A DNA stretch of 64,000 nucleotides from Pseudonocardia sp. T1-2H (GTDB lineage Bacteria; Actinomycetota; Actinomycetes; Mycobacteriales; Pseudonocardiaceae), in contig NZ_JBBPCL010000001.1 of assembly GCF_038039215.1 (NCBI RefSeq), positions 6,200,001-6,264,000 of the forward strand, written 5' to 3'. Shown here in pieces: positions 1 to 64,000 of this stretch. Made by a program: the position numbers and the translations under genes. The notes below the pieces were generated by a model. That model did not search any database, was not told the origin of the DNA, and was given only the letters and a program-made list of their open reading frames with translations. Position 1 is the stretch's first letter. Each line of letters opens with the position of its first letter.

Positions 1-2
1 GG

Positions 3-383
3 CTTCGGCTACTACGGCTCGGTATCTCGGCCGGGGTGTCCGTCATCGTGTTCTTCGGCGGCTTCGGCTCCGGGATCCAGCCGTTCTCGCCGCTCGTCGC
101 GATCGTGCTCGCCCTGGTGCTGCCGCCGATCATCGCGGTCGCGACGAAGGGCAGGTACTACCTCAGGCGGGACGACGACGGCATCTCCCTGCCGATGTAC
201 GACGAGTACGCCAACCCGTCGGGCGAAGTCCTGGCATGTCACGTGTGCGGCCAGGACTTCGAACGCCCGGACGTCACGAAGTGCGTGGCGCACGAGGCGG
301 TCGTCTGCTCGCTGTGCCTGAGCACGGACAAGACCGGGGAGCATGTGCTCCCGGCGCGCGCCGTCGCCCCGGTGACCACGTAA
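3..383 (+). CDS. C-terminal part of a membrane protein (probable transporter) with a Cys-rich tail
   Basis: The frame is open from the window edge, so this is the 3' end of a gene that starts upstream. It begins with hydrophobic, glycine-rich segments (membrane helices around SVIVFFGG and LVAIVLALVLPPIIAV), followed by a basic KGRYYLRR stretch. The last 50 residues carry a zinc-ribbon-like pattern, CHVCGQDF...C...CSLC. I recall similar cysteine-rich tails on actinobacterial and proteobacterial permease-like proteins, possibly NCS1 type, but the family cannot be fixed from this fragment. A strong hairpin terminator follows the stop codon. Confidence 0.55.
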   Translation, partial: LRLLRLGISAGVSVIVFFGGFGSGIQPFSPLVAIVLALVLPPIIAVATKGRYYLRRDDDGISLPMYDEYANPSGEVLACHVCGQDFERPDVTKCVAHEAVVCSLCLSTDKTGEHVLPARAVAPVTT

Positions 384-394
384 CGCGCACGACC

Positions 395-430
395 GGGAAG
401 GCCACCCGCCGGCAGACGGGTGGCCTTCCC
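395..430 (+). terminator. Intrinsic terminator hairpin
   Basis: A perfect 14-bp inverted repeat (GGGAAGGCCACCCG at 395-408, its complement at 417-430) with an 8-nt loop lies 11 nt after the stop at 383. There is no clear T tract, which is usual in high-GC actinobacteria. It separates the partial membrane gene from the chitosanase. Confidence 0.75.
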
Positions 431-514
431 GTGCGTTCCGGGCGGCCAGAGGCGGCGGCTAGGCTGGACGCGCTGTCCGCTCGGGACCGGCTCTCCGCAT
501 CCCTGAGGACGGAC

Positions 515-1510
515 ATGACCAGCACGCCCACCCGCCACCGGCCCCGGTGCGGCTGCGCGGGCCTCGTCACCGGCATCCGACGGCGGAAGGTCCGTCTCGT
601 CGCCGCCGGCCTCGGCCTCGCGATCGTGGTGGGGGCGGGCGCCGTGGTGGTCGGCACCGCGGGCGGCCCCGCCGGTGGCGTCCGGATCGGTCCCGCGGCC
701 GACCCCTCCGCGGCCGTGACCTCCTCGGCTGCGGCCCCGCCGAGCACCACCGGCCCGCCGCCGCCCGTCCGGGACGCGCGGCTGGCCGTCGCGGGCCACC
801 TCGGTCCCGACCAGCGGCGGATAGCGGACCAGCTGGTGAGCGTCTTCGAGAACGACACCCCGGTGATCCAGTACGACTACGTCGAGGACCTCGGTGACGG
901 CCGCGGCATCACGGCGGGCCGGGCGGGCTTCTGCTCCGGCTGCGGAGACATGCTGGAGGTCGTGCGGCGCTACGCCGAGGTCGCACCGGACAGCGACCTG
1001 GCCGGTTACCTGTCCGAGCTGAAGGCCGCGGCGGACGGCGACGACGCCGATCTCGGCGGGCTCGACGCCGCGTGGCGGCGGGCGGCGGCGGACGCCCGCT
1101 TCCGGGCGATCCAGGACGCCGTCGTCGAGCAGTTCTACTTCGGCCCCGCCGCGGCCCTCGCGGCGGGCAACGGCCTGCGCACCGCGCTCGGCGTGGCCGT
1201 CCTCTACGACACCGCGGTGCAACACGGCACGGGCTCCGACCACGACAGCGTGCGGGGCATCGTCGACCGGACGAACGAGGCCATGAACGGGTCCCCCGCG
1301 GACGGGGTCGACGAGGTCGCATGGCTCGGCACGTTCCTCGGGCAGCGCCGCGCGGTGCTGGAGAACCCGAGTTCGGCGGCTACGGCGAAGGCCTGGGGCG
1401 AGTCGACCGGCCGGGTGGACGCGCTCGGCGAGCTCCTGCGGCAGGGCGAGCTCGCCCTCGTGGCCCCACTGGTGGTCAGCCCCTGGGGGACGGCCCGGAC
1501 GCTGGGGTGA
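515..1510 (+). CDS. GH46 family chitosanase, secreted or membrane-anchored
   Basis: The 331-residue product hydrolyses beta-1,4 links in chitosan. After a basic start (IRRRKVR) there is one hydrophobic segment at about residues 28-48, a signal peptide or anchor, then a Ser/Thr/Pro-rich linker to about residue 85. The catalytic domain contains FENDTP, YVEDLGDGRGITAGRAGF and GDMLEVVRRY, the GH46 signature. By comparison with the Streptomyces N174 enzyme, the catalytic pair should be Glu112 and Asp128. The ATG at 515 is preceded by GAGGACGG at good spacing. The stop codon lies inside the first copy of a tandem repeat. GH46 assignment is firm; natural substrate and export route are inferred. Confidence 0.9.
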   Translation: MTSTPTRHRPRCGCAGLVTGIRRRKVRLVAAGLGLAIVVGAGAVVVGTAGGPAGGVRIGPAADPSAAVTSSAAAPPSTTGPPPPVRDARLAVAGHLGPDQRRIADQLVSVFENDTPVIQYDYVEDLGDGRGITAGRAGFCSGCGDMLEVVRRYAEVAPDSDLAGYLSELKAAADGDDADLGGLDAAWRRAAADARFRAIQDAVVEQFYFGPAAALAAGNGLRTALGVAVLYDTAVQHGTGSDHDSVRGIVDRTNEAMNGSPADGVDEVAWLGTFLGQRRAVLENPSSAATAKAWGESTGRVDALGELLRQGELALVAPLVVSPWGTARTLG

Positions 1511-1591
1511 CGTCGCCCTGGGGCGCGCCCGGACGCCGGGATGACGTCGCCCTGTGGACCCGCCCGGACGCCGGGGTGACGTCGACGGGCC
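1493..1591. repeat. Three-copy 34-35 bp tandem repeat between convergent genes
   Basis: The unit GCCCGGACGCCGGGGTGACG, continuing with TCGCCCTG, starts at 1493, 1527 and 1562 with few mismatches. Each copy carries the palindromic core GACGTC and a GC-rich arm. The first copy contains the chitosanase stop codon and the array ends just before the P450 stop at 1614. A role in bidirectional termination is possible but unproven. Confidence 0.7.
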
Positions 1592-1613
1592 GGTGCCAGC
1601 GCGCCGTCCGGGC

Positions 1614-2894
1614 TCAGCGCACGAGGACCGGCAGCGCCTCGACGCCGTAGACGATCGAGGTGTCCCGGAACTCCAGCTGGTCTGCCGGGACGGCGAGGCG
1701 CAGCTGCGGGAAGCGGCGGAACAGCGCAGGGTAGGCGGCACGCAGCTCCATCCGGGCCAGCTCCGCGCCGATGCAGCGGTGGATCCCGTGACCGAATGCG
1801 TAGTGCGGGCCGGGGGCCCGGTGCGGGTCGAAGACCTCGGGGTCGATCGTGGCGTCGCCGCCGCTGTCCCGGTCCGCGCCGCTGAGCGAGCAGATGATCG
1901 CGTCGCCCTCGGCGATCGCGGTGCCCCCCAGCACGAGATCGCGGCGGGCGAAACGCGGGAACGCGACCTGCACGACCGTGAGGTACCGCAGCAGCTCCTC
2001 GACGATCGGGCCGATCGCCGCGTCGTCCTCGCGGACCAGCCGGGCGGCCTCCGGGTCCTCCAACAGGGCCAGGGTGCCGAGCGCCAGCATGCTCGCCGTC
2101 GTCTCGAAACCGCCGGTCAGCACGCCGTCCGCGAGGCCGGCCAGCTCCTCGTCGTCGATCTGGTCCCGGTGCTCACGGATGATCATGCCGAGCAGGCCGT
2201 CCGTAGGGGCGTCCCGCTGCTTCTTGACCTGTTTGCGCAGGTAGACCAGGGAGTCCGAGATCGCGCCGAGGGAGGCGCTGGCCCCCGAGATCAGGTCGAA
2301 CCGCGCGGTGGCGAGCTCCTGGAACTCCGCGCGGTCCTCGTAGGGGACGCCGAGCAGGTCGCAGATCACCAGCGACGGGATCGGCAGCGCGAACTCCTCG
2401 ACCAGGTCCACGGGACCCTCGGCCGCGGCGATCCGGGCCAGCCGCTCGTCGACGACCTCGCTGATCCGCGGGGTGAGCCGGGCGAGCCGGCGCATCGTGA
2501 ACTCCGGCGTCAGCAGCTTGCGCAGCCGGGTGTGGTCCGGCGGGTCCGCGAAACCGAGGCCACCCGGGCTGTTCGCGGCGTCGAGCCCGGCCTGGCGGGC
2601 GACGTGCGCGAAGTCCGTGGAGTAGTCCTCCGTGGAGCCCAGCACCGCGCGCACCTCGTCCCTGCCGGACACGAGCCAGACGTTGATGCCCAGCGGGAAC
2701 TCCAGCTCGGACACCGGCGTGGCGTTGCGCACCCGTGCCAGGTCCGGCACCGGATCGAGGCCGTCGCGCCGCAGCGGCATCAGGGTGGATGCGGGCAGCG
2801 CGGAGATGGAGGACAGGTCCAGGCCACCCTCGCTGAGCTTGGCGAGCTGCCTGCGGACGAACCAGGAGGCGATGCGGGCTCGGAGTCTGCGCAC
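1614..2894 (-). CDS. Cytochrome P450 monooxygenase
   Basis: This 426-residue soluble bacterial P450 inserts one oxygen atom from O2 into an unknown substrate and needs a ferredoxin/reductase pair, which is not seen nearby. Visible landmarks are the I-helix GGFETT (261-266), the ExxR pair Glu300-Arg303, a PERF-like DPEVFDPHRAP segment and the heme loop FGHGIHRCIG with axial Cys374. The usual acid/alcohol pair AG(D/E)T reads GGFETT, retaining Glu-Thr. Length and motifs fit an intact enzyme. The start is GTG at 2894 without a strong Shine-Dalgarno. It converges on the chitosanase and is divergent from the glycosyltransferase, which may act in the same small pathway. Confidence 0.92.
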   Translation of the reverse strand: MRRLRARIASWFVRRQLAKLSEGGLDLSSISALPASTLMPLRRDGLDPVPDLARVRNATPVSELEFPLGINVWLVSGRDEVRAVLGSTEDYSTDFAHVARQAGLDAANSPGGLGFADPPDHTRLRKLLTPEFTMRRLARLTPRISEVVDERLARIAAAEGPVDLVEEFALPIPSLVICDLLGVPYEDRAEFQELATARFDLISGASASLGAISDSLVYLRKQVKKQRDAPTDGLLGMIIREHRDQIDDEELAGLADGVLTGGFETTASMLALGTLALLEDPEAARLVREDDAAIGPIVEELLRYLTVVQVAFPRFARRDLVLGGTAIAEGDAIICSLSGADRDSGGDATIDPEVFDPHRAPGPHYAFGHGIHRCIGAELARMELRAAYPALFRRFPQLRLAVPADQLEFRDTSIVYGVEALPVLVR

Positions 2895-3211
2895 CTCGCC
2901 GACCCTAGCCGGGGCTCCGACCGGAGCCCGGACACGCCTGGCCGCACGTCACGTGCCGTTCACCGGCGCCCGCCTCAGCGCTCTCTCAGAACCGGGCCTC
3001 CGGCGCCTCCTGGTGGTGCGCCGCCCGCGCGCGCGTGACGTCGAGCGCTCCCCTGGCGCTGCTACTGCCCACCTCGAGCTTCTCGGTGCCGAGGTGCACA
3101 TCGGACTCGGTCCCCCGGGCGACGGCGGAGAAGGCGGGGATCCGCCCGGGCCGGGGACGACCGTCGCGCGCCTACGCTGTGCCCGGCGGACGCGGCACGA
3201 GGAGGATCCCC
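2895..3211. other. Divergent intergenic region, no gene seen
   Basis: These 317 bases separate the divergent P450 and glycosyltransferase starts. I see no convincing coding frame or strong hairpin. The promoters of both genes should lie here. The sequence GAGGAG at 3199-3204 is the likely ribosome site for the glycosyltransferase. Confidence 0.4.
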
Positions 3212-4316
3212 ATGCGCGTGCTGGTCACGACCGCGCCCGGCGCGGGGCACCTGTTCCCCCTGGTACCACTGGCCTGGGCGCTCCGCTCGGCCGGGCACGA
3301 CCTGCTCCTGGCGACGGCGGGCGGTGGCGTCGAGCTCGGCCCCGCGGCCGGCCTGCCGACCGTCGACGCCGCTCCGGGGATGGACATGGGCGACGTCGTC
3401 CGGGGCCTCGGCGCGCGGCCCGGCTTCACCGGGAAGGCCGTCCCCGACGCCCGCGCGCACGCCGTCGCGCTGTTCACCGAGGTCGGCAGGAGGCTGCTCG
3501 ACGGCGTCCGGCACGCGGCGGACCTCTGGCAGCCGGACGTGGTGCTCCACGAGGGCATGGAGGGCGCCGGTCCGGTGGTCGCGGCCGAACGCGGCCTCCC
3601 GCGCGTCGAGCACGGGATCAGCCCGGCGGACCGGGCAGGGGCGATGGGGGCGTCGATCCAGCAGGGGCTCACGGACGCGGCCCACGTCCCCGCCGTCGCC
3701 ACCATCGGGATCGCCCCGCCGAGCATGGCCCCGGCCCCCGACCCCGGTTGGACGATCCGCACGGTCCCCTACAACGGCGGTGCTGTCGTCCCACCCTCCG
3801 TGCTCACCGCGCCGGAGCGGCCCCGCGTGCTGGTCACGATGGGCACCGTCGCGCCGCGGATGGGCGGTACCGGCGCGATCCGGGCGCTGATCGAGGCCCT
3901 CGCCGCGGAGCCCGTCGAGGTGCTCGTCGCGCTCGGGCTGGACCCGGCCGAGCTCGGTCCGCTGCCCACCTCCGTCAAGGCCCACCGCTGGGTGCCCCTG
4001 ACCGCGGCGCTCCCGCGGTGCTCGGCGATCGTGCACCACTGCGGGGCCGGGACGACGCTGTCCGCGCTCGCCGCGGGGGTCCCGCAGGTCGCCGTTCCGC
4101 AGGGCGCGGACCAGTTCCTCAACGCGGACGCGCTGGTGCGGCGCGGCTGCGCGGTCCGCAGCTCGACCGAGCCGGACGAGCTGCGGGCCGCCGTCCGCCG
4201 CGCGCTCTCCGGGGAGCTCGCGGCCACCGCGGAGGACCTCCGACGGGAGATCGGCGCCCTGCCGACACCGGCCGCCGTCGCCGCGGAAGCTCGGTGCGCT
4301 CCTCGGCGCACGGTGA
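3212..4316 (+). CDS. Macrolide/UDP-type glycosyltransferase (GT1), frameshifted at the 3' end
   Basis: A nucleotide-sugar-dependent GT-B glycosyltransferase that would decorate a small hydrophobic acceptor. The N-terminal acceptor domain begins MRVLVTTAPGAGHLFPLVPLA. The donor-binding loop VHHCGAGTTLSALAAGVPQV, then PQGADQFLNA, lies near residues 272-305 and is the GT1 signature. The ATG follows GAGGAGG. Read literally, the frame continues to 4465 with a low-complexity Arg/Ser tail. Removing one base near 4287 (GAAGCTC to GAGCTC) gives AAELGALLGAR and a stop at 4314-4316, a normal 367-residue length. I take the shorter product as real. Sugar donor and acceptor are unknown. Confidence 0.8.
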
Positions 4317-4510
4317 GCAGGCGTACCCGCCGCGGCGGTTCCACTACGGCATCCGCACGCACGCGAGCCGGCGCGCGAGGAGGACACGCCACTCCGAGTG
4401 CTCGTACCGAGCTATCCGAAGGAGTACGTTCCCGAGACAGGCGGAGTGGCCCCGGACCCTGGTGACTCCGCGGACCGCAGTATGCGCTGGGCTTGCCACC
4501 GGGGGTGTCC

Positions 4511-5191
4511 GTGACCGACGAGGGTGTGTCCACCTCCTCGCTGCTCCTTCCCAGACCCCGTACCTCGCACGAGCACGCCCCGCCCGAGCCTGCGGCCCTC
4601 ACCCGGGTCCTGCTCGTCTCCGACGACGAGCCGCTGCGCGTCCTGTGGGCGCACGGCCTGCACGGCCTGAGCCGGGCGGTCGAGGAGATCTCCACACTGG
4701 CGGACGCCTACGACCGCAGCCGGGAGGGGCCGCCGCCGGACCTCGTGGTCGTCGACGCGGGGACAGCGGCGGCCGCGGGTCCCGAGCACACCGTGACGGG
4801 CCTCGCGCAGACCGCCCGGGTCGTCGTCCGCGGGACGCCCGACGGCCAGCAGGAGGTGCAGCTGCTGCTGCGGTCCGGTGCCCGCGGCTACCTGTTCGCC
4901 GGCCCGCCGCCGGCGCCCCGGGCGGTGGTCCAGCCGGAGAAGCCGGCGGAACCGCCGCCGCGCAAGCTGCGCGTGCCGGACGTGCACGGGGTCGACCGCC
5001 TGCTCAGCCACCGCGAGATCGAGATCATCCGGTGCGCCGCCGACGGCGAGACGAACATCGAGATCGCCCGCCGGCTGCGGCTCTCGCCGCTGACGGTGAA
5101 GAGTCATCTCGGCCGGATCGGCCGCCGGCTGGGCACCGGCGACCGCGCCCGGCTCGTCCTGCTCGCACTCCGCGCCGGCGTCATCTCCTGA
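4511..5191 (+). CDS. LuxR/NarL-type transcriptional regulator with a degenerate receiver-like domain
   Basis: A regulator of about 226 residues. The N-terminal half (RVLLVSDDEPLRVLWAHGL, then DLVVVDAG) resembles a response-regulator receiver fold, but the phospho-acceptor environment is only partly preserved. After a Pro-rich linker, the C-terminal LuxR helix-turn-helix spans about the last 65 residues (LLSHREIEIIRCAADGETNI, then IARRLRLSPLTVKSHLGRI). No sensor kinase is adjacent. The start is uncertain: GTG at 4511 has GGGGG five bases upstream; GTG 4505 and TTG 4493 are in-frame alternatives. A strong terminator follows. The target genes are unknown. Confidence 0.82.
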   Translation: MTDEGVSTSSLLLPRPRTSHEHAPPEPAALTRVLLVSDDEPLRVLWAHGLHGLSRAVEEISTLADAYDRSREGPPPDLVVVDAGTAAAAGPEHTVTGLAQTARVVVRGTPDGQQEVQLLLRSGARGYLFAGPPPAPRAVVQPEKPAEPPPRKLRVPDVHGVDRLLSHREIEIIRCAADGETNIEIARRLRLSPLTVKSHLGRIGRRLGTGDRARLVLLALRAGVIS

Positions 5192-5202
5192 CCGGCCCCG
5201 AC

Positions 5203-5252
5203 GCCTGCGGGGTCCCCTGACGCGGGAGGGGTCGGCAGGGGACCCCGCAGGC
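5203..5252 (+). terminator. Intrinsic terminator hairpin
   Basis: A perfect 17-bp stem, GCCTGCGGGGTCCCCTG at 5203-5219 and its complement at 5236-5252, with a 16-nt loop. It lies 11 nt after the LuxR-type gene and ends its transcription before the SDR gene. Confidence 0.8.
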
Positions 5253-5332
5253 AGCCCAGGGTGCTCCGCCGCTCGGCGCCGGCCGCCCCACGGCTCTTCT
5301 TGACGGTCGTTCGGCGTGGTACGCATCGACGT

Positions 5333-6112
5333 GTGCCGCGACTGTCGAAGCTCAGCCGTTCCATCGCCGACCGGGTCGTCCTCGTGACCGGCGCCGCGAG
5401 CGGGATGGGCCGGGCGACCGCCTACGTCCTGGCCGACGAGGGCGCCCGCGTCGGCATCGTGGACCGGGACCCCGAGGGGCTGCAGAAGGTCGCCGCCGAG
5501 CTCCGGGGAGCGGGCGCGCGGGCGCACGCCGTCGTCGCGGACGTCTCGGAACGGGAGGCCCCCGCCGCGGCCGTCGCCGAGATCCGGGAGGCACTCGGGC
5601 CGATCGACGCGCTGGTCAACAACGCCGGCGTCAGCATCCACATCCCCTTCACCGACGACGGGTTCGAGGACGCCTGGGCGACGACGCTCGCGGTCAACCT
5701 GACCGCGCACACCCGTTTCGTCCGGGCGGCGCTCCCGGACCTGCAGCGCAACCGCGACGGCCGGATCGTGAACATCGCCTCGACCGAGGCCCTGGGCGCC
5801 ACCGCGGGCATCGCGCCGTACACGAGCTCCAAGCACGGCGTCGTCGGCCTGACCCGGTCGCTCGCGGTGGAGCTCGGGAGGAGCGGCGTGACCGTCAACT
5901 GCATCTGCCCCGGCCCGATCGACACCGGCATGACCGCGCGGATCCCGGAGGCGGACAAGGCGGTCTTCGCCCGTCGCCGGACGGCGCTGCGCCGCTACGG
6001 GGACCCGGAGGAGGTCGCCCACGCGACCGTGTCCCTGCTGCTGCCCGCGGCCTCGTACATCACGGGCGCGACGCTGGTGGTCGACGGCGGTCTGACGATC
6101 CGTAACGCGTGA
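5333..6112 (+). CDS. Short-chain dehydrogenase/reductase (classical SDR)
   Basis: An NAD(P)-dependent oxidoreductase of 259 residues. The Rossmann nucleotide loop TGAASGMG starts near residue 18, Asp in GIVDRDPEG suggests NAD preference, and NNAG follows. The catalytic triad is Ser150, Tyr163 and Lys167 (YTSSK), then CPGPIDTGMT. The GTG at 5333 gives a normal SDR N-terminus. An upstream in-frame extension to 5261 is unlikely because it overlaps terminator-flanking sequence and adds low-complexity residues. It is transcribed alone and converges on the SodC-like gene. The substrate cannot be told from sequence. Confidence 0.88.
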   Translation: MPRLSKLSRSIADRVVLVTGAASGMGRATAYVLADEGARVGIVDRDPEGLQKVAAELRGAGARAHAVVADVSEREAPAAAVAEIREALGPIDALVNNAGVSIHIPFTDDGFEDAWATTLAVNLTAHTRFVRAALPDLQRNRDGRIVNIASTEALGATAGIAPYTSSKHGVVGLTRSLAVELGRSGVTVNCICPGPIDTGMTARIPEADKAVFARRRTALRRYGDPEEVAHATVSLLLPAASYITGATLVVDGGLTIRNA

Positions 6113-6116
6113 TCGG

Positions 6117-6136
6117 CGCCGGATTGCTCCCCGGCG
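6117..6136. terminator. Weak hairpin between convergent genes
   Basis: CGCCGG and CCGGCG arms (6117-6122 and 6131-6136) with an 8-nt spacer lie between the SDR stop and the SodC-like stop. It could serve both convergent genes but is short. Confidence 0.35.
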
Positions 6137-6147
6137 TCCGACGGGCG

Positions 6148-6738
6148 CTACGCGGCGGGCAGCGTCACGCAGCCGACCCGGTCTCCCGCGGTGCCCGCCT
6201 TGCCCGGCTCGCTGCTGGTGGGCATCGCGTGCACGACGACGGCGTTCGGCCGGGACGCGCCGGTGAACTCCCAGTCCACGGTGGAGGTGGACGTGGCGTT
6301 GCCCTGGGCGTCCGTGGTGACGTCGAGCCACACCTCGTTGCGCGGGTTGGCGAACGCCGGGTCGACGCTCGGGGTCATCGGGTCCTTCTCGTGCTGGACG
6401 TGCGGTCCGGAGTCCGCGGGCGCGGGGCCGCAGGCCTTCGCGTGGGCGTGCGCGCCGTACTGCCGGTTCGGGACCAGGCCGGTGAGCTCGAGGGTGACGG
6501 TCGAGCGGCCGCTCTGCGAGCTCGTCACGACGTGGGCGCCCGAGCCCACCGGGACCAGCGCCGGGTTGTAGGTGATCGCGGGACCCTGTTCCGCGAACGT
6601 GACCCGCACGTCCGACGAGGAGGAGCCCGCCGCGGCGACGGACGAGGCGGGGGCGGCGGTGTCCGCTCCGGACGAACAGCCGACGAGCGAGAACGAGGCG
6701 AGGACCACGGCGGCGCCGAGGGCGCGTGAAGCGGACAT
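6148..6738 (-). CDS. Cu/Zn superoxide dismutase-like lipoprotein
   Basis: A 196-residue exported lipoprotein. The start MSASRALG is followed by a hydrophobic stretch and a lipobox ending LVG-Cys21. The mature part resembles the SodC beta-barrel: VTLELTGLVPNRQYGAHAHA carries the first metal-ligand pair, and GPHVQHEKDP and VVVHAMPT supply later histidines. Two cysteines (KACGP and VGCVTL) could make the conserved disulfide. The histidine pattern is not a perfect match to well-studied SodC enzymes, so catalytic competence is uncertain. The probable role is extracytoplasmic superoxide removal. An upstream extension to 6837 lacks support. Confidence 0.75.
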   Translation of the reverse strand: MSASRALGAAVVLASFSLVGCSSGADTAAPASSVAAAGSSSSDVRVTFAEQGPAITYNPALVPVGSGAHVVTSSQSGRSTVTLELTGLVPNRQYGAHAHAKACGPAPADSGPHVQHEKDPMTPSVDPAFANPRNEVWLDVTTDAQGNATSTSTVDWEFTGASRPNAVVVHAMPTSSEPGKAGTAGDRVGCVTLPAA

Positions 6739-6791
6739 TGCGGGAGCATGGCCGCCCACGAAGCGTGTGGCAACCGACACACCGTGCCCGA

Positions 6792-7931
6792 TCAGTCGAG
6801 AACGTGCAGCCGGTAGTCCCCGGAGTCGTCGTCCCACTCCATCTCGATCAGGTCCCGCGCGCGGGCGGCCTTGGCGAAGGACAGGAAGCTGTTGAAGCCG
6901 AAGCTCTTCTCGCTGAAGCCCGGCTGACGCTTACGGATCTTGTCCTTCAACCCGCTCAGCTGCGGCGATCCCAGCTCGCTGACGACGTCGGCGAGGAGCC
7001 GGAACGCGTCGTCGTCCGCGGAGCCGTTCTCGGGGAACATGACCTCGGGGTCGCCCTGTGCCGACCCCTGCGCCAGCTCGACGACGCCGCGGGTCTGCAG
7101 GTTGCGCAGCAGCTCGCCGAACCCGCGGAAGCCATGGTCCGCCTCGTCGAACGTGGGATCCTTGCGGAGGATCGCGCGCTTGAGCCGGGAGGCGAGGACC
7201 GGGCCGTCGGTGTGCCGCTGCAGGCCCGCGAGGGTGCGGGTGACGAGCGGCCCGACCTCCCGGTCCGTGCCCGTCTCCACCTGCTCCTCGTCCTGGGGGT
7301 CGTCGACGACCGGTTCCGGGGCGGGCGGTTCCGGCGGCGCAGGCGTGACCAGCAGGGGCTCGATCGCAGGGACGACGGGCGTGAGTGCGGCGGCGATCAC
7401 CGGGCGGACCGGGCGGCCCCGGCCCTTCCGCACGACGGGCGCCTGGGTCGGCTCGACGCCCGGGAGCCGGTCGTAGAACAGGAACTCGTCGCAGGCGGGC
7501 GGGAGCAGTGCCGACGTCGAGGACTGCACCCCGATCCCGATCACCCGCTTGTCCATCTCGCGCAGCTTGTGGACGAGCGGGGTGAAGTCCGAGTCCCCGG
7601 TGCCGATCGCGAACGTGGTGATGAAGGGGCGCTCGTAGGCGAGCTCGATCGCGTCGACGGCCATCTTGATGTCCGCGGCGTTCTTCCGGGAGCCGCCCAC
7701 GCGCTGGGGGATCTCGATGAGCTCCACTTGCGCGCGGGCGAGCAGTCGCCGGTCGTCGTCGAAGTAGGACCAGTCCGCGTAGGCGCGGCGCGCCACGACC
7801 CGGCCGCGTTCGGCGAGGGCGTCCGCGACGGGGCCGAAGTCGAAGGGCGAGACCCCGAGCCCGTCGCGCGCGCCGATCGCGAGGTTCTCGTAGTCGAGGA
7901 ACAGCGCGATGCGCTCGTCGTCGGTGATCAC
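6792..7931 (-). CDS. NYN-domain RNase-like protein with two OST-HTH/LOTUS domains
   Basis: A 379-residue protein. The N-terminal NYN (PIN-like, DUF88/LabA) domain has the expected acidic sites: IALFLDYENLAIGA, NAADIKMAVDAIELA and FAIGTGDSDFTPLVHKLREM. It should be a metal-dependent nuclease. A Pro/Val-rich linker at about 170-235 leads to two OST-HTH/LOTUS RNA-binding units (GPVLASRLKRAILRKDPTF and QLSGLKDKIRKRQPGFSEKS), each with a conserved GF block. GTG at 7931 is chosen because GGGAGG precedes it at ideal spacing; the frame is open further upstream but without such a site. The gene lies 49 nt downstream of the dienelactone hydrolase on the same strand. RNA substrates are unknown. Confidence 0.9.
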   Translation of the reverse strand: MITDDERIALFLDYENLAIGARDGLGVSPFDFGPVADALAERGRVVARRAYADWSYFDDDRRLLARAQVELIEIPQRVGGSRKNAADIKMAVDAIELAYERPFITTFAIGTGDSDFTPLVHKLREMDKRVIGIGVQSSTSALLPPACDEFLFYDRLPGVEPTQAPVVRKGRGRPVRPVIAAALTPVVPAIEPLLVTPAPPEPPAPEPVVDDPQDEEQVETGTDREVGPLVTRTLAGLQRHTDGPVLASRLKRAILRKDPTFDEADHGFRGFGELLRNLQTRGVVELAQGSAQGDPEVMFPENGSADDDAFRLLADVVSELGSPQLSGLKDKIRKRQPGFSEKSFGFNSFLSFAKAARARDLIEMEWDDDSGDYRLHVLD

Positions 7932-7980
7932 TGCTGGGCCTCCCAGGGCTGGTCGGTGGCAGCCTAGGGCGGGCTGCCGG

Positions 7981-8724
7981 TCAGGCCGACAGTGCCGTGC
8001 CGTACAGCTCGGCCAGTGCCTCCCAGTGCCGCTTCTCGGCGTCGGGGTCGTAGGTCGGGTTGTCCGGCACCGCGAAGCCGTGGGCGGCCGGGTAGAACAG
8101 CAGGGTGTGCGGGACACCGGCGCTGGTCAGCGCCTCCTCCAGGCGGTCGAACTGCTCCTGGTCGAACGAGGCGTCGTTCTCCGCGCCGGCGACGTAGACG
8201 GTCGCCCGCATGCTCGGGGCCAGCAGGTGCGGGCTCGTCGGGTCGTCCGCCGCCGCCAGCCCGCCGCCGTGGAACGACGCCGCCGCCGCGACCCGCTCCG
8301 GGTAGCTCCCGGCCACGGTCAGCGACGTCCAGCCGCCCCGGCAGTAGCCGGTCGTCCCGACGGCGTCGCCGGTCACCTCGTCCCGGGTGAGCAGGAAGTT
8401 CAGGTAGTCCCCGGCGTCGCGGATGACCAGCTCCTGGGTCAGGCCGTGGACCATCCCCATCAGCCGTGCCCGCTCTTCCGGGTCGCTGAACGCGGTGGCC
8501 ATGTCGAAGGGCTTCCAGTCGCCCTCGCGGTAGTAGATGTCCGGGAGCAGGGCGACGTAGCCCATGGCGGCCACCCGGTCGGCCATCTCGCGGAAGGTCT
8601 CGCGGGCGCCGCCGGCGTCCGGGTAGACGAGCACGCCGGGCCAGGGGCCCTCGCCCTCGGGGACGTGCAGGGTGCCGGACGCGGAGCCGTCCGTGGTGAC
8701 GATCGTGACGTCGGTACGTGTCAT
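7981..8724 (-). CDS. Dienelactone hydrolase family protein
   Basis: A 247-residue alpha/beta hydrolase with the dienelactone hydrolase cysteine nucleophile: GTTGYCRGGW places Cys128 in the nucleophile elbow. Asp184 (GAENDASF) and His215 (YPAAHGF) complete the triad. Such enzymes open lactone rings in aromatic catabolism, although many paralogues act on other esters. The ATG at 8724 gives a normal N-terminus (MTRTDVTIVTTDG). The longer upstream frame belongs to the degraded VOC gene. No ring-cleavage genes are adjacent, so the substrate is unknown. Confidence 0.88.
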   Translation of the reverse strand: MTRTDVTIVTTDGSASGTLHVPEGEGPWPGVLVYPDAGGARETFREMADRVAAMGYVALLPDIYYREGDWKPFDMATAFSDPEERARLMGMVHGLTQELVIRDAGDYLNFLLTRDEVTGDAVGTTGYCRGGWTSLTVAGSYPERVAAAASFHGGGLAAADDPTSPHLLAPSMRATVYVAGAENDASFDQEQFDRLEEALTSAGVPHTLLFYPAAHGFAVPDNPTYDPDAEKRHWEALAELYGTALSA

Positions 8725-8800
8725 CGGCCCACGTTCCCACGACTCGCCCGTTCTGGCTCGCGACGGCGCCGGGACCGCCGGATCGGGCGTCGGCTCGCGC

Positions 8801-9087
8801 TCAGCCGGCCGGGAAGCGGTACCGGGTCCGGCTGTACGGGCCCTTGCCGAAGCCGAACGCCGTCGTCGGCTCGACGCGGAACACCAGCGCCAGGCCGTTG
8901 CCGCCGTCGAAACCACCGAGCGCTCCGGCAGCTCGGTCAGCGCCACCGTCGTGCCCGCGCCCGCGCGGAACAGCATCGGGTCCTAGGCGGGATCGGACAG
9001 GAGTTCGAGCCCGAGGACGTCGCGGTGGAAGGCCAGGATGCGGTCGCCGTCCCGGGCGGGGACACCCCGGAACCCAGCGCGGACATT
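8801..9087 (-). pseudogene. Remnant of a VOC/glyoxalase-family gene
   Basis: Reading the minus strand, VRAGFRGVPARDGDRILAFH followed by RDVLGLELLSDPA looks like the start of a vicinal-oxygen-chelate domain. An in-frame TAG follows (near 8982). The text then continues DPMLFRAGAGTTVALTELPE before shifting frame to GGFDGGNGLALVFRVEPTTA and ending FGFGKGPYSRTRYRFPAG. One stop, one frameshift and a short total length argue for decay. Unlike the other frameshifted genes here, a single base change does not restore it. Confidence 0.5.
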
Positions 9088-9097
9088 TCCCTCGCAA

Positions 9098-11747
9098 TCA
9101 CGCGCCTTCCGGAGGAAGGTCTCTCGAGCCCCGGCCGCGCCGGCGGAGCCACCAGCCGAGGCCGAGGGCGGCGATCCCGCCGCCGGCCGCCACGAGGGCG
9201 GTCCGGGGCCGGCGCTCCGCGGCGGCGGCCGGCTCGTCCGGCTCGTCGACCAGGGTGACGGTGCCCGCGTCGCCGTCGACCCGGACCCGGGCGCCGTCGG
9301 TGATCCGGCGGGTCGCGGCGCCGGTGCCGAGCACGGCGGGGATCCCGTACTCGCGGGCGACGATCGAGCTGTGGCTCAGCGGGCCGCCGATGTCCGTGAC
9401 GACGGCGGCGGCCATCGCGAAGAGCGGTGTCCAGGCGGGCGTCGTGATGCTCGCGACCAGCACGTCCCCGGGCCGCATCCGGCCGAGGTCCTGCGGCCCG
9501 GCGAGCACCCGCGCGGTGGCCACGGCCTGCCCTGCGCTCGCGCCGGTACCCCGTAGGACGTTCCCGGTCTGCTCCGCGGACGACGCCGGCAGCACCGCGT
9601 CGAACCGCTCCCAGTACGAGCCCCGGGGCAGCACCTGCGGAGGGGTGGCGCGGCGCCGTCCCCGCCAGAGCTCCTTGCGCTGCTCGACGGCTCCCGGTCG
9701 CCCCTGCAGCACCTCGTCGCGGCGCAGCCAGAAGACGTCGTCCGGGTCGTCGATCACCTTCTCCTCGACCAGCCGGCGGCCCAGCTCGCGCAGCATCCGG
9801 CGCAGCTGCGGCCACGCCAGGCCCACGTCCGCGAGGGCGTCCTCACGGACCGGGGCGATGTTCTGGGCCCACCGCAGCAGCCTGGTGAAGGTCCTGCGGC
9901 GCAGCGGGTCCAGCCTGGCCAGGACCTGCGCCGTGGCCGCCTCGCGACGGTCCGCGGAGGCGCGCTGCCGCTCGTGCGGGTCCGCCCCGCCGCCGCCCAG
10001 GTAGAACCGCACCGTGTCCAGCAGCGGGGTCGGGTCGTCGGCCGGGACGGGGTTGGCGAAGTCCATGTTGTAGAGCGTGTGGCCGTGGGCGTCGAGGTGG
10101 GCGCGGAGGCGGACGTCCCACTCCGGCCAGGGTTCGGTGCTCTGCCCGGCCAGCAGCGCGCGCGTCAGGTCGGGTGTCGTCCGCGCCCAGGCCGCGAGGT
10201 CGTACAGGGACTTCTCGGCGCGGATGGGCGCGCTGTCGAAGCCCAGCAGGAACGTCGCGGCGGGCGGGTCGCCGGGCCGCCGCACCAGGTGCTCGTAGAA
10301 CCAGGTGAAGACCACCTCGCTCGACGCGGCGATCGGGATGATGGTCTGGACCGCCGTGTAGTACTCCGTGCCCGCGTCCAGCAGCTCGACGACACCGGCC
10401 ATCAGCTCGTCCGTCGTCAGCTCGTCGAGAGGCCGGTCCGTCCAGCGCCGGACGACCTCGGCGTAGGCCGGGCGGGACCGCTCCCGCCACCGCACCTGCG
10501 CGCGGGCCTCGCCGTTCGAGCCGGCCAGGACCGGCAGGGCCGCCGGGCTGCGCAGCATGATCCGGGCCATCCCGGCGCGGGAGTAGCGGTAGTAGGCGTA
10601 GCCGTTGACGGTCGGGAGGCCCACGTCGCCGTCGCGCACGACGCCGGCGTCCAGCAGCTCGGTCATCAGCGCCTGCAGCGAGCGGGTGACCGAGCCGTCG
10701 ATCAGCTCCTCGAACAGCGGTGTGAGCGGGTCCGGCAGCTGCTCGACGATGCTCGCCCGCACGTAGATCGCCTTCGGGTCCGGCACCGGCCAGTCCGTCG
10801 GCGGCGCGGCCTCGGGCTCGGGCAGCGCGGTGACCGGGCGGGACTGCACGATCCGGAACGCGGTCCCGGAGCGGGCCCACTCGATGTCCTGCGGGCCGCC
10901 GAAGTGGTCCTCGATCCGGGTGCCGAGGGCCGTCAGCGTGGCCACCTGGTCGTCGGAGAGGACGGGTTCGGAGCGCAGGCCGGCCGGGACCGGCCGTTCC
11001 TCGGTGCCACGCCCGGTCGGGACGGTCATGACCGCCTTGTCCGCCGTGGTGCGGGAGCGCACCCGCCCGGTCTTCTTGTCCGCCACCGTGTCGTCCGTCG
11101 TCACCGAGCCGTTGGCCACGGACTCGCCGAGGCCCCACGCCGCGGAGATCACCGCCTCGTCACGACGCCCGGTGGTGGGGTTCGCCGTGAACAGGACCCC
11201 GGCCGCGTCCGCCTCGACCATCTCCTGGACGACGACGGCGAGCGCGATGTCCGCCGGACCGATCCCCTGCCGGGCGCGGTAGGCCATGGCGCGCTCCGTC
11301 CAGAGCGAGGCCCAGCATCTCCGGACCGCACCCAGCAGCTCGCCGCGGCCGTTGCCGACGTCGAGGTAGGTGTCCTGCTGGCCCGCGAAGCTCGCGCCCG
11401 CGAGATCCTCCGCGGTGGCCGAGGACCGGACCGCGACGGGACCCTCGCCGAGGGCCTTGCGGGAGGCCCGCAGCTCGCGGGCCATCGCGTCCGGGAACTT
11501 GACCGTGCCGAACAGGGCCCGGATCGCGGCCGACGCCGCGGCGAGATCCGGGCCGGCGGCGAGCTCGAGGATCGTCGGGCCGATCCCGCTCGCCTCGACG
11601 ACGGCGCGGTAGGCGTCCGTCGTGAGCACGAACCCGGGCGGCACGGGGAACCCCGCGCGGGTGAGCTCGCCGAGGTTCGCACCCTTGCCGCCCGCGACGT
11701 CGACGTCGTCGCGGGAGAAGCTCGTCGAAGCGACGGATGAACCGCAT
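9098..11747 (-). CDS. PEP synthase/rifampin phosphotransferase-like protein with C-terminal membrane anchor (one indel near the start)
   Basis: A protein of about 882 residues in the phosphoenolpyruvate-utilising family. The N-terminal PPDK ATP-grasp domain (GGKGANLGELTRAGFPVPPG, PVAVRSSATAEDLAGASFAG and VQSRPVTA) spans about 10-330. A helical middle region follows, then the swivelling phosphohistidine domain DIGGPLSHSSIVAREYGIPA with the catalytic His at about residue 805. This order matches PEP synthases and rifampin phosphotransferases. The C-terminus adds a transmembrane segment (ALVAAGGGIAALGLGWWL) and an Arg-rich tail, which I do not recall for this family. The true start is ATG 11747 (MRFIRRFDEL). 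One extra base near 11717 breaks the frame into SRDDVDVAGGKGA. Confidence 0.78.
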
Positions 11748-11855
11748 GCACGGCATTCTGCTATCGGCCCGGCGGGCGGCCCCGAGGAGGACGGCGGTGC
11801 ACCCGTCCGGGCCCATCGCGATCCCGCCGCGACCGTAACGACGGCCAGATCGGCG

Positions 11856-12576
11856 ATGAACGAGCGGCGCCTCGACGATCTCCTCTCGCCGGACGTCGTG
11901 CGTGCGGACACCTCGATCTTCCCGGACGACAGGCAGACGTTCGAACACGTCCTCGTCGACGGGGACATGGCCGCGAAGTTCAGCTTCGCCGGAGTCCTGC
12001 GGATCGCGGACGGGAGGATCGCGCGATGGTGGATGACGACCAAGCTGGTCTGCAAGGTCGGCTCCCCCATCACGCGATCCGGCCGCTGGCGTTCGACCGG
12101 GACATCAACTGCGTCCTCGCCCTGGAGTACTACGGTGGCGAGCTGCTCAGCGACGCCATCTCGCGCGCGATCCGGGACGGGGACAAGGGGCACCTCTTAT
12201 GGCGGCTCACCGCGCCGGCCTACTACCTCGCCACGCAACACAACCGGACCGTCAACGGGACGGCCGTCGAGTTCACCGCGGACTGCTCCTACCTGGACGT
12301 CCAACTCGGAACCCTGCGGGACGTCGACCGGATCGGACGATGGGACACCGACGACTCCGCCGGCCGTGCGGGCTGTGGGCGGACCGTCCGCGGATGTGGG
12401 AGGACCCGCAGGTCTGGCTGCACGGCTTCGCCGTCGAGACGGCCGGCACGTTCGACCTCGACGCCGAGCTCAAGATCTGGCTCTCCGGGATGTCGATGCC
12501 GATCGTCAAACAGTTCGGGAAGGGCGTCGACGTCTACGAGGTCCAGGCTCTGATGAGCACCTACGTGGGGCGGTAG
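11856..12576 (+). pseudogene. Frame-disrupted hypothetical gene(s), first part SnoaL-like
   Basis: Coding-looking text runs through three frames. From 11856: MNERRLDDLLSPDVVRADTS and FEHVLVDGDMAAKFSFAGVL, then IADGRIARWW, which resembles the end of a SnoaL/NTF2-like domain. From about 12066: AFDRDINCVLALEYYGGELL and LLWRLTAPAYYLATQHNRTV, of unknown family. From about 12400 to the stop at 12576: MWEDPQVWLHGFAVETAGTF and MSMPIVKQFGKGVDVYEVQA. At least two indels are needed to join the parts, so this may be one damaged gene, two, or a multiply misread one. I assign no function. Confidence 0.4.
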
Positions 12577-12709
12577 CCGGGGCCTCGGGGAACCGGACGC
12601 CGTGACGACGGCACGGACGGTTCGACCGCGTCGTCACCGGTGCGAAGCCGAGGCCCGGCCGTGACCTGAGGCGGTCAGACTTCTGCTCCCGCCACCCCAG
12701 GAGGACGTC

Positions 12710-12877
12710 ATCACCGCCATCGCCGCAGCCGTCCTGTTCGCCGTCGCCCTCGTCCTGCACCTCGCGAGCCTGTCCCTCGGTCCGCTCGACGCGACCGCTT
12801 TCCTGCTCGGCGGGCTGCTCCTCACCGCCCTGCACCTGGCCGGCATCGGCACCGCGCGGAGGACCAGGCGCCGCTGA
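12710..12877 (+). CDS. Small two-helix membrane protein
   Basis: About 55 residues: ITAIAAAVLFAVALVLHLAS, then LGPLDATAFLLGGLLLTALH ending TARRTRRR. Two hydrophobic helices are joined by a short loop and closed by a basic tail. A strong AGGAGG (12699-12704) sits five bases before the ATC at 12710, but no ATG/GTG/TTG exists at this position. Either a rare ATC start is used or a base is miscalled. I recall similar small proteins as common in actinobacteria. Function unknown. Confidence 0.45.
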   Translation: MTAIAAAVLFAVALVLHLASLSLGPLDATAFLLGGLLLTALHLAGIGTARRTRRR

Positions 12878-12988
12878 CCCGGGGCACGAGGGTCCCGGCC
12901 GCGCTCTCGGCCGCGCGCCCACCAGTTCCACGCGCGTGGTCGACCGCGCGCGTCGCGCCGGATCCCGCGCGTCGAACGCGGCCGGCCG

Positions 12989-14290
12989 TCAGCGCCGCTC
13001 GCGCCGCCTGCGGACGGCCTCGCGGATCCGGGCACGGGCCGAACGCAGGCCCCGGCCCACCGCGTCCCGCAGGGCCGCGGTGGCGATCGCCACCGGGCTG
13101 GGGCCGGACCCGACCTCGGGTGCCGTGCCGGTCCGGGCGGTCTCGTCGACGGCGTCGGCGAACTGCTCGAACATCCGCCGGCTGACGTCGCCCGCCAGCG
13201 CCCGGCCGAACTGGGCGATCCGGCCGGAGAGGTAGAGCTGCGCGTCCGCCTGCAGACGCGTCCCGCCCTCCGCCCCTTCGTCGGGGACGGCCGCCAGCGT
13301 GATCACGGCCTGGGTGGCGCTGCCGCTCTTGTCCGCGCCCTGGGCGAGGACCTTCATCCGGTGGTCGTCGCGATCATGCTCGACGACCTGGGCCAGGCCC
13401 TCGAAGGACAGCTTGACCGGCCCGAGCGCGATGGTGGCCCGGCCCCGGTACCGGTCGTCCCCGAGCACCTCGACGAGCTGCGCGCCGGGCAGGCACCGGG
13501 CGAGCTGGTCGAAGTCCTCGAGGACCGGCCACACGTCGTCGATCGGTGAGGACAGCGCGCTGGTCACCGAGACGGTTGCGGACGGCGCCCCGACGGGGAT
13601 GCGCACCTCGGTCGGCAGGGCCGGCCCGGTCTCCACGCCCTCGTCGTCGGCGCTGCCCGCCGGACCCCTGCCGCCGCCCCGGCCGACCAGGGTGCGGGCG
13701 CCGCAGTTTCCCGGCGCGGGCGGGCCGTCCGGGTACGCCTCCGCGACGTCCGAGACCGCCGCGAGGATGCCGCGGTAGCCGGTGCACCGGCAGAGCACCC
13801 CGGACATCTGCTCCGGGAGCTCCTCCTCGGTCTCTCCCGGCGGGTTCGCGAGCAGGTCGTAGCTGCTCATCAGCATGCCGGGGGTGCAGAAGCCGCACTG
13901 CAGACCGTGGTGCGCGGAGAAGGCCTGCTGCAGCGGGTGCTGCTCCTCGGCGGTGCCGAGGCCCTCGACGGTCACGATCTCCGCTCCGTCGCACTGCACG
14001 GCGAACAGGAGACACGCGCGGGCGGCGTCGCCGTCGACGAGCACGGTGCACATCCCGCAGACCCCGTGCTCGCACCCGAGGTGGGTGCCGGTCAGCCCGA
14101 GGTGCTCACGCAGGACGTCCGCCAGGTGCACCCGGGCCGGTACCGAGACGGTGACCTCGGCGCCGTTGACCGTCATCGAGACCTCGGCCAGCTCGCCGGC
14201 GGGGATCTTCTCGGCACGCGGACGCGGGCGGTGCGACGCGCGCGCGTCCGCGTCCGCCGTGCTTGCGGTCCGGTCGTCGAGCTGGGTCAT
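12989..14290 (-). CDS. Fused molybdenum hydroxylase small subunit (CoxS) and CoxG/SRPBCC protein
   Basis: A 433-residue fusion. Residues 38-185 form the [2Fe-2S] small subunit: Cys73, Cys78, Cys81 and Cys93 bind the plant-type cluster, and Cys132, Cys135, Cys167 and Cys169 (CGFCTPGM, CRCTGY) bind the proximal cluster. A Gly/Asp-rich linker (about 190-230) joins a CoxG-type SRPBCC domain at about 235-385 (LSSPIDDVWPVLEDFDQLAR, CLPGAQLVEV, YLSGRIAQFGRALAGDVSRR), followed by an Arg-rich tail. CoxG in carboxydotrophs is thought to help recruit the enzyme to the membrane. It is the last gene of its operon, 45 nt after the FAD subunit. No frame anomaly occurs at the junction, so the fusion looks real. 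Confidence 0.88.
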   Translation of the reverse strand: MTQLDDRTASTADADARASHRPRPRAEKIPAGELAEVSMTVNGAEVTVSVPARVHLADVLREHLGLTGTHLGCEHGVCGMCTVLVDGDAARACLLFAVQCDGAEIVTVEGLGTAEEQHPLQQAFSAHHGLQCGFCTPGMLMSSYDLLANPPGETEEELPEQMSGVLCRCTGYRGILAAVSDVAEAYPDGPPAPGNCGARTLVGRGGGRGPAGSADDEGVETGPALPTEVRIPVGAPSATVSVTSALSSPIDDVWPVLEDFDQLARCLPGAQLVEVLGDDRYRGRATIALGPVKLSFEGLAQVVEHDRDDHRMKVLAQGADKSGSATQAVITLAAVPDEGAEGGTRLQADAQLYLSGRIAQFGRALAGDVSRRMFEQFADAVDETARTGTAPEVGSGPSPVAIATAALRDAVGRGLRSARARIREAVRRRRERR

Positions 14291-14335
14291 GCGGAAACTC
14301 CTCGGAGAAGATGCGCCGTGAGCGGGTCAGGTGGG

Positions 14336-15226
14336 CTAGGGGCGGCCGGAGGCGCGGGAACCGCGGGCGCGGCGCAGGCCCTTGGCCAGCTCCCGGGCAG
14401 CGAGCACGCCGAACAGTCGGCGGCGGTAGCCGGTCGAGCCGTGGGTGTCGCCGCCGGTGTCGACGAGCTCGGCGGCCAGCTCCGCGGCGCCCCCGCGGAG
14501 CTCGCGCTCGACGTCGTCCGCGTCCGCGGCGGCCCGGACCAGGTCGGTGACCTCGCGGAACGCCGGGCGGTCCGAGATCCCGAAGCCGGTCAGCCGGGCG
14601 TCGGTGACGGCGCCGTCCTCGGACACGGTGACGGCCGTGGCCACCCCGGCCAGCGCGAAGTCGCCGTGCCGGCGCGCGATCTCGGCGAACCCGAAACCCT
14701 CACCCGGCGCGGCCACCGGGAACTCGGCGGCCACGACGACGTCCTCCGGGGTCACCGCGGTCGTCATCGCCCCGACGAAGAACTCCCTCGCGCCGAGGGT
14801 GCGCCGGCCCCCGGGGCCGGCGACCTCGATCTTCGCCCCGACGCAGCACGCGACGGCGGGGAGCTCCGCCGCGGGGTCCGCGTGGGCGAGGCTGCCGCAC
14901 ACGGTCCCCCGGCTGCGCAGCTCCCGGTGCCCGACGAAGGGCAGTGCGAGACCGAGGAGCGGCACCGCGCGGGCCTCCGCCGACCGTTCCACCGTGCGCT
15001 GGCGGACCGCGGCGCCGATCCGCAGCCCGCCGGCCGACGCGCCGTACCCGTGGAGCTCCTCGACGGCGGTGACGTCGACGAGGGTCGCCGGCCGGCCCAG
15101 CCGCATGGCCAGGACCGGGACCAGCGACTGCCCGCCGGCAAGCACCTTCCCGTCCCCGCCGGACAGCTCGTCGAGGACGTCGTCGAGGTCGGCGGGGCGC
15201 ACGTAGGCGAAGGGTGCTGCTTTCAC
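14336..15226 (-). CDS. Molybdenum hydroxylase FAD-binding medium subunit (CoxM/XdhB type), set 1
   Basis: A 296-residue subunit that passes electrons from the iron-sulfur clusters to an acceptor through FAD. FAD motifs AGGQSLVP and GTVCGSLAHADPAAELPA are clear, with ARRHGDFALAGVA in the C-terminal half. Its length lacks the [4Fe-4S] insertion of 4-hydroxybenzoyl-CoA reductase. The GTG start at 15226 (VKAAPFAYVRPADLDD) follows GAAGG. Upstream the frame is artificially open into the enoyl-CoA hydratase-like gene because of an indel there; the two are separate genes 37 nt apart. Confidence 0.9.
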   Translation of the reverse strand: MKAAPFAYVRPADLDDVLDELSGGDGKVLAGGQSLVPVLAMRLGRPATLVDVTAVEELHGYGASAGGLRIGAAVRQRTVERSAEARAVPLLGLALPFVGHRELRSRGTVCGSLAHADPAAELPAVACCVGAKIEVAGPGGRRTLGAREFFVGAMTTAVTPEDVVVAAEFPVAAPGEGFGFAEIARRHGDFALAGVATAVTVSEDGAVTDARLTGFGISDRPAFREVTDLVRAAADADDVERELRGGAAELAAELVDTGGDTHGSTGYRRRLFGVLAARELAKGLRRARGSRASGRP

Positions 15227-15263
15227 GAGGGACCTTCCCTGAATGGTCTGGGCGCGGGGCGGC

Positions 15264-16042
15264 TCAGCGCCCGGTGAACTCCGGCTTGCGCTTCTCGCCG
15301 AACGCCTTGACGCCCTCGGCGAAGTCGTTCGTCGAGCGCAGCATCGCGTAGGCCTTCCGCTCCAGGTCGATGCCGGTGTAGAGCGGCGCGTCGATGCCCT
15401 TGTCGAGCACCTCCTTCGCGGTCCGCTGGGCGGCGGGGAGAAGTTCGCCATCTTCGCGGCCAGCTGCTCGACCGCCGCGTACAGCGCGTCCCGGTCGTCG
15501 TGCAGCTCGGCGACGATGCCCCAATCCAGCGCCTGCTGGGCCTGGATCCGGGTGGCGGTCATGATGTGGAACTTCGCCCGGGACAGCCCGATCAGGCGGG
15601 ACAGGCGCTGGGTGCCGCCCGAACCGGGGATCATGCCGAGGTTCATCTCCGGCAGCGCGAACTGGCTGCGCGGGGTGGCCAGCCGGATGTCGCAGGACAG
15701 CACCATCTCCAGCCCCACGCCGAAGCAGTAGCCGTCGATCGCCGCGATGACGGGCTTGGTGCTGCGCGCCGGCGCGGTGACGTTGTGGCCCAGGTCGGTG
15801 AAGTCGATCGGGTCGACCTCCATGAACCCGGCGATGTCCCCGCCCGAGGTGAAGTGCTCCCCGTCGCTGCGGACGACGACGACGCGGATGTCCTTGTCGG
15901 CGTCGATCTCCGCGAAGCGGTCCGCGACGAGCTGCCGCATCTGCCAGGTGACGACGGTGTACTTGCCGTGCGACAGCGTCAGGTACGCGACGCGCCCGTC
16001 CGCGCTCCGCTCGAGCAGGACGTCTCCGCCGGTCAGCGCCAT
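15264..16042 (-). CDS. Enoyl-CoA hydratase/isomerase family protein (one indel)
   Basis: A crotonase-fold protein of 259 residues once corrected. Oxyanion-hole segments HFTSGGDIAGF and GYCFGVGLEMVLSCD are present, and FALPEMNLGMIPGSGGTQRL supplies the first catalytic Glu. At the position of the second hydratase Glu the sequence reads SRAKFHIMT, so this may be an isomerase or hydrolase rather than a hydratase. A C4 run at 15435-15438 needs one more C to join the end (AAQRTAKEVLDKGIDAPLYT, then KRKPEFTGR). The ATG lies one base after the coxL stop, so translation is coupled. Its place between molybdenum hydroxylase genes implies a CoA-thioester substrate. Confidence 0.85.
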
Positions 16043-16043
16043 G

Positions 16044-18486
16044 TCAGTGGGTCTCCTTCGTGGTGGTGTTCTCGAAAAGTTGGTGCAGCACCTCGCCGTG
16101 CAGGGGCAGGCGGGTGATCTCGATGCCGTGCGGGCTCAGCGCGTCCGCGACGGCGTTGGCGAACGCGACCGGGAAGCTCATCGAGGAGCCCTCGCCGCAG
16201 CCCTTGGCTCCCAGGGGCGTGAGCGGCGACGGGCTGACGATGTGGTCGGTGCGCAGGTCGTAGCCGGCCTCGGCGCTGGTGGGGCACAGGTAGTCGAGGA
16301 AGGTGGCCGAGGTCGGCTGGCCCGAGTCGGCGTAGGTGAACTCCTCGTACATGGCCCCGCCGAGCGCATGCGTGAGCGCGCCGTGCACCTGCCCGTCCAG
16401 CAGCTGCTGGTTGAGCACGGTGCCGGCGTCGTGCACGGACGAGACGCGGTCCACGGTGATCTCGAGGGTGTCCGGGTCGATCCGCACCGCGACGACTCGG
16501 CGACGAACCCGTAGCACAGCGAGGAGTTGATCTTGTCGTCCTTCGTGGCCGCCCGGACCTCCCGCGGGGTGAACGCGGCCTCCTCGTAGAGCCTCGCGGA
16601 CACGCCCTCGGGCAGGGCCCCGGGATCCCAGTGCACGACTCCCGCGGCGTGCCGGAACAGCACCGCGCGCTCCGGGTCGTCGCGGTGGCGGACCTTCCCG
16701 TCGACGAGCTCGAGCTCCTCGGGAGGCAGGTCCAGCAGCACCGAGCCCGCCGCGCGGACCGTCGCCGCGATCCGGTCCGCGGCCTCGACCACCGCGCTGG
16801 TCACCAGCGGCGCGAACCGGGAGGAGTAGCTGCCCGAGGTGACCGTCCACGGCGTCGTGCTCGTGTCCATGTCGACGACGGCCCGCACCTGCTCCTCGGG
16901 CAGACCCAGCCGGCGCGCGGCGATCGACCGGGCGACCGTGGCGTGCCCCTGCCCCTGGGGGACGCTGCCGAGCATGACGGTGACCAGACCCTGCATGTCG
17001 ACCGAGATCCGGACGTGCTCGGTCGAGCCGGACTTGTCCCGGCCGGGCTTGCGGTCCTCCGCGGGGGTCGCGAGGCCGACGTAGCCGATGTTCGTGCCCG
17101 AGGGGTCCACGACGAGGCCGACCCCGATGCCGTAGTAGGCGCCCTCGGCGCGCGCCGCGGCCTGCCGGGCCCGCAGCTCGTCGAGCCCGGCGTTCTTCAC
17201 CGCGAGGTCCAGGGCGGCCGGGTAGTCCCCGGAGTCGTAGACGCCGCCGGTGGGCGTCTCGTACGGGAAGTGGTCGACGAGGTTCTGCCGGCGCACCTCC
17301 ACCACGTCCCGCCCGGTGGCCGCGGCCACGGCGTCCATCAGCCGTTCCAGGCCGAAGTAGAGCTGCTGGCCGCCGAAACCGCGGTTCAGCCCGGTCGGCA
17401 TGGTGTTGGTGACCACCGCCCGCGCCCGGATCTCGACCGCGCCGATCCGGTACGCGCCGGTGATGTTGCCGAAGCAGCGGTAGAGCGTCGACGGCTCGGG
17501 CGGACGCAGGTAGGCGCCGACGTTGTCGACCAGGTCGACCTTGAGCGCGGTGACCGTGCCGTCGTCCGCGACGGCCGCGGAGAACCGCATGGCCCGGTCG
17601 GCGCCCGAGGCACTGGCGAGGAGGTGCTCGATCCTGTCCTCGGTCCAGCGCACCGGGGTGCCGGCGTGCTTCGACGCCAGCGCCATCAGCACCACGTACG
17701 GGTAGATGCCCGCCTTGATGCCGAAGCTGCCACCGATGTCGGCGGGCACGTGGAGCCGGACGCGGGAGGTCGGGATGCCGAGGGCACCGGCCATGACCGG
17801 CACCATGGTGAACGGGCCGTGGAAGTTCGCCCACGTCTCGACCGCAGGCCCGTCGGCCGTGTCCTGCCAGTTCGCGATGACCGAGTAGCACTCCATCGGG
17901 ACCGAGGAGTAGCGCGGGAAGTCGTAGTCCGCCTCGACGACGTGCGCCGCGTCGGTGAAGGCCTGCTCCACCGGCCCGAACGAGAAGGTGCGGTCCGTGG
18001 CGACGTTGTCCCCCGCCTCCTCGTGGAGCACCGGTGCGTCCGGCAGGAGCGCCGGGCGGGGGGCCACGACCGCGTCGAGCGACTCGTACTCCACGGCGAC
18101 CAGCTCGGCGGCGTCCTCGGCGGTGTAGCGGTCCGAGGCGACCACGACGGCGATCGGCTCGCCGACGAAGCGGACCTTGTCGACGGCCGTCGGGTAGTAG
18201 GCCATCGGCGTCGTCGTCGAGAGGGGAAGGGCCGCACGGCGGCCCGGACCTCCTCCGGCCCGATCACGGCCGCGACACCGGGTTGCGCGCGGGCGCGGCT
18301 GAGATCGACCGAAACGAGGCGGGCGTGGGGCTGCGTGGAGCGCACGACGGTGGCCACCAGGGTCCCCGGCAGGGGATCCATGTCGTCGAGGAACCGACCG
18401 CCGCCGGTGACGAGCGCGGCGTCCTCAACGCGGGCCGGGTTCCAGCGGGGCGTGCCGCCCTCCGTCACCGGGGCATGGTCAGCCAC
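16044..18486 (-). CDS. Molybdenum hydroxylase large subunit (CoxL/XdhA type), set 1 (two indels)
   Basis: An 814-residue molybdopterin-cytosine-dinucleotide subunit after correction. Motifs: GGRFLDDMDPLPG at the N-terminus, DIGGSFGIKAG near residue 255, GLNRGFGGQQLYFGLERLMD near 368 and GAKGCGEGSSMS near 762, the last carrying the base Glu. The carbon monoxide dehydrogenase loop AYXCSFR is absent, so CO is not its substrate. Two missing bases break the frame: in a G4 run at 18223-18226 and near 16496. The GTG start overlaps the end of the acyl-CoA ligase gene (GTGGCTGA). Context suggests hydroxylation of a CoA-activated acid, perhaps an aromatic one. Confidence 0.85.
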
Positions 18487-19999
18487 GAGCTTCTCCCTTC
18501 GCGTCGTAGTCACCCGCGGACAGGACGCGGCGCAGGGTCTTGCCCACGCCCGACCGGGGGATGACGTCGACGGCGATCACCCTCTTGGGGCGCTTCAGCG
18601 ACGGCAGCACGCTGCGCGCGTGTTCCAGCGTCTTCTCCGCCGCGGCGATCGGATCGGTGCCGGCCGCGGGGACGACGAACGCGGTGACCGCCTGGCCCCA
18701 GCGCTCGTCGGGCAGGCCGACGACCACGACGTCGTCGATCGCGGCGCATCGGGCGAGCGCCGCCTCGATCTCGTCCGGGTACAGGTTCTCCCCGCCCGAG
18801 TTGATCATATCGTCGACGCGGCCGGCCACCCACAGGTCGCCGTCGGAGTCGGCGACGGCCAGGTCTCCGGTGTAGTACCAGCCGTCCCGGATGGACTTCT
18901 CGTTGGCGTCCGGGCGCTGCCAGTAGCCGGCGAACGCCTCCGGGCTGTCCAGGGACACGATCACCTGTCCCTGCTCGCCGTCGGGCACCAGCGCGTCCGG
19001 CGGGGCCCCGATCTCGGGGGTCACGAGCCGCACGCGGGAGAAGATCCCGGCCCGGCCGGCGGAGGCGGGCTTGGCGACGACGTCCGGGTTGACGGTGAAC
19101 GTGTAGATCTCGGTGCTGCCGAAGTGGTTGACGAACGACGCCGGGCGCACCTCGGCGGCGAGCTGCTCGGCGAGGGACGGCGTCATCGCGGCGCCGGCGT
19201 ACGCGAGCCGGTCGAGGGCGCGGGCGTCACCGAGCCGCCCGCTGCGCAGCAGGGACCAGTAGATGGTCGGCACCAGGTACAGCGAGCTGATCCCCTCCTC
19301 GAGGATCAGTTCCGTCGACGCCTCGGCGTCGAACGCCGGCTGCGCGACCCAGGTGCCGCCCACCACGATGCTGGTCAGCAGGGTGCGCAGCCCCATCGTG
19401 TGGAACATCGGCATCACCCCGAGCACGACCTCGCCGATGCGCTGCTGGGTCTGCACGGCGTGCGCCACCGCCGCCGAGTGCTCCGCCCGGTGCGTGCGCG
19501 GGACGCCCTTGGGCCGCCCCGTGGTGCCAGAGGTGTAGAGCATGACGCTGATCGCGGACTCGTCCGGCACCGTCGGCAGGTCGCCGTCGGGCTCGCCGGC
19601 CGCCAGCTCGTCGAGCTCCGCGGCGGTGTGCAGCCGGGGTCCGCCACCCGAGGTGGCGGCCGCGCCGCGCTCGGCGTTCGCGTCGTCGACCACGAGCAGC
19701 ACCGCGCCGCTGTCCTCGATGCAGTGCCGCAGCTCGTCCGGCGAGAACCGGGTGGACAGCGGAACCGAGACCGCGCCCAGCTTCTGCGCGGCAAGGTGCA
19801 GGCTCGCGAGCGGCTCGCCGCCCGTCAGGGCGAGTGCGACCCGGTCGCCCGGCCCGACCCCCACCGTCTGCAGAGCCCTGGCCAGCGCGTTCGTGCGCGC
19901 GTCCCACTCGCGATAGACGAGGTGACGCCCTGCGCCGCGAACCGCGAACCGGCCGGGGTAGCGCTCTGCGGCCCCGCGCAGCGCCGTCGCCAGATCCAT
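18479..19999 (-). CDS. AMP-dependent acyl-CoA synthetase/ligase
   Basis: A 506-residue adenylate-forming enzyme that activates a carboxylic acid to its CoA thioester. Core motifs: MLYTSGTTGRPKGVPRTH (phosphate loop), FGSTEIYTFT, GWYYTGDLAVADSDGDLWVAGRVDD, and the C-terminal catalytic Lys in RSGVGKTLRRVL. The ATG at 19999 has GGGAGG four bases upstream; an ATG at 20011 has no good site. It is the first gene of the operon with molybdenum hydroxylase set 1 and faces the PadR regulator. Acid specificity is unknown, but the linked hydroxylase suggests an aromatic or alicyclic acid. Confidence 0.92.
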   Translation of the reverse strand: MDLATALRGAAERYPGRFAVRGAGRHLVYREWDARTNALARALQTVGVGPGDRVALALTGGEPLASLHLAAQKLGAVSVPLSTRFSPDELRHCIEDSGAVLLVVDDANAERGAAATSGGGPRLHTAAELDELAAGEPDGDLPTVPDESAISVMLYTSGTTGRPKGVPRTHRAEHSAAVAHAVQTQQRIGEVVLGVMPMFHTMGLRTLLTSIVVGGTWVAQPAFDAEASTELILEEGISSLYLVPTIYWSLLRSGRLGDARALDRLAYAGAAMTPSLAEQLAAEVRPASFVNHFGSTEIYTFTVNPDVVAKPASAGRAGIFSRVRLVTPEIGAPPDALVPDGEQGQVIVSLDSPEAFAGYWQRPDANEKSIRDGWYYTGDLAVADSDGDLWVAGRVDDMINSGGENLYPDEIEAALARCAAIDDVVVVGLPDERWGQAVTAFVVPAAGTDPIAAAEKTLEHARSVLPSLKRPKRVIAVDVIPRSGVGKTLRRVLSAGDYDAKGEARG

Positions 20000-20016
20000 G
20001 AAGCCTCCCATGACCG

Positions 20017-20041
20017 TCTGAAACGTACGGTACAGTTCAGA
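20017..20041. promoter_or_regulatory. Palindromic operator, probably for the PadR regulator
   Basis: TCTGAAACGTAC-G-GTACAGTTCAGA is a 25-bp dyad with 10 of 12 positions symmetric. It sits between the divergent acyl-CoA ligase and PadR genes, 18 bases upstream of the ligase ATG, which suits repression. Confidence 0.65.
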
Positions 20042-20155
20042 TTGTTGGTCGGCAAGACGAGCGCTCGCACCCGGTGTGGGTACCCGTTTCGTAGACTGCA
20101 CAGGCACGCGGTGCAGGCTCGACCGACGGCGTGTGCTGCCGACCCGAGGAGTTTC

Positions 20156-20740
20156 GTGGCCGAGGTCCGCCTGTCCCCCACCTCGTACGTCGTGCTCGGC
20201 ATGATCGCTCTGCGCGGTCCGTCGACCCCGTACGACCTCAAGCGCGGCGTCGCGCACTCGGTCGGCTACTTCTGGAACTTCCCGCACGCGCAGCTCTACT
20301 CGGAGCCCGAGCGGCTGGCCGCGCTGGGCCTGCTCGCCCTGTCCGCGGAGGACTCCGGGCGCCGTCGCAAGACCTACTCGCTCACCACGGCGGGCAGGGA
20401 GGCCCTGCGGACCTGGCTCGCCTCGCCCACCGAGGAACACTTCGAGATGCGGGACATCGCCGAGCTGAAGCTGTTCTTCAACGAGGCCGGCGAGCCCGAG
20501 GACGTCGCCGCCCTGGCCCGGGACCAGATCCGCCAGCACGAGGACCGCATCGCGGTGTACGAGGACATGGCGGAGCGGTTCGGCGACGACCCGTCGCTGC
20601 GGCCGCGGATGCTCACCCTCGAACTGGGCCTGGAGATGGAGCACGCGGCCCTGCGCTTCTGGACCGCGCTCGAGGCGGGGGATCTCACCGCGCTGCAGGA
20701 GTCCCGTCGCGGCCGAGGCGCGGTCCGCTCGCAGTCCTGA
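20156..20740 (+). CDS. PadR family transcriptional regulator
   Basis: A 194-residue regulator. The N-terminal PadR winged helix (LSPTSYVVLGMIALRGPSTP, YDLKRGVAHSVGYFWNF and SLTTAGREALRTWL) is followed by the long helical Vir_act_alpha_C dimerisation domain (about 95-180). PadR proteins typically repress catabolic genes and are released by phenolic or related effectors. GTG at 20156 is preceded by GAGGAG. It is divergent from the acyl-CoA ligase/molybdenum hydroxylase operon and probably controls it through the dyad at 20017-20041. The frame is open far upstream, but that part is antisense to the operon and not coding. Confidence 0.9.
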   Translation: MAEVRLSPTSYVVLGMIALRGPSTPYDLKRGVAHSVGYFWNFPHAQLYSEPERLAALGLLALSAEDSGRRRKTYSLTTAGREALRTWLASPTEEHFEMRDIAELKLFFNEAGEPEDVAALARDQIRQHEDRIAVYEDMAERFGDDPSLRPRMLTLELGLEMEHAALRFWTALEAGDLTALQESRRGRGAVRSQS

Positions 20741-20861
20741 CCTCCTCGACGCGGCCCACCGCGCATGGCACGCACCTCGGTGGGTACCAGGTCGCGTCCG
20801 AGGACGACGGCGACCGCTCACGGTCACCCTCGGGCTGCAGGGCGGCATCGGGAGGTCCGGC

Positions 20862-21984
20862 GTGAGCCATGACGAGGACGGGATGCGGCGGATCGCCGTC
20901 CTGCGGTGCAACGCGCTCGGGGACTACCTGATGATCACCCCGGCGCTGGCGGCGCTGCGCCGCGCCTTCCCCGAGGCCGAGCTCACCCTGCTCGGCGGGG
21001 CCTGGCAGGCGGACTTCCTGTCCGGCCGCCCCGGACCCGTCGACCGGGTCGTGGTGGTACCGCAGGTGGCCGGGTTGGCGGGACAGCCGGGTGGAGCGCC
21101 GCAGGCATCCGCCCTGCCGGAGTTCCTCGCCGAGGCCCGCGCCTACCGCTACGACCTGGCTGTGCAGCTGCACGGCGGCGGGACCGCGTCCAATCCCCTG
21201 GTGCGGGCCCTCGGCGCCCGGCGGTCGATCGGGCTGCGCGCCGCCGACGCCGCGCCCCTCGATGCGACCGTGCCCTACCGCTACTACCAGCCGGAGGTGT
21301 TCCGCTACCTCGAGGTGGTCGCGCTGGTGGGTGCCGACGGGCCGCCGGAGTACCCCCTGCTCGCGGTGTCCGACCAGGAGCAGGCGGCCGCGGCCGAGGC
21401 CTGCCCGGCGACGGGCCGTGGGTCGCGCTGCACGCCGGTGCCGGTGATCCGCGCCGGCGCTGGGCGGCGGAGCGGTTCGCCGCCGTCGCCACCGGCCTCG
21501 CCGCCGCCGGGGTGCGCCCGGTGCTCGTCGGCTCGGCCGCCGACCTGCCGGTGAGCGCGGAGGTGCGCAGCCACGCCGCCGTCGCGGTGCACGACCTGAC
21601 CGGCCGCACGGGCCTGGGCACGCTGGCTGCCGTGCTCGGTCGGTGCGCGGTGGTGGTGGCCAACGACTCCGGGCCGCTGCACCTCGCGCGCGCAGCCGGT
21701 GCCGCGACGGTCGGGCTGTACTGGTGCGGCAACGCGATCAACGCCGCGGCGACCGTCCGGACGAGGCACCGGCCGCTCCTGAGCTGGACCGTGCTCTGCC
21801 CGGTGTGCGGCGTCGACGCCAGCACGGCCGGCTTCCCGCACCGCCCCGGGAGGGCTGCGCGCACCGGCCCTCGTTCCTCGGTCAGATCCCGGTGGCCGAG
21901 GTGCTGGAGGAGGCCCTGGACCTGGTTGCGGGAGCGACCTGCGGCCCGCAGGACGTGCCTTCGGCCCGATGGGCGCCTCCCTGA
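20862..21984 (+). CDS. Glycosyltransferase family 9 (heptosyltransferase-like), two indels
   Basis: A 374-residue GT-B protein after correction. The N-terminal half has RIAVLRCNALGDYLMITPAL and DLAVQLHGGGTASN; the C-terminal half has WVALHAGAGDPRRRWAAERF, VVVANDSGPLHLARAAGAAT and VGLYWCG, the GT9 donor-site signature. A missing C in the run at 21404-21406 and a missing G in the run at 21848-21850 break the frame; restoring both gives a tail ending FLGQIPVAEVLEEALDLVAG. The start is GTG 20862; ATG 20883 (MRRIAVLR) is an alternative. Gram-positives use GT9 relatives for cell-surface glycans. No partner genes are adjacent. Confidence 0.83.
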
Positions 21985-22014
21985 ACCCGGGCCGACGACC
22001 GCCGCGGGACGCCC

Positions 22015-22045
22015 CCGCGGGCGGGCGGGCACGGCCCGCCCGCGG
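22015..22045. terminator. Strong hairpin between convergent genes
   Basis: A perfect 12-bp stem (CCGCGGGCGGGC at 22015-22026, complement at 22034-22045) with a 7-nt loop lies between the GT9 gene and the end of molybdenum hydroxylase set 2. It could terminate both directions. Confidence 0.7.
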
Positions 22046-22141
22046 CCGCCGGGTGGTGCGGGTGGAACGCCGGGAGGGAACCGGGCCGGACCTCGTCCCG
22101 GCCTCGGGCGGACGGCCCGGTCCGCTCCCGGACGACGGGCG

Positions 22142-22619
22142 TCAGCTCCGCTGCTTCTCCGCCGCCTCGAGGACCGACGTGACGATCGAGTCGTATCCGG
22201 TGCAGCGGCAGAGGTTGCCGGAGATGCCCTCCCGCACCTCCTCGGCCGACGGGTCGGGGTTGTCCGCCAGGAAGCTCCGTGGCACACATCAACATGCCGG
22301 AGGTGCAGAAACCGCACTGGAGCCCGTGGTTGTCCCAGAACGCCTCCTGCAGCGGGTTCAGCTCGTTGCCGCTGGCCAGCCCCTCGACGGTGGTGATCGT
22401 GCTGCCGTCGGCCTGGACCGCCAGCATCAGACACGCCCGCGCGGTGCGTCCGTCGAGCATGATCGTGCACGCGCCGCACACGCCGTGCTCACAGCCCAGG
22501 TGGGTGCCGGTGAGACCGCACTCGTGACGGATGAAGTCCGCCAACGTGAGCCGCGGTTCACAGTCGGCCGTGTAGACGTGGCCGTTGATGGTCACCGAGA
22601 CCGTCTGCTTGTCACTCAT
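22142..22619 (-). CDS. Molybdenum hydroxylase [2Fe-2S] small subunit, set 2 (one indel)
   Basis: A 158-residue subunit after correction. Cys43, Cys48, Cys51 and Cys63 (GCEHGVCGACTIM, then RAC) bind the first cluster; Cys102 and Cys105 (QCGFCTSGML) with the later CRCTGY bind the second. Read literally, the frame derails after MLMCATELP. Removing one C at 22278-22279 restores SFLADNPDPSAEEVREGISG and a normal end EAAEKQRS. It overlaps the FAD subunit stop by four bases (ATGA). It is a stand-alone small subunit, unlike the fused one in set 1. Confidence 0.85.
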
Positions 22620-23491
22620 GCGCTCACTCCACTTCGCTCGACGGCCGCGGCCACCGCCCTCTTGACCAACAGCTGGATCATGTCCCGCCGGTACGACGCG
22701 GGAGCGTGGACGTCATCGGTCGGGTGGACGCTCGCCGTGACCGTGGCCGCGGCGGCGTCGATCGCGTCCGCCGTCGGCTGCGCGCCGGCGAGGACCTCCT
22801 CCGCGGCGTGCAGCCGGAGCGGGACCGAGGCCACCCCGCTCGCGGCCACCCGGATCAGGTCGACCGAGCCGTCGGCAGCGAGATGGACCGCGGCCATCGC
22901 GCCCACGATGGCGAAGTCGCCGTGCCTGCGGGCCAGTTCCTCGACCGCGACACCGGTTCCCGCGGGCAACCGCGGAATCCGGATCTCGGTCAGCACCTCG
23001 TTGTACTCCATCGCCGTGGTGAACGTGCCGGTGAAGTAGTCCTCGGCCGCGATGGTGCGGGTCCCGTTCGGACCCTCCACCACCAACTCGCCACCCAGGC
23101 CGGTGACCAGCGCCGGAAGCTCCGCGGCCGAGTCTGCGTGGGCCACGCTGCCGCCGACCGTCCCGCGGTTGCGGTTGGTGATGTGGCCGACGTGGTGCAG
23201 GACCTGGGGCAGCAGCGGGACCTCGGCCGCGACGACGTCGCTGATCTCCACGTCGCGCTGCCGGGTCATCGCCCCGATCACCAGGCTCCCGTTGTCCACG
23301 CGGATCTGGTCCAGCCCGCTGATCCGGTTGATGTCGATCAGGATCGACGGCCGGGCGAGCCGGAAGCTCATCAGCGGGACGAGGCTCTGCCCGCCGGCGA
23401 GCACCTTGGCGTCCGAGCCGTGCTCGGTGAGCAGTGCGACCGCTTCCCTGACGTCACCGGCGCGGGCGTACTTGACAGCTGGGGGCTTCAC
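22616..23491 (-). CDS. Molybdenum hydroxylase FAD-binding medium subunit, set 2
   Basis: A 291-residue FAD subunit. FAD contacts AGGQSLVPLMSFRLARP and TVGGSVAHADSAAELPALV are typical, followed by RRHGDFAIVGAMA. It overlaps the large subunit gene upstream and the small subunit gene downstream by four bases each, so L, M and S are translationally coupled. The gene is intact. As in set 1, length argues against an extra [4Fe-4S] domain. Confidence 0.92.
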   Translation of the reverse strand: MKPPAVKYARAGDVREAVALLTEHGSDAKVLAGGQSLVPLMSFRLARPSILIDINRISGLDQIRVDNGSLVIGAMTRQRDVEISDVVAAEVPLLPQVLHHVGHITNRNRGTVGGSVAHADSAAELPALVTGLGGELVVEGPNGTRTIAAEDYFTGTFTTAMEYNEVLTEIRIPRLPAGTGVAVEELARRHGDFAIVGAMAAVHLAADGSVDLIRVAASGVASVPLRLHAAEEVLAGAQPTADAIDAAAATVTASVHPTDDVHAPASYRRDMIQLLVKRAVAAAVERSGVSA

Positions 23492-25881
23492 AGCGACCCC
23501 TCCTTACCCGACTGGGCGTCGCGGATCAGATCGAGGAGACGGGGCGGGGTGACCGGGAACCGGGTCACCGCCACGCCGATGTCGCTGAGCGCGTCGTCGA
23601 CGGCGCTGCCGACCAGCGACACCCCGGCGATCGTGCCCGCCTCACCGACACCCTTGATCCCACCGGGGATGTCGGGGGCCGGGGTCTCCTGGTGGTAGAA
23701 GTGGAACGGCGGGATGTCCGTCGACGTCGGCAGCAGGTAGTCCATGAAGCTCGCCGTCCGCAGCTGGCCCTCCTCGTCGTAGACGAGCTCCTCGAGCAGC
23801 GCGCCACCCAGCGCCTGGGCCAGGCCGCCGGCGAGCTGGCCGTCCACCAGCATCGGGTTGATCACCGTGCCGCAGTCGTGGGCCTGCAGGCAGTCCAGCA
23901 GCGACACCATCCCGGTCTGGCGGTCGACCTCGACCAGCAGAGCGGTGCAGCCGTAGGAGGTCGCCATGTTCGGCGGGTCGAACACGTCGACCTCCTCCAG
24001 CGTCGGCATCTCCGCCTCGGGCAGCCGGTCCAGCAGCCGCCGGTAGGCCGCGTCCCCGACGTCCTTGGTGGACACCGACTTGCCCGACGTCCCGCGCACG
24101 CTGATCTGGCCGTCGACGATCTCCAGGTCGTCGGCGGACGCCTCGAGCAGCTCGGCGGCCACCCGCAGGATCTTCGCCTGCAGCCGCTCGGTCGCCCGCT
24201 GGATCGCGGCGCCGCCGAGCGGTGCCGCCCGGCTCCCGCCCGTGCCGTAGCCGGTGTAGGGGCAGGAGTCGGTGTCCCCGGTGACGACGACGATGTCGTC
24301 CATCGGGATGCCGAGCCCGTCCGCGGCCAGCTGGGCGTAGATGGTGTCCGTGCCCTGGCCCATGTTGATCTGGCCGGAGTAGACGGTGACCTTGCCGACC
24401 GAGTCCATCCGGACGGTGACCTCGTCGAAGCCGGAGTGCTGCAGGCCGACCAGGTTCATGATCCGGCTGGGACCGTAGGCGCTCGGCTCGATGTGGAACG
24501 AGTACCCGATCCCGACGGAACGGCCCTCGGCCCGTGCCTGCGCCTGGCGCTCCAGCCATCCGAGCTCCTCGACCTTGGCGATCGCCAGGTCGAGGCAGTC
24601 GGCGTAGCGGCCGCTGTCGTAGGTGAAGGCGGCGCCGCTGAAGTGGGGGAACTGGTCCGGGGCCACGAGGTTCTTGCGCCGGATCTCGAGGCGGTCCATC
24701 CCCAGCTCACGGGCGGCGAGCTCGATCAGCCGCTCGTGCACGATGTTGCCCTTGGGCGCCCCCCACCCCCGGTACGAGCCGTACGGCGAGCGGTTGGTCA
24801 TGACGACCTTCACCGTCACGTCCAGGTTGGGGATGTTGTACGGGCCCATGCAGGTGAGCACGGACGCCCAGCACGGCCCGGCGCCGACCGTGCCGAGTGC
24901 ACCGCCGAGCGCGCCGTAGGCGGTGCCGCGCAGGCCGAGGATGGTGCCGTCGTTGCTCAGCGCCATCTCGAAGTCCATGCGCTGGTCGCGCGAGTGCGAG
25001 GTGGCGAAGAAGCTGTCCACGCGGTCCTCGATCAGCTTCACCGGACGTCCGGTGCGGCGGGACAGGACCGCGGCGATCACCTCCTCCCCGTAGAAGTCGA
25101 ACTTGTTGCCGAAGCCGCCGCCGAGGTTGGGCGTCCGGACCCGGATCTTGTGCACCGGTACCCCGAGCACCTCGCACAGCAGGTCACGGGCGAGGTTGGG
25201 CGACTGCGTCGACAGGTGGAGGTCGAGGGTGTCGGCGAACGAGTCCCAGGTCACGATGCAACCGCGCGGCTCCAGCGGGCAGCCGAAGGCGCGGCCGTGG
25301 TCGAACGTCCCCTTGACCACGACATCGGCGGAGGCGAAGGCCTTCTCGGCGTCGCCGAACTGGTAGGAGTGCGAGCCGCTGACGTTGTCGGGCCAGTCGT
25401 CGTAGAGCTTCGGCGCATCCGGGGCGAGCGCCGCGTCGAGGTTCGCGACCACCGGCAGCGGCTCGTACTCGACCTCGATCAGCTCGAGCGCGTCCTCGGC
25501 GACGTAGCGGTTCACCGCGACGACGGCCGCGACCGCCTGCCCGACCCAGCGGACCCGGTCCACGGCCAGCGCGTAGGTCTTGGCGATCCGCTGGTCCGGG
25601 ATCGGGAGCCAGATCACCGGCTGCTGGCCCGCGACGGCGGCGAGGTCCTCGCCGGTGATGACATCGAAGACACCGGGAAGCTCACGCGCCCGGCTGACGT
25701 CGATGCTGGTGATCCGCGCGTGCGCCATCGGGCTGCGCAGCACCGCGGCTTCGATCATCTTGGGAACCGTGAGGTCGTCGATGTACTGCCCACGGCCCGC
25801 CAGCAGGCGGGGATCCTCGGTACGTCGGATCCGCGCCCCGGTGTACTTGGTCTGGCTCTGAACGGGTTCGGTGATGGTCAT
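23488..25881 (-). CDS. Molybdenum hydroxylase large subunit (CoxL/XdhA type), set 2
   Basis: A 797-residue molybdopterin subunit, intact. Motifs: GARIRRTEDPRLLAGRGQYI at the N-terminus, NLGGGFGNKFDFYGEE near residue 252, SPYGSYRGWGAPKGN near 365, and GIKGVGEAGTIAG near 745 with the conserved Glu. The loop is neither AYXCSFR (form I CO dehydrogenase) nor AYRGAGR (form II), so the substrate is probably an N-heterocycle, aldehyde or similar compound. No MCD-maturation genes (XdhC/CoxF, MobA-like) are nearby. The promoter should lie in the 25882-26315 gap. Confidence 0.92.
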   Translation of the reverse strand: MTITEPVQSQTKYTGARIRRTEDPRLLAGRGQYIDDLTVPKMIEAAVLRSPMAHARITSIDVSRARELPGVFDVITGEDLAAVAGQQPVIWLPIPDQRIAKTYALAVDRVRWVGQAVAAVVAVNRYVAEDALELIEVEYEPLPVVANLDAALAPDAPKLYDDWPDNVSGSHSYQFGDAEKAFASADVVVKGTFDHGRAFGCPLEPRGCIVTWDSFADTLDLHLSTQSPNLARDLLCEVLGVPVHKIRVRTPNLGGGFGNKFDFYGEEVIAAVLSRRTGRPVKLIEDRVDSFFATSHSRDQRMDFEMALSNDGTILGLRGTAYGALGGALGTVGAGPCWASVLTCMGPYNIPNLDVTVKVVMTNRSPYGSYRGWGAPKGNIVHERLIELAARELGMDRLEIRRKNLVAPDQFPHFSGAAFTYDSGRYADCLDLAIAKVEELGWLERQAQARAEGRSVGIGYSFHIEPSAYGPSRIMNLVGLQHSGFDEVTVRMDSVGKVTVYSGQINMGQGTDTIYAQLAADGLGIPMDDIVVVTGDTDSCPYTGYGTGGSRAAPLGGAAIQRATERLQAKILRVAAELLEASADDLEIVDGQISVRGTSGKSVSTKDVGDAAYRRLLDRLPEAEMPTLEEVDVFDPPNMATSYGCTALLVEVDRQTGMVSLLDCLQAHDCGTVINPMLVDGQLAGGLAQALGGALLEELVYDEEGQLRTASFMDYLLPTSTDIPPFHFYHQETPAPDIPGGIKGVGEAGTIAGVSLVGSAVDDALSDIGVAVTRFPVTPPRLLDLIRDAQSGKEGSL

Positions 25882-25899
25882 GGCGCAGCTAATCGCTCC

Positions 25900-26079
25900 T
25901 CAGGTCATCAGTGGTACGACGGCACACGACGGGTCCGGGGCGCCGCCGAGCTCGGGGGTGGCGTGGTGGGTGGGGCGCTCGATCGCCTCGGTGCCCGTCG
26001 CCCGGTCGACGATCACCCGGACCTGATTCCGTCGGAATCCGATCTCCTGACCGCTCTCTTGTGCGGTGCGGATCATCAT
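25900..26079 (-). CDS. Possible small protein upstream of molybdenum hydroxylase set 2
   Basis: A 59-residue frame, MMIRTAQESGQEIGFRRNQV and RVIVDRATGTEAIERPTHHA in the body, ending SCAVVPLMT. Composition is less biased than the Arg/Pro-rich antisense frames typical here, and it lies 18 nt upstream of the large subunit in the same direction. No Shine-Dalgarno is evident and I recognise no family. It could be a leader peptide or conserved small protein. The rest of the 25882-26315 gap holds a lower-GC stretch (26140-26200), the likely promoter region. Confidence 0.35.
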   Translation of the reverse strand: MMIRTAQESGQEIGFRRNQVRVIVDRATGTEAIERPTHHATPELGGAPDPSCAVVPLMT

Positions 26080-26315
26080 GAAGTGGAACCTAGGCAACGC
26101 CCCACGGCCCGACCATGGGCCATTCGCCACAGTTTCGGGCCCACAAGTGCAAGCCGACAAAATGTTTCGCGAATGATTCTGATACATGACAGCGCGTGGT
26201 ATACGCGCAATGCCGCGAGCCGGAAATCGGCGGGCACGACGGCGAATCCGGCCCGGCACCGGACCCGCCGGCTCGCCGAGGCGTTCGTCCTCGGCGAGCA
26301 GCGGGCCCGGGGGCG

Positions 26316-28652
26316 TCATCGACGGTTGGCCCGCAGGGCCGCGAGCACGGCGAACGGGGAGAGCGGCAGGTCGGTCACCGTCACCCCGATCGCGTCGGAC
26401 ACGGCGCAGGCGAGCACCGCCGCCACCGGCACGATGGGCGGCTCGGCCACACCCTTGGCGCCGTAGGGCCCGGTCGGGAGCGGGTTCTCCAGGATCTCCA
26501 GGTCGATCGGCGGCACGTCCGGTGCGGTGGGGATCCGGTAGGTCTCCAGGTTCCGGTCGAGCACCCGCCCGTCCGGCCCGAGCCGCAGGTCCTCGTACAG
26601 CGCGTAGCCGATGCCCTGCGCCACGGCGCCGTTGACCTGGCCGACGACCATCGCCGGGTTGATCGCCCGGCCGACGTCCTGGGCGACGACGTAGCTCAGC
26701 ACCGTCACCTCGCCCGTGTCCGGGTCGACCTCCACCTCCGCGGCATGGGCGTGGGAGGAGGTGGCGTTGATCGTGCTGAAGAGGCCGCCGATCACGCAGC
26801 CGGCGTCGAACTCGGGAGGCTGCGCCACGAACCGGCCGGTGGCCGACAGCGGCCCACTGGAGAACATCGCGGCCGCGCTGACCGCGGCGAGAGTGACCGA
26901 CGCGCCGGGGCTGCCCGCGACCTGCACGACGTCCCCGGCGATCTCCAGGTCCGTCTCCGCCGCCTCCAGCATGCCCGCGGCGGTCCGCAGGATCTGCTCG
27001 CGCAGCTCGCCCGCGGCCTGGCCGGCCGCGTTGCCCGCACCGTAGGTCGTGCGGCTGCCCTGGGCGCCGTTGTCGAAGCCCGCGGCGTCGGTGTCCGGGG
27101 TGGACACCAGCACGTCGTCGACGTGCACGCCGAGCCGCTCGGCGACGATCTGCCGCACCCCGGTCTGGACGGCGCCGGTGCCGATCTCCGTCGCCGCGGT
27201 GGTGACCAGGACGGTCCCGTCGTCGGACAGCGAGACGGACGCCTCGCCGGGGCCGGGGTTGGTGAGCCAGGTCAGCGGCACCACGGCCTTGCCCCGCAGC
27301 TTCCCCGGGGTCGCCGGCCGCTCCCGGTCCCACGGCGCGCGGCGCTCCACCGACTCCAGGGCCTCGACGAGGATCGGGTCGTCGAGGGCCTGGCCGTTGA
27401 CCATGGCCTCACCGGCCCGCAGCACGTTGCGCAGCCGCAGCTCGCGCCGGTCGACGCCCAGCTCGCGGGCGACGTGGTCGAGGTGCGACTCCTGGGCGAA
27501 CACGACGTACGGCCCGCCGACCCCGCGGAACGCCGCCGTCGGTGCGGTGTTGGTGTAGACCACGCGGGTGCGGTACCGGGCGAGCGGGATGCGGTAGGTC
27601 GACCCGAGGGCGAGCGCGGGCAGCCCGGCGCAGATGACCGTCTCGCCGCTGGAGTTCGCGCCGTTGTCGGTGAGGACGTCCGCCTCCTGGGCGAGGATGC
27701 GGCCCTCCGCGTCGACGGCGGTGCGCAGCCGCAGGACCGCGTTCTCCCGCGGGCCGGCGGTGGCCAGCTCCTCGGCGCGGCTGTTGACCAGCCGGACCGG
27801 GCGCCCCGAGCGTCGGGCGAGCAGGCACGCCATCGGCTCCAGCATCGCGTCGAGTTTGCCGCCGAACCCGCCGCCGACGGTCGGCACGAGCACGCGGACC
27901 GCCGACGGCCGGATGCCCAGCAGCTCCGCGGTGCGGCTGCGGACCGAGTGCGGGAACTGGGTGGAGGTGTGCACGGTGTAACGGCCGGTGGTGTACCGGG
28001 CCACGCAGGCGTGTGGCTCCAGCGGCGTCTGGTGCTGGCGGGGGACGCGGAACTCGTCGCTCACGACCCGGTGCGCCGCGGCGAACGCGGCGTTCCACTC
28101 CTCGTCCGTGCCCTTCTCCAGGCGGGCGTCCCAGGCGACGTTGCCGCTGCGGAAACCGTCGACCGGCGCCGCGTAGTCCGCCCAGCCGGGGTGGATCAGC
28201 CGGGCGTCGGGCGCCACGGCCGCGTCCAGGTCGACGACCGGGTCGAGCGGCTCGAGCTCCAGCTCGATCGCGGCCAGCGCCGCCGCCGCCTGCTCGGGCG
28301 TCTCGGCGGCGACGGCGGCGATCGGCTCCCCGGCGTAGCGGACGATGTCGATCGCGAACACGGTCTGGTCCTTGACCACCAGCATGCCCGACAGGGCGGG
28401 CGCGTCCGCCCCGGTCACGACGGCGTGCACGCCCGGCAGGCCGGCCGCGGCGGAGGTGTCGAGCCGGATGATCCGCGCGGCGGAGAGCTCCGCGCGGAGG
28501 ACCGCGGCGTGCAGCATGCCCGCCTCGGCGAGGTCGACGGTGTAGACGGCCGCGCCGCGGACCTTGGCGTCGGCGTCCGGCCTGGGGATCGAGCGGCCGA
28601 CGGCGCCGCTCGCGGGGACGGCACGGGCGGCGGGCTCGGACAGCGCGGTCAC
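26316..28652 (-). CDS. Molybdenum hydroxylase large subunit (xanthine dehydrogenase type), set 3
   Basis: A 778-residue molybdopterin subunit, last gene of the 12-gene operon. Motifs: IPRPDADAKVRGAAVYTVDL, TVGGGFGGKLDAMLEP near residue 262, AAFRGVGGPYVVFAQESHLD near 378 and GAKGVAEPPIVPVAAVLACA near 731 with the catalytic Glu. The AFRGVGG loop is closest to xanthine-dehydrogenase-like and other heterocycle hydroxylases. GTG at 28652 overlaps the small subunit stop (GTGA) and has GGGAGG upstream. Gene order here is M-S-L, unlike set 2, so the three sets are not recent duplicates of one operon. Confidence 0.92.
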   Translation of the reverse strand: MTALSEPAARAVPASGAVGRSIPRPDADAKVRGAAVYTVDLAEAGMLHAAVLRAELSAARIIRLDTSAAAGLPGVHAVVTGADAPALSGMLVVKDQTVFAIDIVRYAGEPIAAVAAETPEQAAAALAAIELELEPLDPVVDLDAAVAPDARLIHPGWADYAAPVDGFRSGNVAWDARLEKGTDEEWNAAFAAAHRVVSDEFRVPRQHQTPLEPHACVARYTTGRYTVHTSTQFPHSVRSRTAELLGIRPSAVRVLVPTVGGGFGGKLDAMLEPMACLLARRSGRPVRLVNSRAEELATAGPRENAVLRLRTAVDAEGRILAQEADVLTDNGANSSGETVICAGLPALALGSTYRIPLARYRTRVVYTNTAPTAAFRGVGGPYVVFAQESHLDHVARELGVDRRELRLRNVLRAGEAMVNGQALDDPILVEALESVERRAPWDRERPATPGKLRGKAVVPLTWLTNPGPGEASVSLSDDGTVLVTTAATEIGTGAVQTGVRQIVAERLGVHVDDVLVSTPDTDAAGFDNGAQGSRTTYGAGNAAGQAAGELREQILRTAAGMLEAAETDLEIAGDVVQVAGSPGASVTLAAVSAAAMFSSGPLSATGRFVAQPPEFDAGCVIGGLFSTINATSSHAHAAEVEVDPDTGEVTVLSYVVAQDVGRAINPAMVVGQVNGAVAQGIGYALYEDLRLGPDGRVLDRNLETYRIPTAPDVPPIDLEILENPLPTGPYGAKGVAEPPIVPVAAVLACAVSDAIGVTVTDLPLSPFAVLAALRANRR

Positions 28653-29134
28653 AGCCGGTCCTCCCTCGGGGTCGGGGCGGCCGCCGCCGCGGTCAGGGCC
28701 GCGTCGACGATGGTGTGGTAGCCGGTGCACCGGCAGAGGTTGCCGGTGAGCGCCTCGCGGACCTGCCCGGCGTCCGGATCCGCCGTGGTGTCGAGGAACG
28801 TGCTCAGGGTCATCACCATGCCGGGGGTGCAGGCCCCGCACTGCACGCCGTGGCAGGAGACCATCGCCTCCTGCACGGGGTGCAGCGGCCCGTCCGGCGC
28901 GCTGAGCCCCTCGACGGTGGTGACCGGCTCGGCCTCGGCGAGGGCGACCGGCAGCAGGCAGGACGCGACGGCCCGGTCGCCGAGCCGGACGGTGCAGGAA
29001 CCGCAGCGGCCCGTCCCGCAGGAGACCTTCGTGCCGCGCAGGTGCAGGTGGTCGCGCAGCACGTCGGAGAGCGGGGTCCCGCCGGGCACGTCGACCTCGG
29101 CGGCGCGGCCGTTGACGGTCAGCCGGTAGTTCAC
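28649..29134 (-). CDS. Molybdenum hydroxylase [2Fe-2S] small subunit, set 3
   Basis: A 161-residue subunit. Cluster ligands are Cys39, Cys44, Cys47 and Cys59 (SCGTGRCGSCTVRL), and Cys99, Cys102, Cys134 and Cys136 (QCGACTPGMV, CRCTGY). The GTG start overlaps the FAD subunit stop and the stop overlaps the large subunit start. The variant SCGTGRCGSC, rather than GCEHGVCG as in sets 1 and 2, marks a distinct lineage. Confidence 0.92.
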   Translation of the reverse strand: MNYRLTVNGRAAEVDVPGGTPLSDVLRDHLHLRGTKVSCGTGRCGSCTVRLGDRAVASCLLPVALAEAEPVTTVEGLSAPDGPLHPVQEAMVSCHGVQCGACTPGMVMTLSTFLDTTADPDAGQVREALTGNLCRCTGYHTIVDAALTAAAAAPTPREDRL

Positions 29135-30012
29135 GGGGCCTCCCCGGTGTCGTGGTCGGTGGCCGGGTCGGTGAGGCAGTCGGCCGCGGCGCGGGCGAAC
29201 ACCGCGGGCAGGACCTCGAGGCGGTACCAGCCGGGTGCCAGCAGGTCGTCCCGCGGGGTCAGGACGGCGGCCGCGGCCAGCCCGGCGGCGCGGGCGGCGG
29301 CCTCGTCGAGGGTGGTGCCGGCGAGCGCCGCCTCGGCCTCGGGACACCGCCGGGCACGGGCCTCCACCGACCCGACGGCGACGCGGACCGCGGACGCGAC
29401 GCCCGCCTCGTCGAGATCGGCGGAGATCGCCACGGACACCAGCGCGTACTCGCCGCCGCCGCGCACGGTCAGCCGGGCGTACCCGGAGCGGCGGCCCGCC
29501 GGGGCGGAGGCGGTGACGGAGACCAGCACCGCGGCCGGGTCGGTGGTGTCGCCGTGGGCCGACCGCAGGTAGCCGTCGACCCCGATCCGGTGCCGTCCGG
29601 CCGCGGTCGCGACCTCCACTCCTGCGTCGAGCGCGAGCAGGGCCGGGACCAGGTCGGCCTCGGCGAACCCGCGGGCGTTGAGGTTCCCGCCGAGCGTCGC
29701 CACGTTGCGGACCTGCGGGAACGCCGACGTCCGCGCGGCCGTGCCCAGGGCGCGCAGCGCGGGGGGCAGGGGCGCGGCGGCCAGCTCGGCGTGGGTCGTG
29801 AGGGCGCCCCACGTCCCGGCAGCGACGCCGCGCAGCTCGGCGATGCGGTGCAGTGAGACGAAGGTCCCCGGCGGCGTGGGCGACCGCATGAGCCAGGTCC
29901 CTCCGGCGAGCGCGGCGCCGTCGGGGCCCAGCTCGGCCAGCCGGCGCACCGCCTCGTCGACCGACCCCGGCACCTCCACCCGGGGCCGGGCCAGATGGGT
30001 GGGGGCCGTCAT
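29131..30012 (-). CDS. Molybdenum hydroxylase FAD-binding medium subunit, set 3
   Basis: A 293-residue FAD subunit. AGGTWLMRSPTPPGTFVSL replaces the AGGQSL form of sets 1 and 2, and NVATLGGNLNARGFAEADL is the second FAD loop. This is closer to HcrB/XdhB-type subunits of ring hydroxylases. It overlaps its neighbours on both sides by four bases, so it is co-translated with the REDY/HapK-like gene and the small subunit. Confidence 0.9.
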   Translation of the reverse strand: MTAPTHLARPRVEVPGSVDEAVRRLAELGPDGAALAGGTWLMRSPTPPGTFVSLHRIAELRGVAAGTWGALTTHAELAAAPLPPALRALGTAARTSAFPQVRNVATLGGNLNARGFAEADLVPALLALDAGVEVATAAGRHRIGVDGYLRSAHGDTTDPAAVLVSVTASAPAGRRSGYARLTVRGGGEYALVSVAISADLDEAGVASAVRVAVGSVEARARRCPEAEAALAGTTLDEAAARAAGLAAAAVLTPRDDLLAPGWYRLEVLPAVFARAAADCLTDPATDHDTGEAP

Positions 30013-30323
30013 TGCACGACCGTCCCGGCCACCGCCTCGAAGGCGCTGATGTAGCTGCGGAACTGGTCGAAGAAGCTCGCCGGGGTCGCGGCGATCGACT
30101 TCTGGTAGGTCGCCAGGTCACTGATCTCGATGATCTCGAGGTAGCTGTAGGAGGGGGTGGCCACGCCGTCCATCACCGGGCCCTCCAGCCGGACCACCCG
30201 GTACCGCTCGACGCCGGGCAGCGCCTCCGCGGTCGGCTGGTCGACCTCACGGACCCACTGCTCGTAGGCCTCGCGCACGTCCTCGGATGCCAAGGTGGTC
30301 AGGAAGAACACGACTTCACTCAT
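30009..30323 (-). CDS. Dimeric alpha/beta-barrel protein, REDY/HapK-like
   Basis: A 104-residue protein: EVVFFLTTLASEDVREAYEQ, WVREVDQPTAEALPGVERYR, then YSYLEIIEISDLATYQKSIA. The pattern resembles the ferredoxin-like dimeric barrels annotated as REDY or HapK-like proteins. They are found in pigment and catabolic clusters and their chemistry is mostly unknown. Placement between an LLM flavoprotein and a molybdenum hydroxylase suggests a small enzyme or sensor acting on an intermediate. No catalytic residue can be assigned. Confidence 0.7.
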   Translation of the reverse strand: MSEVVFFLTTLASEDVREAYEQWVREVDQPTAEALPGVERYRVVRLEGPVMDGVATPSYSYLEIIEISDLATYQKSIAATPASFFDQFRSYISAFEAVAGTVVQ

Positions 30324-30346
30324 GGGAGCAGGCCTTTCGGGTCAGG

Positions 30347-31339
30347 TCAGAGGTGGGGCAGGACGTCGGCAGCGGTCAGCTCGAGGATCGCGTCGTTGGC
30401 CTCGGCCGGGAACGGGGCCAGGACGACGGAGGTGGCGCCGGCGTCGAGGAACGCGCGGATCTTGCCGACGCACTCCTTCGGCGTCCCGGCGATGGTGAAG
30501 GTGTCCACCCACTCCTCGGGGAGGGCGGCGGCGATCCGGTCGAGGTCGCCCAGCCCGAGGATCTCCGCGAGCCGCTCGTTGATGCCGTACGCGCCGGTCA
30601 TCGGGGTCGGGCCGACCGCCTGCAGGTAGAAGGCGAGCGCCTCCCGGGCGGCGGCGCGGGCCACGTCGCCGTCGAGGTCCGCCCGGTAGATGGCGAAGGT
30701 GGGGATGCGGTGGGCGGCGGCGTCCCGGCCGGCCTTCGCGGCCCCGGCGGCGATGTGCTGCCTGGCGAACTCCAGGTACTTCGGGGCGGCGATGACGGAC
30801 ATGACCGTGCCGTCGGCGATCTCCCCGGCCAGCTCGAGCGACTTCGGTCCGATCACCCCGGCGTAGAGCTCCACACCCGCCGGGTTGGGGTGGACCAGCG
30901 AGACCTGGTCGAACACGAACGGGCCGTCGTCGATGGTCAGGGTCTCCCCGGCGAGCAGCGCGCGGGTCGTCTCGATCACGGCGCGCAGCGACCGCATGGG
31001 GGACTTCGGGTACAGCCCCATCTGCTTCGTCCAGAAGGGCACGCCGTGCCCGATGCCGGTGATCAGCCGCCCGGGGTAGGCCAGGCTGAGGGTGGAGACC
31101 TCCATCGCGGTGACGGCGGGGTGCCGCACCACGGCGGACAGGATGCCGATCCCCACCGGGATCTCGCGGGTGCCCTGCAGGGCCATGGCGGCGGTCGTCG
31201 GACCGCCGAGGAAGAAGTAGTCCTCGCTCAGCCACAGCTCGCCGAAACCGGCGTCTTCGATGCCGACACAGACGTCGACGAGCTTGTCGGGCGGGGTGGT
31301 GCCGTGCACCAGCACGCCCACAGGGGAACGGTTCGTCAT
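30347..31339 (-). CDS. LLM-class (F420 or FMN) flavin-dependent oxidoreductase
   Basis: A 330-residue TIM-barrel luciferase-like protein: SPVGVLVHGTTPPDKLVDVC, ELWLSEDYFFLGGPTTAAMA, GRLITGIGHGVPFW and FTIAGTPKECVGKIRAFLDA. The N-terminus resembles F420-dependent members (methylene-H4MPT reductase-like and related dehydrogenases). FMN-dependent monooxygenation is the other possibility. It overlaps the livM stop by four bases. In this operon it could oxidise or reduce a ring intermediate. Confidence 0.85.
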   Translation of the reverse strand: MTNRSPVGVLVHGTTPPDKLVDVCVGIEDAGFGELWLSEDYFFLGGPTTAAMALQGTREIPVGIGILSAVVRHPAVTAMEVSTLSLAYPGRLITGIGHGVPFWTKQMGLYPKSPMRSLRAVIETTRALLAGETLTIDDGPFVFDQVSLVHPNPAGVELYAGVIGPKSLELAGEIADGTVMSVIAAPKYLEFARQHIAAGAAKAGRDAAAHRIPTFAIYRADLDGDVARAAAREALAFYLQAVGPTPMTGAYGINERLAEILGLGDLDRIAAALPEEWVDTFTIAGTPKECVGKIRAFLDAGATSVVLAPFPAEANDAILELTAADVLPHL

Positions 31340-32460
31340 CGTGAGTCCTCTCGCGGGGTTTCTGGGCCGGCCCCGGCGACGGCTCCCGCCAGGGCAGTCG
31401 GTTCTGATGGGTCCGGGGTGACGGTCGGGGGCCGGTGTCGCTCGCCACGTCGGTGAGGCAGCCGCAGCTCGCGGCCGCCGGTGAGCCCGCTCGGGCGGCG
31501 CAGCAGCATCACGACCAGGACGACGCCGAGCACGACGTCGGCGACGCCGGGACGGGCCGGGACGGGCACCCCGAGCAGCGACCCGCCCTCCGCGCGGCGC
31601 AGCACCTCCGCCAGCACCGACACCGCGACGCTACCGGTCACGGCCCCGGTGAGCGAGCCTGCGCCGCCGAGCACGAGCATGGTGATGATCAGGAAGGTGT
31701 AGTCGAGGTAGAACACGTCGGGATTGATCGAGCCGAGCTGCAGGGCGAACAGCGCCCCGCCGATCCCGGTGAGGAACGCGCTCAGCACGAATCCCACCCC
31801 GCGCTGCACCGGCACCGAGATCCCCGACGCGGCCGCGGCGACCTCGTCGGACTTGGAGGCCCGCAGGCGGATCCCGAAGGACGAGCGTTGGTACGCCCAG
31901 GCGAGCAGCAGGGCCGCCAGCACCCAGCCCAGCGCCACCGGCATCGTCGTGCTCGTCGGTATCGACGAGAGACCCTTCTGCCCCCGGGTCACCGACTGCC
32001 ACTGGGCGGCGACGGCGGAGAAGGCGATCAGCAGCGACACCGTCGCGAGCCCGGCGGAGAGCCCGCCGATCCGGGACAGCGGTACCGCCACCACCACGGC
32101 CACGAGCGCCGCGACCAGCCCACCCGCCACGACCGCGACGAACGGCCCGGCGTGCAGCTCCCGGACCAGGGCCGGGGCGTCGGGCAGCAGCTGCCCCTTG
32201 AGCCGCACCGGCAGCGCGAGCAGCCCGGCGACGTAGCCGCCGACCAGGGCGAAGCTCATGTGCCCGAACGACCAGACGCCGGAGTTGCCGACGAACACGT
32301 ACAGCCCGACGACCAGCACGACGTTGACGAGCCCGCCCACCGCCAGCCGCTCCAGCGACGCCGGCCCGGTGGTGGCGAGCAGCGCCACCACGACGATCCC
32401 CGCGAACAGCGCCGACGGGACGCCGAGGGCGCCGCCGGCCCGTCGAAGAAACCCGTTCAC
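31336..32460 (-). CDS. Branched-chain-type ABC transporter permease (LivM family)
   Basis: A 374-residue permease with about ten hydrophobic segments: GIVVVALLATTGPASLERLA, VNVVLVVGLYVFVGNSGVWS, FGHMSFALVGGYVAGLLALP. The conserved coupling region is YQRSSFGIRLRASKSDEVAA. A Pro/Arg-rich cytoplasmic tail of about 50 residues extends the C-terminus. The GTG start overlaps the livH stop. It pairs with LivH to form the channel. Confidence 0.9.
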   Translation of the reverse strand: MNGFLRRAGGALGVPSALFAGIVVVALLATTGPASLERLAVGGLVNVVLVVGLYVFVGNSGVWSFGHMSFALVGGYVAGLLALPVRLKGQLLPDAPALVRELHAGPFVAVVAGGLVAALVAVVVAVPLSRIGGLSAGLATVSLLIAFSAVAAQWQSVTRGQKGLSSIPTSTTMPVALGWVLAALLLAWAYQRSSFGIRLRASKSDEVAAAASGISVPVQRGVGFVLSAFLTGIGGALFALQLGSINPDVFYLDYTFLIITMLVLGGAGSLTGAVTGSVAVSVLAEVLRRAEGGSLLGVPVPARPGVADVVLGVVLVVMLLRRPSGLTGGRELRLPHRRGERHRPPTVTPDPSEPTALAGAVAGAGPETPREDSR

Positions 32461-33338
32461 ACCCGCACCCCCTGGCCGGACCGGATCAGTCCCTGCGGCC
32501 GGACGACCAGCAGGCAGAACACGGCCGCGAACAGCAGTGCGTCGCGGAACGGGGCGAGCCCCACCGGGAGCACCTCCTGCAGGAGCTGGCTCGCCGCGCC
32601 GAGCACGAACCCGCCGGCGACGGCCCCGCGCAGGCTGGACAGCCCGCCCACGACCGCCGCGATGAGTCCGAACAGCACGGCGTTGAACCCGAACGTCGGG
32701 GTGACCGACCCGTTGGCGCCCAGCAGCAGCACGGCCGCGGCGGCGGCCAGCACCCCGCTGACCGCGAACGCCAGGCTGATGACCCGGTTGGCCGCCACGC
32801 CCAGCAACCGGGCGGTGGCGAAGTCCTCGGCCGCCGCCCGCATCCGCAGGCCCGCCGGGGTGCGGGTGAGGAAGAGCCCGAGCCCGCCGATGAGCACCAC
32901 AACGACGACCACCGTGACCACGTTGATCTTGGGCAGGTAGATCTGCCCGAAGGTCCAGCTCTCCCGGAACACGGGATCGACGTCGGTCGAGCGGGGCAGC
33001 GCACCGAACAGGCTCTCCGCGAGGCTGGCCAGCAGCACGCTCACCGCGAACGAGGTGACGAGCATCGTCTCGGGCGCGGCGGAGCGGATCCCACGGAAGG
33101 CGACCAGCTCCAGCAGCATCGCGAGCGCGACGCACACGGCGACGGTGAGCACCAGCCGCACCACCAGCGGCAGCGAGGCCGTGAACACCAGGGTGTACCC
33201 GCCCGCCATGATCAGGCTGGAATGCGCGAAGTTGACCAGGCGCAGGATGCCGAACACCATCGCCACGCCGAGCGCGTAGAGGGCGTACAGCCCGCCGAGG
33301 TTCAGCGCGTTGACCAGCGCCTGCACCAGCGTCGTCAC
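32457..33338 (-). CDS. Branched-chain-type ABC transporter permease (LivH family)
   Basis: A 293-residue permease. LVQALVNALNLGGLYALYAL, GVAMVFGILRLVNFAHSSLI and MAGGY form the typical LivH start, and RTPAGLRMRAAAEDFATARL contacts the ATPases. GTG at 33338 overlaps the livF stop (GTGA). In-frame sequence continues far upstream but is antisense-like Arg/Gly-rich text over the ATPase genes and is not coding. Confidence 0.92.
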   Translation of the reverse strand: MTTLVQALVNALNLGGLYALYALGVAMVFGILRLVNFAHSSLIMAGGYTLVFTASLPLVVRLVLTVAVCVALAMLLELVAFRGIRSAAPETMLVTSFAVSVLLASLAESLFGALPRSTDVDPVFRESWTFGQIYLPKINVVTVVVVVVLIGGLGLFLTRTPAGLRMRAAAEDFATARLLGVAANRVISLAFAVSGVLAAAAAVLLLGANGSVTPTFGFNAVLFGLIAAVVGGLSSLRGAVAGGFVLGAASQLLQEVLPVGLAPFRDALLFAAVFCLLVVRPQGLIRSGQGVRV

Positions 33339-34080
33339 GGGGTCACCCCCGCCTCGCCGAGGTACTCCGCCGCCATCGCCGCGCCGCCGCCCAGTTCGTC
33401 GGCGGTGCCACTGCGCACGATCCGGCCGGTCCGCAGGACCGACGTCCGGTCGGCCAGCTCGACGGCGCGGGTCGCGTTCTGCTCGACCAGCACGATCGTC
33501 AGTCCCTCCCGGCGCAGCTGCGCCACGGTCTCGAACACCAGGTCGACCAGCCGCGGCGCCAGGCCGAGCGACGGCTCGTCGAGCAGCAGCAGCCGGGGTC
33601 GGGACATCAGCGCCCGCGCGATGGCGAGCTGCTGCTGCTCGCCGCCGGAGAGCAGCCCGGCCTGCTGGCCGTAGCGGTCCCGCAGGATCGGGAACCGGTC
33701 GAGCTGGCGGTCGAGGTCCGCGGCGACCCCGGCGGCGTCGCGCCGGATCGTCGCGCCGAGCGCGAGGTTCTCCGCCACGGTCAGCGAGGTGAAGATGTTG
33801 CGGCCCTCCGGCACCAGCGCCACACCGTGCCGGACGACCCGCTCGGGCGCCAGCCCGGACACGACGTCGCCGGCCACCGTGACCGTGCCCGCAGCCGCGC
33901 GGACCAGCCCGCTGACGGCGGCGAGCGCGGAGGACTTCCCGGCACCGTTCGGGCCGACGAGGGCCACCAACTCGCCCTCGTCGACGTCGAGGTCGATGCT
34001 GTGCAGGGCGGTCACGGACCCGTAGCGGACGGTGAGCCCCCGGACCGAGAGCAGGGGACAGGGCGCAGGGGCTCAGCCAT
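33335..34080 (-). CDS. Branched-chain-type ABC transporter ATPase (LivF family), one indel
   Basis: A 248-residue ATPase once corrected: GPNGAGKSS (Walker A), LLSGGEQQQLAIARALM (signature), LLLLDEPSLGL (Walker B). The natural start is ATG 34080, overlapping the livG stop (ATGGCTGA) and giving MAEPLRPVP-LLSVRGLTVR. The C-run complementary to GGGG at 34054-34057 is one base short, which breaks the frame. A start at codon 34015 would delete the first beta-strand and is less likely. Confidence 0.87.
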
Positions 34081-34816
34081 GCGCCACCGCCTGCCCGGCC
34101 GCCTCGCTGCCCAGGTAGGCCTCGATCACCGCCGGGTCGGCCCGGACCTCGGCCGGGTCTCCCGTGGCGAGCGTGCGGCCGTGGTCGATGACGTGCAGCC
34201 GGTCGCACAGCCGCATGATCAGCCGCATGTCGTGCTCGATCACCACCAACCCGCACCCGGACTGTTCCGGGACCGCCCGCAGCCGGTCGAGGAGCTCGTC
34301 GCTCTCCTCCTCGTTGAGGCCTGCCGCGGGCTCGTCGAGCACGACGTAGCGCGGCTCGCCGACCAGCGCCCTGGCAATGCCCAGCCGGCGCTCCAGCCCG
34401 TAGGGCAGCGCGGTGGCCTCGACCCCGGCCAGCCCCGTCAGGTCGAACCGCTCCAGCAGCTCGCCGGTCGAGCGGCGTGCGGCCGCGCGGCCCAGGCCGA
34501 CCCCGAGCGCCGCGGCCTCGAGGTTCTGCGCCACCGTCATCCCGGCGAACAGCCGCACGTTCTGGAAGGTGCGCCGGACGCCGAACCTGCTCAGCCGCTG
34601 CGGCGACCAGCCCGTCACGTCCCGGCCGTCGACCGCGACGGTGCCCGCGTGCCGCTGGAAGCCGGTGAGGACGTTCGTCAGCGTCGTCTTGCCGGCCCCG
34701 TTCGGGCCGATCAGGCCCAGGATCTCCCCGGGCCGCACGGCCAGCTCGATGTCCTCGCACGCGGTCAGCCCGGCGAACCGGACCGTGACCCCGGACGCCC
34801 GGAGCTTCCCGGTCAC
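34073..34816 (-). CDS. Branched-chain-type ABC transporter ATPase (LivG family)
   Basis: A 247-residue ATPase. GPNGAGKTT is Walker A, YVVLDEPAAGL is Walker B, and the LivG block RTFQNVRLFAGMTVAQNLEA is present. The signature reads LPYGLERRLGIARAL, a degenerate LSGGQ that is usual for LivG. It lies 21 nt after the binding-protein gene and its stop overlaps the livF start, so the importer is complete and coupled. Confidence 0.93.
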   Translation of the reverse strand: MTGKLRASGVTVRFAGLTACEDIELAVRPGEILGLIGPNGAGKTTLTNVLTGFQRHAGTVAVDGRDVTGWSPQRLSRFGVRRTFQNVRLFAGMTVAQNLEAAALGVGLGRAAARRSTGELLERFDLTGLAGVEATALPYGLERRLGIARALVGEPRYVVLDEPAAGLNEEESDELLDRLRAVPEQSGCGLVVIEHDMRLIMRLCDRLHVIDHGRTLATGDPAEVRADPAVIEAYLGSEAAGQAVAHG

Positions 34817-34837
34817 CCGTCCCCACCGGCGTGTCCA

Positions 34838-36040
34838 TCAGCAGGGAGCCTGGCCCATGAGGGACTGCACGGTGCGCTGGCCGATCACCTTCGGCGTGCC
34901 GTCGGTGTAGGTCTTGAGCAGCATCGGGCGGCCCGACGGGATGTGGCAGTCGGCGGTAAAGGTGGTCGGCCCGAGCAGCAGGTCCTCGTTCGTGAACCTG
35001 TCCAGCTCGGCCTTGACCGCCGCGGTGTCGGTGGAGCCGGCCCGCTCGACGGCGCGGGCGATCGCCTGGACGATCGAGTACCCCTCGAGCGGGTAGTTCG
35101 CGCTGGCGGCGGGCTCGCCCGTCCGCTGCTGGAGGCGGGTGAAGAACTCGTTGCGCGCGGGGACCGGGTCGTCGCCGTTCAGGCCGCCGGCGGACAGGAT
35201 GGTGAAGTCCGAGAGCCCGGGCACCGCGTCGGTCCAGTAGGTGCCGTCGAACGCGGCCGAGCCGAGCAGCGGCTGGGTCAGGCCCGCGGCGCGGAGCTGG
35301 CGCAGCAGGGTGGCGCCGCCGGGCGGGTAGCTGGCCACGAGGATGACGTCGGGGTTGGCGCGCTGCGCGGCCGCGATCTGCGAGGCGGCCGACTCGTCGC
35401 CGTTCTGGTAGGTCTCCTTGCCCACCAGCGTCCCGCCGAGGTCCGTCCACCGCTTCTCGAAGAAGTCCCCGACGACCTGGGAGTACTCCAGGCCCTGGTC
35501 GGTGATCACGAACGGCCGGCTGTAGCCCTTCTCCTTCGCGTACTCCGCGAGCAGCGCTCCCTCGGTGCGCGAGCCGGGGTAGAAGTTGTAGGTCATCGGG
35601 CCGACGCCGTCGACGCCGTAGAGCGGGCCGCCGGCGCAGCCCAGCGCGATCTTCCCGGCGTCGTTGGCGACCCGGGCGGCGGGCCCGCCGATGTCGAAGT
35701 CACAGGAGGTCACCACGAACTCCGCCCCCTGGTCGAGGACGTCCTGTGCCGCGGTCTGGATCTTCGATACGTCGGTCTCGTTGTTGGTGGTGATCATCTT
35801 GAGTTGCCGGCCGAGGACGCCGCCCCGGGCGTTGATGTCGTCGACGGCCAGCTGCATGCCCTGCTGTACCGGGATGTCGAAGACGGACATGAAGCCGGTG
35901 GTCCCGGCCGTCTGGCCGATCACGATGGGCTCGGCGGAGCCGGGCTCACCGCGGGCTGCTCCTCCGGAGGAGCAGCCCGCGGCGAGCGCGGCGAGGACTG
36001 TCAGGGGCGCGATCGCGCGCCACGCGCGGGTGTGTCGCAT
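34838..36040 (-). CDS. Substrate-binding lipoprotein of the branched-chain-type ABC importer (LivK family)
   Basis: A 400-residue type I periplasmic-binding lipoprotein. MRHTRAWRAIAPLTVLAALA, then AG-Cys23, is a clear lipobox. The mature protein starts EPIVIGQTAGTTG and has AVDDINARGGVLGRQLKMIT, VVTSCDFDIGGPAARVANDA and VASYPPGGATLLRQLRAAGL. Family members bind amino acids, amides, urea and aromatic acids. With DUF917, HyuA and a molybdenum hydroxylase in the same operon, a nitrogen-containing ring compound is a better guess than leucine. Confidence 0.9.
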   Translation of the reverse strand: MRHTRAWRAIAPLTVLAALAAGCSSGGAARGEPGSAEPIVIGQTAGTTGFMSVFDIPVQQGMQLAVDDINARGGVLGRQLKMITTNNETDVSKIQTAAQDVLDQGAEFVVTSCDFDIGGPAARVANDAGKIALGCAGGPLYGVDGVGPMTYNFYPGSRTEGALLAEYAKEKGYSRPFVITDQGLEYSQVVGDFFEKRWTDLGGTLVGKETYQNGDESAASQIAAAQRANPDVILVASYPPGGATLLRQLRAAGLTQPLLGSAAFDGTYWTDAVPGLSDFTILSAGGLNGDDPVPARNEFFTRLQQRTGEPAASANYPLEGYSIVQAIARAVERAGSTDTAAVKAELDRFTNEDLLLGPTTFTADCHIPSGRPMLLKTYTDGTPKVIGQRTVQSLMGQAPC

Positions 36041-36162
36041 CGGGTGGGGCTCCGTTTCGGGGGAAGGGGGCACTGCGTCGTGCGGGGGACTCGCAGGGGC
36101 GTGCTCCCGGGCGGGGCTCCCGGGTCGTGCGGCGTGGCGCGCCAGGTGGTCGCGCCCCGTGG

Positions 36163-37728
36163 TCACATCCGGCCGAGGGGCCCGGCGGCCTTCACCCGGA
36201 TCCGGACCACCGGTTCGGTGAGGTACGCCATCGGGACCTCCTCGACCTCGACGATCTCGACGGCCGCCGGGTCGGCGCCGGCGCTGATCGCCTCGTCCTT
36301 CGCGGCCGCGCAGGCGAGGTCCAGGACCTCCTGACGGTCCCGGCCCGCCAGCTTGAACACCTTGTCCACCTGGCCGGACACCGAGGCGATGGCGGCGCCG
36401 ATGGCGTTGGCCACGTCGTAGTTCTCCGGCCGCACGATCTGCGCGACGCCCGGCACCTCGGGCGGGAGGATGACGCTCCCGCCGCCGACGACCACCAGCG
36501 GGACCGGTCCGCGCGCGGTCTTGATCTGGTCGGTGGCGACGAAGACCAGCTCGTCGGCCCGGCGCAGCGCCGCGGCCAGCAGTTCCTCGTGCCCGGCGAC
36601 GGCGCCGGCGTCGCCCATGCTCGCGCGGCCGCCGGCGACGGCGGCGTCGGACAGCGTGGGGGTGGCGCCCCCGAAGACCAGGGCCTCCTCGCGGAGGCGG
36701 TAGCCGACGCTCTCCGGGCCGACCCGGACGTCCTCGGCCGACCCGGTGACCCGCGTGCCGCCCCCGACGGCGATGGCCACCAGGTCGGGCATCCGGAAGT
36801 TGGTGCGCACGCCGCCGATGTCGGTCGGGGTGCTCGACTCCCGGGGGAACCCGTTGAGCAGCATGCCGACGTCGCTGGAGGTGCCGCCGACGTCGACCAC
36901 CACGGCGTCGCTGACGTCCGCCAGGTAACAGGCGCCGCGCATGCTGTTCGCCGGGCCGCTGCCGATGGTGAGCACCGGGAACCGCAGCACGTAGTCCAGG
37001 CCCATGAGGGTGCCGTCGTTCTGCGTCAGGAAGGCGACGGCGTCGATCCCGTTCTGTGCCAGAGCGGCGGTGAGCCCGTGCACCACCTTGTGCGCGACGC
37101 CGACGAGCGCGGCGTTGAGGATGCAGGCGTTCTCCCGCTCCAGCAGGCCGAGCGCGCCGATCCCCTGGGAGAGGCTGACGGGGATGTCCGGGCCGAGCAC
37201 CTCCCGCACGACCTGCTCGGCCTCCTGCTCGTGGTCCCCCGAGACCGGCGAGAACACCCCGGAGATGGCGACCGCCTCCGCGCTGTCGCCGACCTTCTCG
37301 AGGAAGCGGGCCACCTCGTCGCGGCCGAAGGGGACCAGCGGCACCCCGGTGACCTCGCTGCCGCCCGGCACGACCACCTCACCCGCGGACACCACCTGCC
37401 GCAGGTCGTCCGGCCAGTCGGAGAAGGGCGGGATCGACACGGTGGCCGGCGCCCCGATCCGGACGACGGCGACCTTGAGCAGGTCGCGGCGCTCCAGGAT
37501 CGCGTTGGTGGCGTGGGTGGTGCCGAGCATGACGTGGGTGATCCGCTCGACGGGCTGGTCGATCTGCCCCAGCACCGCCTCCAGCGCGCTGGTGATACCG
37601 CTGGTGAGATCGGGCGTCGTCGGGGTCTTGTGCTTGGCGAGCAAGCGGTTCGCGGAGTCGAGGACGACGGCGTCGGTGTTGGTGCCGCCGACGTCGATCC
37701 CGATCCTGAGGTCAACCGACCCGGGCAT
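36163..37728 (-). CDS. Hydantoinase/oxoprolinase family protein (HyuA type)
   Basis: A 521-residue protein of the N-methylhydantoinase A/5-oxoprolinase A family, ATP-dependent enzymes that open cyclic amides or imides. LRIGIDVGGTNTDAVVLDSA is the actin-like phosphate loop, HVMLGTTHATNAILERRDLL and LTIGSGPANSMRGACYLADV follow, and VVVDVGGTSSDVGMLLNGFP is the second nucleotide motif. Length matches short HyuA proteins encoded next to DUF917. It overlaps the DUF917 gene by 17 bases. No separate HyuB subunit is present, which fits HyuA/DUF917 pairs of unknown substrate. Confidence 0.9.
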   Translation of the reverse strand: MPGSVDLRIGIDVGGTNTDAVVLDSANRLLAKHKTPTTPDLTSGITSALEAVLGQIDQPVERITHVMLGTTHATNAILERRDLLKVAVVRIGAPATVSIPPFSDWPDDLRQVVSAGEVVVPGGSEVTGVPLVPFGRDEVARFLEKVGDSAEAVAISGVFSPVSGDHEQEAEQVVREVLGPDIPVSLSQGIGALGLLERENACILNAALVGVAHKVVHGLTAALAQNGIDAVAFLTQNDGTLMGLDYVLRFPVLTIGSGPANSMRGACYLADVSDAVVVDVGGTSSDVGMLLNGFPRESSTPTDIGGVRTNFRMPDLVAIAVGGGTRVTGSAEDVRVGPESVGYRLREEALVFGGATPTLSDAAVAGGRASMGDAGAVAGHEELLAAALRRADELVFVATDQIKTARGPVPLVVVGGGSVILPPEVPGVAQIVRPENYDVANAIGAAIASVSGQVDKVFKLAGRDRQEVLDLACAAAKDEAISAGADPAAVEIVEVEEVPMAYLTEPVVRIRVKAAGPLGRM

Positions 37729-38803
37729 GGCGGTCCTCCACGGGGACGTAGTCGAGGTCGTAGCCGAAGGCGCGCGGGCCGACCACGGACAGGCCGCGCT
37801 CGCTGCGCCACTGGTCGGGCGCGCGGAACACGCCGACGACCACGCGCTGCCCGTAGCGGATGTGCTCGGTGACGATGCCGCGCGCGGAGTGCCGGTCGAG
37901 CAGGGTGATGATGTCCGGGACGGTGGCCAGCGCCTCGCCGTCCTCCATCGCGACCAGGTTCTCGTTCTGGAACTCGATGCGCACCAGCCGCCCGGCGTCG
38001 TGCTCGATGCCCTCGACCACCGCCGACCCGCGGACGAAGCCGCCCGCCGTGCGCCGGTCGACGTCGACGACCTTCCCGGTGAGCAGGGGGTACAGGTCGA
38101 CCTGGGCGTCCAGGGCGCGGAAGGGGTCGTCGGTCGCGGTGCGGATGGTGCGGCCGATCTGCACCGCGCGGGACACGGTGCCGCGCAGCAGCGGGGTGGC
38201 CGCGGTGCGGGCGTCCATCGGGTAGAGGCCGGCGCAGGCGCAGCCCCCGAGCGTGGAGACGGCGTTGCGGGCCAGGCGCTCCAGCCACACGTTGTCGCGC
38301 GGCTCGAAGGTGATCACCTGCGAGCGCTCGTCGACCACGACGCACGGCCAGGAGGGGATGTCGTAGAGGTGCGGGGTGCACATCTGCAGCTCGGGGAAGG
38401 CGCGGCCCATCAGGTCGCCGTCCACCAGCGGCAGGCCGGCGTGCGCGGCCCAGGCGACCGGCAGGACCCCGTTGATCCCGCCCATCTCCAACGGCATCAG
38501 CGCGGCGACCGGGCGGTTCAGCCGCGCCTCGAACGCGGCGCGGATGACGTCGCCCTCGTTGCCGTTGGGGATCTTCTCGACCATCACCGTCGGCGCGCCG
38601 ATCATGCCCGCCGGCACGACCAGGTCGTCGGCGGCCAGCGAGTCGAGGTCGATCAGCGGCACCGGGCCGGTGCGCCGCACGGCGTTCAGCGCCATGAGCA
38701 GGCCGATCCGCGGATCACCACCACCGCCACCCGCCAGCACCGTGCAGCCGACGGACAGGTCCACCAGGTCCTGCTCGTCGAGCTTGGGAGGGTCGTTCGT
38801 CAT
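37712..38803 (-). CDS. DUF917 family protein (S-methyl-thiohydantoin desulfurase-like)
   Basis: A 363-residue protein. DLVDLSVGCTVLAGGGGGDP near the N-terminus, IGAPTVMVEKIPNG and ALMPLEMGGINGVLPVAWAA, LPLVDGDLMGRAFPELQM are the DUF917 hallmarks. The family is named after a suspected desulfurase of S-methyl thiohydantoins and commonly pairs with HyuA. It is the first gene of the operon, with ATG at 38803 preceded by a weak GGA. Exact reaction unproven; the pairing suggests action on a hydantoin-like five-membered ring. Confidence 0.88.
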   Translation of the reverse strand: MTNDPPKLDEQDLVDLSVGCTVLAGGGGGDPRIGLLMALNAVRRTGPVPLIDLDSLAADDLVVPAGMIGAPTVMVEKIPNGNEGDVIRAAFEARLNRPVAALMPLEMGGINGVLPVAWAAHAGLPLVDGDLMGRAFPELQMCTPHLYDIPSWPCVVVDERSQVITFEPRDNVWLERLARNAVSTLGGCACAGLYPMDARTAATPLLRGTVSRAVQIGRTIRTATDDPFRALDAQVDLYPLLTGKVVDVDRRTAGGFVRGSAVVEGIEHDAGRLVRIEFQNENLVAMEDGEALATVPDIITLLDRHSARGIVTEHIRYGQRVVVGVFRAPDQWRSERGLSVVGPRAFGYDLDYVPVEDRHARVG

Positions 38804-38862
38804 ATCCGGAAGGTAGGTCCGGGCGCGCCGCCACTCCATGGCCAAAGCGCCCAAGTTGAAGA

Positions 38863-38880
38863 TCGGATTGTGCAATCCGA
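38863..38880. promoter_or_regulatory. Perfect palindrome between PucR and the DUF917 operon
   Basis: TCGGATTG-TG-CAATCCGA has perfect 8-bp arms with a two-base centre. It lies in the 149-bp divergent region, 60 bases from the DUF917 ATG and 73 from the PucR GTG, and is the best operator candidate for PucR. Confidence 0.6.
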
Positions 38881-38952
38881 CGAAGTGTGTCGGAAAAGGG
38901 ACGTCAATATTTCTTGTGCACTCACACCCTGTATGCAGGTCATACTGCGCGG

Positions 38953-40461
38953 GTGAGCACGCTCGAATCGGTCGTGGACCTGCTGGCCCACCGGCACCCC
39001 GGTGCCGTCGAGGTGCTGGTCGGCCCGACCGACCGGCGGGTCGCGGACGTACGCCTCGTCGAGCAGGTCGACCAGGTCGACGACGCCCCGCCGGGTGCCC
39101 TCGTCGTCCTCGAGCGGGGGCTGGCCGCGTTGACCGGCGACTACCGGTTCGACGTGGTGGTCCGCCGGGCCGCCGCCCGCGAGGTCGCCGCGCTGGTCGT
39201 GGTGCTCCCGGAGGACGCCAGGTTGTCGCTCACGGCACTGGCGCTGGCCCGGCGCGCCGGGGTCGCCGTCATCCGGCTCGCACCGGAGGTCGACCTCACC
39301 GCCGCGGTGGGCACCATGGTCCGCCAGGCCACGGATCGGCTCAGCGTGACCGTGGACCGGGCGCGGGCGGTCTGCGAGACGATCGACGGGCGGGCCCTGG
39401 ACAGCGTCGACGTGCTGCTCGACCGGGTCGGCATGCTGCTCGGGCGGACGGTCCGCATCGGGCCCCGCCCCGAGGACGACCAGGTGCTCGCCGTCCCCGC
39501 CGGGCCCGACCACGACGGCTGGCTGTGGACCGAGCGCCCCGGCGACCCGGACGCCGACGCGCTGCTGGAGATGGTGCTGTGGCGGATCGCCGCGGAGACC
39601 ACCCGGCTCACCGCCGAACGGGTGCGCGCCGAGCAGGTGTCCCGTCGCTCGGCCGGGGAGGTGCTGGTCCAGCTGGTCGAGGCCGACCGCGGGGCCCGCG
39701 CCACCATCGCCCCGTCGGCCCGGCGGCTGGGCATCCCCGTCGACGGCTGGCACGTCGTCACCCGGATCGAGCCGGACAACCTGCTCGAGGTCACCGGCGA
39801 CGACGTCGCGGCCTACGAGATCCGCGACGAGCTGGCCTCGCTCGCCCTGCAGGCCGCCGCGAGCATGCCCGGCACCTGGCACGTCGGGCACGACCCGGCC
39901 GTCGTCCTGCTGCTGTGGACCGGCGACAACCCGCCCCGCCAGGAGACCCACGCCCGGCTCCACCGCCAGCTCGACTTCGTGCTGAAGGCCCTGGTCGGGC
40001 GGGTACCCGGACTGCGGATGTTCTGCGGGACCGGCACCGCGCGGCCGGGCATCGCCGGGCTGGCGAGCAGCGCGACCGAGGCCCGCCTGGCCGTGTCGTC
40101 GGCGCGGTTCCGCCGGCGCAGCAACGTCGCGGTGCACTTCGACTCCGTCGGCATGCGCGCCACCCTGCTCGAGTGGTACGGCTCGCCGACGGTGCAGCAG
40201 TCGATCGACCGGCTCTTCGCCCCGATCGCCGACCTCACCCCGGCCAAGCGCCAGGCGATGATCGACACCGTCTGCACCTACCTCGACCTGCAGGGCTCGG
40301 CGGCCCGCACCGCGGAGGTGCTGCACCTGCACCGCAACGCGGTGCGCTACCGGGTGCAACGCGCCTTCGAGGTGCTCGGGATCGACGAGGACGACGCGGA
40401 CCAGCGGCTGTTCCTGCATCTCGCCTGCCGAGCCCAGCGGCTCGGCGACATCAGCGCCTGA
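38953..40461 (+). CDS. PucR family transcriptional regulator
   Basis: A 502-residue regulator. The N-terminal half (DLLAHRHPGAVEVLVGPTDR, ALTGDYRFDVVVRRAAAREV) resembles PucR ligand-sensing regions; a CdaR/GGDEF-like middle follows. The C-terminal HTH_30 domain reads TYLDLQGSAARTAEVLHLHR, NAVRYRVQRAFEVLGID. PucR proteins are usually activators of purine, amide or other nitrogen catabolism. It is divergent from the DUF917-HyuA-Liv-LLM-Mo operon and probably controls it. The GTG at 38953 is the first plausible start; upstream in-frame residues overlap the promoter region. Confidence 0.88.
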   Translation: MSTLESVVDLLAHRHPGAVEVLVGPTDRRVADVRLVEQVDQVDDAPPGALVVLERGLAALTGDYRFDVVVRRAAAREVAALVVVLPEDARLSLTALALARRAGVAVIRLAPEVDLTAAVGTMVRQATDRLSVTVDRARAVCETIDGRALDSVDVLLDRVGMLLGRTVRIGPRPEDDQVLAVPAGPDHDGWLWTERPGDPDADALLEMVLWRIAAETTRLTAERVRAEQVSRRSAGEVLVQLVEADRGARATIAPSARRLGIPVDGWHVVTRIEPDNLLEVTGDDVAAYEIRDELASLALQAAASMPGTWHVGHDPAVVLLLWTGDNPPRQETHARLHRQLDFVLKALVGRVPGLRMFCGTGTARPGIAGLASSATEARLAVSSARFRRRSNVAVHFDSVGMRATLLEWYGSPTVQQSIDRLFAPIADLTPAKRQAMIDTVCTYLDLQGSAARTAEVLHLHRNAVRYRVQRAFEVLGIDEDDADQRLFLHLACRAQRLGDISA

Positions 40462-40538
40462 AGGCCGGCCCTGCTCCGGCCGCTGGCGCAGAGCACCCGG
40501 ATGGGTGAGGATCCGGTCTGCCCCGAGGAGGTGCACTC

Positions 40539-41397
40539 GTGCCGGATGCCCGGAACGTCCCACCACAACCACAGGACACGACCGACGAGGCCGACCTCGA
40601 CGCCGCGGACGTGGCCGAGAAGATCGGGGACCATCCGGTCCTGCACGCGCTCGGCCGGATCGGGCTGGTCTCCTACGGCGTGGTGCACCTGCTGATCGCC
40701 GTGCTCGCCGCCCGGATCGCGCTGGGTGGCCCCGGGCGGGCGGACAAGGCCGGCGCCCTGCAGGCCGTCGCCGCCACCGGGTTCGGGCGGGTCCTGCTCT
40801 GGGTGGTCGCCCTCGGCCTCGTCGCGCTCGTGCTGTGGCAGCTCGCCGAGGTGCTGTTCGGGCACCGCGGGCTGCCGCGCGCGCAGCGGGTCCGGCGCAC
40901 CGCGGTCGACCTGGCCGAGGCGGTCGTGTTCGGGCTGCTCGCGAAGACCGCCGCCGATGTGGCCGCCGACGGCGGCGCCCCACCGTCGTCCAAGCCCGTC
41001 CCGTCGGCGGTCCTCGAGCTTCCCGGGCGGCCCGTTCCTGCTCGTCCTGGCGGGGCTCGGGATCATCGCCGTCGCGGGGTACGCGGTGTACCGGGGGCTC
41101 AGCGAAGCGTTCCTGCGGGACCTGGACCTGCGCGGCGCCGGGCTGCGCCGGTCGCTGCTGGTGATGCGCCTGGGCCGGGTCGGCTGGCCCGCGCTCGGCG
41201 TCGCGTACGGCACGTCCGGGGTGCTGCTGGTGGTCGCGGCCGTACGCTACGACCCGACCCAGCCGGTCGGCCTCGACGCGGGCCTGAAGGCGCTCGGCGC
41301 GCAGCCGTTCGGCCAGCTGCTCCTGCTGGTGCTGGCGGTCGGGCTGGCCGTGTTCGGGGTCTACTCGCTCTTCGACGCCCGCCACCGCGCCGACTGA
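40539..41397 (+). CDS. DUF1206 family membrane protein (one indel)
   Basis: A 285-residue integral membrane protein after correction. Three repeated two-helix units typical of DUF1206 are visible: HALGRIGLVSYGVVHLLIAV, LEVLGRHRGLPRAQ-type loop, FPGGPFLLVLAGLGIIAVAG and MRLGRVGWPALGVAYGTSGV. One extra G in the run at 41025-41027 shifts the frame; removing it joins ELPGGPFLLVLAG. GTG at 40539 follows GAGGAGG. The role of DUF1206 is unknown; it is often near stress genes. Confidence 0.8.
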
Positions 41398-41413
41398 CGG
41401 CACGTCGGCCGGC

Positions 41414-42802
41414 TCAGCGGCCGGTCGCGGCGGAGTGCTCCCGGGCGCGGGCCAGCTCGCGCAGCGGGCCGTCCAGCACGCGGCTGAAGGTCGGGAAGGG
41501 CCGGACGACGTCGGCGAGGACGCGGATCGGGATCTCCGCACGGATCGCCAGGGCGAGCTCGGACACCCACTCCTCGGCCCGGCCGCCCACGCCGGTGGCT
41601 CCGACGAGCACCTCTCGTGCGGGGTCGGCCACCAGCCGCACCCAGCCCTGGTGGACGCCTTCGGTGACCGATCGCGCGGTCTCGCCGATGTCCGCCCGGG
41701 CGGTCAGCGGGTCGATCCCGGCGTCGCGGGCGCTCGCCTCCGTGTGCCCGACCGCGACGACGCTCGGGTCGGTGTAGACGGAACGCGGAACGGCCCGGTA
41801 GTCCGCTCGGGTGTCCTCGCCGCGCAGGTTCGCCGCGACCACCCGGCCCTGGTAGTCGGCGGTGTGCGTGTACGACGCGATGCCGGTGACGTCGCCGGCG
41901 GCCCAGACGTGCTCGGCGCCGACCACCCGGCACCGCTCGTCGACCGGCACCGGCGCGCCCGCCCGCACCTCGACCCCCAGGTTCTCCAGACCCAGGTCCT
42001 GCGCCCGCGGCTCGCGACCCACCGCGAGCAGCAGCCGATCGGCGTCGACGGGCCGTCCGATGTCGAGGGTCGCGCGAACCCCGGCGCCGCGCGGGGCCAC
42101 GTCGACGACCGTCGTGCCGGGCAGGGTGCGGGCGTCGAGGGTGTCGAGCCTCTCGGTGAGTGTCTCGGCGACGGCGGGCTCCTCGCGCGGGAGCAACCGG
42201 TCGGCGCGCTGCACGATGGTGACGACGGTGCCGAACGTGGCGAACAGCAGCCCGAGCTCGCAGCCCACCGGGCCACCGCCGACCACCACGAGCGACTCCG
42301 GCAGCTCGCTGGTGGTGAGCGCATCCTCGCTGGTCCACGGCGTGATCGAGCCCAGCCCCGCGATCGGCGGCAGGATCGGCACCGAACCGGTGACCAGCAC
42401 GAGGTCCCGGTAGCGGATCCGGACCCCGCCGACGTCCAGCACCCCGGGCTCGACGACCCGGCCGTCGCCGCGGAAGAGCCGGGCGCCGCTGCGGCGCAGC
42501 CGCTCGGCGGCCTCGAAATCGTCCCGGTCGTGCACGGCCTGGTCGCGGCGCCGCACCGCCTGCCGGAAGGCCAGTGCGGGGTCGACGGGCCCGAGGAAGA
42601 ACGGCGCGAACTCCGGATCGGCCGCCGTCCCCCACACCGCGGCGCTGCGCAGCATCGACTTGCTGGGCACGCACGCCAGGTACGGGCACGCCCCGCCGAC
42701 CAGTGCGCGCTCGACCACGGCGACCGAGCGGCCCTCGGCCGAGGACCAGACCGGCTCCGAACCGGGGCCCGAACCGACGACCACCACGTCGAAGGACTCC
42801 AT
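41414..42802 (-). CDS. FAD-dependent pyridine nucleotide-disulfide oxidoreductase
   Basis: A 462-residue flavoprotein of the lipoamide dehydrogenase/mercuric reductase group. FDVVVVGSGPGSEPVWSSAE is the FAD Rossmann loop, GGACPYLACVPSKSML carries the redox pair Cys-x4-Cys (usual form GGTCLNVGCIPSK), VVVGGGPVGCELGLLFATFG binds NAD(P)H and HVWAAGDVTG closes the FAD site. The C-terminal His-Glu pair of lipoamide dehydrogenase is not seen (VRPFPTFSRVL instead), so it is not a standard Lpd. Its thiol or quinone substrate is unknown. Confidence 0.87.
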   Translation of the reverse strand: MESFDVVVVGSGPGSEPVWSSAEGRSVAVVERALVGGACPYLACVPSKSMLRSAAVWGTAADPEFAPFFLGPVDPALAFRQAVRRRDQAVHDRDDFEAAERLRRSGARLFRGDGRVVEPGVLDVGGVRIRYRDLVLVTGSVPILPPIAGLGSITPWTSEDALTTSELPESLVVVGGGPVGCELGLLFATFGTVVTIVQRADRLLPREEPAVAETLTERLDTLDARTLPGTTVVDVAPRGAGVRATLDIGRPVDADRLLLAVGREPRAQDLGLENLGVEVRAGAPVPVDERCRVVGAEHVWAAGDVTGIASYTHTADYQGRVVAANLRGEDTRADYRAVPRSVYTDPSVVAVGHTEASARDAGIDPLTARADIGETARSVTEGVHQGWVRLVADPAREVLVGATGVGGRAEEWVSELALAIRAEIPIRVLADVVRPFPTFSRVLDGPLRELARAREHSAATGR

Positions 42803-43155
42803 GAGCGACGGCCTCCTCGCCAGTGGGTTGGCGGCCGATCCTCATCCACCCGGTCGGCGCCGCGCCTCGACCCCGGCGCGTGAAGTTCTCCCGCCGTTCT
42901 GGGCCCGGAAGGGGGAGCGCGGCCGCGATTCGGCGCGCCGGGGTGCCACCGCCTCGTGTGCAGCAGGTGCGGCCGCCTTCCCCGGTAGCCGGTACCGCGC
43001 TCGGTCTCGCGGGCCCAGGGAACCCGGCACACCTCATTCCGGTGGAGCGAAGCCGGTCGGCGCCCCGAGCAGCACAATCTGTGGCTGACGCCGCCGACCG
43101 GCGAGCCGGCGGGCGTGCCGTGCGCTCGCGGCGGGATCACCGAGAGGAGTTCGAC
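42803..43155. other. Intergenic region upstream of DUF2267 gene, no gene seen
   Basis: These 353 bases between divergent genes contain no frame with convincing composition and no strong hairpin. Promoters of the flavoprotein and DUF2267 genes should be here; GAGAGGAG at 43142-43149 is the ribosome site for the latter. Confidence 0.4.
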
Positions 43156-43539
43156 GTGGACGAGCAGGAGTTCTTCGCGTCCGTGGCCGCGCGCACCGGG
43201 CTCGGCCGCGAGGAGGCCGCCGACCTGACCCGGGCGACGCTGCAGGCGATCGCCCAGCGCCTGAGCGAGGGCACGGTCCGCGACCTTATGACGGGTCTGC
43301 CGGACGGCCTGGACGGGGAGGTGCGCGCGGTGAAGGGCCGTCCGTCGCGGCGGGTGGGGCTGGAGGAGATCGAGGAGAAGGTCAGCGAGCGCACGGGGCT
43401 GCGACGCGACGAGGTGCACTCGGGCTTCCGCGCCGTGCTCGCCACGTTGCGCGAGGCGGTGCCCGAGGACACCTACGAGAAGGTCGTCGGGCAGCTGCCC
43501 GGCCAGTTCCGCGACCTCGTGGCGGAGGAACCGGGCTGA
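43156..43539 (+). CDS. DUF2267 domain protein, single domain
   Basis: A 127-residue helical protein: EFFASVAARTGLGREEAADL, TRATLQAIAQRLSEGTVRDL, MTGLPDGLD, then ERTGLRRDEVHSGFRAVLAT and YEKVVGQLPGQFRDLV. It contains one full DUF2267 repeat pair. DUF2267 proteins recur in actinobacterial stress and dormancy gene sets, but their function is unknown. GTG at 43156 has GAGAGGAG upstream. It lies 38 nt before the antiporter gene, probably one transcript. Confidence 0.82.
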   Translation: MDEQEFFASVAARTGLGREEAADLTRATLQAIAQRLSEGTVRDLMTGLPDGLDGEVRAVKGRPSRRVGLEEIEEKVSERTGLRRDEVHSGFRAVLATLREAVPEDTYEKVVGQLPGQFRDLVAEEPG

Positions 43540-43577
43540 CGTCCGGGTCGTCGCCTCGGTGAGACTGGAGCCGGTGC

Positions 43578-45212
43578 ATGGACGTGGTGTTCGAGGTCAC
43601 GGCGCTGATCCTCGTCGTCGCGGTGGTCCGCGCGGCGGCCCGCCGGGTCGGGCTGCCGGAACCGGTCCTGTTGCTGATCGTCGGCGTCGGTCTCGCGTAC
43701 CTGCCCGGCTTCCCCGACTACCGCCTGCCGCCCGAGCTCGTGCTGCAGGTGGGGCTACCGCTGTTGCTGTACGCGGCGGCGTTCACCACCTGGGTGCCGG
43801 CGTTGCGGGCGAACGCCCGCCCCATCGCCCTGATGGCGGTGGGCTACACCCTGTTCACCACGGTCGTCGTCGGCTACCTCGCCCACCTGTTGGTCCCGGG
43901 CCTGCCACTGGCCGCCGGCATGGTGCTCGGCGCGCTGGTGGCGCCGCCGGACGCGGTGGCCGCTGTCGCGGTCGGCCGGGAGGCGGGAATGCCGCGCCGG
44001 GTGGTCGCCATCCTGGAGGGCGAGAGCCTGTTCAACGACGCCGCCGCACTGACCGCGCTGAAGGTGGCGGTGGCGGCCGTGGTCGGCGGATCCTTCGGCC
44101 TGGGGGACGCCGTCGGGCGGTTCCTGCTCACCAGCGCGGGGGGTCTGGCCGTGGGCTGGGGCGTCGCCCGGCTGCTCGCCAAGGTGCGGGCCCGGGTCGA
44201 GAACCCGATGTCGGACGCCATGCTGTCGCTGCTCGCCCCGTTCCTCGCCTACCTGCCGGCCGAGGCGATCGGGGCGTCCGGGCTGGTCTCGGTGGTGGTG
44301 ACCGGGCTCTACCTCGGACACCAGGCACCCCGGCTGATGGATGCGCAGGCCCGGCTGGTCGCCCACTCGTTCTGGCAGGTCATCGAGTACGCGCTGGTCG
44401 GCGTGGTGTTCGTGGTGATCGGGCTGCGCCTGCCGGACATCGTCGCCGGGCTGGACCGCTACTCGGCGGGATTCCTCGCGTCCGTGTCCGTCACCGTCGT
44501 GGCCGCCGTGGTGATCAGTCGGTTCGTGTGGGTCTTCCCGGCGGCCTACCTGCCGCCGTTGCTGTCCCGGCGACTCCGGGAACGGGACCCCGCCCCGCCG
44601 TGGCAGCTGCCGGCGCTGGTGTCGTGGGCGGGTATGCGCGGCGTGGTGTCGCTCGCGGCCGCGCTCGCGTTGCCGACCACCACGGCCGGCGGTGCGCCGT
44701 TCCCGCAGCGGGAGCTACTGCTGTTCCTCACCTTCGTGGTCATCGTGGCGACGCTGCTCGGCCAGGGGCTGACCCTGCCCGCCCTCGTGCGCCGGATCCG
44801 GCCGCCGGTCGACGACGACGCCGTCCACGCCGAGCAGGAGACGCTCGCCCAACGGGCCGCCGCCGCCGCGGGGCTGGAGCGTCTCGACGAGATCCTGGAG
44901 CGGGAGAACCCACCGCCCGAGGTGGTGCAGCGGCTGCGGCAACAGGCCGAACGTCGCCTCACCCTTGCTCTGGCGGGAGGCGCTGAGGTGGAGCGGGAGC
45001 CTCCTGCCCTCATCTACCGGAGGCTTCGCCGGCAGATGCTCGAGGCGGCCCGCGCCCGGCTCGTCGAGCTGCGCGACAAGGGCGAACTCGACCAGGATGC
45101 CTTCGTCCATGTCCTGCGGGAGATCGACCTCGAGGAGTCCTCCCTGGTGCACGACGACCGGGGGCGCCGAGAAGTTGCGCGGGGCACGCGAACGACGCGA
45201 TCGCACCGCTGA
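43578..45212 (+). CDS. CPA1-family Na+/H+ antiporter
   Basis: A 544-residue membrane protein with about twelve hydrophobic helices in the first 420 residues. GALVAPPDAVAAVAVGREAG and ILEGESLFNDAAALTALKVA contain the conserved acidic residues of the ion-binding core (Asp in PPDA, Asn-Asp in FND), and SWAGMRGVVSLAAALALP is the helix with the conserved Arg. The C-terminal 110 residues are a charged, helical cytoplasmic domain. It exchanges H+ for Na+ or K+ and supports pH homeostasis. Confidence 0.9.
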   Translation: MDVVFEVTALILVVAVVRAAARRVGLPEPVLLLIVGVGLAYLPGFPDYRLPPELVLQVGLPLLLYAAAFTTWVPALRANARPIALMAVGYTLFTTVVVGYLAHLLVPGLPLAAGMVLGALVAPPDAVAAVAVGREAGMPRRVVAILEGESLFNDAAALTALKVAVAAVVGGSFGLGDAVGRFLLTSAGGLAVGWGVARLLAKVRARVENPMSDAMLSLLAPFLAYLPAEAIGASGLVSVVVTGLYLGHQAPRLMDAQARLVAHSFWQVIEYALVGVVFVVIGLRLPDIVAGLDRYSAGFLASVSVTVVAAVVISRFVWVFPAAYLPPLLSRRLRERDPAPPWQLPALVSWAGMRGVVSLAAALALPTTTAGGAPFPQRELLLFLTFVVIVATLLGQGLTLPALVRRIRPPVDDDAVHAEQETLAQRAAAAAGLERLDEILERENPPPEVVQRLRQQAERRLTLALAGGAEVEREPPALIYRRLRRQMLEAARARLVELRDKGELDQDAFVHVLREIDLEESSLVHDDRGRREVARGTRTTRSHR

Positions 45213-45348
45213 GACCGCCGCGAGGCTCGCGCGCGGAGCCCGGCCCGGTAGGGCCCGTCCGGGCATGAACCTGGCATGGTGAGGATCGGCGGGGGATTCC
45301 GGCCCGTGGGCACCGTTTGGCGGCCGGATCCGGGTGCACCCCACGGCC

Positions 45349-46122
45349 ATGGACGACGACCGCTTCTTCTCCATTGTCGAGCGCGAGGCCGGGGTCGACC
45401 GCGAGACGGCCGTGGCCGCCGCCCGCGCGACGCTGGTGACGCTCGCGCAGCGGGTGCACGCCGGGCCCCTGCACAAGGTCCAGACGCAGGCCCCGAAGGC
45501 GACACGGTCCTGGCTGTCGCCGAAGGAGCCGCACGAGCTCCTCGACGCGGACGCGTTCGTGGCCCGGGTGGCCGAGCGGACGGAGGTGGACCAGGACACG
45601 GCGCGCCGCTACGTGCACGCCGCGCTCCTGGCACTGAGCCGGGCCGTCACCGCGGACGCGTGGGAGGACGTGGTGCGCGAGCTGCCCGCCGACTTCGGGC
45701 CGTTGCTGGAGGGCACCAGGCCCTCCGGTATCCCGATGCCGCTCGACGAGTTCCTGCAGTGGGTCGTCGACCGGGCCGGGACGGACCGTGACACCGCGCT
45801 GCGGGCGACCGAAGCCGTGTTGGAGACGCTCGGCGAGCGGATCGCCGGCGGCGAGGTGGACGATCTCGTCAAGGAGCTGCCGCCCGAGTTCCGGCCGGTG
45901 CTCGACGGCTGGCGACAGTACAGCGGCCGACCGGCGCAGAAGATGTCGCTGGAGGAGTTCGTGCGGCGGATCGCCGAGCGGGAGGGCGTGCCTGTCGACG
46001 TCGCCCGCGCGCACGCCCGTGCGGTGCTGAACACGATCCGGGACGCCGTGGTGGCGAAGGAGTGGCACGACATCGAGTCCGAGCTGCCGCGCTCCTACCT
46101 GGCCGAACTCGCCGAGCCGTAG
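45349..46122 (+). CDS. DUF2267 domain protein, two domains
   Basis: A 257-residue protein with tandem DUF2267 units: FFSIVEREAGVDRETAVAAA to PADFGPLLEG, and LDEFLQWVVDRAGTDRDTAL to YLAELAEP. Each unit has the repeated helix pattern with a conserved ELPxxF block. ATG 45349 (MDDDRFF) matches the N-terminus of the single-domain paralogue at 43156; GTG 45334 is an alternative. Together with the antiporter and the universal stress gene it makes a stress-type cluster. Confidence 0.82.
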   Translation: MDDDRFFSIVEREAGVDRETAVAAARATLVTLAQRVHAGPLHKVQTQAPKATRSWLSPKEPHELLDADAFVARVAERTEVDQDTARRYVHAALLALSRAVTADAWEDVVRELPADFGPLLEGTRPSGIPMPLDEFLQWVVDRAGTDRDTALRATEAVLETLGERIAGGEVDDLVKELPPEFRPVLDGWRQYSGRPAQKMSLEEFVRRIAEREGVPVDVARAHARAVLNTIRDAVVAKEWHDIESELPRSYLAELAEP

Positions 46123-46126
46123 CGGC

Positions 46127-46615
46127 TCAGGACTCCGGCGCGACGTGCCGCACGACGAGCACCGGGCACGGGGCGTACCGCAGGAGTCCCTCGACCGTGC
46201 TGCCGAGCAGGACGTCGTGCAGCGCTCCGTGGTCGTGCTTGCCCACGGCGACGGCGGCGGCGCCGACCTCGCGCGCCACCCGGACGAGGGTGTCCCTCAC
46301 CGTCTTCTCGTCGGCGACGGCGACCCCCTCGGCCGGCATTCCGAGGGACACGGCGATCGCGGCGCCGCGGCGGGCCAGCTCCAGGGCGTCGGTGTAGAGC
46401 TCCTGGTCCAGCTCGGCGGCCGGACGGAGGTCCAGCCGGCCGGGCGGGAGGTCGAGGCTCCTGCTGGGGATCGTGGCGAGGTCGTAGGCGGCTCCCGCCT
46501 CCCAGACCACGACGATGAGGCCGGGCCGCGGACCCAGCAGCGCCGCGGTCTCGCGCAGGCCGCGCAGCGCGGCGGGGGAGCCGTCGAAGGCGATGACGAC
46601 GGGACCGGAGGGCAT
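46127..46615 (-). CDS. Universal stress protein (UspA family)
   Basis: A 162-residue single-domain UspA protein. VVIAFDGSPAALRGLRETAA is the N-terminal strand-helix, and AVGKHDHGALHDVLLGSTVE is a variant of the ATP-binding loop G-x2-G-x9-G-S. It ends CPVLVVRH. It is convergent with the two-domain DUF2267 gene, separated by only four bases. Such proteins help cells survive starvation or hypoxia. Confidence 0.88.
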   Translation of the reverse strand: MPSGPVVIAFDGSPAALRGLRETAALLGPRPGLIVVVWEAGAAYDLATIPSRSLDLPPGRLDLRPAAELDQELYTDALELARRGAAIAVSLGMPAEGVAVADEKTVRDTLVRVAREVGAAAVAVGKHDHGALHDVLLGSTVEGLLRYAPCPVLVVRHVAPES

Positions 46616-46730
46616 AGCGGCGGGATTCCCGGATCGGGGCCGCGGAAACGGCCGCCGGGGAGGCGCTGACACCGTCGACACGGGTCCGCGTCCTCGAGAG
46701 CCGGCGCCGGGCCGTCGGCCACGCGCGCCC

Positions 46731-46895
46731 TCAGCCCGTCAGCACGGGGAGCTGCCAGCCGCGGCCCGTGGCGACCTGGGACAGCGTGGCGGTGATCGCT
46801 CCGACGACGCAGAACAGGCCCAACGCCGCGGCGTCGAACGGGACCCGGACGCCGAGGGGCAGGCCGCCGAGCACGCCGTAGCCCAGCGCGGCCAC
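46731..46895 (-). CDS. Possible small membrane protein
   Basis: A 54-residue frame starting GTG at 46895: VAALGYGVLGGLPLGVRVPF, then DAAALGLFCVVGAITATLSQ, ending GRGWQLPVLTG. It has one or two hydrophobic helices. The frame continues open upstream (TARLAGGR) without a clear start or Shine-Dalgarno. It could equally be a gene fragment. The rest of 46616-47139 holds no other coding signal apart from the palindrome at 47008-47023. Confidence 0.3.
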   Translation of the reverse strand: MAALGYGVLGGLPLGVRVPFDAAALGLFCVVGAITATLSQVATGRGWQLPVLTG

Positions 46896-47007
46896 CCGGC
46901 CGCCGGCGAGGCGTGCAGTTCTTCGGTCGGATCGGCTAGCACCCTCGCCTGCTGCCTACGGCTGCAGCCGACCGAGCGCACATAGCTCCGTGCGGCCGGG
47001 CGTCAAT

Positions 47008-47023
47008 ACCCCCGAATGGGGGT
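47008..47023. promoter_or_regulatory. C/G-tract palindrome upstream of the secreted protein
   Basis: ACCCCC-GAAT-GGGGGT is a perfect 6-bp-arm dyad 117 bases before the ATG at 47140. It resembles operators of CsoR-family metal repressors, but no such regulator is in the window. Confidence 0.4.
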
Positions 47024-47139
47024 CGGGTCCTCCCCATTCTCGGCTGTCGAGATCCACCGGCGCTGACGAACAGTAAAGCCTGGCTCTGCGGCGGCCCGAG
47101 GCCGATGCCGGCGCGGCGATCAACCCTGGGGGGCTCCAG

Positions 47140-49122
47140 ATGGAAGGTCTCGTGCGGGACCGCAGTTCCCGGACTACCGGCTACCGGCATCGCCGGTCGG
47201 CGATGGTCCGGCGTCTTGTCGCAGTCGTCGCTGCTCTCACGATGACGCTCCTCGCGTCTCAGCCGGCTTTCGCGGCCACCGGAGTCACGGTCAAGGACGC
47301 TGCCGGTCTGAAGGCCGTGGGCCCGACCAGCTCCGATCACGGGTTCCCGACCTGGTACCAGGACAAGGCCGGCGAGCGCCTGGAACTGTGCCTGGACAAG
47401 GACAACCTGCTGTGCGGCTTGCTGCCCGGCACCGTCCCGCACGATGAGCAGCCCATCTCGTTCCCGGACAACTTCCCCGAAGAGATCTTCTACTTCCTGG
47501 CGGGTTCGACGCTCGACCTCCCCGGCGGTGGCCGGGCCGTGCTGACCAGCGGGCTCGAGGCCGCCTTCGTCAACGGCGTCGCGGCCGGCGGCCAGCAGAC
47601 CTTCACCCGCATCCGGGTCGTGGTCAAGGGCGGGCCCGCCAACCAGACGATCACCGTCAAGCACCCCTACGGCCAGCTGACGATCGACACCGACTCGACC
47701 GGAGCCGGCAAGCTCGTCCGCGACGTGGCCCCCTCGGTGGGGAACTTCTCCCTGGCCCTCAACGGCGACGTCGGGCCGTGGCTCAAGTGGACGGGCAACG
47801 CCGCCCCTGCCGGATACCTCGGCGACCCGGCCATCCCGCACACGATCACGGGCGGCCCGGTCCGCAACAGCTTCTCGCTCGACGCACAGAATGGCACCCA
47901 GGTCGCTTCGACCGACCTCTTCACCGTTCAGGGCAAGATCGCCACGAACACCGGGGTCACCGCCGACTCCGCCGTCGTCAACGGCGACTTCGTCGACGTC
48001 TTCGCGACCTCGACCGGCGCGGCACTCGAGGTCGTCGGACAGGACGGGAAGTTCCCGACCACGATCATGGCGCATCAGGAGGGCAACGACCGGTTCTACG
48101 CCCGCGTACCGATCACCCCGGGCGCCACCGTCACCGACGTGACGGTGCGCAACAACACCGACACACCCCCGAGCACCGCCGTCGCGAAGATCGCCGGAAT
48201 CGCGGTGACCCAGGCCTCGTACGGCGTCGACGACGCGGGGGTCGGGGCTCTGACGGTCAAGGCGTCGGCGGTCGCTCCGGCGGCCTATCCGCTCACCGTC
48301 GAGGGCATCGGCACGATCTCCGACTCGAGCGCCGCCACCTTCCCGATGGTCGCGCCGCCGGCGACCGTCAGGGTGACCGCCGCCGGCGGGTTGTCTGCCA
48401 CGGCTCCGGTCGTGATCACCGGCGGGCCTGCGTCCCGGGCAGGCACCACTGCTGCGCCGGTCGGACCGCCCGCTCCGCCGAACTGTGATCCGAGCCCCTG
48501 CGGTGCGGGTGGCGTGGCCGGGGGTGCGGCACCGACCGCCAAGGTGGCGGCCGCCACGCTCACCGCACCCCGTGGCCTCGCCACGGTGATCGACGGCAGC
48601 ACCTCGACGAATGCGACGTCGTTCTCCACCGTGTACAAGAGCGGACCGGTGCCGACCATCGCCAACGGCACCACCAACAAGCCGACGGTGACGCTGCCGA
48701 CGTGGGCGGCGACGACCGACCAGGGCCCGAGGCCGCCGGTCGACGCCACACCGACCGTCGTGACGTTCACGGCGACGAACACCACGGCGAGTCCGCCGGT
48801 GTCCCATTCGGTCGACGTGACCCTCAACCCGGTGGGCGACACCCTGAACGTCGCCACGGCCCGCTCCCGAGGCGGATCGGACCTGCGGGTCGACGGCACG
48901 TCGACCGTCCCGGGCGCCGGGCTGATCCTCAACCCGCCGACCCAGGTCGTGGTCTACGCACAGGGCACCGCCAACGGCGCCTGGGTGAAGATCGGCAGCG
49001 CAACCGTCGACAGCACCGGAGCCTTCTCGGTGCGGCCCAGGCCGGCCCCGGCGGCCACCTACGTGAACTACAAGGTGCAGACATCCCGAGGCACCGAGGC
49101 GACAGGAGCCTTCACCCGATAA
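47140..49122 (+). CDS. Large secreted protein of unknown function
   Basis: A 660-residue protein. A long n-region (MEGLVRDRSSRTTGYRHRRS) precedes MVRRLVAVVAALTMTLLASQ with a probable signal cleavage after PAFA-A. A Cys pair (LCLDKDNLLCG) lies near residue 85-92 and another (NCDPSPCG) near 447-452. The body is Thr/Val/Ala-rich beta text with Ig-like spacing, including ATPTVVTFTATNTTASPPVS and a last module SAGAFSV-like STGAFSVRP. GGGGGG precedes the ATG. No enzyme motif is visible; an extracellular or cell-wall structural role is likely. Confidence 0.75.
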   Translation: MEGLVRDRSSRTTGYRHRRSAMVRRLVAVVAALTMTLLASQPAFAATGVTVKDAAGLKAVGPTSSDHGFPTWYQDKAGERLELCLDKDNLLCGLLPGTVPHDEQPISFPDNFPEEIFYFLAGSTLDLPGGGRAVLTSGLEAAFVNGVAAGGQQTFTRIRVVVKGGPANQTITVKHPYGQLTIDTDSTGAGKLVRDVAPSVGNFSLALNGDVGPWLKWTGNAAPAGYLGDPAIPHTITGGPVRNSFSLDAQNGTQVASTDLFTVQGKIATNTGVTADSAVVNGDFVDVFATSTGAALEVVGQDGKFPTTIMAHQEGNDRFYARVPITPGATVTDVTVRNNTDTPPSTAVAKIAGIAVTQASYGVDDAGVGALTVKASAVAPAAYPLTVEGIGTISDSSAATFPMVAPPATVRVTAAGGLSATAPVVITGGPASRAGTTAAPVGPPAPPNCDPSPCGAGGVAGGAAPTAKVAAATLTAPRGLATVIDGSTSTNATSFSTVYKSGPVPTIANGTTNKPTVTLPTWAATTDQGPRPPVDATPTVVTFTATNTTASPPVSHSVDVTLNPVGDTLNVATARSRGGSDLRVDGTSTVPGAGLILNPPTQVVVYAQGTANGAWVKIGSATVDSTGAFSVRPRPAPAATYVNYKVQTSRGTEATGAFTR

Positions 49123-49142
49123 CCACCGCCATCACGCGAACC

Positions 49143-49173
49143 GGAGGGGCCGTCGCGATGCGACGGCCCCTCC
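49143..49173 (+). terminator. Intrinsic terminator hairpin
   Basis: A perfect 14-bp stem (GGAGGGGCCGTCGC and its complement) with a three-base loop lies 20 nt after the secreted-protein stop codon. Strong candidate. Confidence 0.8.
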
Positions 49174-49573
49174 GCCATGTTGTTGCGACCAGGATCCGGC
49201 GTGGACCGGACCCTCCACATGATCGACGCAGGCGGTTCGGCTGCACCACTGGTGGCCGCCGGGTGATCGCCCTGCTCGCTCGACCTTCGAGGTCCGGCAT
49301 GAGTATCTGCGGGGCCGCTGGTCCCAGTCACACCGACTGGCGACAGGGCTGCGCGCCGACGAGCGCCGATCTCCGGCGCCACCGCTGAGGAGCCCTGGGT
49401 GCCGGGCTGTCCGTACATCATTCCGGCTGGTCGGCCCGGGGATCTCACCTGGCTGGCGCTTCGTGCGTTCGGCCACGATCCTGGTCACATGACCGGTACC
49501 CCGGTTGGCGGTCGCGCCGCCCAGTTCCCGACCACGCCACCGTCACCGCGGTCGTCGTCGGCCCGGGCCCCTG
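49174..49573. other. Intergenic region, no confident gene
   Basis: About 400 bases between the terminator and the DUF998 start. Arg-rich frames on both strands look like composition effects. In-frame extension of the DUF998 gene to TTG 49505 is possible but unsupported. Confidence 0.35.
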
Positions 49574-50356
49574 ATGCGGCCGACGCCGAGCGGCGGCCCG
49601 AGCTTCCGGTCCGTCCCCGGTGCCCGCAGACGGCGGACCGTTTGCGCAGGTTGGGCAGGGGTGGCCGGGGTCTGCTGCTACATCTGGTTCCTGTTCGCTC
49701 CTCTGGCCGGGCGACGGCTGAACCCGACCCGGGCGTTCGTCAGCGAGCTGGCGGTGCGTGGTTCACCGCACAGCAGCTGGTTCCGGGCCGCCGACGTCGC
49801 CGCCGGCGTCCTGATCGTCGTCCTGGCCGTGGGTGTCTGGGAGTGGCTGGGTCGACCGTCAGGCCGAGGGTTGGCGGGCCCCGCCGGGGTGGGCATGGTC
49901 GGCGGGGCGGGGATCGTCGACGGCATCAGTCCCATGACCTGTGCTCCTTCCGCGGACCCGGTCTGTCGGCGGGTCGAACGGTCGGCGCCGCTGCTGGATC
50001 AGCTCCCCGACCTGCACACCGTGTCGGGCGTCGTCGGGATGATCGCAGCGGCGGCCGCGATGGTCCTTGTCGGGCACCAGGCCAGGCGCGTGCTGCACCG
50101 GAGATGGTTGTGGCCGCTCGGCATGGCCTGCTGCGCGGCGGTGCTGCTGCTCGGTAGCGCGCTGAGCGCGCTGACCCTGTTGGGCGGCCCCGCCGTCGGC
50201 GCCGTGGAGCTCGTCCAGCTCTTGATCGTTGCCGGCTGGCTCGGGGTGGTGTCCGCGATGCTGATCCGCTACCCGGCGCGACATCAGATCCTCCCCGGAA
50301 GTCGTGCACGGGCCGACCCGGCCACCCTGGGCCCACGGGCCGGTCCACCTCGATGA
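49574..50356 (+). CDS. DUF998 family integral membrane protein
   Basis: A 260-residue membrane protein with six hydrophobic segments: CAGWAGVAGVCCYIWFLFAP, FVSELAVRGSPHSSWFRAAD, VAAGVLIVVLAVGVWEWLG and later LLGSALSALTLLGGPAVGAV. The conserved SELAVRGxPxxxxFR block after the first helix and the Cys pair of the loop (MTCAPSADPVC) identify DUF998. Function unknown. The start is uncertain: ATG 49574 (MRPTPSGG) is chosen, no clear ribosome site. Confidence 0.75.
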   Translation: MRPTPSGGPSFRSVPGARRRRTVCAGWAGVAGVCCYIWFLFAPLAGRRLNPTRAFVSELAVRGSPHSSWFRAADVAAGVLIVVLAVGVWEWLGRPSGRGLAGPAGVGMVGGAGIVDGISPMTCAPSADPVCRRVERSAPLLDQLPDLHTVSGVVGMIAAAAAMVLVGHQARRVLHRRWLWPLGMACCAAVLLLGSALSALTLLGGPAVGAVELVQLLIVAGWLGVVSAMLIRYPARHQILPGSRARADPATLGPRAGPPR

Positions 50357-50633
50357 CCGGCCGTTCGGATTGCTGGAGACGGCTTCGCCTGTCCGGCGAC
50401 CCGGCAGCATGGATGCGGTGACAGGACCCCACGGGCATGCCCGCCCGCGAATCGTCTCGTTGAACGCCCTGTCCCCGCAGTAGGCGGACGGGCCGGGACG
50501 GCGGCAGACCATCCGGTGCCGAGCTGCGCCGTTCGCAGCCGGACGTGGATGTCGCGCCCGTGGAACGGCGCCGGGTGCCGGAGGGGGTGCCTCGGGATCC
50601 GGCTTGGACGTGCGGAGCCCCCGATCCGCTGCG

Positions 50634-51602
50634 TCATGCGCCGTCGGCGCGGTCCCGTAGCCGTTCCCGTTGGGGGACCACCGTGTAGGACGGGTCGCGG
50701 GAGGACACCATGCCGGCGTCGAACACCCCGAACCGGGTGGCCGCCGATCCCGCGTTGAGCAGCACGCCGGCCGCGATCGACAGCGCCCGGCCGCGCCGTC
50801 CCCGCACCAGCCGGCCCACGACGGCGCCCGCCGCCCCCGCGACCGTCGCGGCCCGGGCCGCGCGCAGCAGCGCGCCGGCCCGGCCCCCGGTGTAGGCCTT
50901 CCGCGCGTACCCGACGCGGCGCTCCAGCAGCGCCGTGGCTCCCAGCTCCAGCACCGCGCCCGCGACGGCCACGCGCCACGCGGGACGGGTGTCGCCCGCG
51001 GCCAGCAGGCCCATGCCGCCGCCGGCAGCCATTGCGCTGCCCGCGAACACGAACGGCAGCTCCCGGAAGCCCTCGTGCCATGCGGGCACGGCCGTGTCGG
51101 CGAGCAGGACCGCGGTGTAGGTGGTCATCGCCGGCCCGACCGCGCCGGCCCCGAACCCGGCCAGCCGGCCGATCCCGGGCGCGATCCCGGTCAGCTCCGA
51201 CGCCGCGGCCAGCCCTGACAGGGTGCCGAACGGCGAGAGGATCCACGATCCCACCGACAGCGGCGACGTCGGCTTGATCACCCGCAGCATGTGCAGGAAC
51301 CGCTTCGGCCGGCCCAGGTCGTGGATCAGTGCCCCCACGCTGACCAGCGCGCCGCCCAGCGCCGCGAACCGCCCGACGCGCCGCAGCTCCGGGCGGCCGG
51401 TGACGTCGGCCAGAGCCGCGAGCGACGCCGACACGCCCGCCGCACCGCCCAGGTAGAGGTAGAGCGGGACGTCGGGGACCTTCCACGTCGGGCTCTTGAG
51501 GATCGGCCGGCCGTAGTAGGAGCTGAACTCGGCGTCGGGCACCATCAGCTGCTCGCCGCGGCCGCCCTTGTGGCGCCCCCGTCCGGTGGTCCCGGCCGTC
51601 AT
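50634..51602 (-). CDS. NrfD/PsrC-type membrane anchor of the formate dehydrogenase
   Basis: A 322-residue membrane protein. FSSYYGRPILKSPTWKVPDV, PLYLYLGGAAGVSASLAALA, LIHDLGRPKRFLHMLRVIKP and SPLSVGSWILSPFGTLSG are typical NrfD-family blocks with about eight helices. It anchors FdhAB and passes electrons to quinone. The ATG overlaps the fdhB stop by four bases. Actinobacterial selenium formate dehydrogenases often use such an anchor rather than cytochrome b556. Confidence 0.87.
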   Translation of the reverse strand: MTAGTTGRGRHKGGRGEQLMVPDAEFSSYYGRPILKSPTWKVPDVPLYLYLGGAAGVSASLAALADVTGRPELRRVGRFAALGGALVSVGALIHDLGRPKRFLHMLRVIKPTSPLSVGSWILSPFGTLSGLAAASELTGIAPGIGRLAGFGAGAVGPAMTTYTAVLLADTAVPAWHEGFRELPFVFAGSAMAAGGGMGLLAAGDTRPAWRVAVAGAVLELGATALLERRVGYARKAYTGGRAGALLRAARAATVAGAAGAVVGRLVRGRRGRALSIAAGVLLNAGSAATRFGVFDAGMVSSRDPSYTVVPQRERLRDRADGA

Positions 51603-52537
51603 CCCCGCCCTCCCAGGAATGCCGCCGCCACGGTGCCGGCGACGGTCAGCGCGGCCACCGCCGCGTGCCTCCACATCGAGGGCAGGTCGCGGGTGGTGAC
51701 GACCGGGTCCGGAGGCAGGCCGTAGACCTCTGGCTCGTCGAGCAGCAGGAAGAACGCGCCGTCGCCGCCCACGCCGTCGTCCGGGTCATGGCCGTAGAGC
51801 CGGGCCTCCGGTACGCCACGTTCGTGCAGCTCCTCCAGGCGGGCGGCGGCGCGCTCGCGCAGCCCGTCGAGGGGGCCGAACTGGATCGACTCGGTGGGGC
51901 ACGCCGTGGCGCACGCCGGCTGCAGGCCGGCGCCGAGGCGGTCCTGGCACATCGTGCACTTGAAGGCGCCCCCGCCGCCCTTGTCCCGGTCCCCCTTGCG
52001 CTGGTCGATGACGCCGTACGGGCAGGCGGGGATGCAGTAGCCGCAGCCGTTGCAGATGTCGTCCTGCACCAGCACGGTGCCGTGCTCGGTGCGGATCAGC
52101 GCTCCGGTCGGGCAGACGTCGAGGCAGGCGGCGTGGGTGCAGTGCTTGCAGACATCCGACGCCATCAGCCAGCGGACCTCGGTGGCGTCTCCCTCGGAGT
52201 CCGCCCCGGGAAGCGCGGGCGACGGCATCCCCAGGTCCACCGTGGCCGACTCGCGCTTGGGCACCTTCTGCTCGATGAACGCCACGTGCCGGTAGGTGCT
52301 CGCGCCCAGGCCGCCGGTGTTGTCGTAGCTCATACCGGACAGGTCGAGCAGGTCGGGCTCGTCGTGGTGGCTGCCGTCGGCGGGCAGCGCGTTCCACTCC
52401 TTGCACGCCACCTCGCACGCCTTGCAGCCGATGCAGACGCTCGTGTCGGTGAAGAACCCGACGCGCGGCGGGTGCCCGTCGGGGTATCCCGCGTTCCCCG
52501 ACGGGTCCTCCAGCGGTCCGTACAGCGAGTGGGACAT
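51599..52537 (-). CDS. Formate dehydrogenase iron-sulfur (beta) subunit
   Basis: A 312-residue four-cluster ferredoxin subunit. Cys motifs in order: CIGCKACEVACKEW, CKHCTHAACLDVCPTG, CNGCGYCIPACPYG and CTMCQDRLGAGLQPACATAC. The C-terminus carries one transmembrane helix (AAVAALTVAGTVAAAFLGG), as in FdnH/FdoH. It carries electrons from FdhA to the NrfD-like anchor. The start overlaps the fdhA stop (TGATG). Confidence 0.93.
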   Translation of the reverse strand: MSHSLYGPLEDPSGNAGYPDGHPPRVGFFTDTSVCIGCKACEVACKEWNALPADGSHHDEPDLLDLSGMSYDNTGGLGASTYRHVAFIEQKVPKRESATVDLGMPSPALPGADSEGDATEVRWLMASDVCKHCTHAACLDVCPTGALIRTEHGTVLVQDDICNGCGYCIPACPYGVIDQRKGDRDKGGGGAFKCTMCQDRLGAGLQPACATACPTESIQFGPLDGLRERAAARLEELHERGVPEARLYGHDPDDGVGGDGAFFLLLDEPEVYGLPPDPVVTTRDLPSMWRHAAVAALTVAGTVAAAFLGGRG

Positions 52538-55500
52538 CAGCTCTCCAGGCCGGCACGCCGGCGGTAGTCCGCGAGGTAGGGGACCAGGTCGGGCCCGTGC
52601 GGACGCCGGCCGGGGCGGATGTCGCAGGTGGCGGCCTTGGTCTCCATGATGTGGACGTTCGGGTCGAGCGCCACGCTCAGCAGCTCGTTGGCGGCGTCGC
52701 CGGTCGAGAGGCCGTTGGAGCCCCAGTGCCAGGGCACGCCGATCTGGTGGACCGTGGCGTCCCCCAGGCGGAGCGGCTTGGCCCGCTCGGTGACCAGGGC
52801 CCGGCCCTCGATCGCCGACCGGGCCGTGACGACGTGGCACCATTGCCCGTTCTCCAACCCGCGCAGGGTGGCCAGCTCGGGGGAGATCTCCAGGAACATC
52901 TCCGGCATCAGCTCGTTGAGGTGCGGCGTCCAGCGGCTCATGCCGCCCGCGGTGTGGTGTTCGGTGACGCGGAACGTCGTGAACACGAAGGGAAAGACGT
53001 GCGCGCCGGGCACCCCTGGTTCGGGGTGGTAGCGGTTCTCCGGCCGCTGGAACTCCTGCCGGGCGGGGTTGGCCCGCTGCCCCGGGTAGAGCGCGTTGGG
53101 CACCGGCGACTCCTGCGGCTCGTAGTGGGTCGGCATCGGCCCGTCGAGCAGCCCGGCCGGGGCGTGCAGCCACCCGCGCCCGTCGGCCTGCATGATGAAC
53201 GGCTCGCTTCCGCCGATGGCCTCCTCGGCGCGCGCCCCCTCCGGCGGGCGGTAGTCCGGGGCGGTGGTGGCCGGGAAGTCCGGGACATCCGGTCCGGTCC
53301 ACGAATCGCCGTCCCACCAGATCAGCTTCTTGCGCTCGCTCCACGGCCTGCCGTCGGGATCGGCGGAGGCGCGGTTGTAGAGCACGCGACGGTTCATCGG
53401 CCACGCCCAGCCCCACTCCGCCGCGATGATGTCCTGCTCGCCGCCGGGTTTGCGGCGCATCGTCCGGTTGACCTCGTCGGCGTACACGCCGGAGTAGATC
53501 CAGCAGCCGCAGGAGGTCGACCCGTCGTTCTTCAACGCGGTGTAGCCGCTCACCGCCTTGCCGTCGGCGTCGACGCCGTTGATCTCGCGGAGCACGTCGC
53601 CGGCGCTGGGCTCTCCGATGTCGTCGACCATGTAGTCCCAGGTCAGGTCCTGGATCGGCCGGTCGCGCGGATCCGCCGAGCCGGCCAGCCGGGCCTTCAT
53701 CCGCTTGCCGAGCTCGTAGTAGAACCACAGGTCGCTGCGGCAGTCGCCCGGCGGCTCGACCGCCTTGTGGTGCCACTGCAGCAGCCGCTGGGTGTTGGTG
53801 AAGGTGCCGTCCTTCTCACTGTGCGCGGCCGCGGGCAGGAAGAACACCTCGGTGCCGATGTCCTCGGTGCGCATCTCTCCCGTCGCGATCTCCGGGCCGT
53901 CCTTCCAGAACGTCGCCGTCTCGATCATGTTCAGGTCGCGGACCACCAGCCACTCCAGCTTCGCGAGCCCCCTGCGCTGCTGGCGCGAGTTGGCCGTGCC
54001 GACGGCCGGGTTCTCCCCGATCACGAAGTAGCCCGGCACCTCGCCGTCGGCCTGGGCCATGACGGTCTCGAAGCTGGAGTGGTCGCCGTCGAGGCGGGGC
54101 AGGTGGTCGAAGCAGTAGTCGTTCTCCGGCGTGGCCGCGTCGCCGAACCAGGCCTTGAGCAGGCTGATCACGTAGGCGTCCATGTTGCCCCAGTAGCCCT
54201 TGTCGCCGGTGTTGGCGGCGATGTAGGTCTCGAGGTCCTGCTCGCGGTGGGCGTGCGGCATCGGGATGTAGCCGGGCAGCATGTCGAACAGCGTGGGGAT
54301 GTCGGTGGAGCCCTGGATGCTGGCGTGCCCGCGCAGCGCGAGGATGCCGCCCCCGGGCCGTCCGATGTTGCCCAGAAGCATCTGCAGGATCGACGCCGCG
54401 CGGATGTACTGCACACCCACGGTGTGGTGGGTCCAGCCCACCGCGTAGGCGAACGCACTGGTGCGCTCGCGGCCCGAGTTGCGCGTCAGCGCCTCTGCGA
54501 CTCGGGTGAACGTCTCCGGGGAGATGCCGCAGACCTCGTGCACCATCTCCGGGGTGTAGCGGGAGAAATGGCGCTTGAGCACCTGGAACACGCACCGGGG
54601 GTCCTGCAGCGTGTCGTCCCGGCGGGGTTCCTGGCCCATCGGGGCACCGCCGGAGCCGGCGATCTGCCCGCGCTCGTGCTCGGGGACCTTCGAGCGGTCG
54701 TCGCGGGGGCCGACCGCGGCGCCGACCTCGGTGTCCTCGTACTCCCACGAGCGCACCTCGTAGGTGCCCTTCTCGGGGTCGAACCCGGAGAACAGGCCGT
54801 CGAGGTCCTCGGTGTCCCTGAAGTCCTCGCGCAGAATCATCGGGGCGTTCGTGTAGGCGCGGACGTAGTCCTCGAAGTACGCGCCGGTCTCCAGCACATG
54901 GTGGATGAGCCCGCCGAGGAACGCGATGTCGGTGCCGGCGCGGATCGGCACGTGCAGGTCGGCCACCGCGGACGTGCGCGTGAACCGCGGGTCGACGTGG
55001 ATCACCGTGGCGCCGCGCTTCTTGGCCTCCATCACCCACTGGAACCCGACCGGGTGCGCCTCGGCCATGTTCGAGCCCTGGATCACGATGCAGTCCGAGT
55101 TGACGAGGTCCTGCTGGTAGTTCGTCGCGCCGCCGCGACCGAAGCTGGTTCCCAGACCGGGAACGGTGGAGCTGTGTCAAATACGGGCCTGGTTCTCGAT
55201 CTGCACCGCGCCCATCGCCGTGTAGAGCTTCTTCATGAGGTAGTTCTCCTCGTTGTCGAGGGTCGCCCCTCCGAGGCTCGCTATCCCCATGGTCCGGTGC
55301 AGGTGCCGGCCCTGGTCGTCCACGTCCTGCCAGGTGTGCTCCCGGGTGGCCAGCACCCGGTCGACGATCATGTCGACTGCCGTGTCGAGGTCGAGGTCCT
55401 CCCACTCGGTGCCGTACGGCCTGCGGTACCGGACCTTTGTCTGCCGCGTGGGCGCGGTGAGCAGCGAGAGGGTCGAGGAGCCCTTGGGACACAGCTTCCC

Positions 55501-55749
55501 GCGGCTGATGGGGGAATCCGGGTCTCCTTCGACGTGGATGACCTTCCCGTCCTTCGCGAAGATCTGCTGCCCGCAGCCGACCGCGCAGAACGGGCAGATC
55601 GACTTCGTGACGCTGTCGGCGTCCTGCGTCCGGGCCCGCTTGTCGACCATCCCGCCGTGCGACCGCGACGCGGTGCCACGACCGAGCGGGTCGTCGCCCG
55701 ACACCTGACGGACCACCGGCCAGCTCTCGATCCAGGCGCGCACTCCCAC
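52537..55749 (-). CDS. Selenocysteine-containing formate dehydrogenase major (alpha) subunit
   Basis: A 1070-residue molybdopterin (bis-MGD) subunit that oxidises formate to CO2. Cys52, Cys55, Cys59 and Cys87 (CPFCAVGCG, KLCPKG) bind [4Fe-4S]. After ENQARI an in-frame TGA (55179-55177, codon 191) is followed by HSSTVPGLGTSFGRGGATN, IVIQGSNMAEAHPVGFQWVM, which matches the FdnG/FdoG segment around selenocysteine. No indel is needed to continue, so the TGA is read as Sec. Later blocks: HVDPRFTRTSAVADLHVPIR, YALGWT-like YAVGWTHHTVGVQYIRAASI, GNIGRPGGGILALRGHASIQ. GTG 55749 (VGVRAWIESWPVVRQ) follows GGGAAG. Standard annotation would split it into 55177-55749 and 52537-55086. Confidence 0.93.
55143..55179 (-). 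promoter_or_regulatory. Bacterial SECIS element following the Sec UGA codon
   Basis: Read on the minus strand from the UGA (55179-55177), the RNA folds with an outer AGCU/AGCU pair (55173-55170 and 55146-55143) and an inner 6-bp stem GUUCCC/GGGAAC around the loop GGUCU (55158-55154). The GGUCU apical loop and its distance from the UGA match E. coli fdhF, where SelB binds. Confidence 0.85.
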
Positions 55750-55938
55750 GCGATTTTCTTCCCCGCGCCCTGGCCCTGCTAAACGCGGACGGCCGAGATC
55801 GCTGATCACCCGGGCCCGCCGCCAAGCCCCCCGATTACCCGGACGGGCCCGGGAAACCGCGAAGCGCAATCTGCGCGATGACCTCACTCACGCACGGCAA
55901 CCAGCTGAAGCCCTCCGTATACAGCAGACGCAAGAGAT

Positions 55939-55978
55939 ATTCTGAAACGGACTCTGAACCGGAAATTGGTTTCAGAAT
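55939..55978. promoter_or_regulatory. Long inverted repeat upstream of formate dehydrogenase
   Basis: ATTCTGAAAC (55939-55948) and its exact complement GTTTCAGAAT (55969-55978) flank a 20-base loop that contains a further CTCTGAACC. The region is clearly AT-richer than its surroundings. It lies 190 bases upstream of fdhA and 22 bases after the LLM stop. It may be an operator, a terminator or both. Confidence 0.5.
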
Positions 55979-55999
55979 GAGCTCGGGGGCCTTGGCGTC

Positions 56000-56752
56000 T
56001 CATGGAAGGAGGGCTCTGACCTTTTCGGGATCCGGCCCCCCTGGTTCGATCAGCACGACGGCGTCGTCGAAGCCGGCCTCCGCGTAGCGCTGGAGCTGCT
56101 CGCCGGTGGGCCCGAGGTCGTCCGTTCCGGACAGCCGGACAGCGCACACGATGGCCCGTTGGCCACCGGCGGCCCGGTACCGCTCGTGGGCAGCGATGAT
56201 CTGGTCGGTCGTGCGGCGGTATCCGGAGGCCAGCCAGCCGTCGAACTCCCGGGCGGCCCGCTCGACGTTGGCACCCCACGAGCCGAGGAGGAGCGGCGGC
56301 CCGCCGGTGGCAGTGGCTGCGGGGGCGAGGTCGGCGCGCTCGTCCCGCCCGTGGGCGAGCAGGACCCGCAGCCGCGCCACGTTCTGGTCGAAGGTTCGGA
56401 AGCGCGCGAGGTAGTCCCGGTCGAGAGCGGCGTAGTCGGCCTCGGTCGATCCAGGGCTGATGCCGAGGGTCAGGCGGTCACCACACACGGACATCAGCGA
56501 CAGGATCCGGTGCGCGAGGTCGGCGGGATGATGGAGCGGCACCTGCACGGTGGCCGTTCCCACTTCCACCCCCTCGGTGGCCGTGGCCGCCACCGCAACC
56601 GTCACGAACGGGTCCGGGACCAGGGAGCCGCGTCCGATGATCTGGGGTGTCCACAGACTCTCGAAGCCGGCACCCACCAGCCGTCTCGCCCACTCGGCGA
56701 CCGCGAACGGCCGCGCGTCGGACAGGTGGGCGAGCGTCGCACCCAGGCGCAT
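56000..56752 (-). CDS. LLM-class flavin-dependent oxidoreductase (short form)
   Basis: A 250-residue luciferase-like TIM-barrel protein, shorter than usual (about 300-340). MRLGATLAHLSDARPFAVAE, WARRLVGAGFESLWTPQIIG, VEVGTATVQVPLHHPADLAH and RLTLGISPGSTEADYAALDR are typical F420-type blocks. It follows the acetoacetyl-CoA synthetase stop by three bases and is the last gene of the TetR-controlled operon. Cofactor (F420 or FMN) and substrate are not determined. Confidence 0.85.
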   Translation of the reverse strand: MRLGATLAHLSDARPFAVAEWARRLVGAGFESLWTPQIIGRGSLVPDPFVTVAVAATATEGVEVGTATVQVPLHHPADLAHRILSLMSVCGDRLTLGISPGSTEADYAALDRDYLARFRTFDQNVARLRVLLAHGRDERADLAPAATATGGPPLLLGSWGANVERAAREFDGWLASGYRRTTDQIIAAHERYRAAGGQRAIVCAVRLSGTDDLGPTGEQLQRYAEAGFDDAVVLIEPGGPDPEKVRALLP

Positions 56753-56755
56753 GGG

Positions 56756-58707
56756 CTACTCCAGCCGGTCGGCCGCGAACCGCGCGTACCAGCGCAGCGC
56801 GTCGGGGTCGTCGACGGAAGCGATGTTCGCAGCCTTCTCCAGCGGCCTGCCGGTCAGCAGCTTCTTGATCGGGACCTCGAGCCGCTTGCCGCTCAGGGTG
56901 TGTGGCACGGCGGGCGCCTCGACGATCTCGTCCGGGACATGACGGGGCGTCAGACGGGTCCGTAGCGTGGTGACGATCCGCTGCTTCAGGTCCTCGTCGA
57001 GCGCGTGCCCGGGGGCCGGGACGACGAACAGGCCCAGCCAGTACCCGTCGTCGGGCTGGTCGACCCCGACCACCAGGGTCTCGGTGATCTCCGGCATGGT
57101 CTCGAGTACGTCGTAGAAGTCGCTGCTGCCCAGCCGCACGCCCTGCCGGTTGAGCGTCGAGTCCGATCGGCCGTGGATGGCGAGGCTGCCGTCGGAGTAC
57201 AGCGTCACCCAGTCCCCGTGCCGCCAGACGCCGGGCCAGGTCTCGAAGTACGACTCCGTGTAGCGCGCCGCGTCCGGGTCGTTCCACAGGTGCACCGGCA
57301 TCGACGGCATCGGCTGGGTGACGACGAGGTCCCCCACCGAGTCGACGACCGGACGGCCGCCGGAGTCCCAGGCCGCGCAGTCGACGCCGGCGAGCCGGCC
57401 GCCGATGCGCCCCACCCGGACCGGGGCGTACTCGTTGGCGCCGACGAACGCGCCGGAGATGTCGGTGCCGCCGCTGGTCGAGTCGATCCGCACGTCTGGG
57501 CCGACGTGCTCCATCACCCAGTGGTAGCCGGCCGAGGGCAGCGCCGAGCCGCTGACCATCACGTGCCGCAGCCGGCTCAGGTCGTGCTCCTGCCGGGGCG
57601 ACACCCCGGTGTCCGCCGTCGCGGTGACCACGGCGGCGCCGAGCAGCATGACGTCCGCCCGGGTACGGGCCGCGACCTCGAAGACCGCGCCCGCCGGGTG
57701 GCCGGGGCTGCCCTCGTACAGCACGATGCTCGCGCCCCGGGTGAGCGCGCCCAGCTGCATGTTCCACAGCGCCCAGCCGGTCGAGGTGAAGGCGAACATC
57801 CGCTCGCCCTCGCGCAGCCCGCAGTACAACCCGGACCACATCAGACCCTGCAGCGTCATCCCGCCGTGGCCGTGGACCAGGCCCTTGGGCAGACCCGTGG
57901 TGCCCGAGGTGAACAGCACCCACAGCGGGTGGGAGAACTCGACCTGCTCAAACTCGAGCGGCTCCTCCTGCGACAGCAACTCGTCCCACGGGATCGAGCC
58001 CTCAGGGTGCGGCCGGTCGAACAGGTACGGCACGTGGACGAAGTGATGCACCGTCGGAAGCTGCTCGCGCAGCTTCGCGACGACGTCGCTGCGGTCGATC
58101 TCCTTGCCGTTCCAGTGGTAGCCGTCCGACGCGATGAGCACGCTGGGCTCGAGCTGCGCGAGGCGGCCGATGGTGCCCTCGGCGCCGAAGTCCGGGAGCA
58201 GCACGACCACACCGCGCCGACCGCGGCGGCGGCGAGGAGGCCGATCACCGCGTGCTCGGTGTTCGGCAGGTAGGCGCAGACCCGGTCGCCGGGGCGCACG
58301 CCCGCCCGACGCAGCCAACCGGCCGCCGCCGCCACCGAGCGGCGCAGGGCGCCCCAGGTGATCTCGCGCGCGGGCGCGCCACCCTCCTGGACGCACACCA
58401 GCGCGGTGGCGTCGTCGGCCCCGCGGCGCAACGCGTGCTGCGCCCAGTTCAGCCGCGCCCCGGTGAACCACCGGGTGTGCGGCATCGGGTCAGCCGTGCG
58501 CACCTGCGTCCACGGCGCGGAGAACTCGACCCCGAAGTAGTCGACAATGGACAGCCAGAATCGGTCGATGTCCTCCACCGACCACGCCCAGAAGGCATCG
58601 TGATCAGGGAACGGCCGCCCCTCGCGCTCTTCCGACCAGTTCAGATACTCGCGCAGGGCGGAGTTCTCGATACGGGCCGCCGTCGGGCTCCAGAGCGTGT
58701 CGGTCAT
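56756..58707 (-). CDS. Acetoacetyl-CoA synthetase (one indel)
   Basis: A 650-residue adenylate-forming ligase after correction, exactly the usual family length. N-terminus: LWSPTAARIENSALREYLNW and FWAWSVEDIDRFWLSIVDYF. Core: WVLFTSGTTGLPKGLVHGHG, GTDISGAFVGANEYAPVRVG, GDWVTLYSDGSLAIHGRSDS. C-terminus: VPHTLSGKRLEVPIKKLLTG with the catalytic Lys. A missing C in the run complementary to GGG at 58194-58196 breaks the frame at WSCCSPDFGAEGTIGR. ATG 58707 has GGGAGG upstream. It activates acetoacetate or a related 3-oxo acid to its CoA ester. Confidence 0.88.
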
Positions 58708-58758
58708 CGGCACCGCCTCCCTGTCGACGGGCCCGGCCGGGCGGGCCCGTCGACATCG

Positions 58759-59514
58759 TCACACGAGGGACGCGGTCAGCCCGCCGTCGAGGACATAGTG
58801 GCTGCCGGTGACCCACGACGCCCGGTCGGATGCGAGGAACGCGGCCACCTCGGCGATGTCCTCCGGCGTGCCGAGCCTGCCCTGCTTCATGGCGACGAGG
58901 TCGCCGAACGGGACCTGGGTCGCCGCCTCGAAGTCCGGGACGAGCCGTTCGACCATGGCGGTGTCGGCGAAGCCCGGGCAGACCGCGTTGACCCGCACGC
59001 CCGTCGGGCGCATCTCCACCGCGGCGACCCGGGTCATCTGGATCAGCGCCGCCTTGGTCGCGCAGTAGGAGCCGAGCAGCGGACTGCCACCGATACCCGC
59101 GATCGAGGAGATGTTGACGACGTTGCCCTTCGACTCGATCAAGTGCCCGATCGCCGCCTTCATCGCGACGAACGGACCTCGCACGTTGACCGCGTAGATC
59201 TTGTCGAAGCTCTCCGTGGACTGCTGCAGCAGCGGCGAGGAGACCTCGATCCCGGCGTTGTTCACCAGCACGTCGAGGCCGCCGAGGAGGTCGACCGCCT
59301 GCTGGATCGCGGCCTGCACCTGGCCCTCGTCCGTGACGTCGCAGTTGGCGACGCCCGCCGCACCGATCTCCTCGGCCGCCTTCTTGGCCGCGTCGGCGTC
59401 GATGTCGCTGATCACGACCCGGGCGCCGCGCTGCGTGAACAGCGTCGCGATCGCCTTGCCGATCCCGGCACCGGACCCGGTGACGAAGACCCGCTTACCC
59501 TCGAGCTCGGACAT
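58759..59514 (-). CDS. Short-chain dehydrogenase/reductase (classical SDR)
   Basis: A 251-residue NAD(P)-dependent oxidoreductase. TGSGAGIG (12-19) and Asp in VVISDIDADAA suggest NAD; NNAG is at 85-88; Ser137, Tyr150 and Lys154 form the catalytic set; VCPGFADTAMVERL follows. It sits between the LLM and acetoacetyl-CoA synthetase genes in one operon and may interconvert a hydroxyl and keto group, for example of a 3-hydroxyacyl intermediate. Confidence 0.92.
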   Translation of the reverse strand: MSELEGKRVFVTGSGAGIGKAIATLFTQRGARVVISDIDADAAKKAAEEIGAAGVANCDVTDEGQVQAAIQQAVDLLGGLDVLVNNAGIEVSSPLLQQSTESFDKIYAVNVRGPFVAMKAAIGHLIESKGNVVNISSIAGIGGSPLLGSYCATKAALIQMTRVAAVEMRPTGVRVNAVCPGFADTAMVERLVPDFEAATQVPFGDLVAMKQGRLGTPEDIAEVAAFLASDRASWVTGSHYVLDGGLTASLV

Positions 59515-59557
59515 CCTCTTCCTCTCACTTCGTTGTGGGACGGGCGGAACCGACTTC

Positions 59558-60550
59558 TCAGGAGGCCTCGACCTTCGGCATGATGTCGTTCTTGAGCCGC
59601 TTGAGGTCGTCGAGCGTCTTCGCCACCGGGACGTCCGCGAACGGCGGCCAGATGAGCGGCATCGTCATCCCGGCCTCCTTGTACGCCTTCAGGCGGTCGG
59701 TGATCTGCCGCTCGGAGCCCACCATCAGGTTCGTGGCCTTGCCTGCCGGGCTCTGGTCGACGTCCTCGTCCAGGATCACCGTCCAGAGCATGCTGCTGAT
59801 CTCGAGGTCGTCGACCTTGCGGGGGCTGTCGAGCTTCTCGAGCTCGCGCTCGATCCCGCCGCGCCACGTCGCGATGTCCTCCGGGGAGTCCTGGATCCCG
59901 ATCCAGCCCGCGAGGTCGTACTTGCTGACGCGCTTCGCCGCCCGCTCCGGGTCCTTCAGCCCGCTGAAGAAGATCGGCGGTCCCGGCTTCTGCAGCGGCT
60001 TCACCCCGAACCCGCACCGCTCGAAGTCCGCGAACTCGCCGTGGTACTCGAAGAGGTCGTTGCCCCAGATGCCCTGCATGATCTCGATCGTCTCGCGCAC
60101 GTGCTTGTGCCGCTTCGGGAAGATGTGCGAGGCGCTCGAGGCGGCGAACTCCTCGGGCATCCACCCGGACCCGACGCCGACGTTGAGCCGGCCGTTCGAG
60201 AGGTGGTCGATGGTGGCCATCTCGGCGGCCAGGACGCCGGGGGCGCGGTACGGCGTGTCGATGATGCTCATGCCGATCCGGACCTTCGACGTCTTCGCCG
60301 CGAGCCACGGGATCAGCGGCATCCCCTGGAGCCACTCGCCGCGCGAGGACACCGGCAGGGCCTTGGGCAGGCCCTCCATCATGCCGAACGAGTACTGCAG
60401 CTCCTGCCGGTCCGACGCCTCCGGGACGACGATCCGGTCGAGCGTCCACACCGAGTCGAAGTCGAGGTCCTCGGCGAGCGCGGTGAGGTCCTCCAGCTCC
60501 TTGACGGTCACCTTGTCGCGGAAGTTCGGCAGGTAGAGAGCGAGCTTCAT
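59558..60550 (-). CDS. LLM-class F420-dependent oxidoreductase
   Basis: A 330-residue luciferase-like protein: MKLALYLPNFRDKVTVKELE, DLDFDSVWTLDRIVVPE, VRIGMSIIDTPYRAPGVLAA, ATIDHLSNGRLNVGVGSGWM and MPLIWPPFADVPVAKTLDDL. The GVGSGW block is common in F420-dependent members. ATG 60550 has GGAGG seven bases upstream. It is second in the operon after the acyl-CoA ligase and may dehydrogenate or reduce a CoA thioester. Confidence 0.9.
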   Translation of the reverse strand: MKLALYLPNFRDKVTVKELEDLTALAEDLDFDSVWTLDRIVVPEASDRQELQYSFGMMEGLPKALPVSSRGEWLQGMPLIPWLAAKTSKVRIGMSIIDTPYRAPGVLAAEMATIDHLSNGRLNVGVGSGWMPEEFAASSASHIFPKRHKHVRETIEIMQGIWGNDLFEYHGEFADFERCGFGVKPLQKPGPPIFFSGLKDPERAAKRVSKYDLAGWIGIQDSPEDIATWRGGIERELEKLDSPRKVDDLEISSMLWTVILDEDVDQSPAGKATNLMVGSERQITDRLKAYKEAGMTMPLIWPPFADVPVAKTLDDLKRLKNDIMPKVEAS

Positions 60551-60594
60551 GATGCGGCCTCCTTGCGGCATGCATGTGGCGAGCGCTGATTCGG

Positions 60595-62125
60595 TCAGCG
60601 GCCCGAGAGTGTGACGCGGATCTCTGTCTTGAGGATCTTACCGATGGTGGAGCGGGGAAGATCAGCCCAGATCTCGATCTGCTTGGGCGCCTTGACGCTG
60701 CCGATGCGCTCCTTGACGAACGCGATGAGGTCGTCGACGTCGACCTCGGCGTGAGGTTGGAGTTGGATCACGGCGGTGACCCGTTCGCCCCACTTCTCGT
60801 CGGGCAGGCCGATCACCGCGCAGTCGCGGACGGCGTCGTGGGCCATCAGCGCCTGCTCGACCTCGGCGGAGTAGACGTTGAACCCGCCGGTGATCACCAT
60901 GTCCTTGGCACGGTCCACGATGTACAGGTAACCGTCCTCGTCGAGGTAGCCGATATCACCGGTGTGGTGCCAGCCGTGGGCGGACGTCTCGGCCGTGGCC
61001 TCCGGGTTGCGGTAGTAGCCGGCCATCACCAGGGAGCCCCGGACGCAGATCTCCCCGCTCCCCGCGCGGTACGGGCCGGCCCTGCTGGTCGAGGATCGCC
61101 ACCGTGACCAGCGGCGAGGGCCGGCCCGCGGAGGACAGCCGTGCGGTGTCGATCGTCCCGTCGGGCAGGCGGTGCTCGGCCGGTGACATCGTCGAGATCA
61201 TCATCGGGGCCTCGGACTGCCCGAAGAGCTGCGCCATCGGCCCGATGCGGTCGAGTGCCTCGGCCAGCCTGGCCGCCGACATCGGCGCCGCGCCGTACCA
61301 GAAGCACTGCAGCGACGACAGGTCCGTGCTGTCGAGTGCCGTGTGCCCGAGAACCATGTAGATCAGCGTCGGCGGCAGGAAGGTGTGAGTGACCCGGTGC
61401 CGCTCGATCAGCTCCAGGAACCGGCCGACATCGGGCTTGGCCATGATCACGACCTCCCCGCCGCGGGCGAGGATCGGGAAGCACAGCACGCCGGCCGCGT
61501 GGGTCAGCGGAGCCTGGGCCAGGTAGATCGGACGCCCTTCGAAGGGATAGCTCATCAGCGTGATCGCCGACATCGCCTCGATGTTGCGATCGGTGAGCAT
61601 GACCCCCTTGGGGCGCCCGGTGGTGCCACCGGTGCCGACCAGTGCCACCACGTCCTCGGGCTGCGCGGCCTCGGCGGAGGGATCGTCCCGGGCGGCGTCG
61701 AGCCAGGGGTGGAAGGCCTGCGCCAGGTCGTCGCCGTTGCCGAGCCGGACGAGCGTGGTCAGCTTCGGGAGCTTCGGGGCGATCGCGGCGACCAGCTCGT
61801 CGAAGGCCGGCTGGAAGATCAACGCGGAGCAGTCGAACAGGTCGAGCAGCTCCGCGTTCTCGCCTGCTGCGTTGCGCGGGTTGATCGGGCACCACACCGC
61901 GCCCGCCCGGGCGATCCCGAAGACGCACGAGAACGCGGTCGGGTCGTTGGCCGAGAGGATGCCGACCTTGTCCCCGGGCTCGACGCCCGAGCGTCGCAGC
62001 GCCCTGGCGATCGCGTGGGAGAGCTCGACGACCTCGCCGTACGACAGCGACGCCCCGTCCAGGGTCAGGCAGGACGCCTCGGGATCCAGGGAGGCACCCT
62101 TGTCCAAATAGGAGGTCAGCGACAT
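60595..62125 (-). CDS. AMP-dependent acyl-CoA synthetase (one indel)
   Basis: A 509-residue adenylate-forming ligase after correction. VALVGTGGTTGRPKGVMLTD is the phosphate loop, LFGQSEAPMMISTMSPAEHR follows. GWHHTGDIGYLDEDGYLYIV, DRAKDMVITGGFNVYSAEVE and RSTIGKILKTEIRVTL close the C-terminal domain. An extra G near 61045 disrupts GERGEICVRGSLVMAGYYRN; restoring it joins the two parts. ATG 62125 is preceded by a weak site. It is the first gene of the operon, divergent from the TetR regulator, and supplies the CoA ester used downstream. Confidence 0.87.
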
Positions 62126-62208
62126 CGTCGTCTCTCGATCTTCGTCAGCACCAGTGGTGGCAGGCACGACCGTGGCCTGATCTTGGACGGATGTCAAGAT
62201 TTTCTTGG

Positions 62209-62233
62209 ACGAGTGGTCAGGAAATCCACTCGT
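62209..62233. promoter_or_regulatory. Inverted repeat, probable TetR operator
   Basis: ACGAGTGG and CCACTCGT (62209-62216, 62226-62233) are perfect 8-bp arms around a 9-base spacer, 16 bases before the TetR start. A second imperfect dyad (CTTGGAC, GGAT, GTCAAG) lies just upstream at about 62182-62198. Confidence 0.55.
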
Positions 62234-62249
62234 TGGGTATCGTCGCCCC

Positions 62250-62867
62250 ATGCCCAGCTCAGCCGCCGTGCGGTTGCAGTCCCGTGTCGACAAGTTCGAG
62301 GACCGCCGCCGCGAACTCGCCGACGCGGCGTTGCTGACCCTGGCAGACCTCGGCTACGCGCGCACCAGCCTGCGCACGATCGCGGACAACACGTCGTTCT
62401 CCCACGGGCTCCTGCACTACTACTTCGCCGACAAGATCGATCTGATCACCTACTGCGTGCGGCGCTACAAGGCCGCCTGCGTGCAGCGCTACGAGGGCCT
62501 CGTCGCCGAGGCGTCCACACCCGACGAGCTCGCCGCAGCCTGCGGGAACGGGCTGGCCGCCACGCTCGCCGACGCCCCGCTCATGCACCGGCTCTGGTAC
62601 GACCTGCGCTCGCAGTCCCTGTTCGAGGAGGCCTTCCGCGACGACGTCGCCGAGATCGACGGCAGCCTGCAGGACATGATCTGGCGCCTCGTCCGCGCCT
62701 ACGCCGACCTCACCGGGACCCGGCCGACCTGCTCGCCCTCCGCGGCCTACGCGATGTTCGACGGGCTGTTCCAGCAGGCGCTGCAGCGCCACCTCGCCGG
62801 CTCGGCGGCAGCACTCGATGACCTCCGTGCCAGCAGCCGAGACCTGCTGCCCCGGCTCTTCGTCTGA
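62250..62867 (+). CDS. TetR family transcriptional regulator
   Basis: A 205-residue regulator. The N-terminal helix-turn-helix reads RRRELADAALLTLADLGYAR, TSLRTIADNTSFSHGLLHYY and FADKIDLITYCVR. The C-terminal ligand domain is variable. ATG 62250 gives the normal TetR start. It is divergent from the acyl-CoA ligase/LLM/SDR/acetoacetyl-CoA synthetase operon and has palindromes in the shared promoter, so it probably represses that operon until an acyl-CoA or similar effector binds. Confidence 0.9.
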   Translation: MPSSAAVRLQSRVDKFEDRRRELADAALLTLADLGYARTSLRTIADNTSFSHGLLHYYFADKIDLITYCVRRYKAACVQRYEGLVAEASTPDELAAACGNGLAATLADAPLMHRLWYDLRSQSLFEEAFRDDVAEIDGSLQDMIWRLVRAYADLTGTRPTCSPSAAYAMFDGLFQQALQRHLAGSAAALDDLRASSRDLLPRLFV

Positions 62868-62910
62868 CGTACACACGAGACCCTGGCTCAGTCGCCCTGC
62901 CTCGACGTCC

Positions 62911-63156
62911 TCACCGACTGGCGGCGCGGTATTCAAAATAGTCCGGCGACGGATGCACTCTCGCGTCCATTGGCAGCCTCAGGGCGCGACCGTCAAGAGC
63001 CATGGTCACGTTTTGATCGGCCCCAGTCCACCGCTTAGCCGATGAACCGTTCAGAGGACACGCGATTCTGTGATCCTGATCAATCGTTAGTACACCCGCA
63101 TCGAATAGAGCGTGATGGCTCGCGCACAGCAAGACACCATTCCTCCCGAGGTTCGC
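62911..63156 (-). pseudogene. HNH endonuclease C-terminal remnant
   Basis: Minus-strand text GRNGVLLCASHHALFDAGVL, TIDQDHRIACPLNGSSAKRW resembles the end of an HNH endonuclease of restriction type (the usual form is NGLCLCxxHHxAFDxGL). The upstream domain with the first metal ligands is missing, and a stop lies at about 63170. The segment has visibly lower GC than its surroundings, a sign of foreign origin. The rest of 62868-63347 shows no gene. Confidence 0.5.
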
Positions 63157-63347
63157 GCACTCATGTCCCGCTAGCCACGGTCACATTCCCGGAACATCCC
63201 TCGCGAACCGGAAGGCCGTAGCCGGTAACGCCGGCCCCGCTCGTCCCGACTGCACCGTCACGAAGTCCAGAAAACGCGCGGCACGCCGCCTCGAAATCCG
63301 TGCACACGGCCTGGAACCGCAAGCCCGAGTAGAGAAGGAGAGTTCTC

Positions 63348-63677
63348 ATGCCGTACTACCTCAGCCAGGTCGGCTACACCCCCGAGAGCTGGGCCGCGCA
63401 GATCCGCAACCCGCAGGACGTCCGCGAGCGGGTGGGCCGCGCAGCGGACGCCGTCGGTGGCCGGATGGAGAGCGCGTTCTACGCCTTCGGCACCCACGAC
63501 CTGGTTGCGATCGTCGAGTTCCCCGACGACGCCGCGGTCGCCGCCTGGGCCATCGCCACCGCGGCCGGCGGTGCGCTGCGCTCGATGACGACCACACCAC
63601 TGATCAGCGTCGACGACGGCCTGAACATCATGCGCAACGCCGCCAAGGTCACCCAGGTCTACCAGCCGCCCAAGTGA
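63348..63677 (+). CDS. GYD domain protein
   Basis: A 109-residue ferredoxin-like alpha/beta protein: MPYYLSQVGYTPESWAAQIR, ADAVGGRMESAFYAFGTHDL and VAIVEFPDDAAVAAWAIATA identify the GYD family. AAGGAG lies nine bases upstream of the ATG. GYD proteins are widespread and uncharacterised, usually near oxidoreductases. It follows the TetR gene on the same strand after 480 bases and may be a lone transcript. Confidence 0.88.
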   Translation: MPYYLSQVGYTPESWAAQIRNPQDVRERVGRAADAVGGRMESAFYAFGTHDLVAIVEFPDDAAVAAWAIATAAGGALRSMTTTPLISVDDGLNIMRNAAKVTQVYQPPK

Positions 63678-63800
63678 CCGCAGCACACCGTGGCCGTCCT
63701 GGCCGGGCTTCTTCGACGGGCCCGCAGGGCCTAACTGCAACCAGAAGCGAAACCAACTCGACCGAGAACGATCATGCGGTCCAGCGTTGTCGCTGGTAGG

Positions 63801-63845
63801 TGGTGGAGCCGCCTTGGGGAGTCGAACCCTATACCTACGCATCGC
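63801..63845 (-). other. ssrA (tmRNA)-like 3' end, probable integration-site remnant
   Basis: The minus strand reads GCGTAGG (63841-63835), GGGTTCGACTCCCC (63829-63816), then GGCGGCTCCACCA ending at 63801. A T-arm plus encoded CCA is the typical end of a tmRNA or tRNA, and the GTAGG context resembles actinobacterial tmRNA. No full tRNA can be folded, and no tmRNA tag sequence is seen in the 155 bases to the window edge. A site-specific integration (att) remnant, or the end of an ssrA gene extending past the edge, are the options. Confidence 0.45.
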
Positions 63846-64000
63846 GAGAATTTCCGTCTCCGGGGTCACGACAGGCGTCAATCGCATCAATGCAGTTCAG
63901 CGGCTCGTTGCGGCGCATCACCGGCATCGTGAAAACCAGTTGGAGGCCACGAAGGAGGCCACGCGGTCGTTGCTCAGCCGGCCCAGAGCAACGAAACGAC

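Follow-up and report, generated by a model that had tools for sequence, protein, structure and literature searches.

The closest described systems to the locus analysed here are the HyuA/HyuB-type hydrolases, such as N-methylhydantoinase, caprolactamase and 5-oxoprolinase, the thiohydantoin and S-methyl thiohydantoin desulfurases (NF058529, NF058532), quinoline 2-oxidoreductase and the gene clusters of cyclodipeptide oxidases. The known (S-methyl) thiohydantoin desulfurases presumably carry the domains PF06032 and PF20906. For cyclodipeptide oxidases, one study describes an enrichment of DUF917 and hydantoin-type genes in the non-CDPS neighbourhoods (PMC11055893). All of the component families of our locus are known; as the initial annotation had supposed, no pathway that combines them appeared by title or start of abstract in the literature searched, in which subscription journals are scarcely covered.

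In a stretch of 64,000 nucleotides from Pseudonocardia sp. T1-2H (hereafter the window), a head-to-tail run of 12 genes occupies the minus strand from 38803 to 26316, and the gene for a PucR/CdaR-family regulator lies divergently on the plus strand. Pfam matches gene by gene recovered every family that had been named for this run. The locus is most likely a long cluster, probably switch-controlled, through which this soil-type actinobacterium imports and breaks down a nitrogen-containing ring compound. The gene order is kept in Pseudonocardia RYN_114 (96-97% DNA identity) and P. oceani (about 90%); therefore, the arrangement is not a matter of chance. Among the many four-base overlaps reported in the initial annotation, six are real (33335, 32457, 31336, 30009, 29131 and 28649), while that between HyuA and LivK is very probably spurious, because both the relatives and a lipoprotein signal (lipobox LAAGC) indicate that LivK begins at 36040, with 122 bases between it and HyuA. 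The DUF917 and HyuA genes overlap by 17 bases. Scans for sigma-70 promoters and terminators returned nothing, and the frame shifts in CoxS2 and LivF in the window are probably assembly errors. Contrary to the initial proposal, the cluster continues past 26316: 434 bases further on, a second Mo hydroxylase lies on the same strand and is conserved with the rest. Nor can the route be called complete, since this enzyme had been missed and the cluster genes scanned included no recognisable carbamoylase, aldehyde/CoA step or other later step.

The first two genes encode a DUF917 (S-Me-THD-like) protein (37712..38803, minus strand; PF06032, 181 bits; PF20906, 211 bits), the presumed partner of HyuA, and a HyuA-like ATPase subunit of the hydantoinase/oxoprolinase kind (36163..37728, minus strand; 521 aa; PF05378, PF01968). 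In the latter, the Hydant_A_N and Hydantoinase_A domains both scored over their cut-offs (124.6 and 102.9 bits), which places it, as judged by domain content, among the ATP-dependent cyclic-amide hydrolases, with a predicted ring-opening activity. Its best PDB relatives are N-methylhydantoinase (7hk5) and acetophenone carboxylase. The protein shares the N-terminal and central domains of the HyuA/HyuB-type hydrolases, but it reached only 87.5 bits against a cut-off of 1000 for the caprolactamase model, and no HyuB was found among the cluster genes scanned, the neighbour of HyuA being DUF917. Similarly, the DUF917 protein has both desulfurase domains, whereas its scores against the two NCBIfam desulfurase equivalogs fell far below the cut-offs (85 bits against 450 and 62.5 bits against 440). 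These scores give no support to thiohydantoin, one of the substrates suggested in the initial annotation, as a specific substrate, and thiohydantoin desulfuration was rejected, no paper with these terms having appeared in the literature searched. In a phylogenetic tree, the DUF917 proteins from 16 of the 17 related loci described below and that of the window formed a single clade of 17 rows with support of 100/100; one sequence (L039) was too short to enter, and a second copy in L038 fell outside the clade.

Two three-subunit Mo hydroxylases of the xanthine oxidase family are present, with CoxM1, CoxS1, CoxL1, CoxM2 and CoxL2 scoring over the Pfam cut-offs and CoxS2 doing so only across two frames. 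The first, at the end of the twelve-gene run, comprises an FAD subunit, CoxM1 (29131..30012; PF00941, PF03450), a 2x[2Fe-2S] subunit, CoxS1 (28649..29134; PF01799, PF00111), and a Mo-cofactor subunit, CoxL1 (26316..28652; PF20256, PF02738, PF01315), all on the minus strand. The best PDB match of CoxL1 is the alpha subunit of 4-hydroxybenzoyl-CoA reductase (323.5 bits), although all three equivalogs of that enzyme scored below their cut-offs (alpha 513/994.55, beta 65.8/404.55 and gamma 126/257.8 bits). The beta subunit of this reductase has an extra 4Fe-4S cluster, for which CoxM1 is unfit because its two cysteines are too few. Xanthine or purine oxidation was rejected on similar grounds (XdhA 463/780 and PucD 401/783.65 bits for CoxL1). 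The second enzyme, CoxL2-M2-S2, lies at 25881-22142 on the minus strand, beyond the twelve-gene run, and consists of a Mo-cofactor subunit resembling quinoline 2-oxidoreductase, CoxL2 (23488..25881), an FAD subunit, CoxM2 (22616..23491; PF00941, PF03450), and a [2Fe-2S] subunit, CoxS2 (22142..22619), which is frame-shifted in the assembly, with its N-terminal part in one frame and its last two conserved cysteines in another. CoxL2 shares with quinoline 2-oxidoreductase an aligned Glu, which we take to be the catalytic one, and an RG-G loop. The active-site loop of aerobic CO dehydrogenase is AY.CSFR; CoxL2 has SYRGWG where 8uem has CSFR, and CoxL1 has AFRGVGG. Because both large subunits are without the CO dehydrogenase loop and score below the cut-offs (CoxL2, 589 bits against 991.15), CO oxidation was rejected. 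On the evidence of identity in 250-base steps, CoxL2-M2-S2 in the window is a replaced tract (22141..25850), showing 93-99% identity to RYN_179 and 77-88% to RYN_114, with a mixed last step (82 vs 91%), whereas the flank upstream is 93-99% identical to RYN_114; a single alignment to RYN_114 runs from 13508 to 35879 (94.4% overall).

Comparison with relatives defined a conserved core of PucR, the LLM protein, DUF917, HyuA and CoxL2-M2-S2, usually joined by the first Mo hydroxylase. DUF917 and HyuA are carried by 17 of the 18 CoxL2 loci at no less than 71% identity and, within the examined stretch, by none of the 13 weaker ones, two of which lie on contigs shorter than 7 kb. All 17 clusters of CoxL2, DUF917 and HyuA contain an LLM gene, 15 a PucR-type gene and 13 both Mo hydroxylases. 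Genes for DUF1028, SnoaL-like and alpha/beta-hydrolase proteins adjoin CoxL2 in some loci and were considered as extra pathway steps, but DUF1028 is present in just 3 of 8 genomes tested. The frequent pairing of two Mo hydroxylases bears on what the enzymes act upon. A ready-made cyclic amide (a lactam, hydantoin or diketopiperazine) might be degraded, the Mo hydroxylases acting later on aldehydes or side chains and not on an aromatic ring. Cyclic amides are indeed associated with the families of HyuA and DUF917, both large subunits, CoxL1 and CoxL2, give sub-threshold matches to aldehyde dehydrogenase models, and the cyclodipeptide-oxidase study reports the enrichment noted above (PMC11055893). 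However, the pairing and the closeness of CoxL2 to an N-heteroaromatic hydroxylase make this explanation unlikely, and we prefer oxidation of a heteroaromatic ring before its opening.

The divergent regulator (38953..40461, plus strand) belongs to the PucR/CdaR family by its C-terminal HTH and GGDEF-like domains (HTH_30, 67.4 bits; GGDEF_2, 42.3 bits; both over cut-off), while its PucR N-domain scored below (21.9 vs 33.5 bits). Two TTGTGCA half-sites (38868..38874 and 38914..38920, plus strand), which are putative regulator sites, are kept in RYN_114 and P. oceani. The half-site, to which the regulator may bind, often lies within an imperfect palindrome, TTGTGCA-N3-TGCACAA. Of the 18 clusters, 11 carry it in their upstream intergenic DNA, the highest count among 420 letter permutations (mean 0.84 loci), and one that other 7-letter words also reach. 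The match to a second half-site peaks at a spacing of 3 (mean 3.88 of 7; 0 of 2000 shuffles). In the window's two sites the TTGTGCA half is kept but the other half matches poorly (3/7 and 1/7 by eye), compared with 3/7 and 2/7 in the near-identical pair of RYN_114. Palindromes also occur upstream of the detached LivK of P. acidicola and P. bannensis, and one with a single mismatch turned up later in a P. bannensis cluster outside the motif-discovery set, in the interval between PucR and DUF917. Across whole genomes, the palindrome with at most 2 mismatches is less frequent than its reversed control (3-6 against 10-16 sites per genome), so that only where its sites lie counts in its favour; of 39 such sites, 9 fall at these loci, where 3 of the 8 genomes have none. 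Because the motif precedes many clusters and each of the two detached Liv cassettes, import appears to be co-regulated with breakdown. A second enriched word, TTGATTG, occurs at 11 of 18 loci, upstream of other clusters, and is absent from the window. A motif-like site near two short DUF917 fragments (G020:C4:187731) was left out of the counts.

The full set of Liv subunits is present on the minus strand: the substrate-binding lipoprotein LivK, with its start corrected (34838..36040; PF13458, 172 bits), the ATPases LivG (34073..34816; PF00005, PF12399) and LivF (33335..34063; PF00005), and the permeases LivH (32457..33338; PF02653) and LivM (31336..32460; PF02653). LivF in the window is without its usual N-terminus, its frame breaking near the start relative to RYN_114. 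A urea importer was rejected (UrtA-type models about 45 bits against cut-offs near 493). LivK orthologues occur in 5 of 62 Pseudonocardia genomes, inside the operon in three and detached in two, and all five are among the 12 genomes with CoxL2 at 80% identity or more (hypergeometric 1.2e-4, which overstates the case because the genomes are related; at most 27 LivK and 16 CoxL2 candidates per genome were scored). The importer is missing from the examined stretch of 15 of the 17 related CoxL2 loci; thus, it is accessory to the conserved core and not a defining part, as had been assumed. This absence would suit the idea that Liv, an amino-acid importer, entered the operon as a passenger and that the enzymes carry the pathway without it. 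The predicted LivK model (pLDDT 91.8) has a binding-protein fold of the LivJ kind, and the fold search ranked leucine binders and hydroxybenzoate (aromatic-acid) binders alike. Branched-chain amino-acid binding proteins contact their ligands through Thr and Glu/Asp. At the Thr position of 4n0q and 3ipc, LivK has Gly, as do 48 of 52 relatives; at the position of Glu in 4n0q and Asp in 4gnr it has Ala, and an acidic residue stands there in 6 of the 52. Against 3ipc the alignment is gapped in this place, and it pairs the Asp of 3ipc with an Asp that 50 of 52 relatives share and that could replace the lost acidic contact. The loss of amino-acid binding, considered as a clear point, thus turned out to be alignment-dependent. 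A passenger importer is nevertheless improbable, given its co-occurrence with CoxL2 in five of five genomes, its conserved position in three species, the same upstream motif where it is detached and the Gly at the Thr contact. The initial reading of one regulated unit of import, oxidation and ring opening was borne out by this co-occurrence, the conserved adjacency and the motif at detached Liv.

Between the importer and the first Mo hydroxylase lie genes for an LLM-class protein (30347..31339; PF00296) and a HapK-like protein with a dimeric alpha/beta-barrel-type fold (30009..30323; PF11639), both on the minus strand. The nearest PDB chains of the LLM protein are methylenetetrahydromethanopterin reductases (best 1.4e-34), and the ten best are, as we take them by name or by family, F420 enzymes; every NCBIfam score was below its cut-off. 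A CofG/FbiC gene for F420 synthesis is present in the genome, and F420 is probably the cofactor. For the HapK-like protein, a predicted model (pLDDT 93.4) matched HapK (2jdj) best in Foldseek, followed by methylmuconolactone methylisomerases and DABB/EthD proteins. A biosynthetic or detoxifying cluster, using these two proteins as in pigment or polyketide pathways, is very unlikely: although HapK of Hahella, presumably from a prodigiosin-type cluster, is the closest solved relative and the fold is common to cyclases and SnoaB, catabolic muconolactone isomerases and EthD proteins have this fold just as well, an importer, PucR-type control and ring-opening genes are present, and no synthase or exporter appeared in the genes covered by the Pfam scan.

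These loci show which families the genes belong to, that their linkage is conserved, that a motif recurs upstream and that importer and core co-occur; from this we infer the catabolic direction, the substrate class, the reaction order, the use of F420 and the binding of the motif by the regulator. We consider it probable that the locus is a PucR/CdaR-controlled catabolic unit for an N-heteroaromatic compound, combining Liv uptake, Mo hydroxylations and ATP-driven ring opening. LivKGFHM would take up the compound; CoxMSL1 and CoxLMS2 would add oxygen beside the ring nitrogens to give a cyclic amide resembling hydantoin, uracil or an imide; a flavin/F420-type redox reaction may fall to the LLM protein, and an isomerisation, a cyclisation or an auxiliary role to the HapK-like protein; and HyuA with DUF917 would open the cyclic amide, spending ATP. 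More tentatively, an imidazole- or azine-type ring might be oxidised twice by the two Mo hydroxylases to a hydantoin- or imide-like product, with opening by HyuA-DUF917, an F420 step, a co-regulated importer and a PucR-family regulator reading TTGTGCA-N3-TGCACAA. For isonicotinate/citrazinate and imidazole pathways, the literature searched gave nothing usable. The proposal brings together poorly assigned families (DUF917 with HyuA, LLM, HapK-like and a Mo enzyme resembling quinoline oxidoreductase) in a single regulon that has a proposed operator and can be tested, and could give DUF917 a role as HyuA's partner in ATP-driven ring opening. Because the importer can be fused or detached with the motif still upstream, named strains such as P. 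dioxanivorans, P. acidicola and P. bannensis would allow such a test.

The cyclodipeptide-oxidase clusters, as described in the source (PMC11055893), have DUF917, hydantoin-type genes and transporters in common with the window, and no cyclodipeptide oxidase was recognised among the window genes scanned. Four further Pseudonocardia clusters (L021, L022, L026 and L027) combine PucR, DUF917 and HyuA as in the window, but they have no gene labelled as Mo hydroxylase or LLM and no Liv set within the 20 kb examined, with one distant ABC ATPase in L022. Among solved structures, quinoline 2-oxidoreductase (QorMSL, 1t3q) is closest to CoxL2 (559.5 bits across residues 7-787, ahead of CO dehydrogenases); however, the other genes of the quinoline pathway were not recognised among the genes scanned, and CoxL2 is linked instead to DUF917/HyuA and the LLM protein.

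All twelve genes of the initial annotation, DUF917 (present Pfam name S-Me-THD), HyuA, LivK-G-F-H-M, LLM, HapK and CoxM1-S1-L1, were found on the minus strand from 38803 to 26316, each over its Pfam cut-off, in a window that is part of a 6.6-Mb contig (G000:C1:6200001-6264000). Beyond a 434-base gap on the same strand lie CoxL2, CoxM2 and CoxS2 (25881-22142), which were absent from that annotation. Our analysis indicates that the cluster is a real and conserved unit, presumably of N-heterocycle type, in which the importer is optional. Six of the four-base overlaps reported between its genes are real (LivF/LivH, LivH/LivM, LivM/LLM, HapK/CoxM, CoxM/CoxS and CoxS/CoxL), while that of HyuA and LivK, the seventh, very probably stems from a misplaced start codon, because relatives and the lipoprotein signal place the LivK start at 36040. 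A PucR/CdaR-family regulator is divergent, starting 149 bases from DUF917, and scans of 21.7-39.2 kb found no terminators or sigma-70 promoters. The description of the pathway as complete is unsupported, because none of the cluster genes that were scanned was recognised as coding for a carbamoylase or another later step.

To trace the cluster in other organisms, six short CoxL2 peptide patterns were run against 84,980 species genomes. This gave at least 31 loci, the flanks of which we scored by gene calling and tblastn. At 18 loci CoxL2 was at least 71% identical, and 17 of these carried DUF917 and HyuA, 15 within the examined stretch and two (P. oceani and RYN_114, a Pseudonocardia relative with Liv inside the operon) just past its edge; L045 was the sole exception. 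At CoxL2 identities of 61% or less, DUF917/HyuA was found at none of 13 loci within the stretch examined, two of these contigs being shorter than 7 kb. The 17 linked loci all possessed an LLM gene, and a PucR-type regulator was present in 15, a CoxL1-type large subunit (at least 47%) in 13, HapK in 5 and Liv in 2; at L038, only the S and M part of a CoxL1-type set was visible, at the edge. The taxa represented are Pseudonocardia (including P. dioxanivorans CB1190, whose cluster lacks Liv, P. acidicola, P. bannensis, P. kujensis, P. asaccharolytica and P. oceani), Haloechinothrix, Prauserella, Tetrasphaera and MAGs, one of them from Acidimicrobiia. In an independent DUF917 search (41 relatives, 53 matches), four other matches at 61-65% all lay inside such clusters, followed by the own genome's paralogue (51%) and by further matches of no more than 48%. 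Mo-hydroxylase genes were within the stretch in 9 of the 17 DUF917 neighbourhoods examined among these matches and absent from that stretch in 8, the window's own neighbourhood not being counted.

Several additional genes were observed at these loci. DUF1028, SnoaL-like, alpha/beta-hydrolase and extra LLM genes stand beside CoxL2 in L042 (13787-17798, Pfam-scanned, additionally with CoxG) and in L038 (13828-18417) and L045 (5562-9000), both assigned by likeness. In P. oceani, a GcvH-like protein (L037:9473-9781) encoded between CoxL1 and CoxL2 contains no lysine and so would be unable to carry lipoate on one; it turned up in neither the window nor any other locus compared. The window's own genome also holds a paralogous cluster (L017, G000:C1:2044532-2054553) with two DUF917/HyuA pairs, LLM and CoxMSL.

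The modules of the cluster differ in their phylogenies. Both the DUF917 and the HyuA tree placed the window, RYN_114 and P. oceani together with Haloechinothrix, Prauserella and Tetrasphaera (100/99) and apart from the other Pseudonocardia. In the CoxL tree, CoxL2 of these Liv-type clusters grouped with Pseudonocardia, and their CoxL1, on a separate branch, grouped with other DUF917 clusters (L029/L030 and L017/L019). The window DNA was 93-99% identical to RYN_114 in each step as far as about 25.8 kb. Across CoxL2-M2 and the larger part of S2, it showed 77-88% identity to RYN_114 versus 93-99% to RYN_179, a relative with a cluster lacking Liv; the last step was mixed (91 versus 82%). Past the tract the RYN_114 match resumed, a single alignment covering 13508-35879 at 94.4%. 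CoxL2-M2-S2 looks to have been swapped in, since the tract is RYN_179-like inside and RYN_114-like on both sides. It is possible that this mosaic is an assembly chimera. For the swap, a donor cluster of the DUF917 kind was not found in the own genome, because the two further DUF917 copies there reach only 51% and 45% identity. Frame breaks relative to RYN_114 were seen in LivF, CoxS2, a glycosyltransferase-like gene (20.9-22.0 kb, 20862-22000), a third CoxL (16.0-18.5 kb), an enoyl-CoA hydratase (15.3-16.0 kb) and another gene (40.5-41.4 kb, 40539-41394); their scatter over unrelated genes suggests assembly errors (indels) and not pathway decay.

Of 62 Pseudonocardia genomes, 5 had LivK orthologues (E <= 1e-60; up to 27 candidates per genome were scored) and 12 had CoxL2 of at least 80% identity (up to 16 scored per genome), or 16 genomes at a looser threshold. 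All five LivK genomes fell within the 12 (hypergeometric 1.2e-4, overstated because the genomes are related). Liv is inside the operon in three of them and detached in P. acidicola and P. bannensis, where it adjoins a flavin-reductase-like gene; that Liv is a passenger importer appears improbable. The predicted LivK model showed a confident binding-protein fold (pLDDT 91.8), to which LivJ, leucine binders and hydroxybenzoate binders are all structurally close. We compared two positions that we take to be amino-acid head-group contacts. The first is Gly versus Thr in 4n0q and 3ipc (Gly in 48/52 relatives), and the second is Ala versus Glu (4n0q) and Asp (4gnr), being acidic in 6/52. LivK may possibly have lost amino-acid binding, although the 3ipc alignment is gapped at the second position and pairs the 3ipc Asp with a LivK Asp kept in 50/52. 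Further LivK and HapK relatives exist in the protein database. Those of P. xishanensis (P0014, 79%, and P0128, 78%, respectively) lie on contigs of equal length, 35026, which suggests another Liv-type cluster there, and with these relatives such clusters are probably commoner than three.

The window has two copies of TTGTGCA in the gap that separates PucR from DUF917, and RYN_114 and P. oceani carry them at the same positions. The word occurred 19 times in 27.4 kb of intergenic DNA 5' of cluster genes versus 78 times in 1,182 kb overall, a count including some loci entered twice. In a cleaned set retaining some close kin, it was found in 11 of 18 clusters (14 occurrences) and scored highest of the 420 words composed of the same letters (mean 0.84 loci); 11 loci were likewise reached by TTGATTG and by some GC-rich words. 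The inverse half-site peaked at a spacing of 3 bases (3.88/7 matches versus 0.9-2.1 elsewhere; 0/2000 shuffles) over 17 hand-picked sites, among them pairs that are nearly identical and the perfect palindrome from which the idea of this spacing came. Given this peak, the predicted shared site is an imperfect palindrome, TTGTGCA-N3-TGCACAA, with a weak second half at both window sites. With up to two mismatches, eight genomes contained 39 sites, 9 of them at the loci considered here. P. acidicola contributed 3 of its 5 sites (at the core, the paralogue and LivK) and P. bannensis likewise 3 of its 5 (at LivK, at PucR-DUF917 of a paralogous cluster, and at a PucR-HyuA locus with an uncertain call of the PucR start). 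The window's genome (upstream of L017, the only perfect one), G017 (at the PucR start) and G020 each had one; G053, G070 and G007 had none at these loci. Because a reversed control was commoner genome-wide (10-16 per genome), only the positions of the palindrome are informative. The PucR-DUF917 and PucR-HyuA sites of P. bannensis were located once the motif was fixed. The cluster is probably co-regulated.

From the protein families, Liv would import the substrate, the two Mo enzymes would hydroxylate it beside ring nitrogens, the LLM protein would perform a redox step, and HyuA and DUF917 would open the ring using ATP; the HapK-like protein may contribute a further step. An imidazole hydroxylated twice would yield a hydantoin, a substrate class of the HyuA-type enzyme family; besides imidazole, the ring could possibly be pyridine, pyrimidine or pyrazine. 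The LLM step probably uses F420, since each of the ten closest PDB chains either is named as an F420 enzyme or belongs to a family of such enzymes, and an F420 synthesis gene is present in the genome. HapK-like genes adjoin LLM or end the cluster after CoxS2 (L020:3778-4092, L033:13102, L036:13754, L041:13742), and this varying placement hints that the protein serves the pathway rather than a single partner.

The own genome (7.0 Mb) gave 22 Mo-cofactor-domain matches, some being fragments of a single gene. A third Mo-hydroxylase set on the minus strand (12989-20011; CoxM3, a CoxS-CoxG fusion and CoxL3), accompanied by an enoyl-CoA hydratase and an AMP-forming ligase and kept in RYN_114, is similar to units that hydroxylate the ring of a CoA ester, for example furoyl-CoA dehydrogenase. 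CoxL1 fell under every equivalog cut-off, and its nearest solved relative was 4-hydroxybenzoyl-CoA reductase alpha (323.5 bits). CoxL2 retains the aligned catalytic Glu. Its closest solved structure is quinoline 2-oxidoreductase (559.5 bits), whereas CO dehydrogenases score at most 505 and possess CSFR where CoxL2 has SYRGWG.
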